58,370 bases of DNA, taken from positions 1-58,370 of the forward strand of contig WGMA01000008.1 of the NCBI GenBank assembly GCA_016125285.1, in the 5' to 3' direction. Positions within the stretch are counted from its first letter, which is position 1. Every line of letters begins with the position of its first letter. Source of the DNA: Phycisphaera sp. GTDB lineage: Bacteria > Planctomycetota > Phycisphaerae > Phycisphaerales > Zrk34. Made by a program: the position numbers and the translations under genes. The notes under the pieces are model-generated. The model was not told the DNA's origin. It saw only the letters and a program-made list of their open reading frames with translations, and did not search any database. Below are positions 1 to 58,370 of the stretch, one piece after another.

Positions 1-70
1 ACTCCACCCGATCCACGAACCACGGCTCGCCCAGCCCCAGAATCTGCTGATACAAACGCTTGTCGTCCAT
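1..70 (-). CDS. ISL3-family transposase, N-terminal fragment (runs off the left edge)
   Basis: Only the first 23 codons are visible. The protein begins MDDKRLYQQILGLGEPW, resembling the N-terminus of ISL3 transposases, which often read like M-x-x-K-x-LYQQILGL-x-x-PW. A strong ribosome site (AGGAGG on the minus strand, 77-82) sits five or six bases before the ATG and fixes the start. The rest of the gene, including the DDE catalytic core, is outside the window, so intactness cannot be judged. Confidence 0.75.
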   Translation of the reverse strand, partial: MDDKRLYQQILGLGEPWFVDRVE

Positions 71-141
71 CTGGAACCTCCTGAATGGTCACCCCATCAG
101 CAGGACAAATTAACATCACCCATCATGAAACCGGAAGAGCC
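1..141 (-). mobile_element. End of an ISL3-family-like insertion sequence (partial)
   Basis: The element enters from outside the left edge. Its visible outer end is at about 141: read on the minus strand it begins GGCTCTTCCGGTTTC, which fits the GG-CTCTT-type terminal inverted repeats of ISL3 elements. The transposase start codon lies about 70 bp inside this end, a usual distance. The next eight bases outside (142-149, gataatgt) are AT-rich and have the length of an ISL3 target duplication, but the matching copy lies beyond the window. The family call rests on the IR sequence plus the transposase N-terminus. Confidence 0.7.
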
Positions 142-160
142 GATAATGTTAGGTATTTGA

Positions 161-190
161 TTGGACATCGGGACGTGGCGAGTCTATAAT
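161..190 (+). promoter_or_regulatory. Sigma-70-type promoter, TTGGAC-N18-TATAAT
   Basis: TTGGAC at 161-166 and a perfect TATAAT at 185-190 are separated by 18 bases. Transcription would start near 197 and run toward proS, giving a leader of about 570 bases. The promoter lies only 20 bp outside the insertion sequence end. It is predicted from sequence alone. Confidence 0.55.
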
Positions 191-430
191 GGAGTGACCA
201 CAAAACCGCCCGTTTTCCGGCGGAAATCGCTCGACGCGGCCGCGCGTCGAGGGTTATCGATTGCGCGAGGGGAGCCGATGAGAACCGACATCATCGAACG
301 ACGCGTCATGCGCCCATCGAACGGCGCCCGACCGCCCCGCTGCGCGCCCCGTGCGCCCCTTGCGCACCGCTCGCACTCCGCGCACGTCTCGGGCGTGCCC
401 CCACGCGTGCCCCCACGCGCGCCCCAAGCA

Positions 431-484
431 CGCCCCGAGCGCCCCGAGCGCCCCGAGCGCCCCGAGCGCCCCGAGCGCCCCGAG
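431..484 (+). repeat. Six exact tandem copies of a 9-bp unit (cgccccgag)
   Basis: Six perfect head-to-tail copies of cgccccgag occupy 431-484. The unit length is a multiple of three, so copy-number change would not shift a frame, but there is no good evidence that this DNA is translated. Confidence 0.9.
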
Positions 485-548
485 CCAGCGCCATGCGCTA
501 CCCCCCTCCCCCCTGTCCATCCACCGTCCCCCCAGGCGGCGCGGCAAC

Positions 549-588
549 AAAATGGAAAATGGAAAATGGAAAATGAACAATGGAAAAT
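549..588 (+). repeat. A-rich tandem repeat (aaaatgg units)
   Basis: Three copies of aaaatgg followed by degenerate copies (aaaatga, aatggaaaat) make an AT-rich island within very GC-rich DNA. It is similar in style to the AT-rich inverted repeat at 4158-4242. Short AT-rich repeats of this style are, to my recollection, scattered in other planctomycete intergenic regions. Confidence 0.7.
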
Positions 589-764
589 CTCCACGACCAT
601 CCCCCCCCGTGCCGCACACCGCACGAGCCCCGACGCGCCCCATCGACGCCCCCGACGCGCCCATTCGCGCCCCGCCGGCGCCCCGCGCGCGCCCCGTCAG
701 CGCCCCGCGTTTTTGGCCCGGGCCCCCGCCTGCGTTACCATTGCCCGCCACGAAGGAGTCAGCC

Positions 765-2708
765 ATGCGTTGGACACAGACGTTGATCCCCACGTTGCGA
801 CAGGTCCCCACGGAGGCCGTCGTGCCGTCGCACCAGATGATGCTCCGGGCGGGCCTGATCCAGCAGGTTGCCGCGGGGTCGTACACGTACCTGCCGCTGG
901 GCTGGCGGGTGCTGCACAAGGTCATGAACATCGTCCGCGAGGAGATGGACCGCGCCGGGGCCGCGGAGGTGCTGATGCCGGCGCTTCAGCCGCTGGAGCT
1001 CTGGGAGCAGACCGGCCGCGACGTGGCGTACGGCGAGAACCTCTTCGTCGTCAAGGACCGCCACGGCCGCAAGCAGGCCCTGGGCCCGACGCACGAGGAG
1101 GTCGTCACGTACCTGGTCAAGACCTACGTGTCGAGCTACCGCCAGCTGCCGCTGAACCTCTACCAGATCCAGACCAAGTTCCGCGACGAGTTCCGCCCGC
1201 GCTACGGCGTGCTGCGCAGCCGCGAGTTCCAGATGAAGGACGCCTACTCGTTCCACATCGAGATGGACGGCCCGGCCGGACTCAACGCCGAGTACGAGAA
1301 CATGCGTGAGGCCTACCGCCGCATCTTCACCCGCTGCGGCGTGGACTTCGTCGAGGTCGAAGCCGAGGCCGGCCCCATCGGCGGCGACGCGTCGCACGAG
1401 TTCATGGTCCTCACGCCCACCGGCGAAGACACCATCCTCTCCAACGGCGCAGGCTACGCGGCGAACATGGAGAAGTGTGAGATCGGCACGATCATGCCAA
1501 CGCTCGATGGCGATCCCACCGGCGAGTTGCAAGCGGTTGAGACGCCCAACACAACTTCGATTGATGATCTCTGTGCTCGCTGGAAACAATTCACAGGCAG
1601 TGGCAAACTCAAGCCTGAGAATACCCTAAAGACACTCATATACCGAGTTGATTTCGAGTTCCCCGCGGATATTCCGCCAACGCATCACTCTCGACAAGGA
1701 CAGCACGATTGGGTTCTTTGGGTGTGCGTTGTTCGGGGCGATCGCGAAGTTAACGAAGCCAAGCTACGTCGCGTGATTGAAAAGCGACACAAGCACGGAT
1801 CATGGGAAGACATTGATGTGCGAATCGAGTTAATCGACTTGGAAGAAGGGAAACGACTTGGGCTACCTATCGGCTATGTAGGCCCTGATATCGTGTTTGA
1901 GATTCAAAACGAAGACACTCGAACACGAATAAACACTGTCGCCGATCAAGAAATCGTCAAAAACGGTTTTTGGGTAACCGGTGCGAACCGCGACGGTGTA
2001 CATAATCGTCACTTCGACTGGTGGAGAGACTTCTTCAAACGTTATACGGGGAACTCTGTCGAAGATTCGTCAACGCTACGCGGATCAATCGCCAATTTGG
2101 TGCTAACGACAAGAAATGTTCGGATCGAAGACATCCGCAACGCCGCCGAAGGCGACCCCGCGCCGGAGTCGCGGGGCGGCGGGACACTGACCGCGTCGAA
2201 GGGCATCGAGGTCGGGCACGTGTTCAAGCTCGGGAGCAAGTATTCCAACGCGCTGGGGCTCACCGTCACCGACGAGAAGCAGGCCGAGCGTGAGGTGATC
2301 ATGGGGTGCTACGGCATCGGCGTGAACCGGATCATCGCGTCGGCGATCGAGTCGGAGCGTGGGCACGACGACGGCGGCATCGTCTGGCCGATGGCGATCG
2401 CGCCGTTCCACGTGGTCATCACGCCGATCAAGTACGAGGACGCGATGCACGACGTGGCGAACAAGCTCTACGCCGAGCTGGCCACGCACGGCGTCGACGT
2501 CCTGCTCGACGACCGCGACGAGCGGCCGGGCGTGAAGTTCAAGGACGCGGACCTGATCGGCATCCCCGTGCGCATCACCGTCGGCAACAAGGGCCTGGAG
2601 CTGGACACGCCGAGCGTCGAGTACAAGCTGCGCCACGCCGCGGAGGCGGAGATGGTGCCGGTCAACGACGTGGTCGCGCGGGTGGTGGAGCTGGTCAGGG
2701 CGCCGTGA
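765..2708 (+). CDS. proS: Prolyl-tRNA synthetase, bacterial type with editing insert
   Basis: The enzyme charges tRNA-Pro with proline in the cytoplasm. The ATG at 765 is chosen because AAGGAG lies at 753-758, six bases upstream, and because homology begins there (MRWTQTLIPTLRQ). The product is 647 residues against about 570-600 for the family. Class II motif 1 lies near residues 24-75, motif 2 near 138-163 (FRDEFRPRYGVLRSREFQMKD) and motif 3 near 514 (GCYGIGVNR); the anticodon-binding domain fills about 545-647. The YbaK-like editing insert spans about 236-458 and keeps the TLKTLIY segment expected to hold the editing lysine. The DNA of the insert (about 1500-2130) is far less GC-rich than its flanks, suggesting a mosaic gene. 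The GDPCPRCG-like cysteine site seen in many homologues is absent (GDPAPESRGGG). Confidence 0.96.
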   Translation: MRWTQTLIPTLRQVPTEAVVPSHQMMLRAGLIQQVAAGSYTYLPLGWRVLHKVMNIVREEMDRAGAAEVLMPALQPLELWEQTGRDVAYGENLFVVKDRHGRKQALGPTHEEVVTYLVKTYVSSYRQLPLNLYQIQTKFRDEFRPRYGVLRSREFQMKDAYSFHIEMDGPAGLNAEYENMREAYRRIFTRCGVDFVEVEAEAGPIGGDASHEFMVLTPTGEDTILSNGAGYAANMEKCEIGTIMPTLDGDPTGELQAVETPNTTSIDDLCARWKQFTGSGKLKPENTLKTLIYRVDFEFPADIPPTHHSRQGQHDWVLWVCVVRGDREVNEAKLRRVIEKRHKHGSWEDIDVRIELIDLEEGKRLGLPIGYVGPDIVFEIQNEDTRTRINTVADQEIVKNGFWVTGANRDGVHNRHFDWWRDFFKRYTGNSVEDSSTLRGSIANLVLTTRNVRIEDIRNAAEGDPAPESRGGGTLTASKGIEVGHVFKLGSKYSNALGLTVTDEKQAEREVIMGCYGIGVNRIIASAIESERGHDDGGIVWPMAIAPFHVVITPIKYEDAMHDVANKLYAELATHGVDVLLDDRDERPGVKFKDADLIGIPVRITVGNKGLELDTPSVEYKLRHAAEAEMVPVNDVVARVVELVRAP

Positions 2709-2742
2709 ATCAACACCACGACGGCGTCATTGGGGGTTGAGC

Positions 2743-3555
2743 ATGTTCATCGTCTGGGGTTCGCGAATCACGCGTCGGTCCGTCGGCCGCATCGCCGCGT
2801 TCTGCCCGATATGCGGCGAGGTGAAGCCGTTCTCGCTCAAGCGGGTCGGCAAGGTCGGCCACATCTACTACATCTCGTTCGGCCAGGGCGAAACGGTCGG
2901 CTACGAGGGGCGATGCGAGACGTGCCGGGCGCAGGTCTGGGTCGATCCCTACGAATACGAGGACACGCCGAAAGATCGCTCGCTATCGCTGGACGCGTTG
3001 CGCAGCCTCGCGTTGCCGTCGCACGCCGAACACATGCGCCAGCTCGAAGAACGCGAGCGGCTGGCGCGACGCGGCGAGATCAGCGAGGAAGACCGATTCG
3101 ACCGGATGCTCGAGCCGTTCCTCATGGTTGAGAAGATGGTCGCGCCACGCACCGGCGAAACGTGCTTCGATAAGCAGAGCGGCCTGGGCTGCCTGTTCGT
3201 CGTCGCGGTCGTGTTCGCCGCCATCGGCCTGGCGACGATGGTCGAGAAGAACGACGACCTGGCCGGGATGATCGCGGTGATCGGTGCGATCGTCGCCGTG
3301 GCGGGCGCCCTGTTTACGCTCGTATCGCTCGCGACGGACGTGGGCCGGTTCGTGCGCAAGCGCGGGGTCCCGCTGATCGTTGCGTCGCTCAAGCCGCTGG
3401 CGCCTCGCCTGGAGGAGCTCGAGCGGGTGATACGATACCTCAAGGAGTCGCGCATGGTTGTCGGCAAAAAGATCAAGGCGCGGAAGCTGTACGCCGCGAT
3501 CCAGAAAGCGACCGGGCGGGCGATCGACGAAGACGGCGCACCGGAACAGCGGTGA
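2743..3555 (+). CDS. Membrane protein with N-terminal zinc ribbon, unknown function
   Basis: A 270-residue protein I do not recognise. Near the N-terminus it has a four-cysteine zinc-ribbon pattern (CPIC at 21-24, CETC at 58-61). A charged helical stretch follows, then two hydrophobic segments between about residues 147 and 195 and a basic tail. It probably sits in the inner membrane with both ends in the cytoplasm. The ATG at 2743 is preferred, with GGGGG at 2732-2736 as ribosome site; a TTG at 2737 would add two residues. It follows proS by 34 bp and could be co-transcribed, though nothing ties it to translation. Confidence 0.75.
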   Translation: MFIVWGSRITRRSVGRIAAFCPICGEVKPFSLKRVGKVGHIYYISFGQGETVGYEGRCETCRAQVWVDPYEYEDTPKDRSLSLDALRSLALPSHAEHMRQLEERERLARRGEISEEDRFDRMLEPFLMVEKMVAPRTGETCFDKQSGLGCLFVVAVVFAAIGLATMVEKNDDLAGMIAVIGAIVAVAGALFTLVSLATDVGRFVRKRGVPLIVASLKPLAPRLEELERVIRYLKESRMVVGKKIKARKLYAAIQKATGRAIDEDGAPEQR

Positions 3556-3584
3556 AGGTTTCGCCGATCGCTTGATGCGTTCGA

Positions 3585-3590
3585 TATACT
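3585..3590 (+). promoter_or_regulatory. Possible -10 element (TATACT)
   Basis: TATACT lies 30 bp before the ACT-domain gene; no good -35 element is visible. Transcription would start near 3597, giving a short leader that contains the AAGGGG ribosome site. Confidence 0.35.
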
Positions 3591-3619
3591 GATAACGTCC
3601 GACAGCTAAGGGGCCACCC

Positions 3620-4129
3620 ATGTCGCAATCACCCGGTGCACCGATCGACTTCGAGGTAGAGTTCGGCTACAGCCCGCCGATGTGCACGCAGTTCAGCGTG
3701 TTCCTCGACAACCGCATCGGCAAGCTGTACGAGCTGGTCGAGGTGTTCGACGGTCAGCCCATCCGCATCGTGGCGTTCAGCGTGCTCGACTCGTCGGACC
3801 ACGCGGTGGTGCGGCTCGTGACGACCAAGGCCGAGCGCGCCCGGCAGATGCTCGACGACGCGCATTTTCCTTACGCGGAGTCGGAGATCCTCGTTGTTGA
3901 GCTCGGGGCGCACCAGCGGATGACGCAGATGTGCATCGCCCTGCTTTCGGCGGAGCTGAACATCGACTACGCCTACCCGCTGATGACGCGCCCGCACGGC
4001 GCGGCGACCATCGCGATCCACTGCGAGGACCCGGTGCTCGCGGGGCAGATCCTCAACCGCAAGGGCTTCGGCCTCGTCAGCGAGGCGCAGCTCAGCGACG
4101 CCGCGGGCGGCGACACGCCGATGGCATAG
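3620..4129 (+). CDS. Double ACT-domain protein
   Basis: A 169-residue cytoplasmic protein made almost wholly of two ACT-like folds (about 21-88 and 95-155). The first begins TQFSVFLDNRIGKLYELVEVF, the typical ACT beta-alpha start with an N-R-x-G-x-L ligand-loop pattern. ACT domains bind amino acids or similar small ligands, so a regulatory role is likely; the specific partner is unknown. No catalytic domain is present. AAGGGG precedes the ATG. It faces the sulfatase gene tail to tail. Confidence 0.8.
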   Translation: MSQSPGAPIDFEVEFGYSPPMCTQFSVFLDNRIGKLYELVEVFDGQPIRIVAFSVLDSSDHAVVRLVTTKAERARQMLDDAHFPYAESEILVVELGAHQRMTQMCIALLSAELNIDYAYPLMTRPHGAATIAIHCEDPVLAGQILNRKGFGLVSEAQLSDAAGGDTPMA

Positions 4130-4157
4130 GACGCGGGGCACGGGGAGTTTCGATTTT

Positions 4158-4242
4158 GATTTTTGAATTTCGATCTGGGGGGACACAGCATGGTCTGCGC
4201 GCGCAGGGGCAATCAAAAATCGAAAATCAGAATTCAAAAATC
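4158..4242. terminator. AT-rich inverted repeat between convergent genes
   Basis: Perfect 12-bp arms (gatttttgaatt at 4158-4169, aattcaaaaatc at 4231-4242) flank a spacer of about 60 bp that contains further TTTTGATTTTT/AATCAAAAATC matches. It lies between the ends of two convergent genes and overlaps the stop codon of the minus-strand sulfatase. A bidirectional transcription-end signal is the natural reading, but the loop is longer than in a classic intrinsic terminator. Confidence 0.4.
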
Positions 4243-6097
4243 ATTCCGCGAGGTACTCGAGTCGCCGGTCGACCTCGCCGCCGGCGGCCTTGACGTCCTT
4301 CTTGGTGATGTGGAACTTGTAGCCGCAGTCGTCGCGGAGGTAGACCACGCCGTTGAGCGTGATGAGCGACTCGGCGGGCGAGTGGGAGTTCTTCAGCACG
4401 TCCATGAGCGTCGGCACGGGGTCCGCGGCGTGGATGCGGCCGAGGAACTCCGCGGCGCGCACACGCACCAGAGGCTCGCTGTCATCCAGCAGCTTCTTCG
4501 CCTCGTCGACCAGCGGCCGGGCCGTCTCGCCGAGCACCGCGCAGTCGGTCGCCGCCCAGTAGCGGTCCCAGCGGTTGTCCGAGTGCATCGCCTCGATGAG
4601 CCGCGGCTTGGCCTCCTCGAACGGCAGCAGCGCCAGGTTCGCCACGCCGATCAGCCGATCGATCTCCTTCGCGTGCGCCTCGGCGAACGACTGCGGGTTC
4701 GCCACGGCCTCGTCGATCAGGTAGCTCTCGGGATACAGGCTCAGGTCGTGGATCGACGAGAGCTTGTCCGTGAGCCGGTCGCGCATCATCTTCAGCTGCT
4801 CGCCGTACTTCGGATCGCCGGCGAGGTTGTGCAGTTCCCACGGATCGGTCGCGATGTCGTACAACGCCTCGGCGGGCTTGGACTCGAAGAACTCGGACTG
4901 CTCGGCGTTGAGTTTGCCGGCCTTGAACATCTCGCGCCACTGCACGTAGCCGAGCTGCTTGTAGCGGTAGTTGTTCTGCAGGCCGTCGGGGTAGTAGCCC
5001 TGGAAGAACCTCATGTACTTCAGGTCGCCCTTGCGCAGCGTGCGGACAAACTCGTAGCGTTCGTCCATGCGGTCGGCGTAGCCGAACGTCTCGTCGCGTT
5101 TGTTGAGGTCGGCGAGCGAGATGTCCTTGCCGAGGAACGGCGTGCCGCTCATGTGCTGGGGCACGTCGACGCCGGCGAGGTGCAGCAGCGTGGGGCCGAA
5201 GTCGACGAACTCGACGAATCCGCCGACGCGCGTGCCGGGCTTCATCGCGGGGTCGAGCAGGTTCTGGAAGTTCTTGGGGACGTAGACGACGAGCGCGGTC
5301 TGCAGGCCGCGGTTGTAGGCGTAGCCCTTCGATCCGGGCAGCACGCCGCCGTGGTCGCCGAAGTAGAAGATGAACGTGTCGTCGAGCAGGCCGTCGGCGC
5401 GGAGCTTGCCGACGGTGTCACCGACGATGTCGTCGATGACCATGATCTTGTCGTGGTAGCGGGCGACGGTGTAGCGGAACAGGTCGGTGTCGGGGTGATA
5501 CGGCCAGACCTTCACGGAGTTGATGTCGGTCTTGAGGTGGTCGCTGTGCCACTGCTGCTCGGTAAAGTGCAGGCACGACTCGTGCGACTCGGTGTGCGTT
5601 TCCATGTGGAAGAACGGCTGCGACTTGTCCTTGCGTTCGCGCCACGAGGCCTTCTTGGAGGAATCGTCCCACGCGACCTTGATCGATCGGTCGACGTTGT
5701 AGTCGGTCTTCGAGTTGTTGGTCGTGAAGTAGCCCGCGTCTTGCAGGTACTCCTGGAACAGCTTCCAGCCCTCGGGCAGGGTGACGCGCTGGATCTTGCG
5801 GTGGAACTGCGTGCCGATGCGCGGGGCGTAGACGGAGGTCGCGAGGGTGGTGCGGGCCACGGAGCAGACCGGCGCGTTGGAGAACGCGTGATCGAAGATC
5901 AGGCCGTGCTCGGCGAGCTTCTCGATGTTCGGCGTCGGCGCGCCGGTGGGGTCGTACATCCGCAGGTAGTCCTGCGAGTTGTCCTCGCTGAGGATGAATA
6001 CGAAGTTGGGCTTGTCGGCGGCGAGCGTCGCGGCGGCCGGGACGAACGCGGCGAGCGTCAACACGAGGGCGAGGGCACAGCGGGCGAGATGATTCAT
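4241..6097 (-). CDS. Secreted sulfatase with C-terminal HEAT-like repeats
   Basis: A formylglycine-dependent type I sulfatase, predicted to hydrolyse sulfate esters or sulfamates on polysaccharides outside the cytoplasm. It has 618 residues with a signal peptide (about 1-27, ending LAAD). The metal-site start is FILSEDN (34-40). The active-site motif is C78-S-V-A-R82: the cysteine and arginine are kept, but the usual third-position proline or alanine is valine. GDHGG follows later. About residues 500-575 form HEAT-like helices (DNRWDRYWAATDCAVLG, EPLVRVRAAEFLGRIH). It is downstream of the M14 peptidase gene on the same strand, 75 bp apart. The substrate cannot be told from sequence. Confidence 0.93.
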   Translation of the reverse strand: MNHLARCALALVLTLAAFVPAAATLAADKPNFVFILSEDNSQDYLRMYDPTGAPTPNIEKLAEHGLIFDHAFSNAPVCSVARTTLATSVYAPRIGTQFHRKIQRVTLPEGWKLFQEYLQDAGYFTTNNSKTDYNVDRSIKVAWDDSSKKASWRERKDKSQPFFHMETHTESHESCLHFTEQQWHSDHLKTDINSVKVWPYHPDTDLFRYTVARYHDKIMVIDDIVGDTVGKLRADGLLDDTFIFYFGDHGGVLPGSKGYAYNRGLQTALVVYVPKNFQNLLDPAMKPGTRVGGFVEFVDFGPTLLHLAGVDVPQHMSGTPFLGKDISLADLNKRDETFGYADRMDERYEFVRTLRKGDLKYMRFFQGYYPDGLQNNYRYKQLGYVQWREMFKAGKLNAEQSEFFESKPAEALYDIATDPWELHNLAGDPKYGEQLKMMRDRLTDKLSSIHDLSLYPESYLIDEAVANPQSFAEAHAKEIDRLIGVANLALLPFEEAKPRLIEAMHSDNRWDRYWAATDCAVLGETARPLVDEAKKLLDDSEPLVRVRAAEFLGRIHAADPVPTLMDVLKNSHSPAESLITLNGVVYLRDDCGYKFHITKKDVKAAGGEVDRRLEYLAE

Positions 6098-6172
6098 GCT
6101 GATTGTCCAATCGGTGAGTGTAATGACGCGTGGCGGGCACGCGGCGAGCCTGCGGAGGAGCGCACCGATCGC

Positions 6173-7423
6173 CTACTCCGAGGTGTGCTCCCGCAGATAA
6201 CGTTCGATGGCGCGACCTTGTTGCATGCCCACGGCAAGATAGCCTTCCGTGGTCGAGCTCGGCGTGTTCCACGCGGTTTCGAGCGTGACGGACACGACGT
6301 GCTTGTGGGCGTGGAAGGTGACCCAGTTCTTGGAGATGTAACGCCAGAGCTTGTGGTAGCTGGCGCCGGACTCGCGGAGCTTGTCGGACAGCTTGAGCGG
6401 GCCGCTGATCTCCGTGAGGCCGGCCGCGACGAAGCGGTCGAGGTTGGCCTGGGCCTCGGCGGACAGGTCCTCGCGGGGGCTGATGAAGTAGAACGGCTGC
6501 TTGTCGCCGGCGCCGGGGTTGTGCAGGTCGAGGAACAGATCGAATCGCCCGGTCGCGTCGAGCGCGGCGATGCGCTGCTGGGCGGCGCGGACGGTGGCGT
6601 AGTGCGGGTCGTCGGACCAGTCGCGGTTGTGGTCGTGCGGGAGGCCTTCCTTGCCGCCGTTGCCGACCGCGGTGTTGTCGATGTCCATGATCGGCACGAC
6701 GTAAACGATCGCCATCGATCGCAGCGACACGGCGTGCTCCTCGTCGCTGAGCAGCCAGTCGACGAAGCCCTTGCAGACCCAGCTCGACCCGGCCTCCCAC
6801 GCGTGCTGCCGCGCCTCGACCCAGATGTAGCGACGATTCGCGTCGTCGAATCTGCCGTCCTGGGTGATGCGCATCGCGGGCGCGGGCCGACCCTCGTTCG
6901 TCTTGCACAGCTCGAACGCCTCGGCGTGCGGGCTGTGCTCGGCGGCGGTGTGCACGAGCCGCGCGGCGTCGGCCGGGGTGAACGGCGGGCCCCACGCGAG
7001 CCAGATCGTCTCGGCGTCGGGTTCGACGTGATAGGTCATCGAGCCGCCGTCGCGTTTGCCCGGCTCGGTGTGACGCCACGTGTGACCGTTCGTGCTGTAA
7101 GTGGCGCGGTCGGGCAGCGTCCACGACCAGTGCAGCGGGCTGCCGTCGGCCTGCTTCATCTGCGAGCCGTCGACACGCAGGGTCAGCGCCGCGCCCGGTT
7201 GCACGCCGTCGACGCGCAGGTACCACCAGCAGGGCCAGCCGCGTTTCGCGTCGCCGCCCGGCCGGATCACGATCGCGCGCGCCGCCTGATCGACCGACAC
7301 CACCTGCGCCGAGCCGCCCTCGAAGTCGGTCGCGACGGACAGGTCCGCGGCTCGGGCGACGCAGACGGCCCCGCCGATGATGATCGGCGTCATCCAAGCC
7401 AGCATGCGGGATCTCACGTGCAT
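6173..7423 (-). CDS. Secreted M14-type zinc carboxypeptidase
   Basis: A predicted exported metallopeptidase of the M14 (Nna1-like) group, 416 residues from the ATG at 7423. A signal peptide spans about 1-25 (MTPIIIGGAVCVARA|AD). A beta-rich domain of about 170 residues comes first, as in M14_N proteins. Zinc ligands are read as H207 and E210 (RQHAWE) and H301 (DLHNPG), with E382 (TLETAWNT) as catalytic base. These spacings fit the family. An upstream GTG at 7450 would add nine residues but falls on the far side of a TATAAT box, so 7423 is preferred. The mRNA then looks leaderless. It probably works on peptides or peptidoglycan-derived amides; the substrate is unknown. Confidence 0.85.
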   Translation of the reverse strand: MHVRSRMLAWMTPIIIGGAVCVARAADLSVATDFEGGSAQVVSVDQAARAIVIRPGGDAKRGWPCWWYLRVDGVQPGAALTLRVDGSQMKQADGSPLHWSWTLPDRATYSTNGHTWRHTEPGKRDGGSMTYHVEPDAETIWLAWGPPFTPADAARLVHTAAEHSPHAEAFELCKTNEGRPAPAMRITQDGRFDDANRRYIWVEARQHAWEAGSSWVCKGFVDWLLSDEEHAVSLRSMAIVYVVPIMDIDNTAVGNGGKEGLPHDHNRDWSDDPHYATVRAAQQRIAALDATGRFDLFLDLHNPGAGDKQPFYFISPREDLSAEAQANLDRFVAAGLTEISGPLKLSDKLRESGASYHKLWRYISKNWVTFHAHKHVVSVTLETAWNTPSSTTEGYLAVGMQQGRAIERYLREHTSE

Positions 7424-7429
7424 GGGCTG

Positions 7430-7435
7430 ATTATA
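7430..7435 (-). promoter_or_regulatory. -10 box TATAAT for the M14 peptidase gene
   Basis: A perfect TATAAT on the minus strand ends six bases before the ATG at 7423. By normal -10 geometry, transcription would start on the A of that ATG. No Shine-Dalgarno stands at the right distance and no clear -35 is visible. Confidence 0.5.
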
Positions 7436-7588
7436 AGCACCTCCGCCCACACATCCACGCGAACGCCTCGATCTATGGTCGAACTACGCAGATGCGATTC
7501 AGACGGTGTCCGATGGCCGGCCGCGTCCGGCCGCGCAACACTGAACTATGCGGTCCTCGCAACGATAGACCGCGAAAGGAGTGCGAAG

Positions 7589-7804
7589 ATGCTTCATCTC
7601 GAAGAAGGACAGTGTGGCCTGTGCACGCATTTCGGCGAGCGCCACCCCGCCGAGCGACACCTCGTGGCGATCCGCAAGACGCACGAGGCGCCGGAGACGT
7701 TCGTCGATGAGTGCGATCACCCGAAGCACATGGCGTTGCATCTGATGGTGACGCCGGCGAGCGGCTGCGACGGGTTCATGCCGGTTGAGCACCGCGGCGA
7801 TTAA
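7589..7804 (+). CDS. Small Cys-rich conserved-type protein
   Basis: A 71-residue protein beginning MLHLEEGQCGLCTHFGE, with four cysteines (a CGLC pair near the start, one in the middle, one near the end) and several histidines that could bind a metal. AAAGGAG at 7575-7581 is well placed before the ATG at 7589. I recall similar small proteins from other planctomycetes but know no function. It stands alone between two minus-strand genes. Confidence 0.75.
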   Translation: MLHLEEGQCGLCTHFGERHPAERHLVAIRKTHEAPETFVDECDHPKHMALHLMVTPASGCDGFMPVEHRGD

Positions 7805-7835
7805 GTGTGCGGGCGAAGCGCGCGAAGCGGCGCGT

Positions 7836-8456
7836 TCAGCGGTGCTTCGCGGCCTCGACCTCGTGCATCACGTTCTTGTAGCAGTCGTAGCACACGCCGT
7901 GGGTGAGTCGGGGCACGGGGCCGTCACCGAACGCGTCCCAGCGGGCCGTCGCTTCGTCGATCTCGATCCAGAGGTCGTCGATGCGCGCCCGCTTGCACCA
8001 GGCGCACACGGTGACCCACTCGTCGCTGCGTCGAGCCGCGGGGTCGAGCAGCGGTTGATATGGGCGAGTCTCGCTCCGCAGCATCGTGCTGGTCAGTCGC
8101 AGGCCGCGGTCGGCGAGCGATGTGATCGACATCACCATGTAACGCTTGAGGGTGGGCGCGTCGCAGCGGAACGGCACGACGATCTCGCGCCCCGACCGCG
8201 CCACAGCGAACAACGCCGCGTAGAGATCACGCGTGCCTTCGTCGTGGATGTAATCCCAGATCGGCCGACCGACGACGTCGCCCGTCGCGGCGATGGCCGG
8301 CGCCTGATTCTCGAGCGCGAACTCCGACCACCCCGGGCCGATCGACACGATCCGGTCGTGGGCGTCCAAGTCGTATTGCCAGCTCTGCTCGCTCAAGTTC
8401 GACTTGCCGGGCGTGTACGTCCGCATCGGGCGGAGGTGCGGCCACGCTACTCGCAC
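7836..8456 (-). CDS. PAS-like sensor protein with C-terminal CxxC/CxxC domain
   Basis: A 206-residue soluble protein. Residues of about 25-120 look like a PAS fold (YDLDAHDRIVSIGPGW, GRPIWDYIHDEGTRDLYAALF). The C-terminus has the CAWCKR...HGVCYDCY pattern often found at the end of PAS/GAF signalling proteins, presumably a small zinc module. No kinase, cyclase or DNA-binding output is present, so it may act by binding a partner. The GTG at 8456 overlaps the end of the aspartate kinase gene by 10 bp; an ATG at 8426 is possible but has no ribosome site. A TATAAT inside the kinase gene would start the mRNA two bases before the GTG. Confidence 0.75.
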   Translation of the reverse strand: MRVAWPHLRPMRTYTPGKSNLSEQSWQYDLDAHDRIVSIGPGWSEFALENQAPAIAATGDVVGRPIWDYIHDEGTRDLYAALFAVARSGREIVVPFRCDAPTLKRYMVMSITSLADRGLRLTSTMLRSETRPYQPLLDPAARRSDEWVTVCAWCKRARIDDLWIEIDEATARWDAFGDGPVPRLTHGVCYDCYKNVMHEVEAAKHR

Positions 8457-9769
8457 ACAAATCGATTATAGATCGCCCGCATCGCGGTTTCGAAGTCGTC
8501 GGCCTCGACGCCGACAATGATGTTCAGCTCGCTGGAGCCCTGGTCGATCATGCGGACGTTGACGCCGGCGTCACCGAGGGCGCCGAACAGCTTGGCGGAC
8601 ATGCCCGGCGTGTGGGCCATGCCGCGGCCGACGGTCGCGAGCAGCGCCATGTTGGGCGACACGTCGATGGCGTCGGGCTTCACGGCGCTGGTCAGCTCGT
8701 CGATGAGCGTGTCGATCTTGCCGTCGAGCTGGGCGTCGGCGACGACGACGCTGAGCGTGTCGATGCCGGTGGGCATGTGCTCGAAGCTGACGCCGTTGGC
8801 CTCGAGCACCTCGAGCACGCGTCGGCCGAAGCCGAGCTGGGCGTTCATGAGGGCCTTCTCGATGGCGATGACGGTGAAGTCCTTGCGGCCGGCGATGCCG
8901 GTGATCACGCCGTGCGCGTACTCGCCGGCGCCGTTGGACGGCACGATCATCGTGCCGGGGTTGTCGGGCTCGTTGGTGTTGCGGATGTTGACGGGGATGC
9001 CGGCGCCGCGGACGGGGAAGATGGCCTCGTCGTGCAGCACGGTCGCGCCCATGTAGGCCAGCTCGCGGAGTTCCTTGTAGGTGACGACCTTGATCGGGCG
9101 CGGGTTGTCGACGACGCGCGGGTCGGCCATGAGCATGCCGGACACGTCGGTCCAGTTCTCGTAGACCTCGGCGCCGACGCCGCGGGCGACCAGCGCGCCG
9201 GTCACGTCGGACCCGCCGCGGCTGAAGGTCTTGATCGTGCCGTCGGGCGTCGCGCCGTAGAAGCCGGGCACGACGGCGCGCTCGTGGCGGCCGAGTCGGT
9301 CGGACATCGCGGCCTGCGTGGCGTCGGCGTCGAACCGGCCGCGCTCATCGAACCGCACCACCTCCGCCGCGTCGACGAAGTCGTAGCCGAGCGCCGCGGC
9401 GACGATGGGCCCGTTGAGCGCCTCGCCGCGCGACGCCGCGTAATCCGCGCTCGCCCCGCCGGCGATCTTCGTCTTCACCTCGTCGAGCAGCGGCGTCATG
9501 TCGAGGTCGACGCCGAGATCCGCGACGATCTGCTTGTAGCGTTCGGCGATGATGGCGAACACGTCGTCGAACGGCACGCCCTGCGTCGCGTGGGCGTGGC
9601 AGAGGTACAGCAGGTCGGTGATCTTCTGGTCGGCCTTGTTGCGCTTGCCCGGGGCCGACGGCACGACGTACCGCCGCGTCGCGTCGGCCTCCACGATCGC
9701 CTTGACCTTCATGATCATCCCGGCGTCGGCCAGCGATGACCCGCCGAACTTCGTTACCTTCACGCCCAT
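8447..9769 (-). CDS. lysC: Aspartate kinase
   Basis: Phosphorylates aspartate, the first step toward lysine, threonine, methionine and diaminopimelate, in the cytoplasm. It has 440 residues. The N-terminal amino-acid-kinase domain begins VTKFGGSSLADAG (the nucleotide-binding KFGGSS), with SRGEALNG and TFSRGGSDVTGALVA later. Two ACT domains occupy about 300-440 (DFTVIAIEKALMNAQLGFGRRVLEVLEANGVSFEHMPTG is the first), consistent with feedback control by end-product amino acids. GAAGGA lies about nine bases before the ATG. It is monofunctional, with no homoserine dehydrogenase fused. Confidence 0.95.
   Translation of the reverse strand: MGVKVTKFGGSSLADAGMIMKVKAIVEADATRRYVVPSAPGKRNKADQKITDLLYLCHAHATQGVPFDDVFAIIAERYKQIVADLGVDLDMTPLLDEVKTKIAGGASADYAASRGEALNGPIVAAALGYDFVDAAEVVRFDERGRFDADATQAAMSDRLGRHERAVVPGFYGATPDGTIKTFSRGGSDVTGALVARGVGAEVYENWTDVSGMLMADPRVVDNPRPIKVVTYKELRELAYMGATVLHDEAIFPVRGAGIPVNIRNTNEPDNPGTMIVPSNGAGEYAHGVITGIAGRKDFTVIAIEKALMNAQLGFGRRVLEVLEANGVSFEHMPTGIDTLSVVVADAQLDGKIDTLIDELTSAVKPDAIDVSPNMALLATVGRGMAHTPGMSAKLFGALGDAGVNVRMIDQGSSELNIIVGVEADDFETAMRAIYNRFVCE
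8465..8470 (-). promoter_or_regulatory. -10 box TATAAT inside the end of lysC, for the PAS protein gene
   Basis: A perfect TATAAT on the minus strand falls in the last codons of the aspartate kinase gene. Transcription would begin near 8458, two bases before the GTG at 8456. No Shine-Dalgarno is visible, so a leaderless mRNA is suggested. Confidence 0.45.
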
Positions 9770-9825
9770 CTCGTGTCGTCCTTCGTCTGGTGTGCCGCGT
9801 TTCCGCGGGAAAAATCGGGTCGGGC

Positions 9826-9853
9826 ATTGTAGCGGAACGGCGCGACGGTTAAA
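9826..9853 (-). promoter_or_regulatory. Possible promoter for lysC (TTTAAC-N16-TACAAT)
   Basis: On the minus strand, TTTAAC (9853-9848) and TACAAT (9831-9826) are 16 bases apart in the divergent region between lysC and the plus-strand sulfatase. The -10 is good and the -35 weak. Confidence 0.4.
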
Positions 9854-9990
9854 GGGGCGTTCGCCGGACCCGGCCCGGCCCGCCGAGGCGCCGCGTGCGC
9901 GACTATGCTATGGTGACCCGATCGGACCGCCGCGGCGGGCCGGCTATCATCAACGAACACCGACGCTTCGTTACCGCTGGAGAATCGACC

Positions 9991-11958
9991 ATGAGGTGGA
10001 CATCGTGTGCCCTGATCGTGCTCGTCGCCGCGTTCGCCGTCGCCGGCCCCGCCAACACCGCCCGCGCCGATCGGCCCAACATCCTCTGGATCACCGCCGA
10101 GGACATGAGCCAGACGCTCGGCTGCTACGGTGACGCCTACGCGATCACGCCGAACCTCGACAAGCTCGCGTCGGAGTCCGTGCTGTACACCAACGGGTTC
10201 GCCACCGCGCCGGTCTGCTCGCCGTCACGCTCCTGCCTGATCAACGGCACGTATTCCCAGTCGCAGGGCACACAGCACATGCGGTCGGCCTTCCCGCTGC
10301 CCGATTACATGCGCGGCTTCCCGAGCTTCCTCCGCGACGTCGGCTACTACACCACCAACAACGTCAAGACCGACTACAACTCCGGCAGCTGGGACGCGAT
10401 CATCAAGGCGTCGTGGGACGACTCGTCGGACACCGCCACATGGCGGAACAACCCCGACAAGTCGCGCCCCTTCTTCAGCATCTTCAACCTGATGACGTCG
10501 CACCAGAGCCGCACGATGGTCTGGCCCTACGAGAAGTTCGTCGCGGAGGTGCAGAGCAAGCTGACGTCCGCCGAGATCCACGACCCGGCCAGCGCGCCTG
10601 TGCCGCCCTACTACCCCGACACGCCGGTGGTCCGCCGGACCATCGCGCGGTTCTACGACTGCGTGACGGCGATGGACAAGGAGGTCGGCGCGATCCTCAA
10701 GCAGCTCGAGGACGACGGCCTGGCCGAGGACACGATCGTGTTTTTCTACTCGGACCACGGCTCGGGCATGCCGCGCCACAAGCGGGCGTTGTTCGATACC
10801 GGCACGAAGGTCGCGATGATGATCCGCGTGCCGAACAAGTGGAAGCACCTCGTGCCCGCCGCGTTCACGCCCGGCGCGAAGATCGATCAGCTCGTCAGCT
10901 TCGTCGACTTCGGCCCGACGGTGCTGAGCCTCGCGGGGGTCGACATCCCCGAGTGGATGCAGGGCAAGCCGTTCCTCGGCCCGAAGGCGAGCTGGCCTCG
11001 CGAGTTCGTGTACTGCCACCGCGACCGCGTCGACGAGGTCAGCGACATGGCGCGATCCGTGCGGGACAAGCGATACCTGTACATCCGCAACTACATGCCG
11101 CACCTGTCGTACAACCAGCCCACGGCGTGGCCCGACCTCAGCGAGATCCGGCACGAGTTCTACCGGCTGGCGCAGCGCGACAAGATGACCGACGCGCAGT
11201 GGCAGTTCGCCGGTCCGACGCGTCGCGCCGAAGAGCTGTACGACTGCGTCGAGGACCCGCTGAACCTGCACAACCTCGTCGGCTCGCGGGAGCACGCGGA
11301 GGTGCTGCTGCGGATGCGGGCGGCGCTGAAGGAGCACCTCGCGACGACGGCGGACCTCGGCTTCATGCCCGAGGCGCAGCAGTGGCAGCGTGTCGAGGCC
11401 AGCGGTATGACCGCCTGGGAGCTCGGCGAGCGCGCGCTGCACAAGACCGGCGTCGGCGACGACGTCGCCAAGACGTACAACCAGGACCGCGCCGTCGCCG
11501 CGGCGTCGATGGTGCGGCTGCGTCGTGAGACCGACATCGTCATGCATCTCGAGGACCCCGATCCGACGGTGCGTTACTGGGCGGCGGTCGCGATGAACGC
11601 ACGGACCTCGATCTCGAAGGAAGGGTTCGCGGCGTTGACGAAGGCGCTGCAGGACGGCGACATCTCCGTCCGCTGCGAGGCCGCCGACGCGCTGGCGCGT
11701 CACGATCACGTCGACGGAGCGCTGCCGGTGCTGATCGCGGCGCTGGACAGCAAGAACCTCGCCGCGGTGCTCTACGCCGCGCGTGCCATCGAGCTGCTCG
11801 GCGACAAGGCCGCGGCCGCCGAGCCCGCGATGAAGGCGCTCGACACCCGCATGAAGGGCATGCGTCCGGCCGACATCCCCGCGACCGTCGTCCAGCCGGG
11901 CGACCTCGACATGGCGATGTTCATCGGCTTCGCGACGCAGGCGTTCCTCAACCGCTGA
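9991..11958 (+). CDS. Secreted sulfatase with C-terminal HEAT repeats
   Basis: A formylglycine-dependent sulfatase of 655 residues. It has a signal peptide (about 1-26, ANTARA|D), the metal-site segment LWITAEDMS and a canonical activation motif C76-S-P-S-R80, with SDHGSG later. About residues 490-635 form HEAT-like helices (DPDPTVRYWAAVAMN, DGDISVRCEAADALARHD). The ATG at 9991 follows a GGAGA ribosome site; an upstream in-frame ATG at 9895 is rejected because the signal peptide starts here. The domain plan matches the sulfatase at 4241-6097, so the two are probably paralogues for related sulfated glycans. A TATCAT at 9945-9950 is a possible -10. Confidence 0.93.
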   Translation: MRWTSCALIVLVAAFAVAGPANTARADRPNILWITAEDMSQTLGCYGDAYAITPNLDKLASESVLYTNGFATAPVCSPSRSCLINGTYSQSQGTQHMRSAFPLPDYMRGFPSFLRDVGYYTTNNVKTDYNSGSWDAIIKASWDDSSDTATWRNNPDKSRPFFSIFNLMTSHQSRTMVWPYEKFVAEVQSKLTSAEIHDPASAPVPPYYPDTPVVRRTIARFYDCVTAMDKEVGAILKQLEDDGLAEDTIVFFYSDHGSGMPRHKRALFDTGTKVAMMIRVPNKWKHLVPAAFTPGAKIDQLVSFVDFGPTVLSLAGVDIPEWMQGKPFLGPKASWPREFVYCHRDRVDEVSDMARSVRDKRYLYIRNYMPHLSYNQPTAWPDLSEIRHEFYRLAQRDKMTDAQWQFAGPTRRAEELYDCVEDPLNLHNLVGSREHAEVLLRMRAALKEHLATTADLGFMPEAQQWQRVEASGMTAWELGERALHKTGVGDDVAKTYNQDRAVAAASMVRLRRETDIVMHLEDPDPTVRYWAAVAMNARTSISKEGFAALTKALQDGDISVRCEAADALARHDHVDGALPVLIAALDSKNLAAVLYAARAIELLGDKAAAAEPAMKALDTRMKGMRPADIPATVVQPGDLDMAMFIGFATQAFLNR

Positions 11959-12144
11959 CCCCGACCGGCACGTCAGGCAAATGCCGAATCTCGCCTGCGT
12001 TGTGGCGTAAACCCTTGACGCCGCATGCTCGTTGCGCGAAGCTGTCGCCCTTGCCGGAACGACGCGCGAGGCGAAACCGCACGCGTCACCCTGCCTACAA
12101 TGCCGCTCGGTGTAACCCACCGCGCGACGTTCATAAGGGGATCG

Positions 12145-13590
12145 ATGTTGAAACGACTTTCCGTAACGTGGCTGATACTCGGCGCGATCGGCGTGCTGAG
12201 CTGGGCGGCTGGACCCGCGAAGGCGCAGAGCAATGGCGACCTGATCAAGAGCCTCGAACGCCAGATGCGTCAGTATGACGAGGTCTCCCGGCAGAAGGTC
12301 TCCGCCAACCAGCCGATCAGCGAACGCCTGTTGATCGACTACGGCGGATCGGTGCGGTTCGGATTCCTCAGCGTCGACGACGAGCAGGGCCACGCGCGGA
12401 TCCTGCGGCAGTCCGACGCCCTGCTGTACGTGCTCGCCGAGCTCGACGGCGCTCACCGCTTCTACGGCCAGCTCCGCTTCCTCTACAACGACTTCAACGA
12501 CGGCGACTCGTTCACCGGCGACGGCGACGAGTTCGAAGACCCGATCGCCGACCGCTACTGGTATCAGTTCGACCTGCGCGGGCTGCATCAGGCGCAGACC
12601 GGCGAGTGGTCGGACGCGAACGTCAACGTGAAGGTCGGCCGCCAGTTCGTGCAGTGGGGCGCGGGCCTGGCGTTGAGCGACGTGCTGTACGCCGGCGTGT
12701 TCGACTTCGAGCTGGCGGACTTCGGGTTCGTCGGCCTGGTCGGGCTGACGCCGGACGACGACACCGTCGACTTCAACGCGTCGCGCCCGGAGTTCGACGA
12801 GAACACGCGCCGGGCTTACTACGGCGGCATGTTCGAGTACCGCGGCCTGGCCGAGCACCGTCCCTACGTGTCGTTCCTCGCGCAGCGTGACCACAACGAC
12901 AACAACGACGTGTTCGCCCCCACGACGCGGTTCGGGTACGACTCGGAGTACATCGGCGTCGGTTCGCAGGGCGCGATCGGGCCGGTGATCACCTACCGCG
13001 CGGAGCTCATGCACGAGAGCGGCTCGACGTACAGCGACCCGACGCGCGGCACGCCGCAGACGCGTGACAAGGTCGACGCGTGGGCCGGCGTGCTGACGCT
13101 GATCTACGCCCTGCGCGACGCCAACGACACGCGGACCGAGTTCGAGCTGCTCGGCGCCAGCGGTGACGGCGACCGCATCGACGGTTCCGACACCATCGGC
13201 GGCAACCTCACCGGCACCGATGACAACGCCTTCAACAGCCTCGGTTACGTCAACACGGGCCTCGCCCTGTCGCCCGACCTGCCCAACCTGTTGATGCTGC
13301 GGTTCGGCGCCAGCACGTCGCCGGCCGTGTCGCTGCTCGACAACGACTGGCTCCGCGTCGGCGTCAACGGCTTCCTGTTCTTCAAGACCGACGCCAACGC
13401 CGCGATGAGCATCGCGACCGACGACAACAAGTTCGTCGGCGGCGAGGTCGACCTGCTGCTCGACTACCGCATCACCTCGGACGTCACCGCGAGCCTGCGC
13501 TACGGCGTGTTCTTCCCCGGCGCCGCGATCCCCGAGACGCAGGACAACATCCGCCAATTCTTCTACGCGGGGGTGAGCTATGCGTTCTGA
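12145..13590 (+). CDS. Outer-membrane beta-barrel (alginate-export/porin-like) protein
   Basis: A 481-residue exported protein with a signal peptide (about 1-29, AGPAKAQS). The rest alternates polar and aromatic strands typical of a barrel (GGSVRFGFLSV, HRFYGQLRFLYNDF, NVNVKVGRQFVQWGAGLAL). It ends in phenylalanine (YAGVSYAF), the usual last residue of outer-membrane barrels. The pattern resembles alginate-export/porin families; substrate unknown. The ATG at 12145 is chosen because AAGGGGA is at 12135-12141 and the signal peptide follows. It overlaps the lipoprotein gene by 11 bp and leads the porin, lipoprotein, FecR, cyclase series. Confidence 0.8.
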   Translation: MLKRLSVTWLILGAIGVLSWAAGPAKAQSNGDLIKSLERQMRQYDEVSRQKVSANQPISERLLIDYGGSVRFGFLSVDDEQGHARILRQSDALLYVLAELDGAHRFYGQLRFLYNDFNDGDSFTGDGDEFEDPIADRYWYQFDLRGLHQAQTGEWSDANVNVKVGRQFVQWGAGLALSDVLYAGVFDFELADFGFVGLVGLTPDDDTVDFNASRPEFDENTRRAYYGGMFEYRGLAEHRPYVSFLAQRDHNDNNDVFAPTTRFGYDSEYIGVGSQGAIGPVITYRAELMHESGSTYSDPTRGTPQTRDKVDAWAGVLTLIYALRDANDTRTEFELLGASGDGDRIDGSDTIGGNLTGTDDNAFNSLGYVNTGLALSPDLPNLLMLRFGASTSPAVSLLDNDWLRVGVNGFLFFKTDANAAMSIATDDNKFVGGEVDLLLDYRITSDVTASLRYGVFFPGAAIPETQDNIRQFFYAGVSYAF

Positions 13591-14125
13591 TCGAAACCTT
13601 GCGACATTCGTGCTCGCGGCCGTCGCCGTCGCCCTGACGCTGACCCTGTCGGCCGGCTGTCAGCGGAGCATGGCGAAGAGCTCGGTCGTGGACACCTACC
13701 CCGACGCGGCCGGGGAGCTGGACTACTGGGACAAGGTCGCCACGCGTCGCGCCGTGACCAACAACGACGCGCTGCACGGGCTGCTGCTCACCGCGGACAA
13801 CGCTTCGCCGGCGACGTGGGAAGAACGCCTCGCCGCGGCGCGCGACCACGGATGGATCGGCGCCAACGACACGCTCGACGCCAACGCGACGGCGACGATG
13901 GGCACGGTCGCGGTCGCGGCGTGCGACATCCTGCATATCAAGGGCGGCCTGACGATGCGTGTGTTCGGCCCGTCGCCGCGCTACTGTGTCAAAGAGCTCG
14001 TGTATTTGGAGATGATCCCGAGCCGCAGCGACAACCAGTCGCTCAGCGGCCTGGAGTTCATCGACGTGATCAGCCGCATCGAGGATCGCCGCAACGTCGC
14101 CGCCGCCGCGCCGGCCGGCCAGTGA
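13580..14125 (+). CDS. Lipoprotein of unknown function
   Basis: A 181-residue protein with a lipoprotein signal (LSAGC, lipidated cysteine at residue 27). No family is recognised. The mature part is mixed alpha/beta with three further cysteines or so and no obvious catalytic motif. Its ATG lies inside the end of the porin gene, so the two are probably translationally coupled, which points to a joint role at the outer membrane. Confidence 0.75.
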   Translation: MRSDRNLATFVLAAVAVALTLTLSAGCQRSMAKSSVVDTYPDAAGELDYWDKVATRRAVTNNDALHGLLLTADNASPATWEERLAAARDHGWIGANDTLDANATATMGTVAVAACDILHIKGGLTMRVFGPSPRYCVKELVYLEMIPSRSDNQSLSGLEFIDVISRIEDRRNVAAAAPAGQ

Positions 14126-14156
14126 CACGCCACACGAGGGATTGAGAGTGACCGCC

Positions 14157-14192
14157 ATGACGAACATGACGAACATGACGAACATGACGAAA
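14157..14192 (+). repeat. 9-bp tandem repeat (atgacgaac) at a gene start
   Basis: Three exact copies of atgacgaac and a fourth, atgacgaaa, encode Met-Thr-Asn three times and then Met-Thr-Lys at the N-terminus of the FecR-domain protein. Each copy carries its own in-frame ATG. Confidence 0.9.
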
Positions 14193-15194
14193 CACACGAT
14201 CGCGATCGCCCGCCGTCTCGCGATCGCCCTGCTGCTCGCGACGCCTGTCGTCACCTCCGCGCAGGACAAGGCCGCCGACGCAAAACCGGCCGACGCCGCA
14301 CCGGCCCCCGCCGCGGAGGCCGCGCCGGAAGCGCCCGCCGCCGAGGCGGCGCCGCCGAAGCTCGCCCCGCGCGACGCCGACGACATCGCCGACGCCGCGG
14401 CCAGGCTCGGCGCGATCGCCAAGGACGCCGCGCAGCCGCTCGCGGAGGGCGAGATAAAGGTGCTCAGCGCGGTGGTCATGGCCGTCGAGGGCCGCGCCCA
14501 GTGGCGTCAGGACGAGAACGCCGCGTGGAAGGACGCCGCGGTCGACGACATGCTCAAGCCCGAAGCGTTGATCCGCACGGGCCGCGAGTCGACGCTGGCG
14601 CTGCGTGTCGGCCTCAACGCGACGGTCTTCGTCGATCGCAACTCGCGTGTGAAGCTGCCGCAGATCGTGCAGGCGGGCTCGACGCTCAGCACGAAGATGC
14701 AGATCTACCGCGGCCGGGCCGACATCAAGGTCGACAAGGTCGGCCTGACGAACGACTTCTCCGTCGTCACACCGTCGACGACGCTCGCGGTGCGCGGCAC
14801 GGGGTTCAGCTGCGACGTCGGCGCGCTGTTCGGCACGCGGACGATCGGCGCCCGCACCAACCTGATGCGTGCGATCGAGGCGCGGTACTTCGTCCGTAGC
14901 GACCGCTTCTTCCTGTCGGGCAACGCCACGAGCGACGGCGTCTACCGCAGCCCCGCCGTCAACGAGCTCGGCCGATCGTTCGGCCCGCCGCCGCTGATCG
15001 GCCAGATCATGCAGGGCGACCGCACGCTGACCTCCACCGGCAGCTTCCTGCGCGACCCGATGGCTCGCCCACCCGAGGGACGTGACGAGATCACGATCCA
15101 GCGGAGCATCGACGTCAAGGCCCAGCGGCCCAGCTTCTTCCGCTTCCCCAACGGCGACGGCGGCGGCGGCGTGCTGACCGACGGCGGCAACTGA
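14157..15194 (+). CDS. Secreted FecR-domain protein
   Basis: A 345-residue exported protein with a signal peptide ending near VTSAQD, a long Ala/Pro/Glu-rich linker and a FecR domain (about 110-215: LIRTGRESTLALRVG, TVFVDRNSRVKLPQ, VVTPSTTLAVRGTGFSCD). It has no anti-sigma segment and no sigma gene beside it, so it is not a classic FecR regulator. FecR folds of this kind often sit beside CHASE2 cyclases, as here. The start is uncertain: four in-frame ATGs occur in a 9-bp repeat from 14157, and GTG 14148 or TTG 14142 are possible, with GAGGG at 14136-14140. Confidence 0.8.
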   Translation: MTNMTNMTNMTKHTIAIARRLAIALLLATPVVTSAQDKAADAKPADAAPAPAAEAAPEAPAAEAAPPKLAPRDADDIADAAARLGAIAKDAAQPLAEGEIKVLSAVVMAVEGRAQWRQDENAAWKDAAVDDMLKPEALIRTGRESTLALRVGLNATVFVDRNSRVKLPQIVQAGSTLSTKMQIYRGRADIKVDKVGLTNDFSVVTPSTTLAVRGTGFSCDVGALFGTRTIGARTNLMRAIEARYFVRSDRFFLSGNATSDGVYRSPAVNELGRSFGPPPLIGQIMQGDRTLTSTGSFLRDPMARPPEGRDEITIQRSIDVKAQRPSFFRFPNGDGGGGVLTDGGN

Positions 15195-15230
15195 CGACTG
15201 CCGGCTTGCGCGCGGCCGACGCGGGCCTCG

Positions 15231-15239
15231 TGTTATCAT
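15231..15239 (+). promoter_or_regulatory. Extended -10 (TG-t-TATCAT) before the CHASE2 cyclase gene
   Basis: TGtTATCAT at 15231-15239 has the TG-N extension. Transcription would start near 15246, one base before the GTG at 15247, where no Shine-Dalgarno exists. The gene could thus have its own leaderless transcript besides read-through from the upstream genes. Confidence 0.45.
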
Positions 15240-15246
15240 CCGCATC

Positions 15247-17952
15247 GTGAAACGTTCCACCCTCCTCGCGCTGATGCTGGGCGTCTGTGTCACGCTGGTC
15301 GTGCTCACGATCGATCGGCTCGGCGGCCTGCTGCCGTGGGAACGCCAGAGCATCGACTGGCGCTTCCGCGACGCCCCGCGCCCGCCGCGGCCGATGTCCG
15401 ATCAGATCGTCCACGTCGACATCGACGACGGCGCGATCGACCAGATCGGCCGCTGGCCGTGGCCACGCGCCCGGCTCGCCGAGGCGATCGACGAGCTGCG
15501 CCGCGCCGGTGCGAAAACGATCGCGCTCGATCTGCTGCTGAGCGATCCTTCGGATCCGAAGGACGCCCGCGACGACCGTCAGTTTGCCGAGACGCTGCGT
15601 CGCACGCGGTGCGTCACGGCCGTCACCATCCCCAGCGGCGAGCTGTACGACGACGCGTGGCTCACCGAGCGCGGCTCGGCCGAGCTGAGTCGAATCATGA
15701 CCACGCTGGGCGAAGACATCCGCCTCGAGAATGACGCGGTGCTCGAGCGAGCGGAGGTGACCGGCGATCGCCGACAACGCTACGTCGCGCGGCCGCTGCT
15801 GTTCAAGCAGGCCGCGGCGTGGCGCGTGCTGCAAAACGCCACGCCGCCCTTTGAATCCCTCGACGCCTACGAGCACGCCGTCACGCCCGGGCTGGAGGCC
15901 GGCGTTGGCTATTACATCGAGAAGCCGATCATCGAGTCCGCGTGGAGACAACACCGCGCGTGGCGGCTGATGCGGCGATTCCTCCTGCCGGGCGACACGC
16001 GTGGCACGTTTCGTGACAAGGCGCCGCTGCCGGAGTTTGTCGACGCGTCGAGCGCGGTGGGCTTCGTCGATGTCAAGGATCAGATCGACAGCGACGGCGT
16101 GATGCGCAAGGCGACGATCAAACGCCCCGCAGAGGGCGGATCGGCGGTGCACTTCGCCGTCGCGGCCGCCGCGAGCTTCCGCGGCGTTGATTCCGCACGC
16201 CTGACCGTAACAGGCGACCGACTCAACGTTGGCGACGTGACGCTGCCGTTACGCCACGGCTCGCTGTTCATCGACTGGCCCACCAGTTCGACGGATCCGC
16301 GCTGGCTCGGACTGCTCCGGCAGGACGCCGACGCTCCGCCCGACGCCGGCCACCTGTCGATCCGAACGATCGTCGAGCTCGCCCGACTGCGTCACAGCAA
16401 CACGCGCAACCTCGCCGAGGTCACAAGGTACATTTTGCTCGACATGGGCAACGCGGTGCCCGAGACCGTGCCCGACGACGCGATGCTCAAACCCGACGTA
16501 CAGCGCGAGGTCGCCGACGAGGTCGACTTCGCGTTGTCGGGCCCCCCGCCACGCGACGACGCGAACAACGACGACAAGCGGAAGTATCAGAACGCGGTGA
16601 ACTGGCGGCGGCTCCACCAGGCCGTCGAGGCGGACAGGCCGCTCATCGCCGCGTCCGAGGCGGCGCTCCGTCCACTCGTCGACGGCAAGCTCGTGTTCGT
16701 CGGATGGACCGCCACGAGTTCGATCGCCGACTTTCTGCCGACCGCGCTGGACGATCGAACACCCGGTGTCGTCGTGCACGCGGCGATCGCGAACATGGTG
16801 CTGACCGGGCGGCACGTGCGTTTCATGCCCGCGTGGCTGGAAGTCGTGCTGCTGCTGACGGTCGGGCTGCTGTGCACGGTGATTGCGTCGTCGCTGCCGA
16901 CGCTGCCGTCTTCGATCGCGATGCTGGTGGTGCTGATCGGCTACGGCTCTGCGGCGTTCGCGTGGCTGTTCCCCGCCTACGAGATGCTCGCGCCGATGGT
17001 CGGGCCGCTCGCCGCAGGCGGCGCGTCTTGGGTCGCGTGTACGGCGTTGCAGGCCGCGCTCGCCCAGCGTGAGCGCCAGCGGATCACACGTCAGTTCCGC
17101 GCCCGCGTGTCGGCGCAGCTCGTCGATCACCTCGTCAACCACCCCGACGCCGTCACCGTCAGCGGCGACGAGCGCGAGATGACGATCCTCTTCGGCGACC
17201 TTGCCGGCTTCACCACGATCAGCGAGAACCTCGGCGGACGCGTGACCGTCTCCACGCTCAACCGCTACATGTCCGAGCTGACGCGCCTGCTCATCGAGCG
17301 CGACGCGTACATGAACAAGTTCCTCGGCGACGGGCTGATGGCGTTCTGGTCGGCGTTCTCGATCGACACGCAGCAGGCGGCGAAGGCGTGCGCCGCGGCC
17401 GTCGAGTGTCAGGCGGCGGTCAAGCGGCTCAACGACCAACCCGAGTTCGCCGACATCCCCAAGCTCGGTCTGCGGCTCGGCATCGCCACCGGACGCGTGA
17501 TCGTCGGCGATTGCGGCGCGCCCCCCGCGCTCAACGACTACACCGTCATCGGCGACGCGGTCAACCTCGCCGCACGCCTGGAATCGGCCAACAAGCAGTT
17601 CGGCACGCGCATCCTCATCAACGGACGCACCGAAGAGCTCATCGACACGTCAGGCTCCGGCGACAACGCCGTGCGCCTCCGCGCGATCGGACGCATCATC
17701 GTGGTTGGTCAATCGAAGCCCGTCGATGTGTTCGAGGTCGTCGGTGCGGACATGCCCGACGAGCAGATCGCCCTGACCGAGTCGATGGCGGACGCGTTCC
17801 GCGAGGGCCGATTCGATGACGCCCTGCGTTTCGCGGATCGGCTGGCGGAGCTGTACGGCGAGGCGAAGCTCGTCGGCGTGTATCGGCACGCGGTCGAGCT
17901 GGCGCGGAACGACGACGCGTTCGACGGCGTGCTGCGGCTACAGGAAAAGTAA
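15247..17952 (+). CDS. CHASE2-domain class III adenylate cyclase
   Basis: A 901-residue membrane receptor predicted to make cAMP. A TM helix (about 5-25) anchors a large extracytoplasmic CHASE2 domain (about 30-520; DIDDGAIDQIGRWPWPR and VFVGWTATSSIADFLPT are typical). Several TM helices follow (about 531-605), then the cytoplasmic cyclase domain (about 641-830). Both metal aspartates are present (TILFGDLAGFT and KFLGDGLMAFW). The lysine of NKFLGDG and the aspartate of NDYTVIGD favour ATP over GTP as substrate. The C-terminal tail is short and helical. The gene has a GTG start and follows a FecR-domain gene, a pairing seen in other bacteria. What CHASE2 senses is unknown. Confidence 0.92.
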   Translation: MKRSTLLALMLGVCVTLVVLTIDRLGGLLPWERQSIDWRFRDAPRPPRPMSDQIVHVDIDDGAIDQIGRWPWPRARLAEAIDELRRAGAKTIALDLLLSDPSDPKDARDDRQFAETLRRTRCVTAVTIPSGELYDDAWLTERGSAELSRIMTTLGEDIRLENDAVLERAEVTGDRRQRYVARPLLFKQAAAWRVLQNATPPFESLDAYEHAVTPGLEAGVGYYIEKPIIESAWRQHRAWRLMRRFLLPGDTRGTFRDKAPLPEFVDASSAVGFVDVKDQIDSDGVMRKATIKRPAEGGSAVHFAVAAAASFRGVDSARLTVTGDRLNVGDVTLPLRHGSLFIDWPTSSTDPRWLGLLRQDADAPPDAGHLSIRTIVELARLRHSNTRNLAEVTRYILLDMGNAVPETVPDDAMLKPDVQREVADEVDFALSGPPPRDDANNDDKRKYQNAVNWRRLHQAVEADRPLIAASEAALRPLVDGKLVFVGWTATSSIADFLPTALDDRTPGVVVHAAIANMVLTGRHVRFMPAWLEVVLLLTVGLLCTVIASSLPTLPSSIAMLVVLIGYGSAAFAWLFPAYEMLAPMVGPLAAGGASWVACTALQAALAQRERQRITRQFRARVSAQLVDHLVNHPDAVTVSGDEREMTILFGDLAGFTTISENLGGRVTVSTLNRYMSELTRLLIERDAYMNKFLGDGLMAFWSAFSIDTQQAAKACAAAVECQAAVKRLNDQPEFADIPKLGLRLGIATGRVIVGDCGAPPALNDYTVIGDAVNLAARLESANKQFGTRILINGRTEELIDTSGSGDNAVRLRAIGRIIVVGQSKPVDVFEVVGADMPDEQIALTESMADAFREGRFDDALRFADRLAELYGEAKLVGVYRHAVELARNDDAFDGVLRLQEK

Positions 17953-17965
17953 GGCGCGACCGCGG

Positions 17966-18202
17966 TCAGCGATCGCGTCGCGTTTGCGTGTCGGGGTCCG
18001 TGCGTCGCGCCGCCCACACCACCAGCCGCCACGCCGCAAACATCAGCGCGACCGCCGCGACCGTGGTCGCCACGTGCACCGGCTCGACGACGTAGTGCAG
18101 CGGGCTGCCCGCCGGCGCGACCGTCTCGTGTCCCGGGTGCCCCAACGCCACGCCGCACAGGCTCAACGTCAGCCCGATCCCTGCCGCTGCGATCCGTTTC
18201 AT
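17966..18202 (-). CDS. Small exported membrane protein, unknown function
   Basis: A 78-residue protein with a signal peptide (about 1-21, GVALG|HPGHE), a short His-containing periplasmic part and one C-terminal TM helix (VATTVAAVALMFAAWRLVVWAARR). GGAG lies eight bases before the ATG at 18202. The mature N-terminus (HPGHE) could bind a metal, but that is a guess. It ends 13 bp from the convergent cyclase gene. Confidence 0.6.
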   Translation of the reverse strand: MKRIAAAGIGLTLSLCGVALGHPGHETVAPAGSPLHYVVEPVHVATTVAAVALMFAAWRLVVWAARRTDPDTQTRRDR

Positions 18203-18387
18203 CGTCACACTCCGTCGATGCGTTGCCATCGCGACCCTGCTGTTCGTTCACGCGTTCCGCGTTCGACGCAGCGGCGCGGGATGCGCCCGGCCGACACGCG
18301 GAGGCGCATAGTTTACAGGATCGCCGCACCTCAGTCCCGCGGTCGATGAGCGAACGTGTCACTCGGTGTCACGGTGATGCGGCGCGC

Positions 18388-19731
18388 CTACCTGGGCGCG
18401 TCGACGCCGTCGATCACGCGGAACCGGATCGTCATCGCCTCGCCCGCACTGCCCTTCGCCTGCGGGTCGGCGTACGGTGTGATCGTCAGCGTGTGGGCCC
18501 CGACGCTCGGCCGCCACGCCTTGTAGTCACCGTCGATGTCGCCCGCGAGCGAGTAGATCGGCACGTTCTCGACCTGGCGCAGCGCGTTGTCGTCGAGCTT
18601 GAACCGCACCGATCCGACTCCGCCAACGACCTCGGCGCGGATGTTGAGGCTTCGACCGACACGCGACAGGTCGATCACGTCGTTGTCGCGCACGGGGCGG
18701 ATGTCGCGGTTGGCTGTCGCGTCGACGAGCACGAGGCGATCGACACGCGGCGGGATCGGCAACACATCGAGCGTCACACCCGTCGAGGCGACCGCGTAGT
18801 GCCCCGCAGCGACCTCGACCGAAGCGCGGTCGGATCGCCGCTCAAACCGCACGCGGCCCTCGGTCACCTCGAGCCGGCTTCCTTCGGTCGACGTCGCGAG
18901 CGTCAGGCGCGTGCCCAGCACGGTCGCCACGGCGCCGGGTGTTTCCATCGCGAAGGGTGCGTCGGCTGGCTGCTTCGCCACATCGCCCGTGATGCGACCG
19001 CGTTCGAGCCACACGCGCTTGCCCGCCGCGGTGTCGCTGAGCACGACGACGGAGCCGCTCTCGGCGCCGAGCGACGTGCCGTCGGCGTAACGCCACGCCG
19101 CCCGGGCATCGGAGCCGCACGTGAGCCGATCACCGCTGTGCAGCGACATGCCGGTGTCCGGCGTGACTTCGCGATCGCCGCGATGGATCGTCACGTCGCC
19201 GTCGAACTGTGTCAGCGTGGCGATGCTCGCCGCAGAGGGATCGGCCGGCGTGCCGTCGCCCGAGTTGTCGACGATCGTCGGACTCGGCGCCGTGTTGACG
19301 TGCGCGATCAGCCATGCGCCGATCGCCACGATCGTGACCGCCGCCGCCAGCCCGATCCAGCCGCCGACGCTCGACCGGCGACGCCTCAGCGCGGGATGTC
19401 GTTGTTGCCTCGCCCTGCCGCCGGTGGCGCGCGGCCCGGGCGATGTCTGCGACGCCAACGCGTCCAGCTCGTCGTCCTCGCGCCGCCACTGCTCGACAAA
19501 GCGGTCACCGTCGTTCTCTGCGCGAAGCCGCTCGACCAGGCTCCGCCGAAACACCTCGCCGTCCGCCTCCGCCTCGTGTCGATGCAGCAGGCGCATCGTC
19601 TCTAACTCACGCCGCGCCTCGACGAGTATCCGCTTGTCGCTCAGCGCGTTGAGCAGACGCTCCGTATCGACATCATCGAGCGTGCCGTCGGCGTAACGGT
19701 CCAGCAGCATGTGCAGCTCGTCGCGCGTCAC
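18388..19731 (-). CDS. FecR-type transmembrane regulator (anti-sigma partner of the ECF sigma)
   Basis: A 447-residue inner-membrane protein. The N-terminal cytoplasmic helices (about 1-100, TRDELHMLLDRYADGTLDD) resemble anti-sigma regions of planctomycete FecR proteins. One TM helix (about 118-142) and a periplasmic FecR domain (about 165-310: GMSLHSGDRLTCGSDARAA, METPGAVATVLGTRLTL) follow. The last 115 or so residues are an Ig-like module (LVLVDATANRDIRPV to AMTIRFRVIDG), also present three times in the secreted protein at 20467-24423. The GTG at 19731 overlaps the sigma gene's stop (GTGA), with AAGGGGG upstream, so it is translationally coupled to the sigma factor it presumably controls. 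Confidence 0.85.
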   Translation of the reverse strand: MTRDELHMLLDRYADGTLDDVDTERLLNALSDKRILVEARRELETMRLLHRHEAEADGEVFRRSLVERLRAENDGDRFVEQWRREDDELDALASQTSPGPRATGGRARQQRHPALRRRRSSVGGWIGLAAAVTIVAIGAWLIAHVNTAPSPTIVDNSGDGTPADPSAASIATLTQFDGDVTIHRGDREVTPDTGMSLHSGDRLTCGSDARAAWRYADGTSLGAESGSVVVLSDTAAGKRVWLERGRITGDVAKQPADAPFAMETPGAVATVLGTRLTLATSTEGSRLEVTEGRVRFERRSDRASVEVAAGHYAVASTGVTLDVLPIPPRVDRLVLVDATANRDIRPVRDNDVIDLSRVGRSLNIRAEVVGGVGSVRFKLDDNALRQVENVPIYSLAGDIDGDYKAWRPSVGAHTLTITPYADPQAKGSAGEAMTIRFRVIDGVDAPR

Positions 19732-20303
19732 GTCAGGCCCCCTTCTATGCGGGCGTCGCGGTCCCGCAGGAGCCGCTGCTCGATGCACGACCGCAGCGAT
19801 CCTCGCAAGCGCGACAGCGCCATCGCCACCGACGCCGGCGTGCGCTCGACCTGCAGAGCGATCTCATCGATCGACATGCCGCGTGCGTAGCGCAGGCGGA
19901 CCAGCGAACGGTTTCGTGTCGGCAGGTCGTCCATGCAGCGACGCAGCGCCGACAGGTGCTCGTCGGATTCGTCGGATTGCGGTTTGGCATCGAGCATGAT
20001 CGCGTCGAGTTGCACAACGACCGACGAGACCCGCGACTTACGGTCACGCAGGAAGCGGTAGACCCGGTTGCGACAGATCGTGCGGATCCATGGGCCGAAC
20101 GGCCGGTCGACCTCGAAACGGTCGAGCGCGGCGAAGGCGTCGACGAACACGTCCTGCACGACGTCGAACACGTCCTCGGGCGAGACGATGAACCGGGCCG
20201 CGTATCCGCGCAGCGACGCCTGATACCGCAGCACGACCTCGCCGAACGCCTCGTGGTCGCCCCGCCGCGCCCGCTCCAGTAGTGCCCGCTCCGAGTCACT
20301 CAT
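19728..20303 (-). CDS. ECF-type RNA polymerase sigma factor (Rhodopirellula type)
   Basis: A 191-residue alternative sigma factor. Region 2 lies near residues 20-90 (FGEVVLRYQASLRGYA, DVVQDVFVDAFAALDRFEVDRPFGPWIRTICRNR) and region 4 near 120-180 (LPTRNRSLVRLRYARGMSIDEIALQVERTPASVAMALSRLR, a helix-turn-helix). It is expected to bind RNA polymerase and be held by the FecR-type protein downstream. The ATG at 20303 follows GAGG; an upstream in-frame ATG at 20321 is less likely because it overlaps the -10 box. The family resembles the Rhodopirellula/Verrucomicrobium sigma group. Confidence 0.92.
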   Translation of the reverse strand: MSDSERALLERARRGDHEAFGEVVLRYQASLRGYAARFIVSPEDVFDVVQDVFVDAFAALDRFEVDRPFGPWIRTICRNRVYRFLRDRKSRVSSVVVQLDAIMLDAKPQSDESDEHLSALRRCMDDLPTRNRSLVRLRYARGMSIDEIALQVERTPASVAMALSRLRGSLRSCIEQRLLRDRDARIEGGLT

Positions 20304-20319
20304 GCGATGCCTCACCACC

Positions 20320-20349
20320 ATTATCTACGCGCCAGACGACCGAACGTAA
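20320..20349 (-). promoter_or_regulatory. Possible promoter for the sigma/FecR operon (TTACGT-N18-GATAAT)
   Basis: On the minus strand, TTACGT (20349-20344) and GATAAT (20325-20320) are 18 bases apart. Transcription would begin about ten bases before the sigma factor's ATG, giving a very short leader. Confidence 0.4.
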
Positions 20350-20400
20350 CAGCCGCGGAGACAATATCGCAAGACAATTCGCCGCAGCCGTTTAGCAAGA

Positions 20401-20440
20401 TGCGGCGTGGCATGGGCAATCACCCCCACACCACGCCGCA
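20401..20440 (-). terminator. Perfect 10-bp inverted repeat after the secreted glycosidase gene
   Basis: TGCGGCGTGG at 20401-20410 and its exact complement CCACGCCGCA at 20431-20440 enclose 20 bases. It lies 27 bp beyond the stop of the minus-strand gene at 20467 and before the sigma gene. A strong GC hairpin, but no U-run follows, so it could be a terminator or an operator ahead of the sigma operon. Confidence 0.45.
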
Positions 20441-20466
20441 CGGGTACTCGCAGGCGAAATCGCCGC

Positions 20467-23400
20467 TCAGGGCTTGAGCGTCAGGTCCAAACGCGGCGGG
20501 CTCGCGGCCTTGTTCGAACCGAACCACACGTCCTCGGAACTCGGGCCCTCGTCCATCGTGACGATGAACGTGTAGTCGCCGTCGCCGTGGATCGCGCTGG
20601 ACACGTCGAAGCTCAGCACGGAGCCGATGAGCATCGTGCCGATCTGCGTGTTGATCAGCGTGGTGGGCTCGGGGGCGTTGGCGGCGGTGAGCGTCGACTC
20701 GGTCCAGTTGCTGTGGCTGCCGAGGTGGACGTGGAACGTTCCACTGCCCTCGTCACCCGTCGTCGTGAGGTTCAGCAGCGCCAGCAGCGTGTCACGACCC
20801 GCCGACCCGGTGACCTTGACCTTGAGATAGGCGACACGCTGAACGGACGCGCTGTGCTCGACCTTGAGATAGTCGTTGTCGAAACGGGTGCCGTTTTCCA
20901 GGTACGCGTCGTCGGTGACCGCAACGGTCAGCGGCGCGACGGGCGTGTCGACGACGGTGAAGCTTACCGTCAGCGCATCGCCCGCGTTCCCGCCCGCGCG
21001 GTTGGCGTCGTACGGCGTGGCGGCCAGCGTGTGCGAACCGACGCTCGGTGTCCAGGCGTTGTAGTCGCTGCCGCTGTTGCCCGCGAGGGCGTATACCGGC
21101 ACGTTCTCGGTCTGGAAGTTGCTGTTGCCGTCGAGCGCGAAGCGGACCGACTCGACCGGGCCGACCGCCTCGGCGCGAACGCTGAGGTTGCGGCCATCCA
21201 CCGCGAGGTTGATCACGTCACCGCCCGTCAACTCACGCAGATCCGCGTCGGTGTCGGCGTTGACCAATACAAACTTCGTCACGGCGAACGTCGGCGCCGG
21301 CGCCTCGTCGATCACGTTGAAGGTGACGGTCAGCGCGTCACCGGCCTTGCCCGACGCCTTGTCGGCGTCGTACGGCGTGCCGGTCAGCGTGTGCTGGCCC
21401 AGCGTCGGCGTCCACGCGTTGTAGTCACCGCTGGTGTCGCCCCTGATCGCGTACGGCTCGATGTTCTCCGTCTGATAGTTCGACACGCCGTCGTAGGCGA
21501 ACCGCACGGACTCGGCCGGGCCGACCGTCTCGGCGCGGACCGACAGACTCGTGCCGACGACCCGCAGGTTGATCGTGTCACCGTCGTGCAGTTCGCCGAT
21601 GTCAGCATCCGTATCGGCGTTGACCAGCACGAAGCGCACCACCGCGAGCGTCGGAGTCGGCGGCGCGTTGATCGTGATGCTGACCGTGTCCTCACCGGTC
21701 AGCCCGTCGTTGTCCGTCGCGACGACGCGTAGCGCGTACGTGCCTGCGGAGAGGTTGGAAAGATCCCACGAATACCCGCTCGTGCGCACGCCGGCCGAGG
21801 CGCCGTTGACGAAGAGTTCAACCTGCGTGACCGTCCCGTCCGAGTCCGCGGCCGAGACGTCGACCGTGATGTTCGCCGGGGCGTCGAAGGCGTCACCACC
21901 GCTCGGCGCGACGAACACGACCGTCGGTGGCACGAGCGGAACCTGATCGACCACATTGAAGTGGATCGTCAGGGCGGCGCCCGCGTCGCCCTTGGCGCTG
22001 TCGGCGGTGAACGGCGTGCCGGTCAGCACGTGCGCGCCGAGCGTCGGCGTCCACGGCTTGTAGTCGCCGTTGGTGTCACCCTTCAGCGCGTAGGGTTCGA
22101 CGCTTTCGGTCTGGAAGTTGGACGCGCCGTCGTAGGCGAAGCGTACCGACTCCGCCGGACCGACCGTCTCGGCGCGGACAGACAGGCTCGTGCCGACCTC
22201 GCGGAGGTTGATCGTGTCACCGTCGTGCAGTTCGCGGAGGTCGGCGTCGGTGTCGGCGTTGACCAGCACGAAGCGCACCACAGCCAACGTGACCGGGTTC
22301 GTGTCGTTGACAGTGACGGTGATCGTGTGCTGACCGGTCAGGCCGTCGTTGTCGGTCGCGACGGCACGGAGCGTGTACAGGCCGGGCGTCAGGCTGGACA
22401 GGTCCCACGCGTAACCGCTCGTGCGGACGCCCACCGAGACACCGTTGACGAACAGCTCGACCTGCGTGACCGTTCCGTCGACGTCGGCCGCGGTGGCGTT
22501 GACCGTGAAGCTCGCCGGCGCGTCGAACGCATCGCCGGGGTTGGGATCGATGATTACGACGGACGGTGCTTCGAGCGGCGTGTCGGTCGTACGGGTCACG
22601 AGGACCGCCCAGTCGGCGTTCGTGTTGTTGGGCGCGAGGCCGAGGTTTACCGGGGCGCCGCCCTGCACCGTGGCGACCGTGCCCTGCTGCAACGCCCCGC
22701 CGTTGCGCGGATCGAACCACTCGACCTTGAACGTGCCCGCAACGCCTGTGAGATCAAGTTGCTTGTCGCCGCCGTTCTTGAGGTACACCACGTAAGCCTC
22801 GCCCGGCTTGTACATGCAGTACGCGTCGGTGGCGTTCACCTTCGTGTCGTCCGGCGTCATCTCCCAGAACGGCACGCCGTTGTCATTGAAGAACTGCATC
22901 GCGTACCGACAGTAGTCCCACCAGTTGTCGCGGCTGCGGAAGTCCTGCAGCGTCAGGTCCGATTCGGCGTGGGCGTACCCGAAGTACCACTCGTTGCCCC
23001 AGCCGCCGGCCATGAACGTGCCCCAAACACCGTTCTTCCGGCCGTCCTCGTGCGAGTTGCCCGCGTCGTTGTCGGGCCGCAACGCATGACTCGCGTCGCC
23101 CGGCTCGTCGCACGCCACCGCCCAGATCTTGCCCGCCGCGGCCGAGCGGTCCAGGTAGTTCTTCACCTGGCCGTGCACCCGGCTGAAGTCCGCCTGGTTC
23201 GTCTGCAGCGAGAATCCGGTGAGCTTCGAACCGGGCCCGAGCAGGTCGTAGTGGTTCGAGCCGTTGTGGATGACGATGTGATGGTGATACGGATCGGTGT
23301 CGTAGAAGTACTGCGCCCACGCCTTCTTCTGCGCGGTGATCGCGTCGTTGATCTCTTCGCCGAGGTTCCAGTTCAACGCCGGGTGATGCGCGAAGCGGGC

Positions 23401-24423
23401 GATCAACTCGCGGTAGTACAGCTTGCGCTGCGTGCCGAGATTGCCGCCGTCGAGCAGCAGTTCGTTCTCGGTCTCCTGCGTCTTGAAGTGCAGGAACATG
23501 CCCATGCGTGCGCCGTGCTCAAAGACGATCTCCCACTGATCGAGGCGCGAGACGTCGAGGCGGACGCGCTCGTTGTAGTCGAGGTAAGGGAACACATTAC
23601 GGTCATCGCCGCCGATGTTCATCGTGAGAAACGAGAACACGTTGAGCCCCTCGGACGCGAGGTAGTTGATCGCGCCGATCAGACCCTTGCCCTTGCCGCC
23701 GGCCCACGTCGGGTCGCCCGGCCGCCAGTCCTGCACGTGCGGGCTCCACGTCTTGATCAGGTTGTCCTTGACGCCATCGGTCTTGAACGGCCCGTCAAAG
23801 TCCGCGTAGGCGAGCAGATTCTCCGGCGCGTCGGCGCCCTGCTTGAGCATGTACTCACCGGTGCCGGCGAACCGGAGGTAGCGTTTGCCGACGTAATCGA
23901 GTCGCCCTCGGGCACGCAGGTCCGGGGCGGACTTGTCGGTCGGCGCGATGTTGACGCTGCCGGACTGCCCGTCGAAGAACCCCGCGGAGGATCCACCACC
24001 GTTCGCCGCGACGTTGCCGCCCTGCTTGAACGACGCGGACCAGGTCCACGCGCCGATCCGGTCGGGCGCGAAGTGCACGCGCCACTTGTTGCCGGACGAC
24101 GCGCCGGTGTTCGCCGCGTCACCGTCCGCGGCGTAGTAGCCGGGCACGATGTACGTGGTCCCGTCCGCGTGCGCAAACGTCACGTCGAGGCGGTAGTCGA
24201 GGAACGGGTTGGGTGTAGCGGTCTCGGAGGTGGCGGGTCCGTCGAACGTGAGCGTGACGGTGTGCCACTGCTTCAGTTCGTCGGAGACGGACGCGGCGGA
24301 AGCCGCTCCGGCAGCGACGATGAGCACGGTTATCGCTGCGACGATCGCGACGGTTGGAACGACGGTGGGACAGACGCGGAACGTGCGGCATCGGCGCAAC
24401 GACAGCGTGCGATGGGCGGGCAT
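20467..24423 (-). CDS. Large secreted glycosidase-like protein (DUF5060, TIM barrel, Ig and CBM modules)
   Basis: A 1318-residue exported protein. In order: signal peptide (about 1-43); DUF5060-type beta domain (about 48-140); a glycosidase-like TIM barrel (about 165-520) with acidic candidates in LNWNLGEEIND near 354 and VACDEPGD near 437; a collagen-binding-2-like domain (about 545-610, EAYVVYLKNGGDKQLDL); two Big_7-type Ig domains (A1 about 620-705, A2 about 830-920); three copies of a module starting FVLVNADTDAD (B1 about 714, B2 about 926, B3 about 1047); and a DNRLRE/CBM96-like C-terminal domain (about 1167-1318). The module order is A1-B1-A2-B2-B3. AAGGAGG precedes the ATG. It probably attacks or binds a polysaccharide. 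The B module also forms the periplasmic tip of the FecR regulator next door. Confidence 0.85.
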   Translation of the reverse strand: MPAHRTLSLRRCRTFRVCPTVVPTVAIVAAITVLIVAAGAASAASVSDELKQWHTVTLTFDGPATSETATPNPFLDYRLDVTFAHADGTTYIVPGYYAADGDAANTGASSGNKWRVHFAPDRIGAWTWSASFKQGGNVAANGGGSSAGFFDGQSGSVNIAPTDKSAPDLRARGRLDYVGKRYLRFAGTGEYMLKQGADAPENLLAYADFDGPFKTDGVKDNLIKTWSPHVQDWRPGDPTWAGGKGKGLIGAINYLASEGLNVFSFLTMNIGGDDRNVFPYLDYNERVRLDVSRLDQWEIVFEHGARMGMFLHFKTQETENELLLDGGNLGTQRKLYYRELIARFAHHPALNWNLGEEINDAITAQKKAWAQYFYDTDPYHHHIVIHNGSNHYDLLGPGSKLTGFSLQTNQADFSRVHGQVKNYLDRSAAAGKIWAVACDEPGDASHALRPDNDAGNSHEDGRKNGVWGTFMAGGWGNEWYFGYAHAESDLTLQDFRSRDNWWDYCRYAMQFFNDNGVPFWEMTPDDTKVNATDAYCMYKPGEAYVVYLKNGGDKQLDLTGVAGTFKVEWFDPRNGGALQQGTVATVQGGAPVNLGLAPNNTNADWAVLVTRTTDTPLEAPSVVIIDPNPGDAFDAPASFTVNATAADVDGTVTQVELFVNGVSVGVRTSGYAWDLSSLTPGLYTLRAVATDNDGLTGQHTITVTVNDTNPVTLAVVRFVLVNADTDADLRELHDGDTINLREVGTSLSVRAETVGPAESVRFAYDGASNFQTESVEPYALKGDTNGDYKPWTPTLGAHVLTGTPFTADSAKGDAGAALTIHFNVVDQVPLVPPTVVFVAPSGGDAFDAPANITVDVSAADSDGTVTQVELFVNGASAGVRTSGYSWDLSNLSAGTYALRVVATDNDGLTGEDTVSITINAPPTPTLAVVRFVLVNADTDADIGELHDGDTINLRVVGTSLSVRAETVGPAESVRFAYDGVSNYQTENIEPYAIRGDTSGDYNAWTPTLGQHTLTGTPYDADKASGKAGDALTVTFNVIDEAPAPTFAVTKFVLVNADTDADLRELTGGDVINLAVDGRNLSVRAEAVGPVESVRFALDGNSNFQTENVPVYALAGNSGSDYNAWTPSVGSHTLAATPYDANRAGGNAGDALTVSFTVVDTPVAPLTVAVTDDAYLENGTRFDNDYLKVEHSASVQRVAYLKVKVTGSAGRDTLLALLNLTTTGDEGSGTFHVHLGSHSNWTESTLTAANAPEPTTLINTQIGTMLIGSVLSFDVSSAIHGDGDYTFIVTMDEGPSSEDVWFGSNKAASPPRLDLTLKP

Positions 24424-24484
24424 GACGGCCTCCTTCGTTTGGCGAAACCCCGGCGCCGGGCGACGCGCGGGGCGGGGTCGGTTG

Positions 24485-24510
24485 GATCACATGTAGATAC
24501 ACACGTGATC
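24485..24510. promoter_or_regulatory. 26-bp dyad, possible operator
   Basis: Arms gatcacatgt (24485-24494) and acacgtgatc (24501-24510) match at nine of ten positions around a 6-bp spacer (agatac). It lies 62-87 bp upstream of the minus-strand secreted glycosidase gene and downstream of the globin gene. Size and symmetry fit a dimeric regulator's site. Confidence 0.45.
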
Positions 24511-24602
24511 GCCCGACCTAACACCCCGCGCGTCAGATTACGTCAAGTCGTAATCCCGGCACGGTATCGCGAAGGAGCGTCGGCGCGCCCGCGGCGTTGC
24601 GG

Positions 24603-25037
24603 CTACGCGCTGGTCATCGTCGCGGCGGCGTCCTTCATGGTCGTCGCCAGGACGTTGTACGTCGCGGCCCACGCGCTTTCGACCTCTTCGGTGAACGCGT
24701 CGCCGAGCCCCTTACCGAGCGTCCACAGCAGCGCGGAGCCGACCGTGTCGTAATGCGAATCCTCAACCTTGTACGTCGCGTGACGCCGGCCGAGGTCCTG
24801 CACCGACGGCACGAGCGTGTCGAGGTTTCTCAGGCTCGCCACGGCCACGCCGATCATCCGCATCAGCTTCTTCTTCTGATCGGCCATCTCTTCGGGAAAC
24901 AACTCCCGGAGCGACGGGTCGAGCTCGAACAGTTTGTCGTAGAACAGATCCGCGGCGGTGTCGGCGATGGGCACGACTTTGGCCCACGAAGCCTGCACGA
25001 GGTTGATCTGGGTAGCGGTCAATGGTCCGTCTGACAT
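24603..25037 (-). CDS. Single-domain globin
   Basis: A 144-residue heme globin of the full-length (non-truncated) bacterial type. F47 fits the CD1 phenylalanine (RELFPEE), Q54 the distal E7 position and H86 the proximal F8 histidine (LGRRHATYKV). The tail WAATYNVLATTMKDAA is the H helix. Globins of this type bind O2 or NO; roles in NO detoxification, oxygen supply or sensing are known in relatives. GAGGAG stands before the ATG. It is the last gene of a four-gene minus-strand redox cluster, 49 bp behind the DUF3365 lipoprotein gene, which favours a role linked to that electron chain. No reductase domain is fused. Confidence 0.92.
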   Translation of the reverse strand: MSDGPLTATQINLVQASWAKVVPIADTAADLFYDKLFELDPSLRELFPEEMADQKKKLMRMIGVAVASLRNLDTLVPSVQDLGRRHATYKVEDSHYDTVGSALLWTLGKGLGDAFTEEVESAWAATYNVLATTMKDAAATMTSA

Positions 25038-25086
25038 GATGCTCTCCTCACAGGTTATTGAGTGCTAAACGCGGTCATTTCGGCGA

Positions 25087-25752
25087 TCAGTTGATGGGGA
25101 TGCGGATGACGATGCCGCCCATGACGTCGCCGAGCTTGAAGTCGGTCTTCGGCGAGTCGGGGTGCATGTTGTGGCAGTCGACGCACGCGGCGGCGACGCC
25201 CTTGTCGGCGTACAGCGCGGTGAAGTACTTCTTGCCGGCGATCTCCTCTTCGCCGTAGAACGGCTTCTCGCCGTTGGTGTCGAGGATGAACTTGAGGCCG
25301 GCCTTCTCGACGTCGCTGCGCGGCGCGTGCTGCTTGTTGATCGGCCACTCGGACAGCAGCTGATAATCGAAAAGGCCGTTGGCCTTCTCACGCGCCAGCT
25401 CCGCGCCCATGCGGAACATCTGCGCGGGCAGCGGCAGCGAGCCGTGCTCGTTCTCCCACTCTTCGCTGGCCTTGAGCGGGCGGATCTTCTTGGTCTCGGG
25501 GTCCTCGATCATCACCTTCTGCTCCTTGACGAAGCGATTGACGACCTTCTTGACGTAGGTGGTTCGATCGGCGGCCATGACGATGTGGAGCATGTCGGCG
25601 ACCTTCTCGGGCTCGATGCCTCCCGCGGCGGGCGCGGCGGTCTCCGTCGCCGCGGCGACGGCGGGCGTGTCGGACTTGCCGCAGCCGGTGACGGCCGTGA
25701 GGGTGATGACTCCGAGTGCGAACACGGTGCTGGTAACGATGAAGCGTTTCAC
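25087..25752 (-). CDS. DUF3365 (Tll0287-like) c-heme lipoprotein
   Basis: A 221-residue periplasmic lipoprotein with a lipobox ending VTGC near residue 24, an Ala-rich linker and then a DUF3365/Tll0287-like domain. One c-type heme site, C190-V-D-C-H194, lies near the C-terminus, where this family carries it. Members have a PAS-like fold and are proposed redox or ligand sensors. The GTG start at 25752 has AAAGGA seven or eight bases upstream. It sits 35 bp behind the multiheme cytochrome gene, so it may receive electrons from that cytochrome or report on its state. Confidence 0.85.
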   Translation of the reverse strand: MKRFIVTSTVFALGVITLTAVTGCGKSDTPAVAAATETAAPAAGGIEPEKVADMLHIVMAADRTTYVKKVVNRFVKEQKVMIEDPETKKIRPLKASEEWENEHGSLPLPAQMFRMGAELAREKANGLFDYQLLSEWPINKQHAPRSDVEKAGLKFILDTNGEKPFYGEEEIAGKKYFTALYADKGVAAACVDCHNMHPDSPKTDFKLGDVMGGIVIRIPIN

Positions 25753-25787
25753 GACGGGTTCCTTTTCAAAAGGGAGGGTGGTGGTGA

Positions 25788-27194
25788 TCAGTTCTGCGTC
25801 GGCTTTCTGCCGGCGCGTTTGCGTTCGATTTCGGCGAGCTTCGCGCGGATCATGTCGAGGCTGTCGACCTTGACCGCGGAGACGCCCTTGAAGTTGGCGC
25901 CGATGAGCGACGGGTCGGCCAGCGCCTCGATCGCGAACTCGACGCCGTGGCACCGGATGCACACGTTGTGCAGCATCTTTTCGTTGGGGCGCAGGTTGTC
26001 GTTCTGGTTGTGCTGGACCGTGACGGTCTCGACGCCGTCGGCGCGGTGAGTCTCGCGTGGCATATGGCAGGTGGCGCAGGACACGCCGCTGCCCGCGGGC
26101 GCCTTGCCGGCCACTTCGTCGCGCCACAGCTTCGCGTGGGGCGACGCGGCGTAGGAGCGGGTGTGACCGTCGTCGTGACACTGGACGCAGGCGTCCATCG
26201 CCGCGAACCGCGTGTCGAACTCGTGATCGTTGTGGCACGACACGCAGCTCAGTTCGCGGTGCGCCGCCTCGGCGTGCATCGGCAGACGCGCCATGCCGGG
26301 CGTCATCGGGCTCAAGCCCTGAGCCAGCCGCATGCCGTGCCGCCCGCCGAGGAAGCCAGCGACCTCGCCCTCGTGACACCGCTTGCAGCTCTCGTGCGTA
26401 GGCTTGTCGACCCACTTGCCGGTCGTCAGCGACGCGTCGCTTGGGTCGCGGTGACAGTCGGTGCAGTTCACGCCGGCGCGGGCGTGAGCGGTTTCGACCC
26501 ACGCCCGCGTCAGCGCCGAGTCGACCACCACAGATCGTGGTGCATCCTGATCGACCTCCGTCAGCGGCTTGGCGGGGCTGCCGGCGTCCGGGTGATTCGT
26601 TCGCCACGCGCTGCGCGCGGGCACGATCATGGTTTCGAGGCTGTCGGGGTCGTTGAGGTGCGCGGTGAGGAACGGCTCGTTGAGCCCGCGGTTGTCGTGG
26701 AAGTTGTGACAACCCGCGGTCGCGCAGGTCTGGAAGCTCAGCCCGGCGTGCGACGGCCGTTCGGTCTGGATGGTCTCGTGGCAGTGGGCGCAGTAGTCGA
26801 GCGGCATGGTCACGCCCATCGGCCGGGTCATCGTGGGTCGATGCTCGACGTGGCAGGTGACGCAGTGCAACGCGTCGAGCCGCTCGACCAGGTGGACCTT
26901 GTCCAGCGGCTTAAACTTCTTGGCCGGATGCGAGTCGGCGGCGGCCTCGAGCTCGGCGCCGTGACACTGGATGCACGCGTCCTGCCTGACGCCCTCGCCG
27001 GCGGTGTGGCAGACGTTGCACTTGATCTCGATCTGGTAGTGACCGTCGGTGGTCTGCCCGGGGATGAACGCGGTGCGGTCGATCATCGGGCCGCGGGCCT
27101 CGCTGCCTTCGTTCCGCATCAGATTGGTCAGGTACGCAACCATGAGCAACGATCCCACCAGCCAGCCGATCCACACGAGTGCTTTTTTCTTCAT
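25788..27194 (-). CDS. Membrane-anchored multiheme cytochrome c (11 predicted hemes)
   Basis: A 468-residue protein with an uncleaved N-terminal anchor (about 7-24, VWIGWLVGSLLMVAYLTNL) and a periplasmic body rich in heme sites. In order I read CNVCH (C59), CIQCH, CVTCH, CAHCH, CATAGCH (a CX4CH site), CTDCH, CKRCH, CVSCH, CVQCH, CATCH and CIRCH: ten CXXCH and one CX4CH. A short Lys/Arg-rich tail ends it. It matches no well-known nitrite reductase or NapC layout that I can assign, so it is called only an electron-transfer multiheme protein. The ATG is five bases past the stop of the membrane oxidoreductase gene with no clear ribosome site, indicating translational coupling to it. Confidence 0.88.
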   Translation of the reverse strand: MKKKALVWIGWLVGSLLMVAYLTNLMRNEGSEARGPMIDRTAFIPGQTTDGHYQIEIKCNVCHTAGEGVRQDACIQCHGAELEAAADSHPAKKFKPLDKVHLVERLDALHCVTCHVEHRPTMTRPMGVTMPLDYCAHCHETIQTERPSHAGLSFQTCATAGCHNFHDNRGLNEPFLTAHLNDPDSLETMIVPARSAWRTNHPDAGSPAKPLTEVDQDAPRSVVVDSALTRAWVETAHARAGVNCTDCHRDPSDASLTTGKWVDKPTHESCKRCHEGEVAGFLGGRHGMRLAQGLSPMTPGMARLPMHAEAAHRELSCVSCHNDHEFDTRFAAMDACVQCHDDGHTRSYAASPHAKLWRDEVAGKAPAGSGVSCATCHMPRETHRADGVETVTVQHNQNDNLRPNEKMLHNVCIRCHGVEFAIEALADPSLIGANFKGVSAVKVDSLDMIRAKLAEIERKRAGRKPTQN

Positions 27195-27199
27195 GAGGT

Positions 27200-29263
27200 T
27201 TAGAAGTAGTAGGCCGCGGCGATGTGGAACCCGAGCAGGACGGGCAGCGGCCAGAACAGCAGGATGTGGGCCCACGTCAGCACCGGGCGCCACCGTCGGG
27301 CCATCACCGCCATGCGTCCGCCGCCGTTGGCTTCGAGCGCGGTGATCACGCCGGCAGCAGCGCCGGCGAGGCTGAGTCCGAGGAAGATGGCCATCAGAGC
27401 AAAGTTGAGATTGGCTCCCATACGGAAGCCGGTGTGCGCGATGAGGATCAGCAGCGTGATGACGCCGAGCACCGCGTGCACGACACGCCACCAGCCGAAC
27501 TTGCCGAGCTTGAGCCACTTGATGCGCTTGCGCAGCGACAGCGACAGGCCGATCACCGCGACGCCCAGCAGCGAGAATCCGCTGACCTGCTTCCAGAACC
27601 CGTCACGCCAGATCACGTCGATCTGATGCCACGTGGACTGCACCGAATCGGCGAACGGGATCGGCGAGATCGCCCACATCGACGCCAGCAGCACGATGAA
27701 CGCCGCGACGATCGACGCCACGAGCAGCGGCTTCCAGCCCCGCCCGGCGGTTGTCTTCACGTCGGCGCCGACGAACTCGGCGAGCAGCGGCCCGCACGAC
27801 CCGCACATCGTCGATGCGCGGGTGCACGTGGCGAGCTGCTCAACGGTGCGACACCCGCCGACCACTTGGCCGCGCAGCTGCCCCACCGTTACCTGCATGC
27901 AGTTGCAGACCACGGTCGACTCCGGCCACTGCGTCGGCGACAACGCGATGTCACCCGGCCACAACGACCCCGTGCCCTCAAACTGCAACAGCAGCTTCGA
28001 CTTGAACCGCGTGCCGCGATCGATCGCGACGCGCAGCTGTCCGATCTCGTCCCACTGGCCGACCACCACGGCGCCAACGATGCGACGGTCGCGGATGACC
28101 AGCTCGCGGCGTGCGCCGTCGCCGCTCCACACGAGCTTCTCGCCGTCGCCGCGGTACGCACCGAACACCGCGACGTCGACCCCCATCAGCTTGAGCCGCG
28201 TCGACAGATCGGCGCGCTCGAAGGTCGCACGCGGTCGTCGACGCGTGAGGTTGTCGGCCAGCGTGTCGGCCATGGCCAGGCCCGGCGCGACCAGGCCGTA
28301 GGTCCGGCCGCGGTGCACCGCGCACTCGCCCACGGCGAAGACGTTGGGGTCCGACGTGACCATTCGGTCGTCGACCATGATGCCCGCGACGCCCGTGTCG
28401 CACTTGATGCCCGCCAGGCGAGCCAGTTCGTCGCGGGCGCGGATGCCCGCGGAGATCACGACCATGTCGACGGTCAGCCGATCGCCGCCCTCGAACTCGA
28501 GCACGCGGCGGTCGCCGTCGGCGAGCACACGCTGCGTGCGTCGGCCCGCGTGGATGTGCACGCCCAGCTTGCCGATGTGATCGGTCAGCACCGCGGCGCA
28601 CGGCTCGCTGAGCTGCTGCGGCATCAGCCACCGCGCCAATTCGATCACGTGCGTCGTCATGCCCATGTCCTTCAGCGCCTTGGCCGCCTCGAGCCCGAGC
28701 AGCCCGCCACCGATCACCGCCGCGACGCGCCGCCCCTCGCGGTACTCGGCGATCGACCTGAGGTCATCGATGGTGCGATAGACGAACACGCCCTTGAGCG
28801 TGATGCCCGGGATGGGCGGCACGAACGGCGCCGACCCGGTCGCGAAGACAAGACGATCGTAAGATACCTCGCGCCCAGCGGCCGATCGCACGATACGTCG
28901 CTCGCGGTCGATGTCGACAACCGGATCGCCGAGATGAGTCTCGATGCCATGGCGGGCGTACCAGTCGCGCGGGGCGAGCTCGAGGTATTCGTCGTCACAC
29001 TTGTCGAACCACTTCGTCAGGTTCACGCGGTCGTACGCCGGGCGGTTCTCCTCGCCGAACACGATCACGCGGTTCTTCTTCAGCGCCTTGCGCTCGACCA
29101 GTTCCGAGCAGAGCCGATGCCCCACCATGCCGTTGCCGATCACCACGATCGTCCGCTGCGCCTTGCCGGTGGCGGTTTCCCGTACGCCGGCGGATGACGC
29201 ACCCGCGCCCGCGATCTCCTTCACGGGCAGCGGCTGCGTCAGTGATGGACTGGTCTTGAACAC
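27200..29263 (-). CDS. NAD(P)H-FAD-[2Fe-2S] oxidoreductase fused to a diheme-b membrane domain
   Basis: A 687-residue fusion. About 40-360 is a NirB-like pyridine-nucleotide oxidoreductase (IVVIGNGMVGHRL for FAD, VAAVIGGGLLGLEAAKAL for NAD(P)H, VFAVGECAVH). About 450-500 is a BFD-type [2Fe-2S] domain (VVCNCMQ and CGSC). The rest is five TM helices. Helix 3 carries H596-x13-H610 and helix 5 H666-x13-H680: two HX13H pairs, the layout that binds two b hemes across a membrane in NADPH-oxidase and ferric-reductase proteins. Electrons could pass from cytoplasmic NAD(P)H to the periplasm. The sulfite/nitrite-reductase siroheme domains of NirB are absent. GTG 29263 is chosen because AAGGG lies 15-19 bases upstream; GTG 29275 would leave only a couple of bases. 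First gene of the redox cluster. Confidence 0.88.
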   Translation of the reverse strand: MFKTSPSLTQPLPVKEIAGAGASSAGVRETATGKAQRTIVVIGNGMVGHRLCSELVERKALKKNRVIVFGEENRPAYDRVNLTKWFDKCDDEYLELAPRDWYARHGIETHLGDPVVDIDRERRIVRSAAGREVSYDRLVFATGSAPFVPPIPGITLKGVFVYRTIDDLRSIAEYREGRRVAAVIGGGLLGLEAAKALKDMGMTTHVIELARWLMPQQLSEPCAAVLTDHIGKLGVHIHAGRRTQRVLADGDRRVLEFEGGDRLTVDMVVISAGIRARDELARLAGIKCDTGVAGIMVDDRMVTSDPNVFAVGECAVHRGRTYGLVAPGLAMADTLADNLTRRRPRATFERADLSTRLKLMGVDVAVFGAYRGDGEKLVWSGDGARRELVIRDRRIVGAVVVGQWDEIGQLRVAIDRGTRFKSKLLLQFEGTGSLWPGDIALSPTQWPESTVVCNCMQVTVGQLRGQVVGGCRTVEQLATCTRASTMCGSCGPLLAEFVGADVKTTAGRGWKPLLVASIVAAFIVLLASMWAISPIPFADSVQSTWHQIDVIWRDGFWKQVSGFSLLGVAVIGLSLSLRKRIKWLKLGKFGWWRVVHAVLGVITLLILIAHTGFRMGANLNFALMAIFLGLSLAGAAAGVITALEANGGGRMAVMARRWRPVLTWAHILLFWPLPVLLGFHIAAAYYF

Positions 29264-29275
29264 TTCTGGGATCAC

Positions 29276-29835
29276 CCTTGCTTGCGTCAGGTCCAGCCCG
29301 CCGTGAGGGCGGCGAGCATTGCTTTGGTTCTCTTTGCGTCACAATCAACGCGCACCGATCGCGCCGCGAGGTGAACCATCACCCCGCACCCTCAGCGCGC
29401 GGGCGCCTTTCAAGCGCTGTTGTGCCTCGGTGAAACTTTCTCACGGCCGGGCCGGCCTCATTGCCTCGACCCGCAACTACCGCGTCCTCCAACCGGCGTG
29501 CTCCTCAATGACCACGCCGCGACGAATGGACATGTGCAAAGGTTGTGCCAACACGCCTATACCCGTCCGAAGGCCTCAGATTGCCCGAAATCGACGCCAG
29601 ATCACCCGCAACCACCCCGACGGGCGAGGCGTGCTGCATAATTCTGCTACAGCGTGACCGCACGGTGACCACGAAATAGCCACCCTGAGGCGTTCTGGGG
29701 CTGGCGGTGCAAGTTGTGTCAGCAGATCGACCGATCCGGGTGTCCAACCGCACGACGCAACGCTCTTAAGGGTACCGTCGACGGCGCCGTGCGAATCGAC
29801 CCGCGGCTCGGACGGCTTCACGAAAGGGCGCACGC
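29276..29835. other. 560-bp intergenic region between divergent redox genes
   Basis: No convincing gene was found. On the side of the redox cluster a small hairpin lies at 29298-29312 (CCGCC, five-base loop, GGCGG). TGCATAAT at about 29634 resembles an extended -10 facing right, but no -35 partner was seen. GAAAGGG at 29822-29828 is the ribosome site of the next gene. Promoters for both divergent genes should lie here, but I cannot place them securely. Confidence 0.5.
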
Positions 29836-31704
29836 ATGACCCGCACGACAGGGATATCGGTGACCAACTGGGCGGCGGCCGTCGCGCTGTCGATCGCGGC
29901 GGCGATCAGCGGCGCCGCCTCCGCGAGCGCGAAGACGGTGAGACGCGACGTGGTCGTCTACGGCGCGACGCCCGGCGGGATCACCGCCGCGATCGCCGCG
30001 GCGCGCGACGGGGCATCGGTCGTCCTGCTCGAGCAGACCAAGCACGTCGGCGGCCTGAGCACCAGCGGTCTGAACCGCGACGAGACCAACCACATGTATC
30101 CGAAGGAGACCTTCGGCGGTCTGTGCGAGCAGTTCCTCAGCGACGCGTCGGGGCGCGGCGGCGGGCCCACACGACGGGGCGGCGTTTACACGTGGGAGGC
30201 GCACGACGCCGAGGCCGCGTTCCTCAAGATGCTCGCCGACGCCGGTGTCGAAGTCCGCTACGAGCAACTGATCGACGGCGTGTCGCGCGACGGGGCGCGG
30301 ATCGCCTCACTGACGGTGCGCGGCGGCGACGCCTACGCGGCTAAGGTATTCGTCGACGCGACCTACGAGGGCGACCTGATGGCGAAGGCGGGCGTGAGCT
30401 GTGTCATCGGTCGCGAGGCGCGTGACGCGTACGGCGAGTCGCTGGCGGGCGTGATCTACCCCGATAAACCGATCCACGTCTCGCCGTACGACGCCGACGG
30501 CAAGCTGCTGCCCGGCGTCATGCCCGGCGACCCGCCCAAGGCCGGCGAGGCGAGTCCGCACCCCACGCCCTACAACGTCCGCCTCAACCTCTCCACGCGG
30601 CCCGACAACAGCGTGCCGATCACCCAGCCGGCCAACTACGACCCGAAGCGGTACGAACTGCTCGCACGCTGCATCGAGTCCGGCGTGATCAAGTCCGTGG
30701 GACAGGTGCTTGCGTTGTACGGCATGCGGAACGGCAAGGCTGAACTGAACAACTGCCAGTACTCGATCGTGTCGCTGAGCATGCCCGGCGGGCAGACGCC
30801 GTGGTGCGAGGCGACGTTCGAGCAGCGCGAGGCGATCCACCAGGCGTTCCGCGATTACACGCTCGGCACGATGTGGTTCCTGAAGACGGACCCGCGCGTG
30901 CCGGAGAACATGCGCAAGGACATGGCGAAGTACGGCCTGTGCAAGGACGAGTGGACCGACAACGGGCACTGGCCGTGGTATCTCTACGTACGCGAGGGCC
31001 GGCGGATGCGCGGCGCGTATGTGATGACACAGAAGGACGTCACCGAGGACCGCACCAAGCCCGACGTGATCCACCTCTGCTCGCACTGGATCGACAGCCA
31101 CCAGGTCACGCGCTACGCGTCGGGCAAGGATGGGTTCGTCAACGAGGGGCGGCTGTGGCAGAAGGGCAAGATCTATCAGTTCCCGTATCGCGCGCTGACG
31201 CCGGTGAAGAGTGAGTGCGAGAACCTGCTGGTGCCGGTGTCGTGCTCGGCGACGCACGTGGCGTTCTGCACGATCCGCCTCGAGCCGACGTGGATGCACC
31301 TCGGCGAGGCGTCGGGGATCGCGGCGGCGATGGCGGCGAAGTCCGGCGCGGCCGTGCAGGACCTCGACGTCGCGGCGATCCAGCGGCGGCTGCGTTCCGC
31401 GGGCATCCCGCTCGACATGCCGGCCAACATCGACCAGATCGACGACACGCGTCACGCGCCACGACCCGTCGCGACCGAGGGCAGCGCCGCGTGGATCGAG
31501 GCGTTCTTCAAGCAGACCGACGGCGACGGCAACGGGACCGTGTCCAAGCCGGAGTGGATGAAGACCAAGGCCGACTACGACTGGCTGTTCGCGGTCATCG
31601 ACAAGGACGCCGACGGGCAGATCAACCGCGACGAATACGCCGCGTTCCAAGCCTACAAGAAGGCCCACCCGGACTGGCGAAAGCTGCGTCAATCGGCGAA
31701 CTAG
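29836..31704 (+). CDS. Secreted FAD-dependent oxidoreductase with C-terminal EF-hands
   Basis: A 622-residue exported flavoprotein of the FAD_oxidored group common in planctomycetes. A signal peptide (about 1-32, ASASA|K) is followed by the dinucleotide fold DVVVYGATPGGITAAIAAARDG and the typical VGGLSTSGLN segment. The C-terminus adds an EF-hand pair: DGDGNGTVSKPEW near 557-570 and DKDADGQINRDEY near 588-600, both with good calcium-ligand spacing. The substrate is unknown; relatives are usually annotated only as xanthan-lyase-like or FAD-dependent. Export of an FAD protein without a twin-arginine motif is unusual if FAD binds before export. GAAAGGG precedes the ATG. Confidence 0.88.
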   Translation: MTRTTGISVTNWAAAVALSIAAAISGAASASAKTVRRDVVVYGATPGGITAAIAAARDGASVVLLEQTKHVGGLSTSGLNRDETNHMYPKETFGGLCEQFLSDASGRGGGPTRRGGVYTWEAHDAEAAFLKMLADAGVEVRYEQLIDGVSRDGARIASLTVRGGDAYAAKVFVDATYEGDLMAKAGVSCVIGREARDAYGESLAGVIYPDKPIHVSPYDADGKLLPGVMPGDPPKAGEASPHPTPYNVRLNLSTRPDNSVPITQPANYDPKRYELLARCIESGVIKSVGQVLALYGMRNGKAELNNCQYSIVSLSMPGGQTPWCEATFEQREAIHQAFRDYTLGTMWFLKTDPRVPENMRKDMAKYGLCKDEWTDNGHWPWYLYVREGRRMRGAYVMTQKDVTEDRTKPDVIHLCSHWIDSHQVTRYASGKDGFVNEGRLWQKGKIYQFPYRALTPVKSECENLLVPVSCSATHVAFCTIRLEPTWMHLGEASGIAAAMAAKSGAAVQDLDVAAIQRRLRSAGIPLDMPANIDQIDDTRHAPRPVATEGSAAWIEAFFKQTDGDGNGTVSKPEWMKTKADYDWLFAVIDKDADGQINRDEYAAFQAYKKAHPDWRKLRQSAN

Positions 31705-31766
31705 CGCCTCCTGAAATTCGCTGCGGGCGGGCACGCGATCGGCGGGATCGCGCGGCCGTGGTCCTC

Positions 31767-31772
31767 TATAAT
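31767..31772 (+). promoter_or_regulatory. -10 box TATAAT for the ThuA gene
   Basis: A perfect TATAAT lies 54 bp before the ATG at 31826; start of transcription near 31779. No clear -35 is seen. AAAGAGG at 31812-31818 is the ribosome site. Confidence 0.5.
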
Positions 31773-31825
31773 ACGGCTGCTCCACGCCGCGGCTGACGCG
31801 GCCATCCCCGTAAAGAGGCCCACTC

Positions 31826-32731
31826 ATGAAGACCCGTCGCATCGCATCGCTGTCCGTCACGCTCTGTCTCACCGCCGCCGCCCTGCTGCTGCTCAGCCCC
31901 GGCGTCCGCGCCGCGGAGAAGAAAAAACTGCTGTTCTTCACGCGCTCGGCCGGGTACGAGCACTCCGTCGTCAAGGTCAAGGACGGCCAGCCCTGCTACG
32001 CCGAGACGATCATGCGGCCGATCTGCGAGAAGAACGGCTGGGACTTGACCGTCACCAAGGACGGCTCCGTCTTCACCCCCGAGAACATCGCCAAGTACGA
32101 CGCGTTCATGTTCTACACCACCGGCGACCTCACCTCGCCCAACGCGAAGGACGGCTCGAAGCCGATGTCGCAGGAAGGCAAGGACGCCCTGCTCCAGGCG
32201 ATCCACGACGGCAAGGGTTGGATCGGGTTCCACTGCGCGTCCGACACGTTCCACTCGCACTCCGACCGCTACGAACTCGACCCCGTCGAGAAGCGGGATC
32301 CGTACATCAACGTCATCGGCGGCGAGTTCATCATCCACGGCGCCCAGCAGGCCACGACGCTCACGGTCGAGGACCAGAAGTTCCCCGGCTGCGAGAAGCT
32401 CGGTGCGTCGTTCGAGCTGAAGGACGAGTGGTACTCGCTGAAGGACTTCGCGGACAACCTGCACGTAATCCTGCTGCTTGAGACGAAGGACATGAAGGGC
32501 AAGATGTACGAGCGTCCGGCGTACCCCGGCACGTGGGCGCGCATGGAGGGCAAGGGCCGCGTGTTCTATACGAACATGGGCCACCGCGAGGACGTGTGGA
32601 CCAGCGAGCAGTTCCAGAGCGTCGTGGTCGGCGGCATCAAGTGGATCACGCGCGAGGTCGACGCGGACGTCACGCCGAACATCTCGGCCGTCGCGCCGGG
32701 TGCGAACACGATGCCGCCCAAGGGCAAGTGA
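31826..32731 (+). CDS. Secreted ThuA-domain protein
   Basis: A 301-residue exported protein: signal peptide (about 1-29, GVRA|AE) and a ThuA domain, a class I glutamine-amidotransferase-like fold. Typical segments are [43 protein letters not shown] and [13 protein letters not shown]. ThuA proteins are linked to sugar utilisation (trehalose or keto-sugars) and are abundant, secreted and little studied in planctomycetes. It stands 26 bp before the ABC transporter ATPase gene. Confidence 0.9.
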
Positions 32732-32757
32732 TCGCGTCATCCGCGAAGGCAAGCCGA

Positions 32758-33522
<765 letters not shown>

Positions 33523-33526
33523 AACC

Positions 33527-33550
33527 CCTCTCCCCCAAGTGGGGGAGAGG
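33527..33550. repeat. REP-like palindrome (10-bp stem, 4-base loop)
   Basis: CCTCTCCCCC, loop AAGT, GGGGGAGAGG form a perfect hairpin five bases after the ATPase gene's stop; TTGGTTGAGGGGG follows. Such CCTCTCCC/GGGAGAGG palindromes occur as interspersed repeats in many bacteria. Confidence 0.8.
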
Positions 33551-33621
33551 TTGGTTGAGGGGGATGGTCTATCGGATGCCGCACGTTCGGATCAACATGC
33601 GCCGCGTTCGAAGATGCAACC

Positions 33622-33657
33622 CTCACCCTAGCCCTCTGCCTGAGAGGGAGAGGGGAC
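33622..33657. repeat. Second REP-like element (CCCTCACCCTAGCCCTCT / AGAGGGAGAGG)
   Basis: CCCTCT (33632-33637) and AGAGGG (33643-33648) make a 6-bp stem with a five-base loop, inside a CCCTCACCCTAGCCCTCT-type repeat that extends to GGGAGAGGGG. It ends a few bases before the permease ribosome site, and with the element at 33527 forms a pair about 70 bp apart. Confidence 0.7.
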
Positions 33658-33670
33658 ATAAGGGGGCGAC

Positions 33671-36034
33671 GTGACCGCGCTGAACCGCATCCTTTTTCGC
33701 GACCTGTGGCACATGCGCAGCCAGGCGCTGGCGATCGCCGTGGTGATGGCGTGCGGCGTGGCCACCTACGTCATGTCGCTCTCGACGCTCGAGTCGCTGC
33801 AACAGACGCGACGCACCTATTACGAGCGATACCGATTCGCCGACGTGTTCACGTCCCTGAAGCGCGCCCCCAACGCGCTCGCCCCACGCCTCGCGCAGAT
33901 CCCCGGCGTCGGGCAGGTGCAGACGCGCATCGTTGTCGACGTGACGCTCGACGTTGCCGGCCTCAGCGAGCCGGCCGTCGGTCGCATCATCTCGCTGCCC
34001 CACCACGGCGAACCGACGCTCAACCGCCTGCACCTGCGGCGCGGCCGACAGATCGACCCGACCCGCCGCGGCGAGGTGCTTGTCAGCGAGGCCTTCGCCG
34101 ACGCCCACAAGCTCGGCCCCGGCGACCACGTCGACGCCGTGATCAACGAGCGACTCCAACAGCTGAATATCGTCGGCGTCGTGCTCTCCCCCGAATACAT
34201 CTTCCAGATCCGCGGCGGCGAGGTGCTGCCCGACGACAAACGCTTCGGCGTGTTCTGGATGAGCTACGACCAGCTCGCCCCCGCCTATGACCTCGACGGC
34301 GCATTCAACAACGTTACCCTCCGCCTCATGGCCGGCGCGTCGCAGCCCGAGGTCATCCGACAACTCGACAACCTCACGCGCCCCTACGGCGGCGTCGGCG
34401 CCTACGGGCGTAACGACCAGGTCTCCCACCGCTACCTCTCCGACGAGATCAAGCAGCTGCACAACATGGGCGTCATCGCGCCGGCGATCTTCCTCGGCGT
34501 CGCCGCGTTCCTGCTCAACGTCGTGCTCGGCCGCATCATCCAGACCCAGCGTGAGCAGATCGCGGCGATCAAGGCGTTCGGCTACACCCACGTCGAGGTC
34601 GGTGTCCACTACCTCAAGCTCGCGCTGATGATCGCCGGCGTCGGGCTCGTGCTCGGCGTGATCGTCGGCGTGTGGATGGGCCACAATCTCGCCGAGCTGT
34701 ACACCCAGTACTACCGCTTCCCCGTGCTCCAGTACCGGCTGAACCCCGGACTGATCGCGTCGGTGACGCTGATCGCCACGGCCGCCGCTGCGGTCGGTGC
34801 GCTCGGGTCCGTGTGGCGCGCCGCCTTCCTGCCGCCCGCGGAAGCGATGCGCCCCGAGCCCCCGTCCGGCTACCACGCGACGATCGTCGAGCGGCTCGGC
34901 CTGCAGCGCTACGTCTCGGCGCCCGCACGCATGGTCATGCGTCAGATCGAGCGACGCCCCTGGAAGGCGGCGCTGTCCAGCCTCGGCATCGCCATGGCCG
35001 TCGCGGTGCTCGTGCTCGGCAACTTCTCCGTCGACGCGCTGGACTACCTCATGGCGTTCCAGTTCGACACCGCCCAGCGGCAGGACATGACCGTCACCTT
35101 CGTCGAGCCGACCACGGGCGACGCGGTCTACGGCGTTGGCCATCTGCCGGGTGTGCGACACGTCGAGCCGTTCCGCGCGGTGCCCGTGCGCCTCCGCGCC
35201 GGACACTACGACCGCCGCGTGTCGATCATGGGCCTGGTCCGGTCGCCCGACCTGTTCCGCCTGCTCGACACGCACGAACGTGTCATCGAACTGCCGCCCG
35301 AGGGCCTGGTCGTGTCCCGCAAGCTCGCGGACCTGCTGCACGTGACGCCCGGCCAGCTCGTCACCGTCGAGGTCATGGAGGGCCAGCGCCCCGTACGACG
35401 CGTCCCCGTGGCGGCGCTGCTGGAGGACTTCTCCGGCACCAACGCCTACATGCGGATCGACGCGCTGCAGGCGTTCATGCACGAGGGCCCCACCGTCAGC
35501 GGCGCGTTCATCACCACCGACGCCAACCGCAACGACACGCTCTATCGCACGCTCAAGCGCACGCCGCGCGTCGCCGGCGTGACCGTCAAACACGCCGCCC
35601 TCGAGAGCTTCCGTAACACGATCGCGCAGAACATGCTGCAGATGCAGTTCTTCAACATGCTGTTCGCCTGCGTCATCGCGATCGGCGTCGTGTACAACAC
35701 CGCCCGCGTGTCGCTGTCGGAGCGCTCGCGTGAGCTGGCCACCCTGCGGGTGCTGGGCTTTACCCGGGCCGAGATTTCGTCGATCCTGCTGGGGGAATTG
35801 GCGATCGTCACGGCCGTCGCGATCCCCGTCGGGCTGGTCATCGGTTACGGGCTCGCGGCGTTGCTGGCGATAGGGCTCGACACGGAGATGTACCGCATCC
35901 CGCTGATCATCGATCGATCGACCTACGGGTTCGCGGCCACGACGGTAATCGTCGCGTCGGTGATCAGCGGGCTGATCGTCCGCCGCCGACTCGACCGGCT
36001 GGACCTGATCGCGGCGTTGAAGTCGCGGGAGTAG
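33671..36034 (+). CDS. ABC transporter permease with two FtsX domains
   Basis: A 787-residue inner-membrane protein. An N-terminal TM helix (about 16-37), a periplasmic domain and three TM helices near 275-400 (first FtsX core) are followed by a repeat of that plan: TM helix near 435-455, periplasmic domain, three TM helices near 650-780 (second core, with ELATLRVLGFTRAEISSILLGE). This doubled layout fits one-chain FtsX permeases of the LolC/MacB superfamily. A GTG at 33671 is used, after AAGGGGG. It lies between the ATPase gene and the membrane-fusion-protein gene (4 bp gap). Confidence 0.92.
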   Translation: MTALNRILFRDLWHMRSQALAIAVVMACGVATYVMSLSTLESLQQTRRTYYERYRFADVFTSLKRAPNALAPRLAQIPGVGQVQTRIVVDVTLDVAGLSEPAVGRIISLPHHGEPTLNRLHLRRGRQIDPTRRGEVLVSEAFADAHKLGPGDHVDAVINERLQQLNIVGVVLSPEYIFQIRGGEVLPDDKRFGVFWMSYDQLAPAYDLDGAFNNVTLRLMAGASQPEVIRQLDNLTRPYGGVGAYGRNDQVSHRYLSDEIKQLHNMGVIAPAIFLGVAAFLLNVVLGRIIQTQREQIAAIKAFGYTHVEVGVHYLKLALMIAGVGLVLGVIVGVWMGHNLAELYTQYYRFPVLQYRLNPGLIASVTLIATAAAAVGALGSVWRAAFLPPAEAMRPEPPSGYHATIVERLGLQRYVSAPARMVMRQIERRPWKAALSSLGIAMAVAVLVLGNFSVDALDYLMAFQFDTAQRQDMTVTFVEPTTGDAVYGVGHLPGVRHVEPFRAVPVRLRAGHYDRRVSIMGLVRSPDLFRLLDTHERVIELPPEGLVVSRKLADLLHVTPGQLVTVEVMEGQRPVRRVPVAALLEDFSGTNAYMRIDALQAFMHEGPTVSGAFITTDANRNDTLYRTLKRTPRVAGVTVKHAALESFRNTIAQNMLQMQFFNMLFACVIAIGVVYNTARVSLSERSRELATLRVLGFTRAEISSILLGELAIVTAVAIPVGLVIGYGLAALLAIGLDTEMYRIPLIIDRSTYGFAATTVIVASVISGLIVRRRLDRLDLIAALKSRE

Positions 36035-36038
36035 CGGA

Positions 36039-37235
36039 GTGCAGAAGACGACACGCAGGATCTCGATGGGGGTGGTTGCCGCGGCGGCCGTCGCGTTGCT
36101 GGCGTACGCGTTCATGCCGCAGCCGGTGCTGATCGACATGGCGACCGTGCAGCGGCGCGACGTCCGCGTGACCGTCGATGAAGACGGGCGCACACGCATC
36201 AAGGAACGCTACCTGATCTCGGCGCCGCTCAGCGGGCGGCTCATGCGCATCCAGCTCGACCCCGGCGACAACGTGCACGGGCAGCAGACGCTGCTGGCGG
36301 CGATCGAGCCACGCGACCCCGAGCTGCTCGACCCGCGCGCCGGCGCCGAGGCCGCGGCGCGAGTCAACGCGGCGAAGGCGACGCTCGATCAGGCCGAGCC
36401 GGAGGTCGAGCGCGCCGAGGCGTTGCTCGACCAGGCGAAACGCGACCACGAGCGTCTGGAAAAGCTGCGTGCGTCCGGTTCGTCGAATCAGCGCGAGGTC
36501 GACGACGCCGCGACGCTCGTCCGCGTGCGCCAGCAGGAGGCGACCGCCGCGTCGTTCGCCCGACAGGTGGCGAAGTTCCAGCTCGATCTCGCCGAAGCCG
36601 CGCAGCTGCGGACGAAGCCCGGCGGCGGTGACGGCGAACATCGCTTCGAGATCCGCGCGCCGTGCGACGGCCGGGTGCTGCGCGTGTTTCAGGAGTCCGA
36701 GGGCGTCGTCGCGCCGGGCACGCCGCTGCTGGAGTTCGGCGACCCACAGAACCTCGAGGCGGTGATCGATGTGCTGTCGGTTGACGCGGTGAAGATCCGG
36801 CCCGGCAATCCCGTCGTCGTCGAGCAATGGGGCGGACCGCACCCGCTGCAGGGCGTCGTCCGCACGGTCGAGCCCGCCGCCTTCACCAAGGTCTCGTCGC
36901 TCGGCGTCGAAGAGCAACGTGTCAACATCATCATCGACTTCGTCGACCCGCCCGCCGATCGCCCCGGCCTCGGCGACGGCTACCACATCGACGCACGCAT
37001 CGTGATCGACCAGCGCCCCAACGTGCTGACGGTCCCCGTCAGCGCCCTGTTCCGTGACGGCGACAGGTGGGCGGTGTTCGCGGTGGTCGACGGCCGGGCG
37101 GCGCTGCGCGACGTCGAGATCGGCGCTCGGACCGCCGACATCGCCGAGGTCACGAGCGGCGTCAACGAAGGCGACGTCGTGATCGCGCACCCGTCGGACC
37201 AGGTCGCCGAGGGCGTGCGTGTCGAAAAGCGTTAA
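36039..37235 (+). CDS. HlyD/MacA-type membrane-fusion protein
   Basis: A 398-residue periplasmic adaptor anchored by an N-terminal TM helix (about 8-26). It has a split lipoyl domain (LISAPLSGRLMRIQLDPGDNV, then EIRAPCDGRVLRVFQESEGVVAPGTPLLEF), a helical hairpin between (about 105-190) and beta-barrel and membrane-proximal domains toward the end (VLTVPVSALFRDGDRWAVFAV). It should link the ABC permease to the outer membrane; no outer-membrane channel gene is adjacent. GTG start at 36039, four bases after the permease stop, with GGGAG upstream. Confidence 0.92.
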   Translation: MQKTTRRISMGVVAAAAVALLAYAFMPQPVLIDMATVQRRDVRVTVDEDGRTRIKERYLISAPLSGRLMRIQLDPGDNVHGQQTLLAAIEPRDPELLDPRAGAEAAARVNAAKATLDQAEPEVERAEALLDQAKRDHERLEKLRASGSSNQREVDDAATLVRVRQQEATAASFARQVAKFQLDLAEAAQLRTKPGGGDGEHRFEIRAPCDGRVLRVFQESEGVVAPGTPLLEFGDPQNLEAVIDVLSVDAVKIRPGNPVVVEQWGGPHPLQGVVRTVEPAAFTKVSSLGVEEQRVNIIIDFVDPPADRPGLGDGYHIDARIVIDQRPNVLTVPVSALFRDGDRWAVFAVVDGRAALRDVEIGARTADIAEVTSGVNEGDVVIAHPSDQVAEGVRVEKR

Positions 37236-37250
37236 TCAGATGAGGCCGCG

Positions 37251-38495
37251 TTACTTGGCCTGCACGCGCCAAAGGTGCTCGGCGGTGCGGATGAACAACG
37301 CCCCGTCGCCCACCGCGTAGCTCGCCAGCGCCCGCTCGTTCAGGTCGTTTCGCGCCAGCACCTTGAACGTCTTGCCGGGCTCGATCACCACCGCCTCGCC
37401 CGACTCGCTGAGGAAGTAGATGTGGCCGTCGGCGAAGAGCGGCGACGCAGAGTAGTTGCCGCCCAGCCGCTCTGTCCAGTGCACGTCGCCCGTCTTGGCG
37501 TCCATGCACGTGGCGATGCCGCCGTCGGCCACCATGTACAGCTCGTCACCGACCAGCAGCAGCGACGGCGTGTGCGGCACACCCTTCGTCGCCTTCCATG
37601 CCACGTGGCTGTTGGTCACGTCGCCCTTGCCGTCCGGCCGGATCGCAAGGAGCTGCGGACGATCGAACCCCGTGCAGACGTACACCAGCCCGTGCCCGTA
37701 GATCGGCCGCGGCACGACCGAGTACCCGCCGGGGTAGTCGACGCGCCAGATCGCCTTGCCCGTGTCCGGGTCGTAAGCGAACACCGCGTCGCTGCCCGGC
37801 AGCACGACCTGCGTCTTGCCGCCGACCTCGATCACCAGCGGCGTGCAGAACGAGAATGCCCGCTTCGGCGACGTGTCGCGCTTCGTGCGCCACACCTCCT
37901 TGCCGGTGTTCTTGTTCAGCGCGAGGACGAAAGGATCCTTCGCCGCGTCGCAGCTGAAGATCAGCTTGTCACCGACCAGCGCCGGCGAGCCGCCGTTGCC
38001 GTGCACCGGCGCGTAGCGGAACGAGTCGTTCGTCCAGATGACCTTGCCTTCGAGGTCGAGGCACGCCGAGCCCTGATGCCCGAAGTGCGCGTAGATGCGT
38101 CCGTTCGCGACGATCGGCGTCGGGCTGGCGTGCGAGTTCTTCTTGTGGATCTTCGGCGCGTCGCCGCCCTCTCGGAATACCTCCGTCTGCCACACCGGCT
38201 CGCCCGTCTTCACATAGAGACACACGACGTCGAGGCTGTACCCGCCGTCGTCGTGCGACACCGCCGTCGTCAGATAGATCCGCTCCGCCAGAATCACCGG
38301 CGACGACCAGCCCTGGCCGGGGATCGCCTGCTTCCACACGATGTTCTCGGTCGGGCTCCACTTGAGCGGCAACCCCTTCGCCGCGTCGGCGTGCCCGTCG
38401 GCGTTGGGCCCGCGGAACTGCGTCCACTCCGCGCCGCTCGCCGCGCCCGACACGATCATCACCGCTACGCTCGTCACCCATATCAGTCGCGTCAT
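37251..38495 (-). CDS. Secreted PQQ-like beta-propeller protein
   Basis: A 414-residue exported protein with a signal peptide (about 1-22) and a propeller of PQQ-type blades (WTQFRGPNADGHA at the start, then repeated units like AYDPDTGKAIWRVDYPGG, CMDAKTGDVHWTERLGG). This WxQFRGPxxDG family is very common in planctomycetes and usually lacks proven PQQ binding; it may be a scaffold rather than a dehydrogenase. The ATG at 38495 is preferred because GAGGGTG lies just upstream; an ATG at 38510 would add five residues. It ends 15 bp from the convergent fusion-protein gene. Confidence 0.9.
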   Translation of the reverse strand: MTRLIWVTSVAVMIVSGAASGAEWTQFRGPNADGHADAAKGLPLKWSPTENIVWKQAIPGQGWSSPVILAERIYLTTAVSHDDGGYSLDVVCLYVKTGEPVWQTEVFREGGDAPKIHKKNSHASPTPIVANGRIYAHFGHQGSACLDLEGKVIWTNDSFRYAPVHGNGGSPALVGDKLIFSCDAAKDPFVLALNKNTGKEVWRTKRDTSPKRAFSFCTPLVIEVGGKTQVVLPGSDAVFAYDPDTGKAIWRVDYPGGYSVVPRPIYGHGLVYVCTGFDRPQLLAIRPDGKGDVTNSHVAWKATKGVPHTPSLLLVGDELYMVADGGIATCMDAKTGDVHWTERLGGNYSASPLFADGHIYFLSESGEAVVIEPGKTFKVLARNDLNERALASYAVGDGALFIRTAEHLWRVQAK

Positions 38496-38639
38496 GTGTT
38501 GCACCCTCATCTGCGATTCACGTGCCCACCCCGCCGTCGCGCGACGGCCGGGCGGCTCCTCGACCGGCGATTCTAGCAGGCCCGACGCGATCGGGCGGCG
38601 CTGGCCGCACCTGGCGACCGTGCACCCCGCGGATACAGC

Positions 38640-38645
38640 TATAAT
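38640..38645 (+). promoter_or_regulatory. -10 box TATAAT for the methyltransferase gene
   Basis: A perfect TATAAT 32 bp before the GTG at 38678; start of transcription near 38652. GAGGT at 38668-38672 is the ribosome site. No strong -35. Confidence 0.5.
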
Positions 38646-38677
38646 CGACCCTTCACCGGTCATGATCGAGGTACGCT

Positions 38678-39829
38678 GTGTCCACTCCCGCCGCACGATT
38701 CGAGGCATTCGCACAGACCGCCGAGCACCACGCCGCGGAACTGCACGGCGTCGATCTACGCGGCGCCAATCCGCTCCGACTGATCGACAACATCCTCACG
38801 CGTGAGTCACAGGCGGACCCGGGCGACGACCTGATGTCGGTCGCGTTGTGCTACGGGATATGGATCGGCGAGTTGGCCGTGCGGGAGCTCGGCGCGGAAT
38901 GGGTGGCGTTGGAGGAACCCGTCGCGCCGCGACTGCGGATCGGCGACACGATCGTCAGCCCAATCGATGCGATCGAACGACGCCTGAAAGACCCGAACGC
39001 CCCGGCGATCGAGGCCGCCTACCAGACGATGCGCGATCTCGCAGCCCGAGTCACCAGCGACGACACATCAACGCTTCGGCGCAACCGCGCCGCGTGGGAC
39101 GACATGGCCGACGACAGACGCTTCGCGAAGCCGGCCTACGGAGCGATCGACAGCGATTCCGCGTTGGATACGCTCGACACGTGGGTTCACAAGGAAGCCA
39201 TCGCCGGGCAGCGTGTGCTCTGCCTCGGCGCGGGTGGCGGCACCCACGGCCCGTTGTTCGCCGCGGCCGGGGCGTCCGTCACCGTCGTTGACCTCAGCGA
39301 CCGTCAACTCGAACACGACCGCCGATACGCCGATGAACACGGGGTCGACATCACCGCCGTCCAATCCTCGATCGACGACCTGCAGGCGCTCGGCGACGCG
39401 TCGTTCGACATCGTCATTCAGCCCGTTTGCACCTGCTACGTGCGCGACCTGGCCGCGGTGTATCACCACGTCGCGCGGGTGCTCCAGCCGGGCGGGCTGT
39501 ACCTCTCGCAGCACAAGCACCCGGCGAGCATGCAGGCGGACGCGTCACCGATCAGCTCCGCCGACACCGACACGTACCGCGTCGCGCGTGCTTACGTCGA
39601 AGGCGTCGCCCTGCCCGACGCGCCCGGCGCGGCGCACCGCGAGGCGGGCACGGTCGAGTACCTGCACACGCTGGAGGCGCTGCTGGGTGGGCTTTGCCGC
39701 GCGGGGTTCGTGATCGAAGACGTGACCGAGCCGGTGCGCGCCGACGCGCTGGCGCCACCCGGCGATCCGGCGCATCGCGCCGTGTATCTGCCGCCCTACC
39801 TGAAGATCAAGGCGCGACGCCGCGCGTGA
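38678..39829 (+). CDS. SAM-dependent methyltransferase with an extra N-terminal domain
   Basis: A 383-residue cytoplasmic protein. The C-terminal part from about residue 140 is a class I methyltransferase (SAM loop VLCLGAGGGTHG near 180, acidic VVDLS, and RVLQPGGLYLSQHKHP). The first 135 or so residues form a separate mixed domain that I do not recognise (LIDNILTRESQADPGDD, ELAVRELGAEWVALEEPVAPRL). The substrate is unknown. The GTG at 38678 has GAGGT five bases upstream. It ends four bases from the convergent DUF1592 gene. Confidence 0.85.
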   Translation: MSTPAARFEAFAQTAEHHAAELHGVDLRGANPLRLIDNILTRESQADPGDDLMSVALCYGIWIGELAVRELGAEWVALEEPVAPRLRIGDTIVSPIDAIERRLKDPNAPAIEAAYQTMRDLAARVTSDDTSTLRRNRAAWDDMADDRRFAKPAYGAIDSDSALDTLDTWVHKEAIAGQRVLCLGAGGGTHGPLFAAAGASVTVVDLSDRQLEHDRRYADEHGVDITAVQSSIDDLQALGDASFDIVIQPVCTCYVRDLAAVYHHVARVLQPGGLYLSQHKHPASMQADASPISSADTDTYRVARAYVEGVALPDAPGAAHREAGTVEYLHTLEALLGGLCRAGFVIEDVTEPVRADALAPPGDPAHRAVYLPPYLKIKARRRA

Positions 39830-39833
39830 TGCG

Positions 39834-41762
39834 TCAGCTGTCGGGATTACGCCGGTACCGGAACGGCGTGCTGATCACGATCGCCTCGACCATCGCCGAG
39901 AAGCGGTACTCGTTGTGCTGAAGCATCAGCACGGCGTTGCGGATCGCGCACTCGTCGGACCAGGTGATGCCGCGGCCCATCGCGTAGATCAGCATGCGCT
40001 CGGCGAGCGTGCGGGCGATGCCGTCCTTGCGCTCGAGCAGGATCGCCTTGAGCTCGACGGGTCCGACGAACTTGCGTCCGCCCGGCAGCTCGCCCGACGC
40101 GTCGATCTTGTGCCCCTCGCGCTCGTCCTGCCACCGCCCCACCGCGTCGAAGTTCTGCAGGCTGAAGCCGAGCGGATCGATCCGCGCGTGGCACGAGGCG
40201 CACTCCGGGTCGCGGCGGTGCTCCTCGAGCATCTGCCGGAGCGTCAGCGTCTTGCCAGGCAGTCTTGAGTCCTCCAGCGGCGGCACGTCGGGCGGCGGCG
40301 GTGGCGGCGGGTCGCCGAGGATCACGCCCGCGACGTAGTTGCCGCGTCGCGGGATGTTCGTGCGCTGCGGGTCGGAGGTGAGCGTGAGGATCGCCGCGGA
40401 CGTCAGCACGCCGCCGCGCCGCCGATCCTTCAGCCTCACGCGTCGCATCTCGCTGCCCGTGACGCCGTCGATGCCGTAGTGCTCGGCGAGCGTCTGGTTG
40501 AGGAACGTGTAGTCGGCGTCGAGCAGCTCGGTGATCGGCCGATCGTTGCGGATGACCTCCGCGGCGAGCATCGTGACCTCGCGTGTCATCGCGTCGCGCA
40601 GCGCCTCGGTGAACTGCGGAAACGACCTGGCGTTGGGCTGATGGTCGTCGAGCGTGCGCAGCTGGAGCATCTGCCCGATGAAGTTCTCCGCGAGCGCGAC
40701 GCTGCGGGGATCGGCCAGCATCCGCTTCGCCTGCTCGCGCACCGCGTCCGGCTTCGACAGCTTGCCCGCCGCGGCCAGGTCGTACAGCGTCTGGTCCGGC
40801 GGCCCCGACCACAGGAAGAAACTCAGCCGCGCCGCGACGTCGTAGTCATCGACGAGATACGGCTCGCCGCCTTCCTGCTGCTGCTCGATGCGGAAAAGGA
40901 AGTGCGGCGAGATCAGCACGGCGGCGAGCATCGGACGGACCGCGTGGTCGAAGTCGAGTCCCTTCTCGCGAGCCTTGTCGAACAGGGTCATCAGGCGATC
41001 GACACGCTGCGGCTCGACGGGCCGACGGAACGCACGCGTGGCAAATCTCTCGACGATCTGCCGCGCCGCCTTGCCCCATGACATGCCGGGCTCGGGGTGG
41101 GCGACGTAGACCCGCTCGTACGCCGCGTCGCGCGAGGCGTCGCGTTTGCCCTTCTCGGGCACAATCTCGTCGAGCACGCCGTTGGCCGCGGTGTAGTACT
41201 GCTCGACGAGCACGGGCGACATCGTCAGCACGTCGCCGATGTTGTCGAACCCGTAACCGGTCTTGTCGGGCGGGAAGTCGTCGGCGGGACGGAGGTCGAG
41301 GCCGAACAGGTCGCTGACGCAGTTGTTGTACTCGTTGCGGTTGAGGCGCCGCGCGATCGGCTTGCCGGGGTCATTGAGCTTCGAGCAGTCCAGCGAGTCG
41401 AGTGTCTTGGTGACGAACTCCAGCATCTTCGCCCGCTCGTCGTCCTTCGGCTTGCTGCTGTCCTCCGGGGGCATCTTCTTCTCACGCAGCACGTTCACGA
41501 CCGTCAGCCACGTCTTGCGCCCCTCCATGATCAGCCGCGGGTTCTCGACCTCTTCGAGGTTGATGTTGCCCTTCTGCTTCTCGTCGTTGTGACAGCGGTA
41601 GCAGTAGCTGCGAAACATCGGTCGGATCATGCGATCCCACGACGGCAGTTCTTCGGCCTTGTCGTTCTTGTCGTCCTGGGCGAATGCGGAGCTGCCCCCG
41701 ACCGCGACCGCGCAGATCACGCCGATGACGCTCGCCCATAACACACAGCGATTCATCGCCAT
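39834..41762 (-). CDS. Secreted planctomycete cytochrome-type protein (PSCyt1/DUF1587/1595/1592/1588/1585)
   Basis: A 642-residue exported protein with a signal peptide ending near SSAFAQ|D. The first c-heme site is C54-Y-R-C-H58 (PSCyt1-like). Then come DUF1587-like (PIARRLNRNEYNNCVSDLFGLD), DUF1595/1592-like (AFRRPVEPQRVDRL, ARLSFFLWSGPPDQTL), DUF1588-like (DRRRGGVLTSAAILTLTSDPQRT) and DUF1585-like blocks. A second CXXCH lies at C521-A-S-C-H525. A poly-Pro stretch (DPPPPPPPDVPP) is typical. Function is unknown; the family is abundant in planctomycetes and is suspected to take part in glycan catabolism. Its partner DUF1552 gene lies immediately upstream, 68 bp away. The ATG at 41762 has GGAG upstream. 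Confidence 0.92.
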   Translation of the reverse strand: MAMNRCVLWASVIGVICAVAVGGSSAFAQDDKNDKAEELPSWDRMIRPMFRSYCYRCHNDEKQKGNINLEEVENPRLIMEGRKTWLTVVNVLREKKMPPEDSSKPKDDERAKMLEFVTKTLDSLDCSKLNDPGKPIARRLNRNEYNNCVSDLFGLDLRPADDFPPDKTGYGFDNIGDVLTMSPVLVEQYYTAANGVLDEIVPEKGKRDASRDAAYERVYVAHPEPGMSWGKAARQIVERFATRAFRRPVEPQRVDRLMTLFDKAREKGLDFDHAVRPMLAAVLISPHFLFRIEQQQEGGEPYLVDDYDVAARLSFFLWSGPPDQTLYDLAAAGKLSKPDAVREQAKRMLADPRSVALAENFIGQMLQLRTLDDHQPNARSFPQFTEALRDAMTREVTMLAAEVIRNDRPITELLDADYTFLNQTLAEHYGIDGVTGSEMRRVRLKDRRRGGVLTSAAILTLTSDPQRTNIPRRGNYVAGVILGDPPPPPPPDVPPLEDSRLPGKTLTLRQMLEEHRRDPECASCHARIDPLGFSLQNFDAVGRWQDEREGHKIDASGELPGGRKFVGPVELKAILLERKDGIARTLAERMLIYAMGRGITWSDECAIRNAVLMLQHNEYRFSAMVEAIVISTPFRYRRNPDS

Positions 41763-41830
41763 CGTCGCGTCACTCCGGGGATGGATTACGGAAGGTCTCT
41801 CTTCACCACGCCGCGTCGGGCCGCTCTGCG

Positions 41831-43243
41831 TCATGCCAACTGCGGCAGGCGGCCGCTGCTGTCGCCGAAGCTGTCGAGGCGGAGACCGACGCGGTCGAGC
41901 ATCTCGAGGTAGAGGTTGCAGATCGGCGTCTTCTTGATGAGGGCGATGTGCCGACCGCCCTTGATCGTGCCGCCGCCGCCACCGGCCAGCAGGACCGGCA
42001 GGTCGTCGTGGTTATGCTTGTTGCCGTCGCTGATGCCCGAGCCGTAGCAGATCGCCACGTTGTCCAGCAGCGTGCTCTCGCCCTCCCACGTGTTGGCCAT
42101 GCGTTGCAGCATCCGCGCGAACAGCTCCATGTGGTGGGTGTTGATGCGCGTCAGCGCCTCGTGGTTCTCGGGCTTGCCGCGGTGGTGCGACGTGGAGTGG
42201 TGCGAGCCGGGCGCCTCGATCTCGGGGTACGCCCGGCCGGACTTCTCGTACGAGAACATGAAGCTCGCGATGCGCGTCGTATCGGTCTGGAACGCGAGCG
42301 TCAGCACGTCGAGCATGAGGTTCACGTGCTCGGCGTACTCGCTGGGGATGCCGTGGCCGTCGGGCATGATCAGCTCGGGCAGATCGGAGTACCGCCCGCG
42401 CTCGGCTTCCTCGGCCAGACCTTCACGGTGATGCGAATGCTTGTCGCGCTCGGCGCGCTCGATGCGTCGCTCGATGTCGCGCACGCCGTCGAGATACTCT
42501 TCGAGCTTGCGTCGGTCGCCCGTGCCGAGCTCGCCGCGCAGGTCGCGGGCGTCTTCGCGCACGAGGTCCAGCACGCTGGTCTCGATCGTGTCGACCTTCT
42601 TCGTCGCGGCGTCGCCGGACTCGGCGGTCCAGTCCGGCCGCTGGGGCTTGCGGCCGCGGAACAGGCGGTCGAACAATTGCTTGGGGTTGAGCTCGAGGTC
42701 GACGGGCGTGGTCTTGCTCCGCCACGAGATGTGCGAAAGGTAGGTGCCGCTGTAACCGTGATCGCCGCGGTGGCCGGGGTCGATGCCGAGGGCGAGCGAA
42801 TCGATCGGCGTGTCGTTGCCGACCTGCTTCGCCGCGAGCTGGTCGACGGACACGCCGCCGACCTCCGGGATCTCCGACAGCTTGCACTTTTCCCCGACGA
42901 GGAACCCGCCCCCGGACGGCTCGTGGCCCGCGCCCTTGCCGATGCAGTGATCCGCCGCGAGGTCGGACAGCACCGTGATCTTGTCACGCACGGGTTCGAG
43001 CGACTTGAGGATGCGCGGCAGCTCGTAGCTGACGCCGGTATGCTTCGGCTTCCAGTTGGGCATGTGCACGCCGTTGGGCACATAGAAGAACGCCATGCGG
43101 ACCGGCGGCTTAGCCGCGGCCGCTGCGGCGCCGCCGGCGGCCATCGCCGTGCGCGGCGCCATCGCGTCCAGCCACGGCAGCGCGACCGCGGCCCCGGCTC
43201 CACGGAGGATCGTTCGTCGAGAGATCATCGGGGGTCGTGCCAT
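41831..43243 (-). CDS. Tat-exported DUF1552 protein
   Basis: A 470-residue protein with a twin-arginine signal (ISRRTILRGAGAAVALPWLD near residues 7-26). The body is DUF1552 (MAFFYVPNGVHMPNWKP, LAADHCIGKGAGHEPSGGGFL, and the C-terminal LLDNVAICYGSGISDGNKHNHDDLPVLLAGGGGG). Its fold resembles sulfatase/alkaline-phosphatase-like secreted proteins, but no activity is established. It is almost always found beside DUF1592-type genes, as here. The ATG at 43243 has GGAG eight bases upstream. Confidence 0.92.
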   Translation of the reverse strand: MARPPMISRRTILRGAGAAVALPWLDAMAPRTAMAAGGAAAAAAKPPVRMAFFYVPNGVHMPNWKPKHTGVSYELPRILKSLEPVRDKITVLSDLAADHCIGKGAGHEPSGGGFLVGEKCKLSEIPEVGGVSVDQLAAKQVGNDTPIDSLALGIDPGHRGDHGYSGTYLSHISWRSKTTPVDLELNPKQLFDRLFRGRKPQRPDWTAESGDAATKKVDTIETSVLDLVREDARDLRGELGTGDRRKLEEYLDGVRDIERRIERAERDKHSHHREGLAEEAERGRYSDLPELIMPDGHGIPSEYAEHVNLMLDVLTLAFQTDTTRIASFMFSYEKSGRAYPEIEAPGSHHSTSHHRGKPENHEALTRINTHHMELFARMLQRMANTWEGESTLLDNVAICYGSGISDGNKHNHDDLPVLLAGGGGGTIKGGRHIALIKKTPICNLYLEMLDRVGLRLDSFGDSSGRLPQLA

Positions 43244-43487
43244 GCGTGCCACTCCATCTCGGATTTTCCGTCACCCAACCACCGGGCGATACCGAAGTAC
43301 GCCCCGCTTCTCCCCGACGGCTTGTATAGATATTAGCACCGCGCCAGTCCAAAATCTCCGTTGAACGTCAACCAGATATGGGCTTAACCGACGCGCCGAA
43401 TGCAGTAAACTTCGCACACGGGCGTCTGACTTGCAACGCGGTGATCGCAACACCTGATCGCCGAAAGCTTTCCTGCAGGAGATTCTG

Positions 43488-44942
43488 ATGCTACGCAACC
43501 GAACCGTGTCCCATGCTGCGCACGTGACAGCCACGCTGCTCGTGGCGTTGTCGACAGCCCTGTTCCTCGCCCCGGGCAACGCCGCTGCTCAGCAGAATCG
43601 CAAGCCCAACCTCGTCTACGTCTTCGCCGATCAGTGGCGCGCCGCGGCCATGGGCTACGCCGGGGACCCCAACGCCCGCACGCCCAACCTCGACAAGCTC
43701 GCGGCGCAGTCGGCCAACTTCACCAACGCCGTGTCGGGCTGCTCGGTCTGCTGTCCGCACCGCGCCTCGCTGCTCACCGGGCAGTTCCCGCTGACCCACG
43801 GCGTGTTCATGAACGACCTGCACCTCAGCGAGGACGCCACGACCATCGCCGAGGTCATGCGCGACGCCGGTTACAACACCGGCTACATCGGCAAGTGGCA
43901 CCTCGACGGCCGCGGCCGCAGCAGCTACATCCCGCCGGAGTCACGCCAGGGATTCGAGTACTGGCGGGTCCTCGAGTGCACGCATAACTACAACCACTCA
44001 CCCTACTACGCCGACGACGACAAGACCAGGCGACTCTGGGAGGGCTACGACGCGTTCGCGCAGACCGACGACGCGATCGGCTACATCAAGGATCACGCCA
44101 AGGCCGACAAGCCGTTCGTGCTGTTCCTGTCGTGGGGCCCGCCGCACAACCCCTACCAGACCGCGCCGAAAGAGTACGTCGACATGTTCGACCCGGCGAA
44201 GCTGACGCTGCGGCCTAACGTCCCGGCCGACGCCGAGGCCGCGACACGCAAAGACCTGGCCGGCTACTACGCCCACTGCGCCGCGCTCGACCACTGCATC
44301 GGCGAACTGCTCAAGACGCTCGACGAGACCGGTATCGCGTCGGACACAATCTTCGTGTTCAGCGCCGACCACGGCGCGATGCTCGGGTCGCAGGCGCAGC
44401 ACCGCAAGCAGAAGCCGTGGGACGAATCGATCCGCGTGCCGCTGCTCGTGCGCTACCCGCGCGCCCTGGGCGAGTCCGGCCGCGAACTCGACGCGCCGAT
44501 CAGCACGCCGGACCTGATGCCGACCCTGCTGGGCCTCGCGGGCATCGGCTGCCCGTCGACCGTCGAGGGCCTCGACTACAGCGGCTACCTCCGCACGGGC
44601 CAGAACCCGCCGAAGGACTACGCGTTGATCGAGTGCCCCGCGCCGTTCGGCGAGTGGGCGCGGACGCGCGGCGGGCGCGAGTACCGCGGCATCCGCACGC
44701 GTCGGTACACCTACGTGCGCGACCTCAACGGGCCCTGGCTGCTGTACGACAACGAGACCGACCCCTACCAGATGCGCAACCTCGTCGACGACGCCGCGAG
44801 CGCCAGCACGAAAGCCGAGCTCGACAAGATGCTCAGCGAGAAGCTGCGCGAGCGGAAGGACGAGTTCCTGCCCGCCGATGAGTACATCAAAAAGTGGGGC
44901 TACAAGGTCGACAAGTCGGGTACGGTCCCGTACACGAACTGA
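43488..44942 (+). CDS. Secreted sulfatase
   Basis: A 484-residue formylglycine-dependent sulfatase without HEAT repeats. Signal peptide (about 1-34, GNAAAQ), metal-site start VYVFADQWR and activation motif C88-C-P-H-R92 in GCSVCCPHRASLLTGQ, with GYIGKWHLDG and VFSADHGAML later. It differs from the two HEAT-bearing sulfatases and belongs to a different subgroup, so probably acts on a different sulfated sugar. AGGAGA lies just before the ATG. It ends 37 bp from the convergent giant surface protein. Confidence 0.94.
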   Translation: MLRNRTVSHAAHVTATLLVALSTALFLAPGNAAAQQNRKPNLVYVFADQWRAAAMGYAGDPNARTPNLDKLAAQSANFTNAVSGCSVCCPHRASLLTGQFPLTHGVFMNDLHLSEDATTIAEVMRDAGYNTGYIGKWHLDGRGRSSYIPPESRQGFEYWRVLECTHNYNHSPYYADDDKTRRLWEGYDAFAQTDDAIGYIKDHAKADKPFVLFLSWGPPHNPYQTAPKEYVDMFDPAKLTLRPNVPADAEAATRKDLAGYYAHCAALDHCIGELLKTLDETGIASDTIFVFSADHGAMLGSQAQHRKQKPWDESIRVPLLVRYPRALGESGRELDAPISTPDLMPTLLGLAGIGCPSTVEGLDYSGYLRTGQNPPKDYALIECPAPFGEWARTRGGREYRGIRTRRYTYVRDLNGPWLLYDNETDPYQMRNLVDDAASASTKAELDKMLSEKLRERKDEFLPADEYIKKWGYKVDKSGTVPYTN

Positions 44943-44979
44943 ACCGACACGTGTTGTCTCCGCCCGCTGAGCCGACCGG

Positions 44980-47900
44980 TTAGATCAGGTCGATGCGGTC
45001 GTTCTTGGCGGTCCTCATCAGGTCGAGCGACTCGGCGAGCACCCAGTTCAGGCCGCCACCGGTCTTGAACAGGTCGACGTCCTCGTCGCCGTGCACGGTG
45101 TCGCCGAGGCCGAGTCGCAGGCTGTTGCCCGGCCCGACGCCGGCCATGAGGTTCGAGATCCGCTGCTCAAAGGAAGCGCCCGGATCGGCCCAAGCGTCGA
45201 GCAACGAGAGCAGCGCGTCGGCGTTGTCGTCGTAGTCGGTCGTGCCGGGGATGAGCAGCGTATCCACCTTGTTGCCGCCGATGCGGTCGGCGCCGTCGCC
45301 GCCGATGAAGATGTTCCGCGATGCGCCGCCGCCGATCAGGTCGACGCCGTCACCGCCCACGATGACGTTGTTGCCCAGCCCGGCCGCGATGCGGTCGTCG
45401 CCGGACCCGCCGAGGACAACGCTCCGACCCAGCACGCTCTTGATGCCGTCGTTGCCGCCCTCGCCGAAGATGCGTGCCTCGCCGACGGTGGTGACGCCGA
45501 TGCGGTCGTCGCCATCGCCGCCGTAGACGGTGACCGGGATGTTGACGTTGCCGAGCTTGACGCCGATCGCGTCGTTGCCCTCCTGGCCGTAGATCACCAC
45601 GCTGGTGACGTCGGTCAGGTCGAACACCGAGATCGACCGCCGCACGACCGGTGACGACAACTGGACCACGATGGTGTTGTTCCGCAGCTTGAGGCCGACG
45701 CCGATCCGGTCGTCGTACTCGCTGCCGCCCACCACGAGCGTCTGGCCACCCTCGCCGTCGGGCTGGATGAACGCCTCGACAACGTCGAGCATCTGCGTCG
45801 CGACGCCCGACGAGCCGTCGTCATCCGTCACCGTCAGCTCGACCATCAGCTGGTCGTTCATGATCGGCGTGAAGGTCAGCGTGTCGCCGGTGCCGGTCGC
45901 GATCACCGAGCCGAGTTCCGACAGCACACGCCACGAGAACGTGTGCGTGTCGAGCGTGCCGACGTCCGCGAACGAAGCGGTGAAGGTGACCTCCTGCCCG
46001 CGGACGGCCACGGTCGGCCCGTCGATGAACGCCTCCGGCACGACGTTGTTGATCGTCACCGATGTCGATCCCGTAACCGACTCGGTGTCGTCGTCCGTCA
46101 CCGTCACCGTGATCGGCACGACGTCGGACTCCGTGAGGCTCACGTCGTCGTCGAGGTAACGGTGCGGCACGGTGAAGTTCCGCACGGCCACCGCGAGGTC
46201 GAGCGTCTCGATCGTGCCGTCGCCCCAGTCGATCGTCACCATGTGCGTGTCGAGCGTGCCGGCGTTCGTGAAGCTGCCCGCGAGCGTCACGTAGTCGTTC
46301 TCATCGATGACCGCCGGCGTGACCAGCAGCGACAGGTTCATCGGGTCGGCGTTCTGCACCGTCACCGACGTCGAAGCCGTGTCGACCGCGCCGTCCTTGT
46401 CGGTCACGGTCAGGTCGACGTTGTACGAATCCTGCGCCGTGCCGGTCGGGTTGTCGTCGGCGTACACGTGGCCGGCGGCGAAGCTGACCTCGCCCGCCGC
46501 GAGATCGATCGTGTCGACCGTGCCGTCACCCCAGTCGATGACCAGCTCGTGCGTGTCGGTGACGCCGGGGTCGGCGACCGTGCCCGACAGCGTGACCGTG
46601 TTGCCCTCGATCACCGGAGACGGATCGAACGCGAGGTTGCCGATCGTCGGCGCGACGTTGTTGACGACCAGGTCGAAGGTGACGGTATCGACGCCGCCGT
46701 TGCCGTCGTCGGCGGTGATCGTCACGGTCTGAGAGTCGCTCGGACCGTCGCCCGCGTTGAACGACCACGACCAGTTGCCGCTGTTGTCCGGGTCCTGCAC
46801 GATCGTGCCGACCGACGCCGAGACGATCACGTCGTCGCTGAGATCGAGGTCATCGAACGTGCCGCCGTTCGTCGCGACCACGCCCTCGTCGACCTCGATC
46901 GAATTGCTGTTGATGGTGAGCTCCGGCTCGTCGTTGACGCCGTTGACGGTGATCGTGACCACCGCCGCGTCCATGCCGCCGTTCCCGTCGCTGACCTCGT
47001 AGCTGAACGTCTGCACGCTCACCTCGCCGGCGGCGAGGAAGTCGAGGTCGCCGTCGGGCGAGTAGGTGAAGCTGCCGTTGGGGTTCAGCGACACCGACCC
47101 GAGCGTCGGCCCGGCGAGCACCGCCGCGGTCAGCGTGTCGCCGTCCACGTCGCTGTCGTTGTCGAGCACGTTGCCTGCGATGTCCGTGTCCTCGTCGGTG
47201 GTGTAGTTGTCGTCGACGGCCACCGGCGAGTCGTTGATCGGGATGACGCTGATGCTGACCGTCGCCGTCGCCGACACGCCGCCGAGATTGTCGGTGACGT
47301 TGTACGTGAAGCTGTCGGGGCCGTTGTAGTCCTGCGCCCCGCGGTAGCTGAACGTGCCGTCGGGGTTGAAGGTGAACGTCGAGGCGTGCGACGGGCCGGA
47401 CACCAGCGTCGCGAACAGCGGCGTGTTGTTCTCGCTGGGGGCGCCGCCGTGGCTGTCGGAGTCGTTCAGCAGGACGGACGCGGCGTTGAGCGTCGTGTCC
47501 TCGTTGATGCTGTAGTTGTCGTTCGCAACGTCGGGCACGTCGTTGATCGAGTTGACGGTAACCGTCACGGTGCCGGCGCCGAACCCGCCGTTGCCGTCGC
47601 CGACCGTGTAGGTAAAGGTGTCCGTGCCGTTGAAGTTGAGCGCCGGCGTGTAGGTGATCAGGCCGTTGAGCAGGCTGACCATGCCGCCCTCAGCGCTGTT
47701 GATGCTGACGCCGACGATGGTCAGCACGTCGCCATCGACGTCGATGTCGTTGCCGGAGAACTCCGACGCGGCGATGACGATCGTCGTGTCCTCGTCGGTC
47801 TGCGCCGTGTCGGGCACGCCGATCGGGTCGTCGTTGATCGGGTTGACCGTGATGGTGACCGTAGCGGGCGCCGAGATGCCGCCGAGCGTATCGACGGCGC

Positions 47901-50900
47901 GGTAGGTAAAGGTGTCGACGCCGTTGAAGTCCGCCGCGGGCGTGTAGGTGAACGTGCCATCGGCGCCGAGCACAAAGGCCGAGGCGTGCGACGGGCCGCT
48001 GTTGAGCGACGCGATCATCGGGTTGTTGTTCTCGTTGGGCGCCCCGCCGTGAGCGTCGGAGTCGTTCGCCAGCACGGTCGTCGCCACGAGCGTGTTGTCC
48101 TCGTTGACGTTGTACACGTCGTCGAACACGACCGGCACGTCGTTGACCGACACGACGTTGATCGTGACGACCGCCGTGTCGGACGCGCCGTTGCCGTCCT
48201 CGATCGTGTAGGTGAACGAGTCGGGGCCGTTGTAGTCGGCCGCGGGCGTATAGGTGATCACGCCGTTGATCAGGTCGACCGTGCCGCCCTGCAGCGACAC
48301 CGCGTCGACGGCGGAAACGTACACGAGGTCGCCGTCGACGTCCGTATCGTTGAACAACACCACGGCCGTCGAGACGGTCAGCGTGGTGTCCTCCACTGCG
48401 CCGAGCGCGTCGTCCACGGCGACCGGCGCGTCATTGACCGCGTTGACGGTGATCGACACCGTCGCGGTCGACGACACGGCGCCGAGGCTGTCCTGCACGC
48501 GGTACGTGAAGCTGTCCGGGCCGTTGTAGTTCGCCGCCGGCGTGTAGGTGAACGTGCCGTCGGCGTTGAGCACGAACGCACCGGCGTGCGCCGGCGCGGT
48601 CTCGAGCAGGACCGTAAGCGGCAGGTTGTTTTCGCTCGGCGCCCCGCCGTGCACGTCGGAGTCGTTGGCCAGCACCGACGAGCCGTTGAGCGTCGTGTCC
48701 TCGTTGGTCGAGTAGACGTCGTTGGTCGCGACCGGCGCGTCGTTGATCGAGTTGACGAGCACGGTGACCGTCTCGATGTCGCTGCCGCCGTGGCCGTCGC
48801 TGATCGTGTAGGTGAACGTGTCGGTGCCGTTGAAGTTCGTCGCGGGCGTGTAGGTGACAATGCCGCTGTTGAGCACGACCGTGCCCGCCTGCGCCGTGAC
48901 GCCCGAGACGCTCACGACGCTCAGCACGTCGCCGTCCACGTCGACGTCGTTGAGCAGCAGCGACGAGGCCGTGAAGCTGACCGGCGTGTCCTCGTTCGTG
49001 ATGTACGCGTCGGGCGCGGCCACCGGGGCGTCGTTGATCGGGTTGACCGTGATCGTCACCGTCACGGTGTTCGACACGCCGCCGAGGCTGTCGACCGCGT
49101 GGTAAGTGAAGCTGGTCGAGCCGAAGAAGTCCATCGCCGGCGTGTAGCTGAACGTGCCGTCCGCGTTGAACGTGAACGCCGAGGCGTTCGCCGGGCCGGA
49201 GTCCAGCACGGCCGTCAGCGGCGTGTTGTTCTCGCTCGGCGCCGAGGCGTGCGAGTCGGAGTCGTTGGTCAGCACCGACGAGCCGTTGAGCGTCGTGTCC
49301 TCGTTGACCGAGTACGTGTCGGCGAACGCGATCGGCGCGTCGTTGACCGAATTGACGTTGATCGTGACCGTCGCGATGTCAGCGGCGCCGTGGCCGTCGT
49401 CGATCATGTAGGTGAACGTGTCGACGCCGTTGAAGTTCGCCGCGGGCGTGTAGGTGATGACGCCGACTCCCACCGTGATCACGCCGCCGTTGGCGCTGGC
49501 GCCGCTGATGCCCGAGACGTTCAGCGTGTCGCCGTCCGGGTCGGTGTCGTTGGCCAGCAGCGCCGAGAGCGCGAAGATCACCGGCGTGTCTTCGTTGGTG
49601 GTCGTCACGTCGTCGCCGGCGATCGGCGTATCGTTGACGGGGTTGACGGTGATGCTGACCGTCGCGACGCTCGACACGCCGCCCAACGCGTCGGTGACCT
49701 GGTACGTGAAGCTGTCCGACCCGAAGTAGTTCGCCGTCGGCGTGTAGACGAAGGTGCCGTCGTTGTTGAGGATGAACACCTGCGCGTGGCTCGGGCCGGT
49801 CACGATGGCCGGCGTCAGCGGCGTGTTGTTCTCGCTCGGCGCCCCGCCGTGCGCGTCGTTGTCATTCAGCAGGATCGAGTACGCGTTGAGCGTGTTGTCC
49901 TCGTCGATCGTGTAGGCGTCGTTGGTGACGATCGGCACGTCGTTGACGGAGATGACGTTGATCGACACCGTGCCGATGTCCGTGCCGCCGTTGCCGTCAG
50001 AGATCGTGTAGGTGAACGTGTCGACGCCGTTGAAGTTCGGCGCCGGCGTGTAGGTGACGATGCCGGCGTTGAGCACGACCGTGCCGCCCTGCGAACCGAC
50101 GCCGTCGATCGCCGACAGCGTGATCGGGTCGCCGTCGGCGTCGGTGTCGTTGACCAGCAGCGAAGCGACGGTGAAGCTGATCGGCGTGTCCTCGTTGGTC
50201 GCCTGCAGATCGTCGACCGCGATCGGCGCGTCGTTGTTCGCGTTGACGACGATCGTCACCGTCGCCGTGGCCGACATCCCGCCCAGGCTGTCGTCGACCC
50301 GGTACGTGAACGTGTCGACGCCGGCGAAGTTCAGCACCGGCGTGTACGTGAACGTGCCGTCGGCGTTGAACGTGAAGGACTGCGCATTGCTCGGCGGCGT
50401 CAGCAGCACCGGCGTCAGCGGCGTGTTGTTCTCGCTGGGCGCGCTGCCGTGCGAGTCCGAATCGTTCAGCAGCACCGAGATGCCGTTAAGCGTCGTGTCC
50501 TCCGCGACGTTGTAGAAGTCGTCCGCGACCACCGGCACGTCGTTGATCGAGTTGACCGTCACCGTCACCGTCGCGGCGTTCGATCCGCCGTTGCCGTCGC
50601 TGACGACGTAGGTGAACGTCTCGACGCCGTTGAAGTCCTGCGCCGGGCTGTACGTCACGATGCCGTTGAGCAGGCTGATCGTGCCGCCCTGCGAGCCGTT
50701 CGCGCTGAGGGCGATGAGCGTCAGCGCGTCGCCGTCGCCGTCGGTGTCGTTCGCCAGCAGCGACGCCAGCGTGACGCTGATCGGCGTGTCCTCGTTCGTC
50801 GACAGGAAGTCGTCGCCCGGCATCGGCACGTCGTTGAGCGGGTTGACGGTGATCGTCACCGTCGCGGTGTTGGAGATCCCGCCGAGGCTGTCGACCGTCT

Positions 50901-53900
50901 CGTAGGTGAACGTGTCGGCGCCGTTGAAATTGAGGATCGGCACGTAGGTAAAGGTGCCGTCGGCGTTGAATGTGAACGACTGGGCGTTCGCCGGACCGGC
51001 CACGAGCTGCGCGGTCAGCGGCGTGTTGTCCTCGCTGGGCGCCCCGCCGTGCGCATCCGAATCGTTGACCAGCACGGTCGAGCCGTTGAGCGTGTCGTCC
51101 TCGTTCATCGTGTACGTGTCGTTCTGAGCGACGGGCGGATCGTTGACCGAGACGACGGTAATCGTCACCGTGGCCGTGTCCACACCGCCGTTGCCGTCGT
51201 CGACGACGTACGTGAACGTGTCCACGCCGTTGTAATCCGCGGAGGGCGTATACGTGATGATGCCACTCGACAGCGCCACCGTGCCACCCGCCGCGCTGGT
51301 CGGATCGACGCTGGCGACAACCAGAAGGTCGCCATCGACGTCTGTATCGTTCCCAACCAGAACGGTCGAGTTGAAGACAATCGGCGTGTCCTCGATGGCT
51401 GTCAACGAGTCGTCACCGGCGACCGGATCGTCGTTGACCGGATTGACCGTGATCGTCACCGTCACCGTGTCATCGCCGCCGTCGCTGTCACGAACCACAT
51501 AGTCAAAGCTGTCTGTGCCGAAGAAATCCATCGGCGGCGTGTAGGTGAACAGGTTGCCGGAACGCGAAATCGTGCCGCCGTGCAGACTCGTCGTCGCAAA
51601 GTTGGGAATAGCGAACGAACCAGGCTCCGTATCCGTGTCGTTCGCTGTCAGGTCGAAGAGCGAAATGGTCAACGGCGTGTCTTCGTTCGTCGTATAAGCG
51701 TCGTCGCCTCCCACCGGCAGGTCGTTCACACTCAGCACCGTCACCGTCACGGTCGCTGTGTCGATGCCGCCATGACCGTCGCTGATCGTGTACGTGAACG
51801 AGTCCGTTCCGTTGAAGTCAGCGAAGGGCGTGTAGAGGATGTTGCCGTTGGCCAGGTTCAGCGTGCCGCCCTGCGCGCTGGGCGACGAGACGTTCACGAT
51901 CGTCAGGGTGTCGAGGTCGACGTCGGTGTCGTTGGCCAGCAGTGTCGCGGCGCTGATCGACAGCGGTGTGTCCTCCGGCGTCGCCACCGCGTCGTCGTTC
52001 GCCACCGGCAGGTCATTGACCGACGCGACCGTCACGGTCACCGTCGCCGTGTCGACGCCGCCGGCGCCGTCGCTGATGTCGTAGGTGAACACGTCGGTGC
52101 CGAAGAAGTTCAGCGGCGGCGTGTACGTCACAACGCCCAGGTTCAGCGTGACCGTGCCGCCCTGGAGGCTCGGCGTGCTCACGCCGGTCACCGTCAACGG
52201 GTCACCGTCGACGTCCGAGTCGTTCGCCAGCAGGGTCCCCGCGGCGATATTCAGCGGGGTGTCTTCATTCGTCGACGCCGTGTCGTCCTGCGCCACCGGG
52301 TCGTCGTTGACCGAGTTGACCGTCACGACCACGGTCGCCGTTGCCGTGCCACCGTTGCCGTCGCTGATCGTGTAGCTGAACGCGTCGGAGCCGTTGAAAT
52401 TCAGCGGTGGGGTATACGTGATCGTGCTGCCGGACAGCAGGATCGTGCCGCCCTGCGAGCTGAACGCGTCGGTCGCGATTACCGTCAGCGCGTCGCCGTC
52501 GATGTCCGTGTCGTTCGCCGTCAGGTCCGACGACGGGAACGCCAGCGGCACGTCCTCGTCGGTCACCACCGCGTCGTCGACCGCCACCGGGTCGTCGTTG
52601 ACGGGGCGGACCGACACGGTGACCGTGCCGGTGTCCGTGCCGCCGTTGCCGTCGCTGATGTCGTAAGTGAAGGTATCGGTGCCGTTGAAGTCCGCCGGCG
52701 GGGTGTAGGTGATCACGCCGCCGGACCGCCCCACCGTGCCGCCCATCGCGCTCATCGCGCTCACGCCCGTGATCGTCAGCGTGTCGCCGTCCACGTCCGT
52801 GTCGTTGGCAAGCAGCGCCGACTCGGCGATATCGACCGGCGTGTCCTCGTTCGTCGCCACCGCGTCGGGATTCGCCACCGGAGCGTCGTTGGCCGGCAGC
52901 ACCGTCACGGTGACCGTCGCCGTGTCCGTCAGCGTGCCGTCGGTGATCGTGTAGGTGAACGTGTCGGTGCCGAAGAAGTCCGCCGCGGGCGTGTAGGTCA
53001 CGTTGCCGCCGCCCAGCACGACCGTGCCGCCGTTCGCGCTGACCGGGCTGACCACCAGGATCGACAGCATGTCCATGTCCACGTCGAAGTCATTAACCAG
53101 CAGGTCCGTATCGGCGATGACCAGCGGCGTGTCCTCATCAGTCAACACCGCGTCGTCCGTCGCCACCGGAGCGTCGTTGACCGCGATGACCGTGATCGTC
53201 ACCGTCGCCGGCAAGGATGTGGCTGTGCCGTCACTGACCGTGTAGGTGAACGTGTCGACGCCGTTGAAGTCGGCCAGGGGTACGTACGTCACCACGCCGC
53301 CCGCAAACGACACCGAACCGCCCATCGCGCTGGTGCTGTCCACGTTGTCGATGACGAGCGTGTCGCCATCGATGTCCATATCGTTGGCCAGCAGGACCGA
53401 GCCCGCGAGGTTCAGCGGCGTATCCTCGTTCGTCACGGACGCGTCGTCGACCGCGATCGGGTCGTCGTTGACCGGGTTGACCGTCACCGTCACCACCGCG
53501 GTGTCGAAGCCGCCGTTGCCGTCAGAGACCACGTACGTGAACGAGTCCGTGCCGTTGAAGTCCGCCGGGGGCGTGTAAGTTACATCCACGCCGGCGTTGA
53601 GCACCACCGTGCCGCCCTGCGCGCTGTTCGGGCTTACCGACGAGATGGAAAGCGTGTCGCCCTCGGCATCCGTGTCATTCGAAAGCAGCGTCGCCTCGGC
53701 GATATTGACCGGCGTGTCTTCGTCAGTGGTCGCCACGTCGTCACCCGCGACCGGCGGATCGTTGATCGGATCGACCGTGATCAACACCGTCGCCACCGCG
53801 GAGATGCCGCCGAGGCTGTCGACCACTCGATACGTAAACGCGTCGGGGCCGTTGTAATTCAACGCCGGCGTGTAGCTGAACGTGCCGTCGGCGTTGAGCG

Positions 53901-56900
53901 TGAACGACGCGGCGTTGCTCGGGTTGGTCACCAGCGAGACCGTCAGCGGCGTGTTGTTCTCGGTCGTGTCTCCGACGAACAGGTGCAGGTCGTCGTCGTT
54001 GATCAGCACCGTCACGGCGTTGAGCGTCGTGTCCTCGTTGACGCTGTACGCGTCGTCCACCGCGGTCGGCGCGTCGTTGATCGGATTGACCGTCACGGTC
54101 ACCGTCGCGGTGCTCACGCCGCCGTTGCCGTCGTCGATGGTGTAGGAAAACGTGTCCGTGCCGTTGAAGTCGGCATCGGGCGTATAGGTCACGATGCCGG
54201 CGCCGAGCACCGGCGTGCCGTTCGAACCGCCGGCGACACCCGTGATGATCAGCCCGTCACCGTCGGGGTCCGTGTCGTTAGCCAGCAGGGTCGCCCAGTC
54301 GATGATCACGGCGTTGTCTTCGTCGGTCGACACCGCATCGTTGTTCGCCACGGGATTGTCGTTCGTCGGATCGACGACGATCGTCACCGTCGCGACGTTC
54401 GACACGCCGCCCCGCGAGTCGGTCACGGTGTACTGGAACGTGTCCACGCCGGAGAAGTCCGCCGTCGGCGTGTACGTGAACGTGCCGTTGGGGCCCAGCG
54501 CAAACACCATCGCGTTGGACGGCGGGGTGACGATCGTGATCGACACCGGCGTGTTGTCCTCGTCCGGCGCGCCGCCGTGCGTGTCGTCGTCGTTGAACAG
54601 GAAGCCGTTGGCGAACGGCGTGGCGTTGAGCGTGGTGTCCTCGTTGACGAAGTACAGGTCGTCGACGGCAACCGGCGCATCGTTGATCGAGTTGACCGTG
54701 ATGTTGACCGTCGCTGTGGATGTGTCTGTGCCGTCGCTGATCGTGTAGTCGAACGACGCGAGGCCGCCGACGATGTTGAAGTCCGGGTCGGGCGTGAACG
54801 TGATCAGGCCGGCGCTGAGGCCGACCGTGCCGTTGACCGCGTTGAAGACCGACTGCACCGTCAGCGGGTCGTTCTCGGGGTCGGTGTCGTTGACCAGCAG
54901 CGACGACGCGGCGAGCACCAGCGGCGTGTCCTCGTCGGTCGACGCCGTATCGTCCACCGCTGTCGGCGCGTCATTGACCGGGCCTACCGTGATCGTCACC
55001 GTCGCGATGTTCGACAGCGCGCCCAGGGAGTCGACCGCCCGGTAGGTGAACGTATCGGTGCCGTTGAAGTTGGCGTTCGGCGTGTAGGTGAAGCCGCCGG
55101 GCCCGAAGCCCGGGGCCAACGTGCCGTTGGACGTCGGCGTCACGACCACATACGACAGCGGCGTGTTGTTCTCGTCCGGGGCGCCGCCGTGCGCGTCCGA
55201 GTCGTTGGCGAGGATGCCCGTGCCAGGCGCGAAGGGGCTCAGCACCGTGTCCTCGGGCGTGGTGTAGGCGTCGTCGTTCGCCACCGGCGCGTCGTTGACC
55301 GAGGTGACCATGACGCTCACCGTGGCGACGTTCGACAGGGCGCCCGTGGTGTCGCGGGCCTGATACTGGAACGACGCGGCGCCGCCGACGTCGTTGAAGT
55401 CGGGATCGGGAGTGAATGTGATCACGCCGCCGGTAAAGTTTACCGTGCCGTGGACCGCGTTGAATACGGAATCGATTGTCAGGGTGTCGCCGTCGGGATC
55501 GGTATCGTTCGACAGCAGCACGCTGGGCCCGACGACCACCGGCGTGTCCTCGGCCGTCGTCAGCGTGTCGGGGTTCGCCGTGGGCGCGTCGTTAAGGTTG
55601 TTGACCGTCACGGTCACGATCGCCGAGTCCGTCGAGTTCGCCGCGCCGCTGCCGTCGTCGATCGTGTAACTGAACGTGTCGGTACCAACAAAGCCCGCGG
55701 CCGGGGTGTACTCGACATTCAGGCCGTTGATCGCCACCGTGCCGCCGTTGGCGCTGGGATCGCTCACCGCGATAAGCGACAGGATGTCGCCCACGTCGGC
55801 GTCCGAGTCGTCGCCGAGCAGCGTGGCGATCGGGATGTTGATCATCGTGTCCTGGTTGGTGGATGCGATGTTGTCGGTCGCCACCGGTCGGTCGTTGACC
55901 GAGTTGACGGTGATGTTGACTGTGGCGCTGGAGAACGCGCCATTGCCGTCGGTGATCGTGTAGGTAAACGAATCCGGGCCGTTGTAGTTCGCCACCGGCG
56001 TGTAGGTGATCACGCCGGCGACGAAGCTGACCGTGCCGCCCGCCGCGCTCGGCGACGAGACGTTGGTGATCGTCAGCGTGTCGCCATCCGCGTCGGTGTC
56101 GTTGGCCAGCAGCGTGCCCGCCGCGATCGACAGCGGCGTGTCCTCGTCCGTGACGGCTGCGTCGTCATTCGCCACCGGCACGTCGTTGACGTCCGCGACC
56201 GTCACCGTCACCACGCCGTCCACCGTCACCGTGCCGTCGCTCACCTGGTAGTTGAACGTGTCCGTGCCGCTGAACCCGGCCGGGGGGACGTACATGAAGC
56301 CGCCGCCACCGGGAATGACGGCGCCGCCGTTGGCGCTGAACGCGTTGGCGCCGATCATAATCAACACGTCGCCGTCGGCGTCGGTGTCATTGGCCAACAG
56401 CGTGCCATTCGCGATGAACAGGGTCGTATCCTCGTTCGTCGAGAAAGCGTCCGGCCCGGGCACCGGCGGGTCGTTGATCGACACGACGTTGATCATCACC
56501 GTCGCCGTGTCCGTGCCGCCCTGCCCGTCGCTCAGCACGTAAGTGAACGTATCGGCGCCGTTGAAGTTCGCGGCCGGCGTGTAGGTCACCGTCGGGCCCG
56601 CCAGCGACACCGTGCCGCCGTTGGCGCTGACGGCCGAAACGCTCAGCACGCTCAGCGTGCCGCCATCCGCATCGCTGTCGTTGTTCAACAACTGCGTCGT
56701 GGTATCAAGGTTGATCGCCGTGTCTTCGTTCGTGTTGTACGGCCCGTCGTCCACCGCGACAGGCGGGTCGTTCACCGGCACCACGTTCACGTTGACCGTC
56801 ACCATCACCGTCACCGTGCCGTCGAACAGGTCATACGTGAACGAGTCGGCGCCGTTGAAGTTCGCCGGCGGCGTATACGTCACCACGTTGGCCACCAGCG

Positions 56901-58370
56901 CCACCGTGCCGCCCTGCACGCTCGCGGCGCTGACGCCGGTCATCGTCAGCGTGTCGCCGTCCACGTCCGTATCGTTGGCCAGCAGCGACGCGTCAGACAC
57001 CAGGATCGCCGTGTCTTCGTTGGTCGTCAGCGAATCGACGCCGCCGACCGGCGGGTCGTTGTCCGGCGTGACCGTGATCGTCACCGTCGCGGTGTCGAAA
57101 CCGCCGGCTCCGTCGCTGATCGTGTACGTGAACGTGTCGACGCCGACGTAATCCGCCGGCGGGGTGTACGTCACGTCGACGCCCACGTTCCGCACGACCG
57201 TGCCGCCCTGCGCGCTGAACGCGTCCACCGCCGTGATCGTCAGCGGGTCGCCGTCCACGTCCGTGTCGCCGGTCAGCAGCGTCGCCTCGGTGATCACCAG
57301 CGGCGTGTCCTCGACGGTCGTGTCCGCCTCGTTGTCCGCCACCGGCGCGTCATTGACCGCGGTGATGTCGATCGTGACCAGGCCCGTGTCGGTCAGCGCA
57401 CCGTCGCTGACCGTGTACTCGAACGACGCGACGCCGAGGCCGTTGAGGTCCGCCGTCGGGATAAACGTCACGAGCCCCGTGCCCGAGTTGAAGGTCACCG
57501 TGCCGCCGACCGGGTTCATCACGCCCGTCACCGTCAGCGTGTCGCCGTCGACGTCGGTGTCGTTGGACGCCAGCAGCGAGCCGGCGATGATCAGCGTCGT
57601 ATCCTCGTTCGTGGTCGCCGAGTCGTCGACCGCGACCGGCGCGTCGTTGGTGTTGGTCACTGTCACGGACACGGTCGCGACGGACGTCGCGCCGGAACCG
57701 TCCCGGACCGTGTAGCTGAACGTATCGACACCGACGAAATCGGTCGGCGGCGTGTAATTGATCGTCAGGCCGCCGACAATCGCGATCGTGCCGAGCTGAA
57801 CGCTCGGGCCCGCCGAGATGATCGTCAGGGTGTCCGGCGGGACGTCCACGTCCGTGTCGTTCGCCAGCACGTCGATATTGACGAGCGTTTCCTCGGCGGT
57901 CGTCGCCGTGTCGTCGTTCGCCACCGGCGGGTCGTTCACCGGGTTGATCGTGATGGTCACCGTCGCGATGCCCGAAGCGCCGCCGTCCGAATCGATCACG
58001 AAGTACTGGAACGAGTCGGCGCCGTTGAAGTCCGCGACGGGCGTGTAATTGAAGGTGCCGTTCGCGTTCAGCACGAACGATGCGGCGTTCGCCGGCGCGG
58101 TCGCGATGACGGCCGTGCCCGTCGCGGTCAGGACGTCTTCGACGTCGGTGTCGTTGGCCAGCACGTTCAGCGCACCGGCGATCGACGTGTCCTCGGAAAT
58201 CACGATCGCATCGTCGTTCGCCACCGGCGCGTCGTTGATCGAGTTCACCGTCACCGTCACCGTCGCGGTGTCCGTGCCGCCAGCGCCGTCGCTGATGTCG
58301 TATGTAAAGGTGTCGATGCCGTTGAAGTTCGCGGCCGGGGTGTAGTCGATCGTTGTGCCGCCGCCGGAGA
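44980..58370 (-). CDS. Giant cadherin-like tandem-repeat surface protein (N-terminus outside the window)
   Basis: The reading frame is open through the right edge, so more than 4460 residues are visible and the N-terminus is missing. Thirty-eight complete cadherin-like (tandem-95/Big_9-type) repeats plus one cut by the edge run to 46939. Each starts V/I-ND-x-PVA-x-DD and contains NEDTP, LLANDTDVDGDTL and YTPAADFNGTDTFTY. Then come a repeat-like domain, three PKD-like domains (two with DWGDGT, about 46700-45780), an RTX-like stretch (GGDGDDRIGV, GGSGDDRIA, GGDGADRIGG; about 45600-45270) and a C-terminal region ending NDRIDLI. The many Asp/Asn clusters suggest calcium-stiffened fibres. Role inferred as adhesin or surface filament. 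The export signal is not visible. Confidence 0.9.
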   Translation of the reverse strand, partial: SGGGTTIDYTPAANFNGIDTFTYDISDGAGGTDTATVTVTVNSINDAPVANDDAIVISEDTSIAGALNVLANDTDVEDVLTATGTAVIATAPANAASFVLNANGTFNYTPVADFNGADSFQYFVIDSDGGASGIATVTITINPVNDPPVANDDTATTAEETLVNIDVLANDTDVDVPPDTLTIISAGPSVQLGTIAIVGGLTINYTPPTDFVGVDTFSYTVRDGSGATSVATVSVTVTNTNDAPVAVDDSATTNEDTTLIIAGSLLASNDTDVDGDTLTVTGVMNPVGGTVTFNSGTGLVTFIPTADLNGLGVASFEYTVSDGALTDTGLVTIDITAVNDAPVADNEADTTVEDTPLVITEATLLTGDTDVDGDPLTITAVDAFSAQGGTVVRNVGVDVTYTPPADYVGVDTFTYTISDGAGGFDTATVTITVTPDNDPPVGGVDSLTTNEDTAILVSDASLLANDTDVDGDTLTMTGVSAASVQGGTVALVANVVTYTPPANFNGADSFTYDLFDGTVTVMVTVNVNVVPVNDPPVAVDDGPYNTNEDTAINLDTTTQLLNNDSDADGGTLSVLSVSAVSANGGTVSLAGPTVTYTPAANFNGADTFTYVLSDGQGGTDTATVMINVVSINDPPVPGPDAFSTNEDTTLFIANGTLLANDTDADGDVLIMIGANAFSANGGAVIPGGGGFMYVPPAGFSGTDTFNYQVSDGTVTVDGVVTVTVADVNDVPVANDDAAVTDEDTPLSIAAGTLLANDTDADGDTLTITNVSSPSAAGGTVSFVAGVITYTPVANYNGPDSFTYTITDGNGAFSSATVNITVNSVNDRPVATDNIASTNQDTMINIPIATLLGDDSDADVGDILSLIAVSDPSANGGTVAINGLNVEYTPAAGFVGTDTFSYTIDDGSGAANSTDSAIVTVTVNNLNDAPTANPDTLTTAEDTPVVVGPSVLLSNDTDPDGDTLTIDSVFNAVHGTVNFTGGVITFTPDPDFNDVGGAASFQYQARDTTGALSNVATVSVMVTSVNDAPVANDDAYTTPEDTVLSPFAPGTGILANDSDAHGGAPDENNTPLSYVVVTPTSNGTLAPGFGPGGFTYTPNANFNGTDTFTYRAVDSLGALSNIATVTITVGPVNDAPTAVDDTASTDEDTPLVLAASSLLVNDTDPENDPLTVQSVFNAVNGTVGLSAGLITFTPDPDFNIVGGLASFDYTISDGTDTSTATVNITVNSINDAPVAVDDLYFVNEDTTLNATPFANGFLFNDDDTHGGAPDEDNTPVSITIVTPPSNAMVFALGPNGTFTYTPTADFSGVDTFQYTVTDSRGGVSNVATVTIVVDPTNDNPVANNDAVSTDEDNAVIIDWATLLANDTDPDGDGLIITGVAGGSNGTPVLGAGIVTYTPDADFNGTDTFSYTIDDGNGGVSTATVTVTVNPINDAPTAVDDAYSVNEDTTLNAVTVLINDDDLHLFVGDTTENNTPLTVSLVTNPSNAASFTLNADGTFSYTPALNYNGPDAFTYRVVDSLGGISAVATVLITVDPINDPPVAGDDVATTDEDTPVNIAEATLLSNDTDAEGDTLSISSVSPNSAQGGTVVLNAGVDVTYTPPADFNGTDSFTYVVSDGNGGFDTAVVTVTVNPVNDDPIAVDDASVTNEDTPLNLAGSVLLANDMDIDGDTLVIDNVDSTSAMGGSVSFAGGVVTYVPLADFNGVDTFTYTVSDGTATSLPATVTITVIAVNDAPVATDDAVLTDEDTPLVIADTDLLVNDFDVDMDMLSILVVSPVSANGGTVVLGGGNVTYTPAADFFGTDTFTYTITDGTLTDTATVTVTVLPANDAPVANPDAVATNEDTPVDIAESALLANDTDVDGDTLTITGVSAMSAMGGTVGRSGGVITYTPPADFNGTDTFTYDISDGNGGTDTGTVTVSVRPVNDDPVAVDDAVVTDEDVPLAFPSSDLTANDTDIDGDALTVIATDAFSSQGGTILLSGSTITYTPPLNFNGSDAFSYTISDGNGGTATATVVVTVNSVNDDPVAQDDTASTNEDTPLNIAAGTLLANDSDVDGDPLTVTGVSTPSLQGGTVTLNLGVVTYTPPLNFFGTDVFTYDISDGAGGVDTATVTVTVASVNDLPVANDDAVATPEDTPLSISAATLLANDTDVDLDTLTIVNVSSPSAQGGTLNLANGNILYTPFADFNGTDSFTYTISDGHGGIDTATVTVTVLSVNDLPVGGDDAYTTNEDTPLTISLFDLTANDTDTEPGSFAIPNFATTSLHGGTISRSGNLFTYTPPMDFFGTDSFDYVVRDSDGGDDTVTVTITVNPVNDDPVAGDDSLTAIEDTPIVFNSTVLVGNDTDVDGDLLVVASVDPTSAAGGTVALSSGIITYTPSADYNGVDTFTYVVDDGNGGVDTATVTITVVSVNDPPVAQNDTYTMNEDDTLNGSTVLVNDSDAHGGAPSEDNTPLTAQLVAGPANAQSFTFNADGTFTYVPILNFNGADTFTYETVDSLGGISNTATVTITVNPLNDVPMPGDDFLSTNEDTPISVTLASLLANDTDGDGDALTLIALSANGSQGGTISLLNGIVTYSPAQDFNGVETFTYVVSDGNGGSNAATVTVTVNSINDVPVVADDFYNVAEDTTLNGISVLLNDSDSHGSAPSENNTPLTPVLLTPPSNAQSFTFNADGTFTYTPVLNFAGVDTFTYRVDDSLGGMSATATVTIVVNANNDAPIAVDDLQATNEDTPISFTVASLLVNDTDADGDPITLSAIDGVGSQGGTVVLNAGIVTYTPAPNFNGVDTFTYTISDGNGGTDIGTVSINVISVNDVPIVTNDAYTIDEDNTLNAYSILLNDNDAHGGAPSENNTPLTPAIVTGPSHAQVFILNNDGTFVYTPTANYFGSDSFTYQVTDALGGVSSVATVSITVNPVNDTPIAGDDVTTTNEDTPVIFALSALLANDTDPDGDTLNVSGISGASANGGVITVGVGVITYTPAANFNGVDTFTYMIDDGHGAADIATVTINVNSVNDAPIAFADTYSVNEDTTLNGSSVLTNDSDSHASAPSENNTPLTAVLDSGPANASAFTFNADGTFSYTPAMDFFGSTSFTYHAVDSLGGVSNTVTVTITVNPINDAPVAAPDAYITNEDTPVSFTASSLLLNDVDVDGDVLSVVSVSGVTAQAGTVVLNSGIVTYTPATNFNGTDTFTYTISDGHGGSDIETVTVLVNSINDAPVATNDVYSTNEDTTLNGSSVLANDSDVHGGAPSENNLPLTVLLETAPAHAGAFVLNADGTFTYTPAANYNGPDSFTYRVQDSLGAVSSTATVSITVNAVNDAPVAVDDALGAVEDTTLTVSTAVVLFNDTDVDGDLVYVSAVDAVSLQGGTVDLINGVITYTPAADYNGPDSFTYTIEDGNGASDTAVVTINVVSVNDVPVVFDDVYNVNEDNTLVATTVLANDSDAHGGAPNENNNPMIASLNSGPSHASAFVLGADGTFTYTPAADFNGVDTFTYRAVDTLGGISAPATVTITVNPINDDPIGVPDTAQTDEDTTIVIAASEFSGNDIDVDGDVLTIVGVSINSAEGGMVSLLNGLITYTPALNFNGTDTFTYTVGDGNGGFGAGTVTVTVNSINDVPDVANDNYSINEDTTLNAASVLLNDSDSHGGAPSENNTPLFATLVSGPSHASTFTFNPDGTFSYRGAQDYNGPDSFTYNVTDNLGGVSATATVSISVIPINDSPVAVDDNYTTDEDTDIAGNVLDNDSDVDGDTLTAAVLAGPTLGSVSLNPNGSFTYSPDGDLDFLAAGEVSVQTFSYEVSDGNGGMDAAVVTITVNGVNDEPELTINSNSIEVDEGVVATNGGTFDDLDLSDDVIVSASVGTIVQDPDNSGNWSWSFNAGDGPSDSQTVTITADDGNGGVDTVTFDLVVNNVAPTIGNLAFDPSPVIEGNTVTLSGTVADPGVTDTHELVIDWGDGTVDTIDLAAGEVSFAAGHVYADDNPTGTAQDSYNVDLTVTDKDGAVDTASTSVTVQNADPMNLSLLVTPAVIDENDYVTLAGSFTNAGTLDTHMVTIDWGDGTIETLDLAVAVRNFTVPHRYLDDDVSLTESDVVPITVTVTDDDTESVTGSTSVTINNVVPEAFIDGPTVAVRGQEVTFTASFADVGTLDTHTFSWRVLSELGSVIATGTGDTLTFTPIMNDQLMVELTVTDDDGSSGVATQMLDVVEAFIQPDGEGGQTLVVGGSEYDDRIGVGLKLRNNTIVVQLSSPVVRRSISVFDLTDVTSVVIYGQEGNDAIGVKLGNVNIPVTVYGGDGDDRIGVTTVGEARIFGEGGNDGIKSVLGRSVVLGGSGDDRIAAGLGNNVIVGGDGVDLIGGGASRNIFIGGDGADRIGGNKVDTLLIPGTTDYDDNADALLSLLDAWADPGASFEQRISNLMAGVGPGNSLRLGLGDTVHGDEDVDLFKTGGGLNWVLAESLDLMRTAKNDRIDLI
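47239..51147 (-). repeat. Alternating long/short repeat pairs, six and a half dimers
   Basis: Repeats 25 to 37 alternate strictly. Long units carry NEDTTLNGSSVLANDSDSHGG, SENNTPL and FTFNADGTFSYTP; short units carry NEDTPVSF-type text, LLANDTDVDGDTL and GGTVVLNAGIVTYTP. Thirteen units fill 3909 bp, so one dimer is about 600 bp. This suggests growth by duplicating pairs. Confidence 0.85.
53767..55596 (-). repeat. Second block of alternating long/short repeats (three dimers)
   Basis: Repeats 10 to 15 read short, long, short, long, short, long. Long units carry DEDNTPVS or ENNTPL segments. They are separated from the other alternating block by nine consecutive short units (16-24). Confidence 0.8.

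Follow-up and report, generated by a model that had tools for sequence, protein, structure and literature searches.

A cluster of four redox genes in the window (the entire 58,370-nt stretch of planctomycete DNA that was analyzed) raises the question of which electrons it carries, where it delivers them, and for what purpose. The original prediction proposed a new trans-membrane wire from cytoplasmic NAD(P)H to a periplasmic multiheme cytochrome and left its end acceptor and purpose open. An electron wire is well supported by the sequence evidence described below, given that the gene neighbors are conserved and the membrane flavoprotein corresponds to no known enzyme, and the neighborhoods in related genomes point to nitrate assimilation as the setting in which it may operate.

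Gene content and predicted cofactor sites

The gene content, conservation, ligand residues, and neighborhood of the cluster can be read directly from the sequences. The four co-directional open reading frames are separated by gaps of 5, 35, and 49 bp, as described earlier, and the Pfam domains or heme motifs of each product agree with the cofactor family that had been assigned to it (Table 1). The window gave no matches in Rfam and tRNA scans, and a crude scan located no ANTAR-type leader 5′ of the fusion gene.

Table 1. Positions of the four genes and of the fused membrane domain in the window.
Feature	Position	Strand	Characteristics
Fusion gene	27200..29275	(-)	NirB-type FAD/NADH oxidoreductase + BFD-like [2Fe-2S] + 5-TM diheme b domain
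Diheme b membrane domain of fusion	27203..27748	(-)	Four invariant His, spacing 14 in each pair
Membrane-anchored 11-heme cytochrome c	25788..27194	(-)	10 CXXCH + 1 CX4CH; N-terminal TM helix
Tll0287-like (DUF3365, sCache_heme) one-heme lipoprotein	25087..25752	(-)	PF11845 E 7e-18; lipobox + CXXCH
Single-domain globin, Hell's Gate globin I type	24603..25037	(-)	PF00042; closest PDB match 3s1i

The fusion protein comprises a FAD/NADH oxidoreductase (residues 42-430), a BFD-like [2Fe-2S] domain (455-500), and the five-helix diheme b domain (510-691). Pfam recognized Pyr_redox_2 (E 6e-52), a Rubredoxin_C-type domain, and Fer2_BFD (E 9e-7), and the ∼180 C-terminal residues past the BFD-like domain were claimed by no Pfam family. 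The GTG start at 29275 is uncertain because residues 1-38 are not conserved. Among 25 fusion orthologs the [2Fe-2S] cysteines (C457, C459, C491, and C494) are invariant, and Glu212, located just past the second GxGxxG motif, is 96% conserved. We take a glutamate at this position of the NAD site to indicate a preference for NADH, which favors NADH over NADPH as the probable substrate; the domains that had been predicted are thus present, with the cofactor narrowed from NAD(P)H to NADH.

The fusion resembles NirB, the large subunit of the NADH nitrite reductase, in its FAD/NADH domain and BFD [2Fe-2S] half, but the siroheme/[4Fe-4S] half is absent and a diheme b membrane domain is found instead. 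As anticipated, Pfam matched no catalytic nitrite reductase domain (NIR_SIR, PF01077) in the fusion, and the NirB model TIGR02374 aligned through only the first 467 of its 794 positions with a score of 428.6 bits, below the cutoff of 578. The FAD/[2Fe-2S] half is ∼40-47% identical to planctomycete NirB, a similarity close to that shared with distant fusions. All 25 fusions lie on one side of a branch separating them from NirB in a tree (SH-aLRT 99), in line with a single origin of the fusions. One scan of genome contigs for occurrence beyond Planctomycetota, with a single fusion protein as query, gave partial matches only, to the FAD half. The AlphaFold model of the fusion (pLDDT 71) matched only ferredoxin and rubredoxin reductases, for the FAD half.

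Within the membrane domain, four histidines (H600, H614, H670, and H684) are invariant among 25 orthologs and five hydrophobic segments are apparent (518-536, 563-581, 598-616, 626-644, and 671-689). Arg/Lys clusters after the second and fourth segments (RKR 582-584 and R660-663) suggest an N-in/C-out topology with one heme toward each side of the membrane. This arrangement fits an H600/H670 pair on the cytoplasmic side and an H614/H684 pair on the periplasmic side, a pairing that we infer; the AlphaFold prediction of this domain was of low confidence.

The second gene encodes a cytochrome for which 11 heme motifs had been reported. We arrive at the same number, counting the single CX4CH as a heme site because one ortholog (L040) has CXXCH in that column. 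Pfam assigned multiheme families to the protein. All 11 motifs end in CH, and exactly 22 histidines are invariant across 26 cytochromes, 11 of them in the motifs and 11 elsewhere (H52, 89, 118, 149, 166, 237, 286, 324, 344, 353, and 395). With two invariant histidines per heme, all 11 hemes appear to be bis-His-ligated, which suggests a conductor or store of electrons rather than a catalyst. The AlphaFold model of the cytochrome (pLDDT 43) was set aside.

The third protein carries the domain formerly named DUF3365 and a conserved GC lipobox, as well as the one heme motif that had been noted. The lipobox residues (G23-C24) and the C190xxC193H194 motif are invariant in 25 orthologs, and the combination of a PF11845 domain with CXXCH is that of the sCache_heme proteins. 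No cysteine outside the lipobox and the CXXC is invariant, so the cysteine axial ligand of Tll0287 seems not to be kept, and in this respect the lipoprotein differs from Tll0287 while sharing a stand-alone one-heme domain with invariant CXXCH (PMC12889525). A characterized stand-alone DUF3365 protein binds NO weakly, and such proteins have been proposed to act in redox reactions rather than in NO sensing (PMC12889525).

Conservation and the link to nitrate assimilation

The original prediction proposed a search for co-occurrence of the four genes, and among the 26 loci that were read (window included) the fusion, 11-heme cytochrome, and DUF3365 genes are present together in all 26 and the globin gene in 20. 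The six loci without a globin comprise four from one genus, L150, and L156, which reaches a contig end. The gene set is evidently a non-random, conserved module, judged from these sequences. A search of 392 planctomycete genomes with the membrane domain gave six strong matches, the remainder having E values of 7e-8 or weaker, and a cytochrome profile recovered the same six plus one weak outlier. In denser searches the cytochrome was present in 44 of 241 genomes from a single family (f71) and in 4 of 298 genomes sampled from the class of the window; the module is represented in at least two planctomycete classes. The cluster genes occur in altered order in L158 and L159, and a monoheme cytochrome is added in three loci of the window's class (L040, L073, and L168). 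NrfA was considered as a fixed downstream partner and rejected, as two of the genomes (G000 and G057) lack it.

A connection of the module to nitrate assimilation is supported in these relatives. Within f71, the assimilatory nitrate reductase NasA is encoded in 41 of the 44 cluster genomes vs 59 of the 197 others (Fisher p 2.6e-15, a value that ignores shared ancestry), and in 16 of those 41 genomes NasA lies ≤16 kb from the cluster; the 16 represent five genera, with 8 in one genus, and these counts likewise take no account of shared ancestry. Two loci (L169 and L174) display a single co-directional run of 13 genes from the fusion through Nrt-NasA-NirA, in the order fusion, 11-heme cytochrome, DUF3365, globin, NrtA, NrtB, two NrtC/D-type ATPases, GAF, DmsBC, NasA, NirA, and CysJ-like. 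Over the extent available, L170, L172, L173, and L175 repeat this order, except that one or two genes separate globin from NrtA, and in L171 and L176 the cluster adjoins the CysJ end. This linkage is seen in relatives and not in the genome of the window, where the genes for NasA, NirA, and an ANTAR regulator sit on a contig (C12, with the NasA locus) other than that of the cluster (C47), so for this genome the nitrate link is by kinship only.

The module is not required for nitrate use, since 59 of the 100 NasA genomes of f71 lack it. Moreover, NasA is partnered by DmsBC-like proteins (a 4Fe-4S protein and a DmsC anchor) and NirA is accompanied by a gene for a CysJ-like flavoprotein; with donor genes of their own, neither enzyme seems to need the wire, which argues for an accessory or side need. 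The idea that the cluster supplies a missing nitrite reductase was rejected because NIR_SIR proteins are encoded in all six genomes first identified. Taken as a pattern of gene neighborhoods, the module looks like an accessory, and an optional one, to nitrate assimilation in planctomycetes.

Proposed electron path and competing readings

We judge it somewhat probable that the module is an NADH-fed inner-membrane wire to the 11-heme cytochrome, serving as an accessory of nitrate assimilation with a nitrosative or redox side role. From the sequence features we infer the cofactor occupancy, direction of electron flow, order of partners, final acceptor, and physiological role, as follows. NADH would reduce the FAD in the NirB-type domain on the cytoplasmic side, the FAD would reduce the [2Fe-2S] cluster of the fusion, and electrons would then pass to the two b hemes (the cytoplasmic-side H600/H670 heme and the periplasmic-side H614/H684 heme) and on to the anchored periplasmic cytochrome, with the DUF3365 one-heme lipoprotein as the likely next partner. 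The wire would meet a side need of nitrate use, either reductive protection against NO and nitrite or disposal of excess reductant, and the globin, where present, would scavenge NO in the cytoplasm. If this reading is correct, the use of nitrate by these planctomycetes requires reducing power in the periplasm.

The globin provides much of the reasoning about NO. The fourth gene product was confirmed as a globin (Pfam E 2e-16), its best PDB match has an E value of 1.1e-28, and residues Y33, Q54, H86, and F47 are invariant in 20 orthologs. We take these, from knowledge of the family, to occupy positions B10, E7, F8, and CD1, respectively. The Tyr-B10/Gln-E7/His-F8 set occurs in NO-dioxygenating flavohemoglobins, and this globin has the full complement of NO dioxygenase residues (Tyr B10, Gln E7, His F8, and Phe CD1) with no fused reductase. 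In the narK-bjgb-flp-nasC operon of Bradyrhizobium, a globin and a FAD oxidoreductase protect against NO arising from nitrate assimilation (PMC4724949). That operon similarly places a single-domain globin and an NAD(P)H-FAD oxidoreductase in a nitrate assimilation unit (PMC4724949), but it has no membrane domain, multiheme cytochrome, or DUF3365 protein, and its Flp feeds NasC, whereas the planctomycete NasA instead has the DmsBC-like partner. On the basis of the globin residues and the Bradyrhizobium precedent, a nitrosative or redox-balance role is our best guess by analogy, against which stand the redox rather than NO-sensing function proposed for stand-alone DUF3365 proteins and the absence here of the Tll0287 cysteine ligand. 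A more specific version, in which the wire is quinone-independent, arose by exchange of the NirB siroheme half for a diheme b domain, and powers periplasmic NO/nitrite defense or reductant overflow during nitrate assimilation, is possible but doubtful; multiheme cytochromes are not known to have such a role.

The same globin evidence could be read to mean that the cluster is an NO dioxygenase system, with the fusion mainly acting as the NADH reductase of the globin and its membrane part as a mere anchor. Adjacency of the two genes in 20 of 26 loci, the residue set, and the Flp reductase for Bjgb as precedent make the fusion a candidate reductase by neighborhood, but four invariant histidines are superfluous for an anchor. 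Five cluster genomes with a full locus but no globin in it encode no globin anywhere, while the 11-heme cytochrome and DUF3365 genes are never missing; the globin is therefore an add-on to what these genomes indicate is a core of fusion, 11-heme cytochrome, and DUF3365 lipoprotein. These globin-free genomes weaken the pure reductase reading, which we regard as unlikely.

Also unlikely, and involving a more roundabout path, is a wire that feeds NADH electrons to NasA by docking the 11-heme cytochrome on the DmsC-like subunit, thereby bypassing quinol. NrfD/DmsC-type proteins are known partners of multiheme cytochromes in Nrf, Qrc, and alternative complex III. In one genus (g167), four loci carry NasA, together with DmsBC, immediately upstream of the cluster, and the genes form one run in L169 and L174. 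Against this, the wire is missing from most NasA genomes of f71, the two loci are far apart in G348 and G121 as in the window's genome, and electrons would have to leave the cytoplasm only to be brought back in.

We consider it improbable that the 11-heme cytochrome reduces nitrite, NO, or hydroxylamine in the periplasm as an enzyme in its own right. Despite the nitrate neighborhood, its profile similarity to NrfA and octaheme nitrite reductases is weak (best E 9e-8) and spans single heme-binding stretches only; 11 spare histidines for 11 hemes leave, by sequence, no open or Lys-ligated catalytic heme, and all six genomes first identified encode NIR_SIR proteins.

A metal or extracellular end acceptor, which the original prediction had entertained, is highly improbable: the cytochrome gives a weak DmsE/MtrA-type profile match, but the loci examined contain no MtrB-like barrel, second large multiheme gene, or outer-membrane multiheme cytochrome of an MtrCAB system, and the barrel that recurs nearby is an Alginate_exp porin, in most cases encoded on the other strand. 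Reverse flow, with a periplasmic donor reducing the cytochrome and the fusion making NADH, is just as hard to credit, for although redox chains can be reversible and sequence fixes no direction, it would run uphill against the membrane potential and the cluster has no conserved periplasmic donor enzyme.

Relation to known membrane routes

The preferred reading, an NADH-fed wire, belongs with a known plan of cytoplasmic donor, diheme b protein, and multiheme cytochrome c. Known inner-membrane routes to multiheme cytochromes start mostly from the quinol pool and have been studied for metal or nitrogen-oxide respiration. Among them, CbcL, ImcH, and CbcBA of Geobacter take electrons from menaquinol for the respiration of metals, and CbcL joins b and c hemes. 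The planctomycete cluster is like these in that a membrane module would hand electrons to periplasmic multiheme cytochromes (a diheme b module with four histidines lies beside the cytochrome gene in 26 of 26 loci), but the NADH/FAD domain suggests a donor other than menaquinol, with NADH appearing to feed the module through FAD and [2Fe-2S], although quinol may also bind. It thus appears to start from NADH and to be tied to nitrate assimilation, where no multiheme cytochrome is expected. We found no literature description of the operon in a search that left most subscription journals outside its reach, and as far as that literature shows the module is undescribed; with three core genes and one optional, it constitutes a defined, testable set.

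By analogy, the NADPH oxidase/ferric reductase (NOX) family also joins a cytoplasmic pyridine-nucleotide/FAD domain to a diheme b domain with two His pairs, but its FAD domain is of another kind, and the fusion has an extra [2Fe-2S] cluster and a cytochrome gene partner. A single weak Ferric_reduct match (E 0.003) was obtained, in 1 of 6 members.

Distant homologs emerged among the weaker matches to the membrane domain, which are stand-alone proteins, mostly of ∼280 residues, with the same four histidines (hhalign E 4.8e-13). In many loci that were read, their gene is flanked on one side by that for a cNMP-binding/4Fe-4S protein and on the other by that for an anchored multiheme cytochrome. 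Clusters of this type (L115-L120) differ from the fusion cluster in having the cNMP-binding/4Fe-4S protein as input and a different multiheme cytochrome, with no nitrate link seen, but they share the homologous module with its four histidines and its adjoining anchored cytochrome. Because the stand-alone homologs adjoin multiheme cytochromes, the fused membrane domain looks like the same b/c module given a different cytoplasmic input.

NasA partner and adjoining porin

In planctomycetes, the gene for NasA, the assimilatory nitrate reductase, is accompanied by one for a fused DmsB-DmsC-like protein, a pairing that suggests a membrane-bound, quinol-fed enzyme. An Alginate_exp outer-membrane porin gene repeatedly adjoins the cluster or the nitrate operon in related genomes (L163, L170-L172, L175, and L176), on the opposite strand in most cases, and its product is possibly an anion (nitrate) porin.

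Cluster variants and stand-alone diheme b genes

The fusion and DUF3365 genes of genome G590 are split by frame breaks, which reflect either decay or sequencing error. At L073, a CcsA-like gene is present besides the ResB-type gene. Planctomycetes also repeatedly carry clusters (L115-L120 and L049-L072) in which the gene for a stand-alone diheme b protein is grouped with those for a cNMP-binding/4Fe-4S protein and a large anchored multiheme cytochrome; these clusters apparently represent a further inner-membrane wire.

Other genes of the window

The gene for the DUF5060 protein lies immediately downstream of the cluster.

Features in the window and in related loci
Feature	Location	Strand or genome
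ResB-type cytochrome c maturation genes, downstream of the cluster	L073 1890-5014; L168 5282-6481	both g217 genomes
Split fusion and DUF3365 genes	L164 8533-12863	G590
Fused DmsB-DmsC-like protein	L074 14025-15635; L169 10978-12762	
4426-aa protein, ~38 cadherin/Big_9-like repeats	window 44980-58260	(-)
1318-aa protein (domains: DUF5060, Ig-like, CBM96)	window 20467-24423	(-)
ECF sigma factor, then FecR-domain protein	window 18388-20321	(-)
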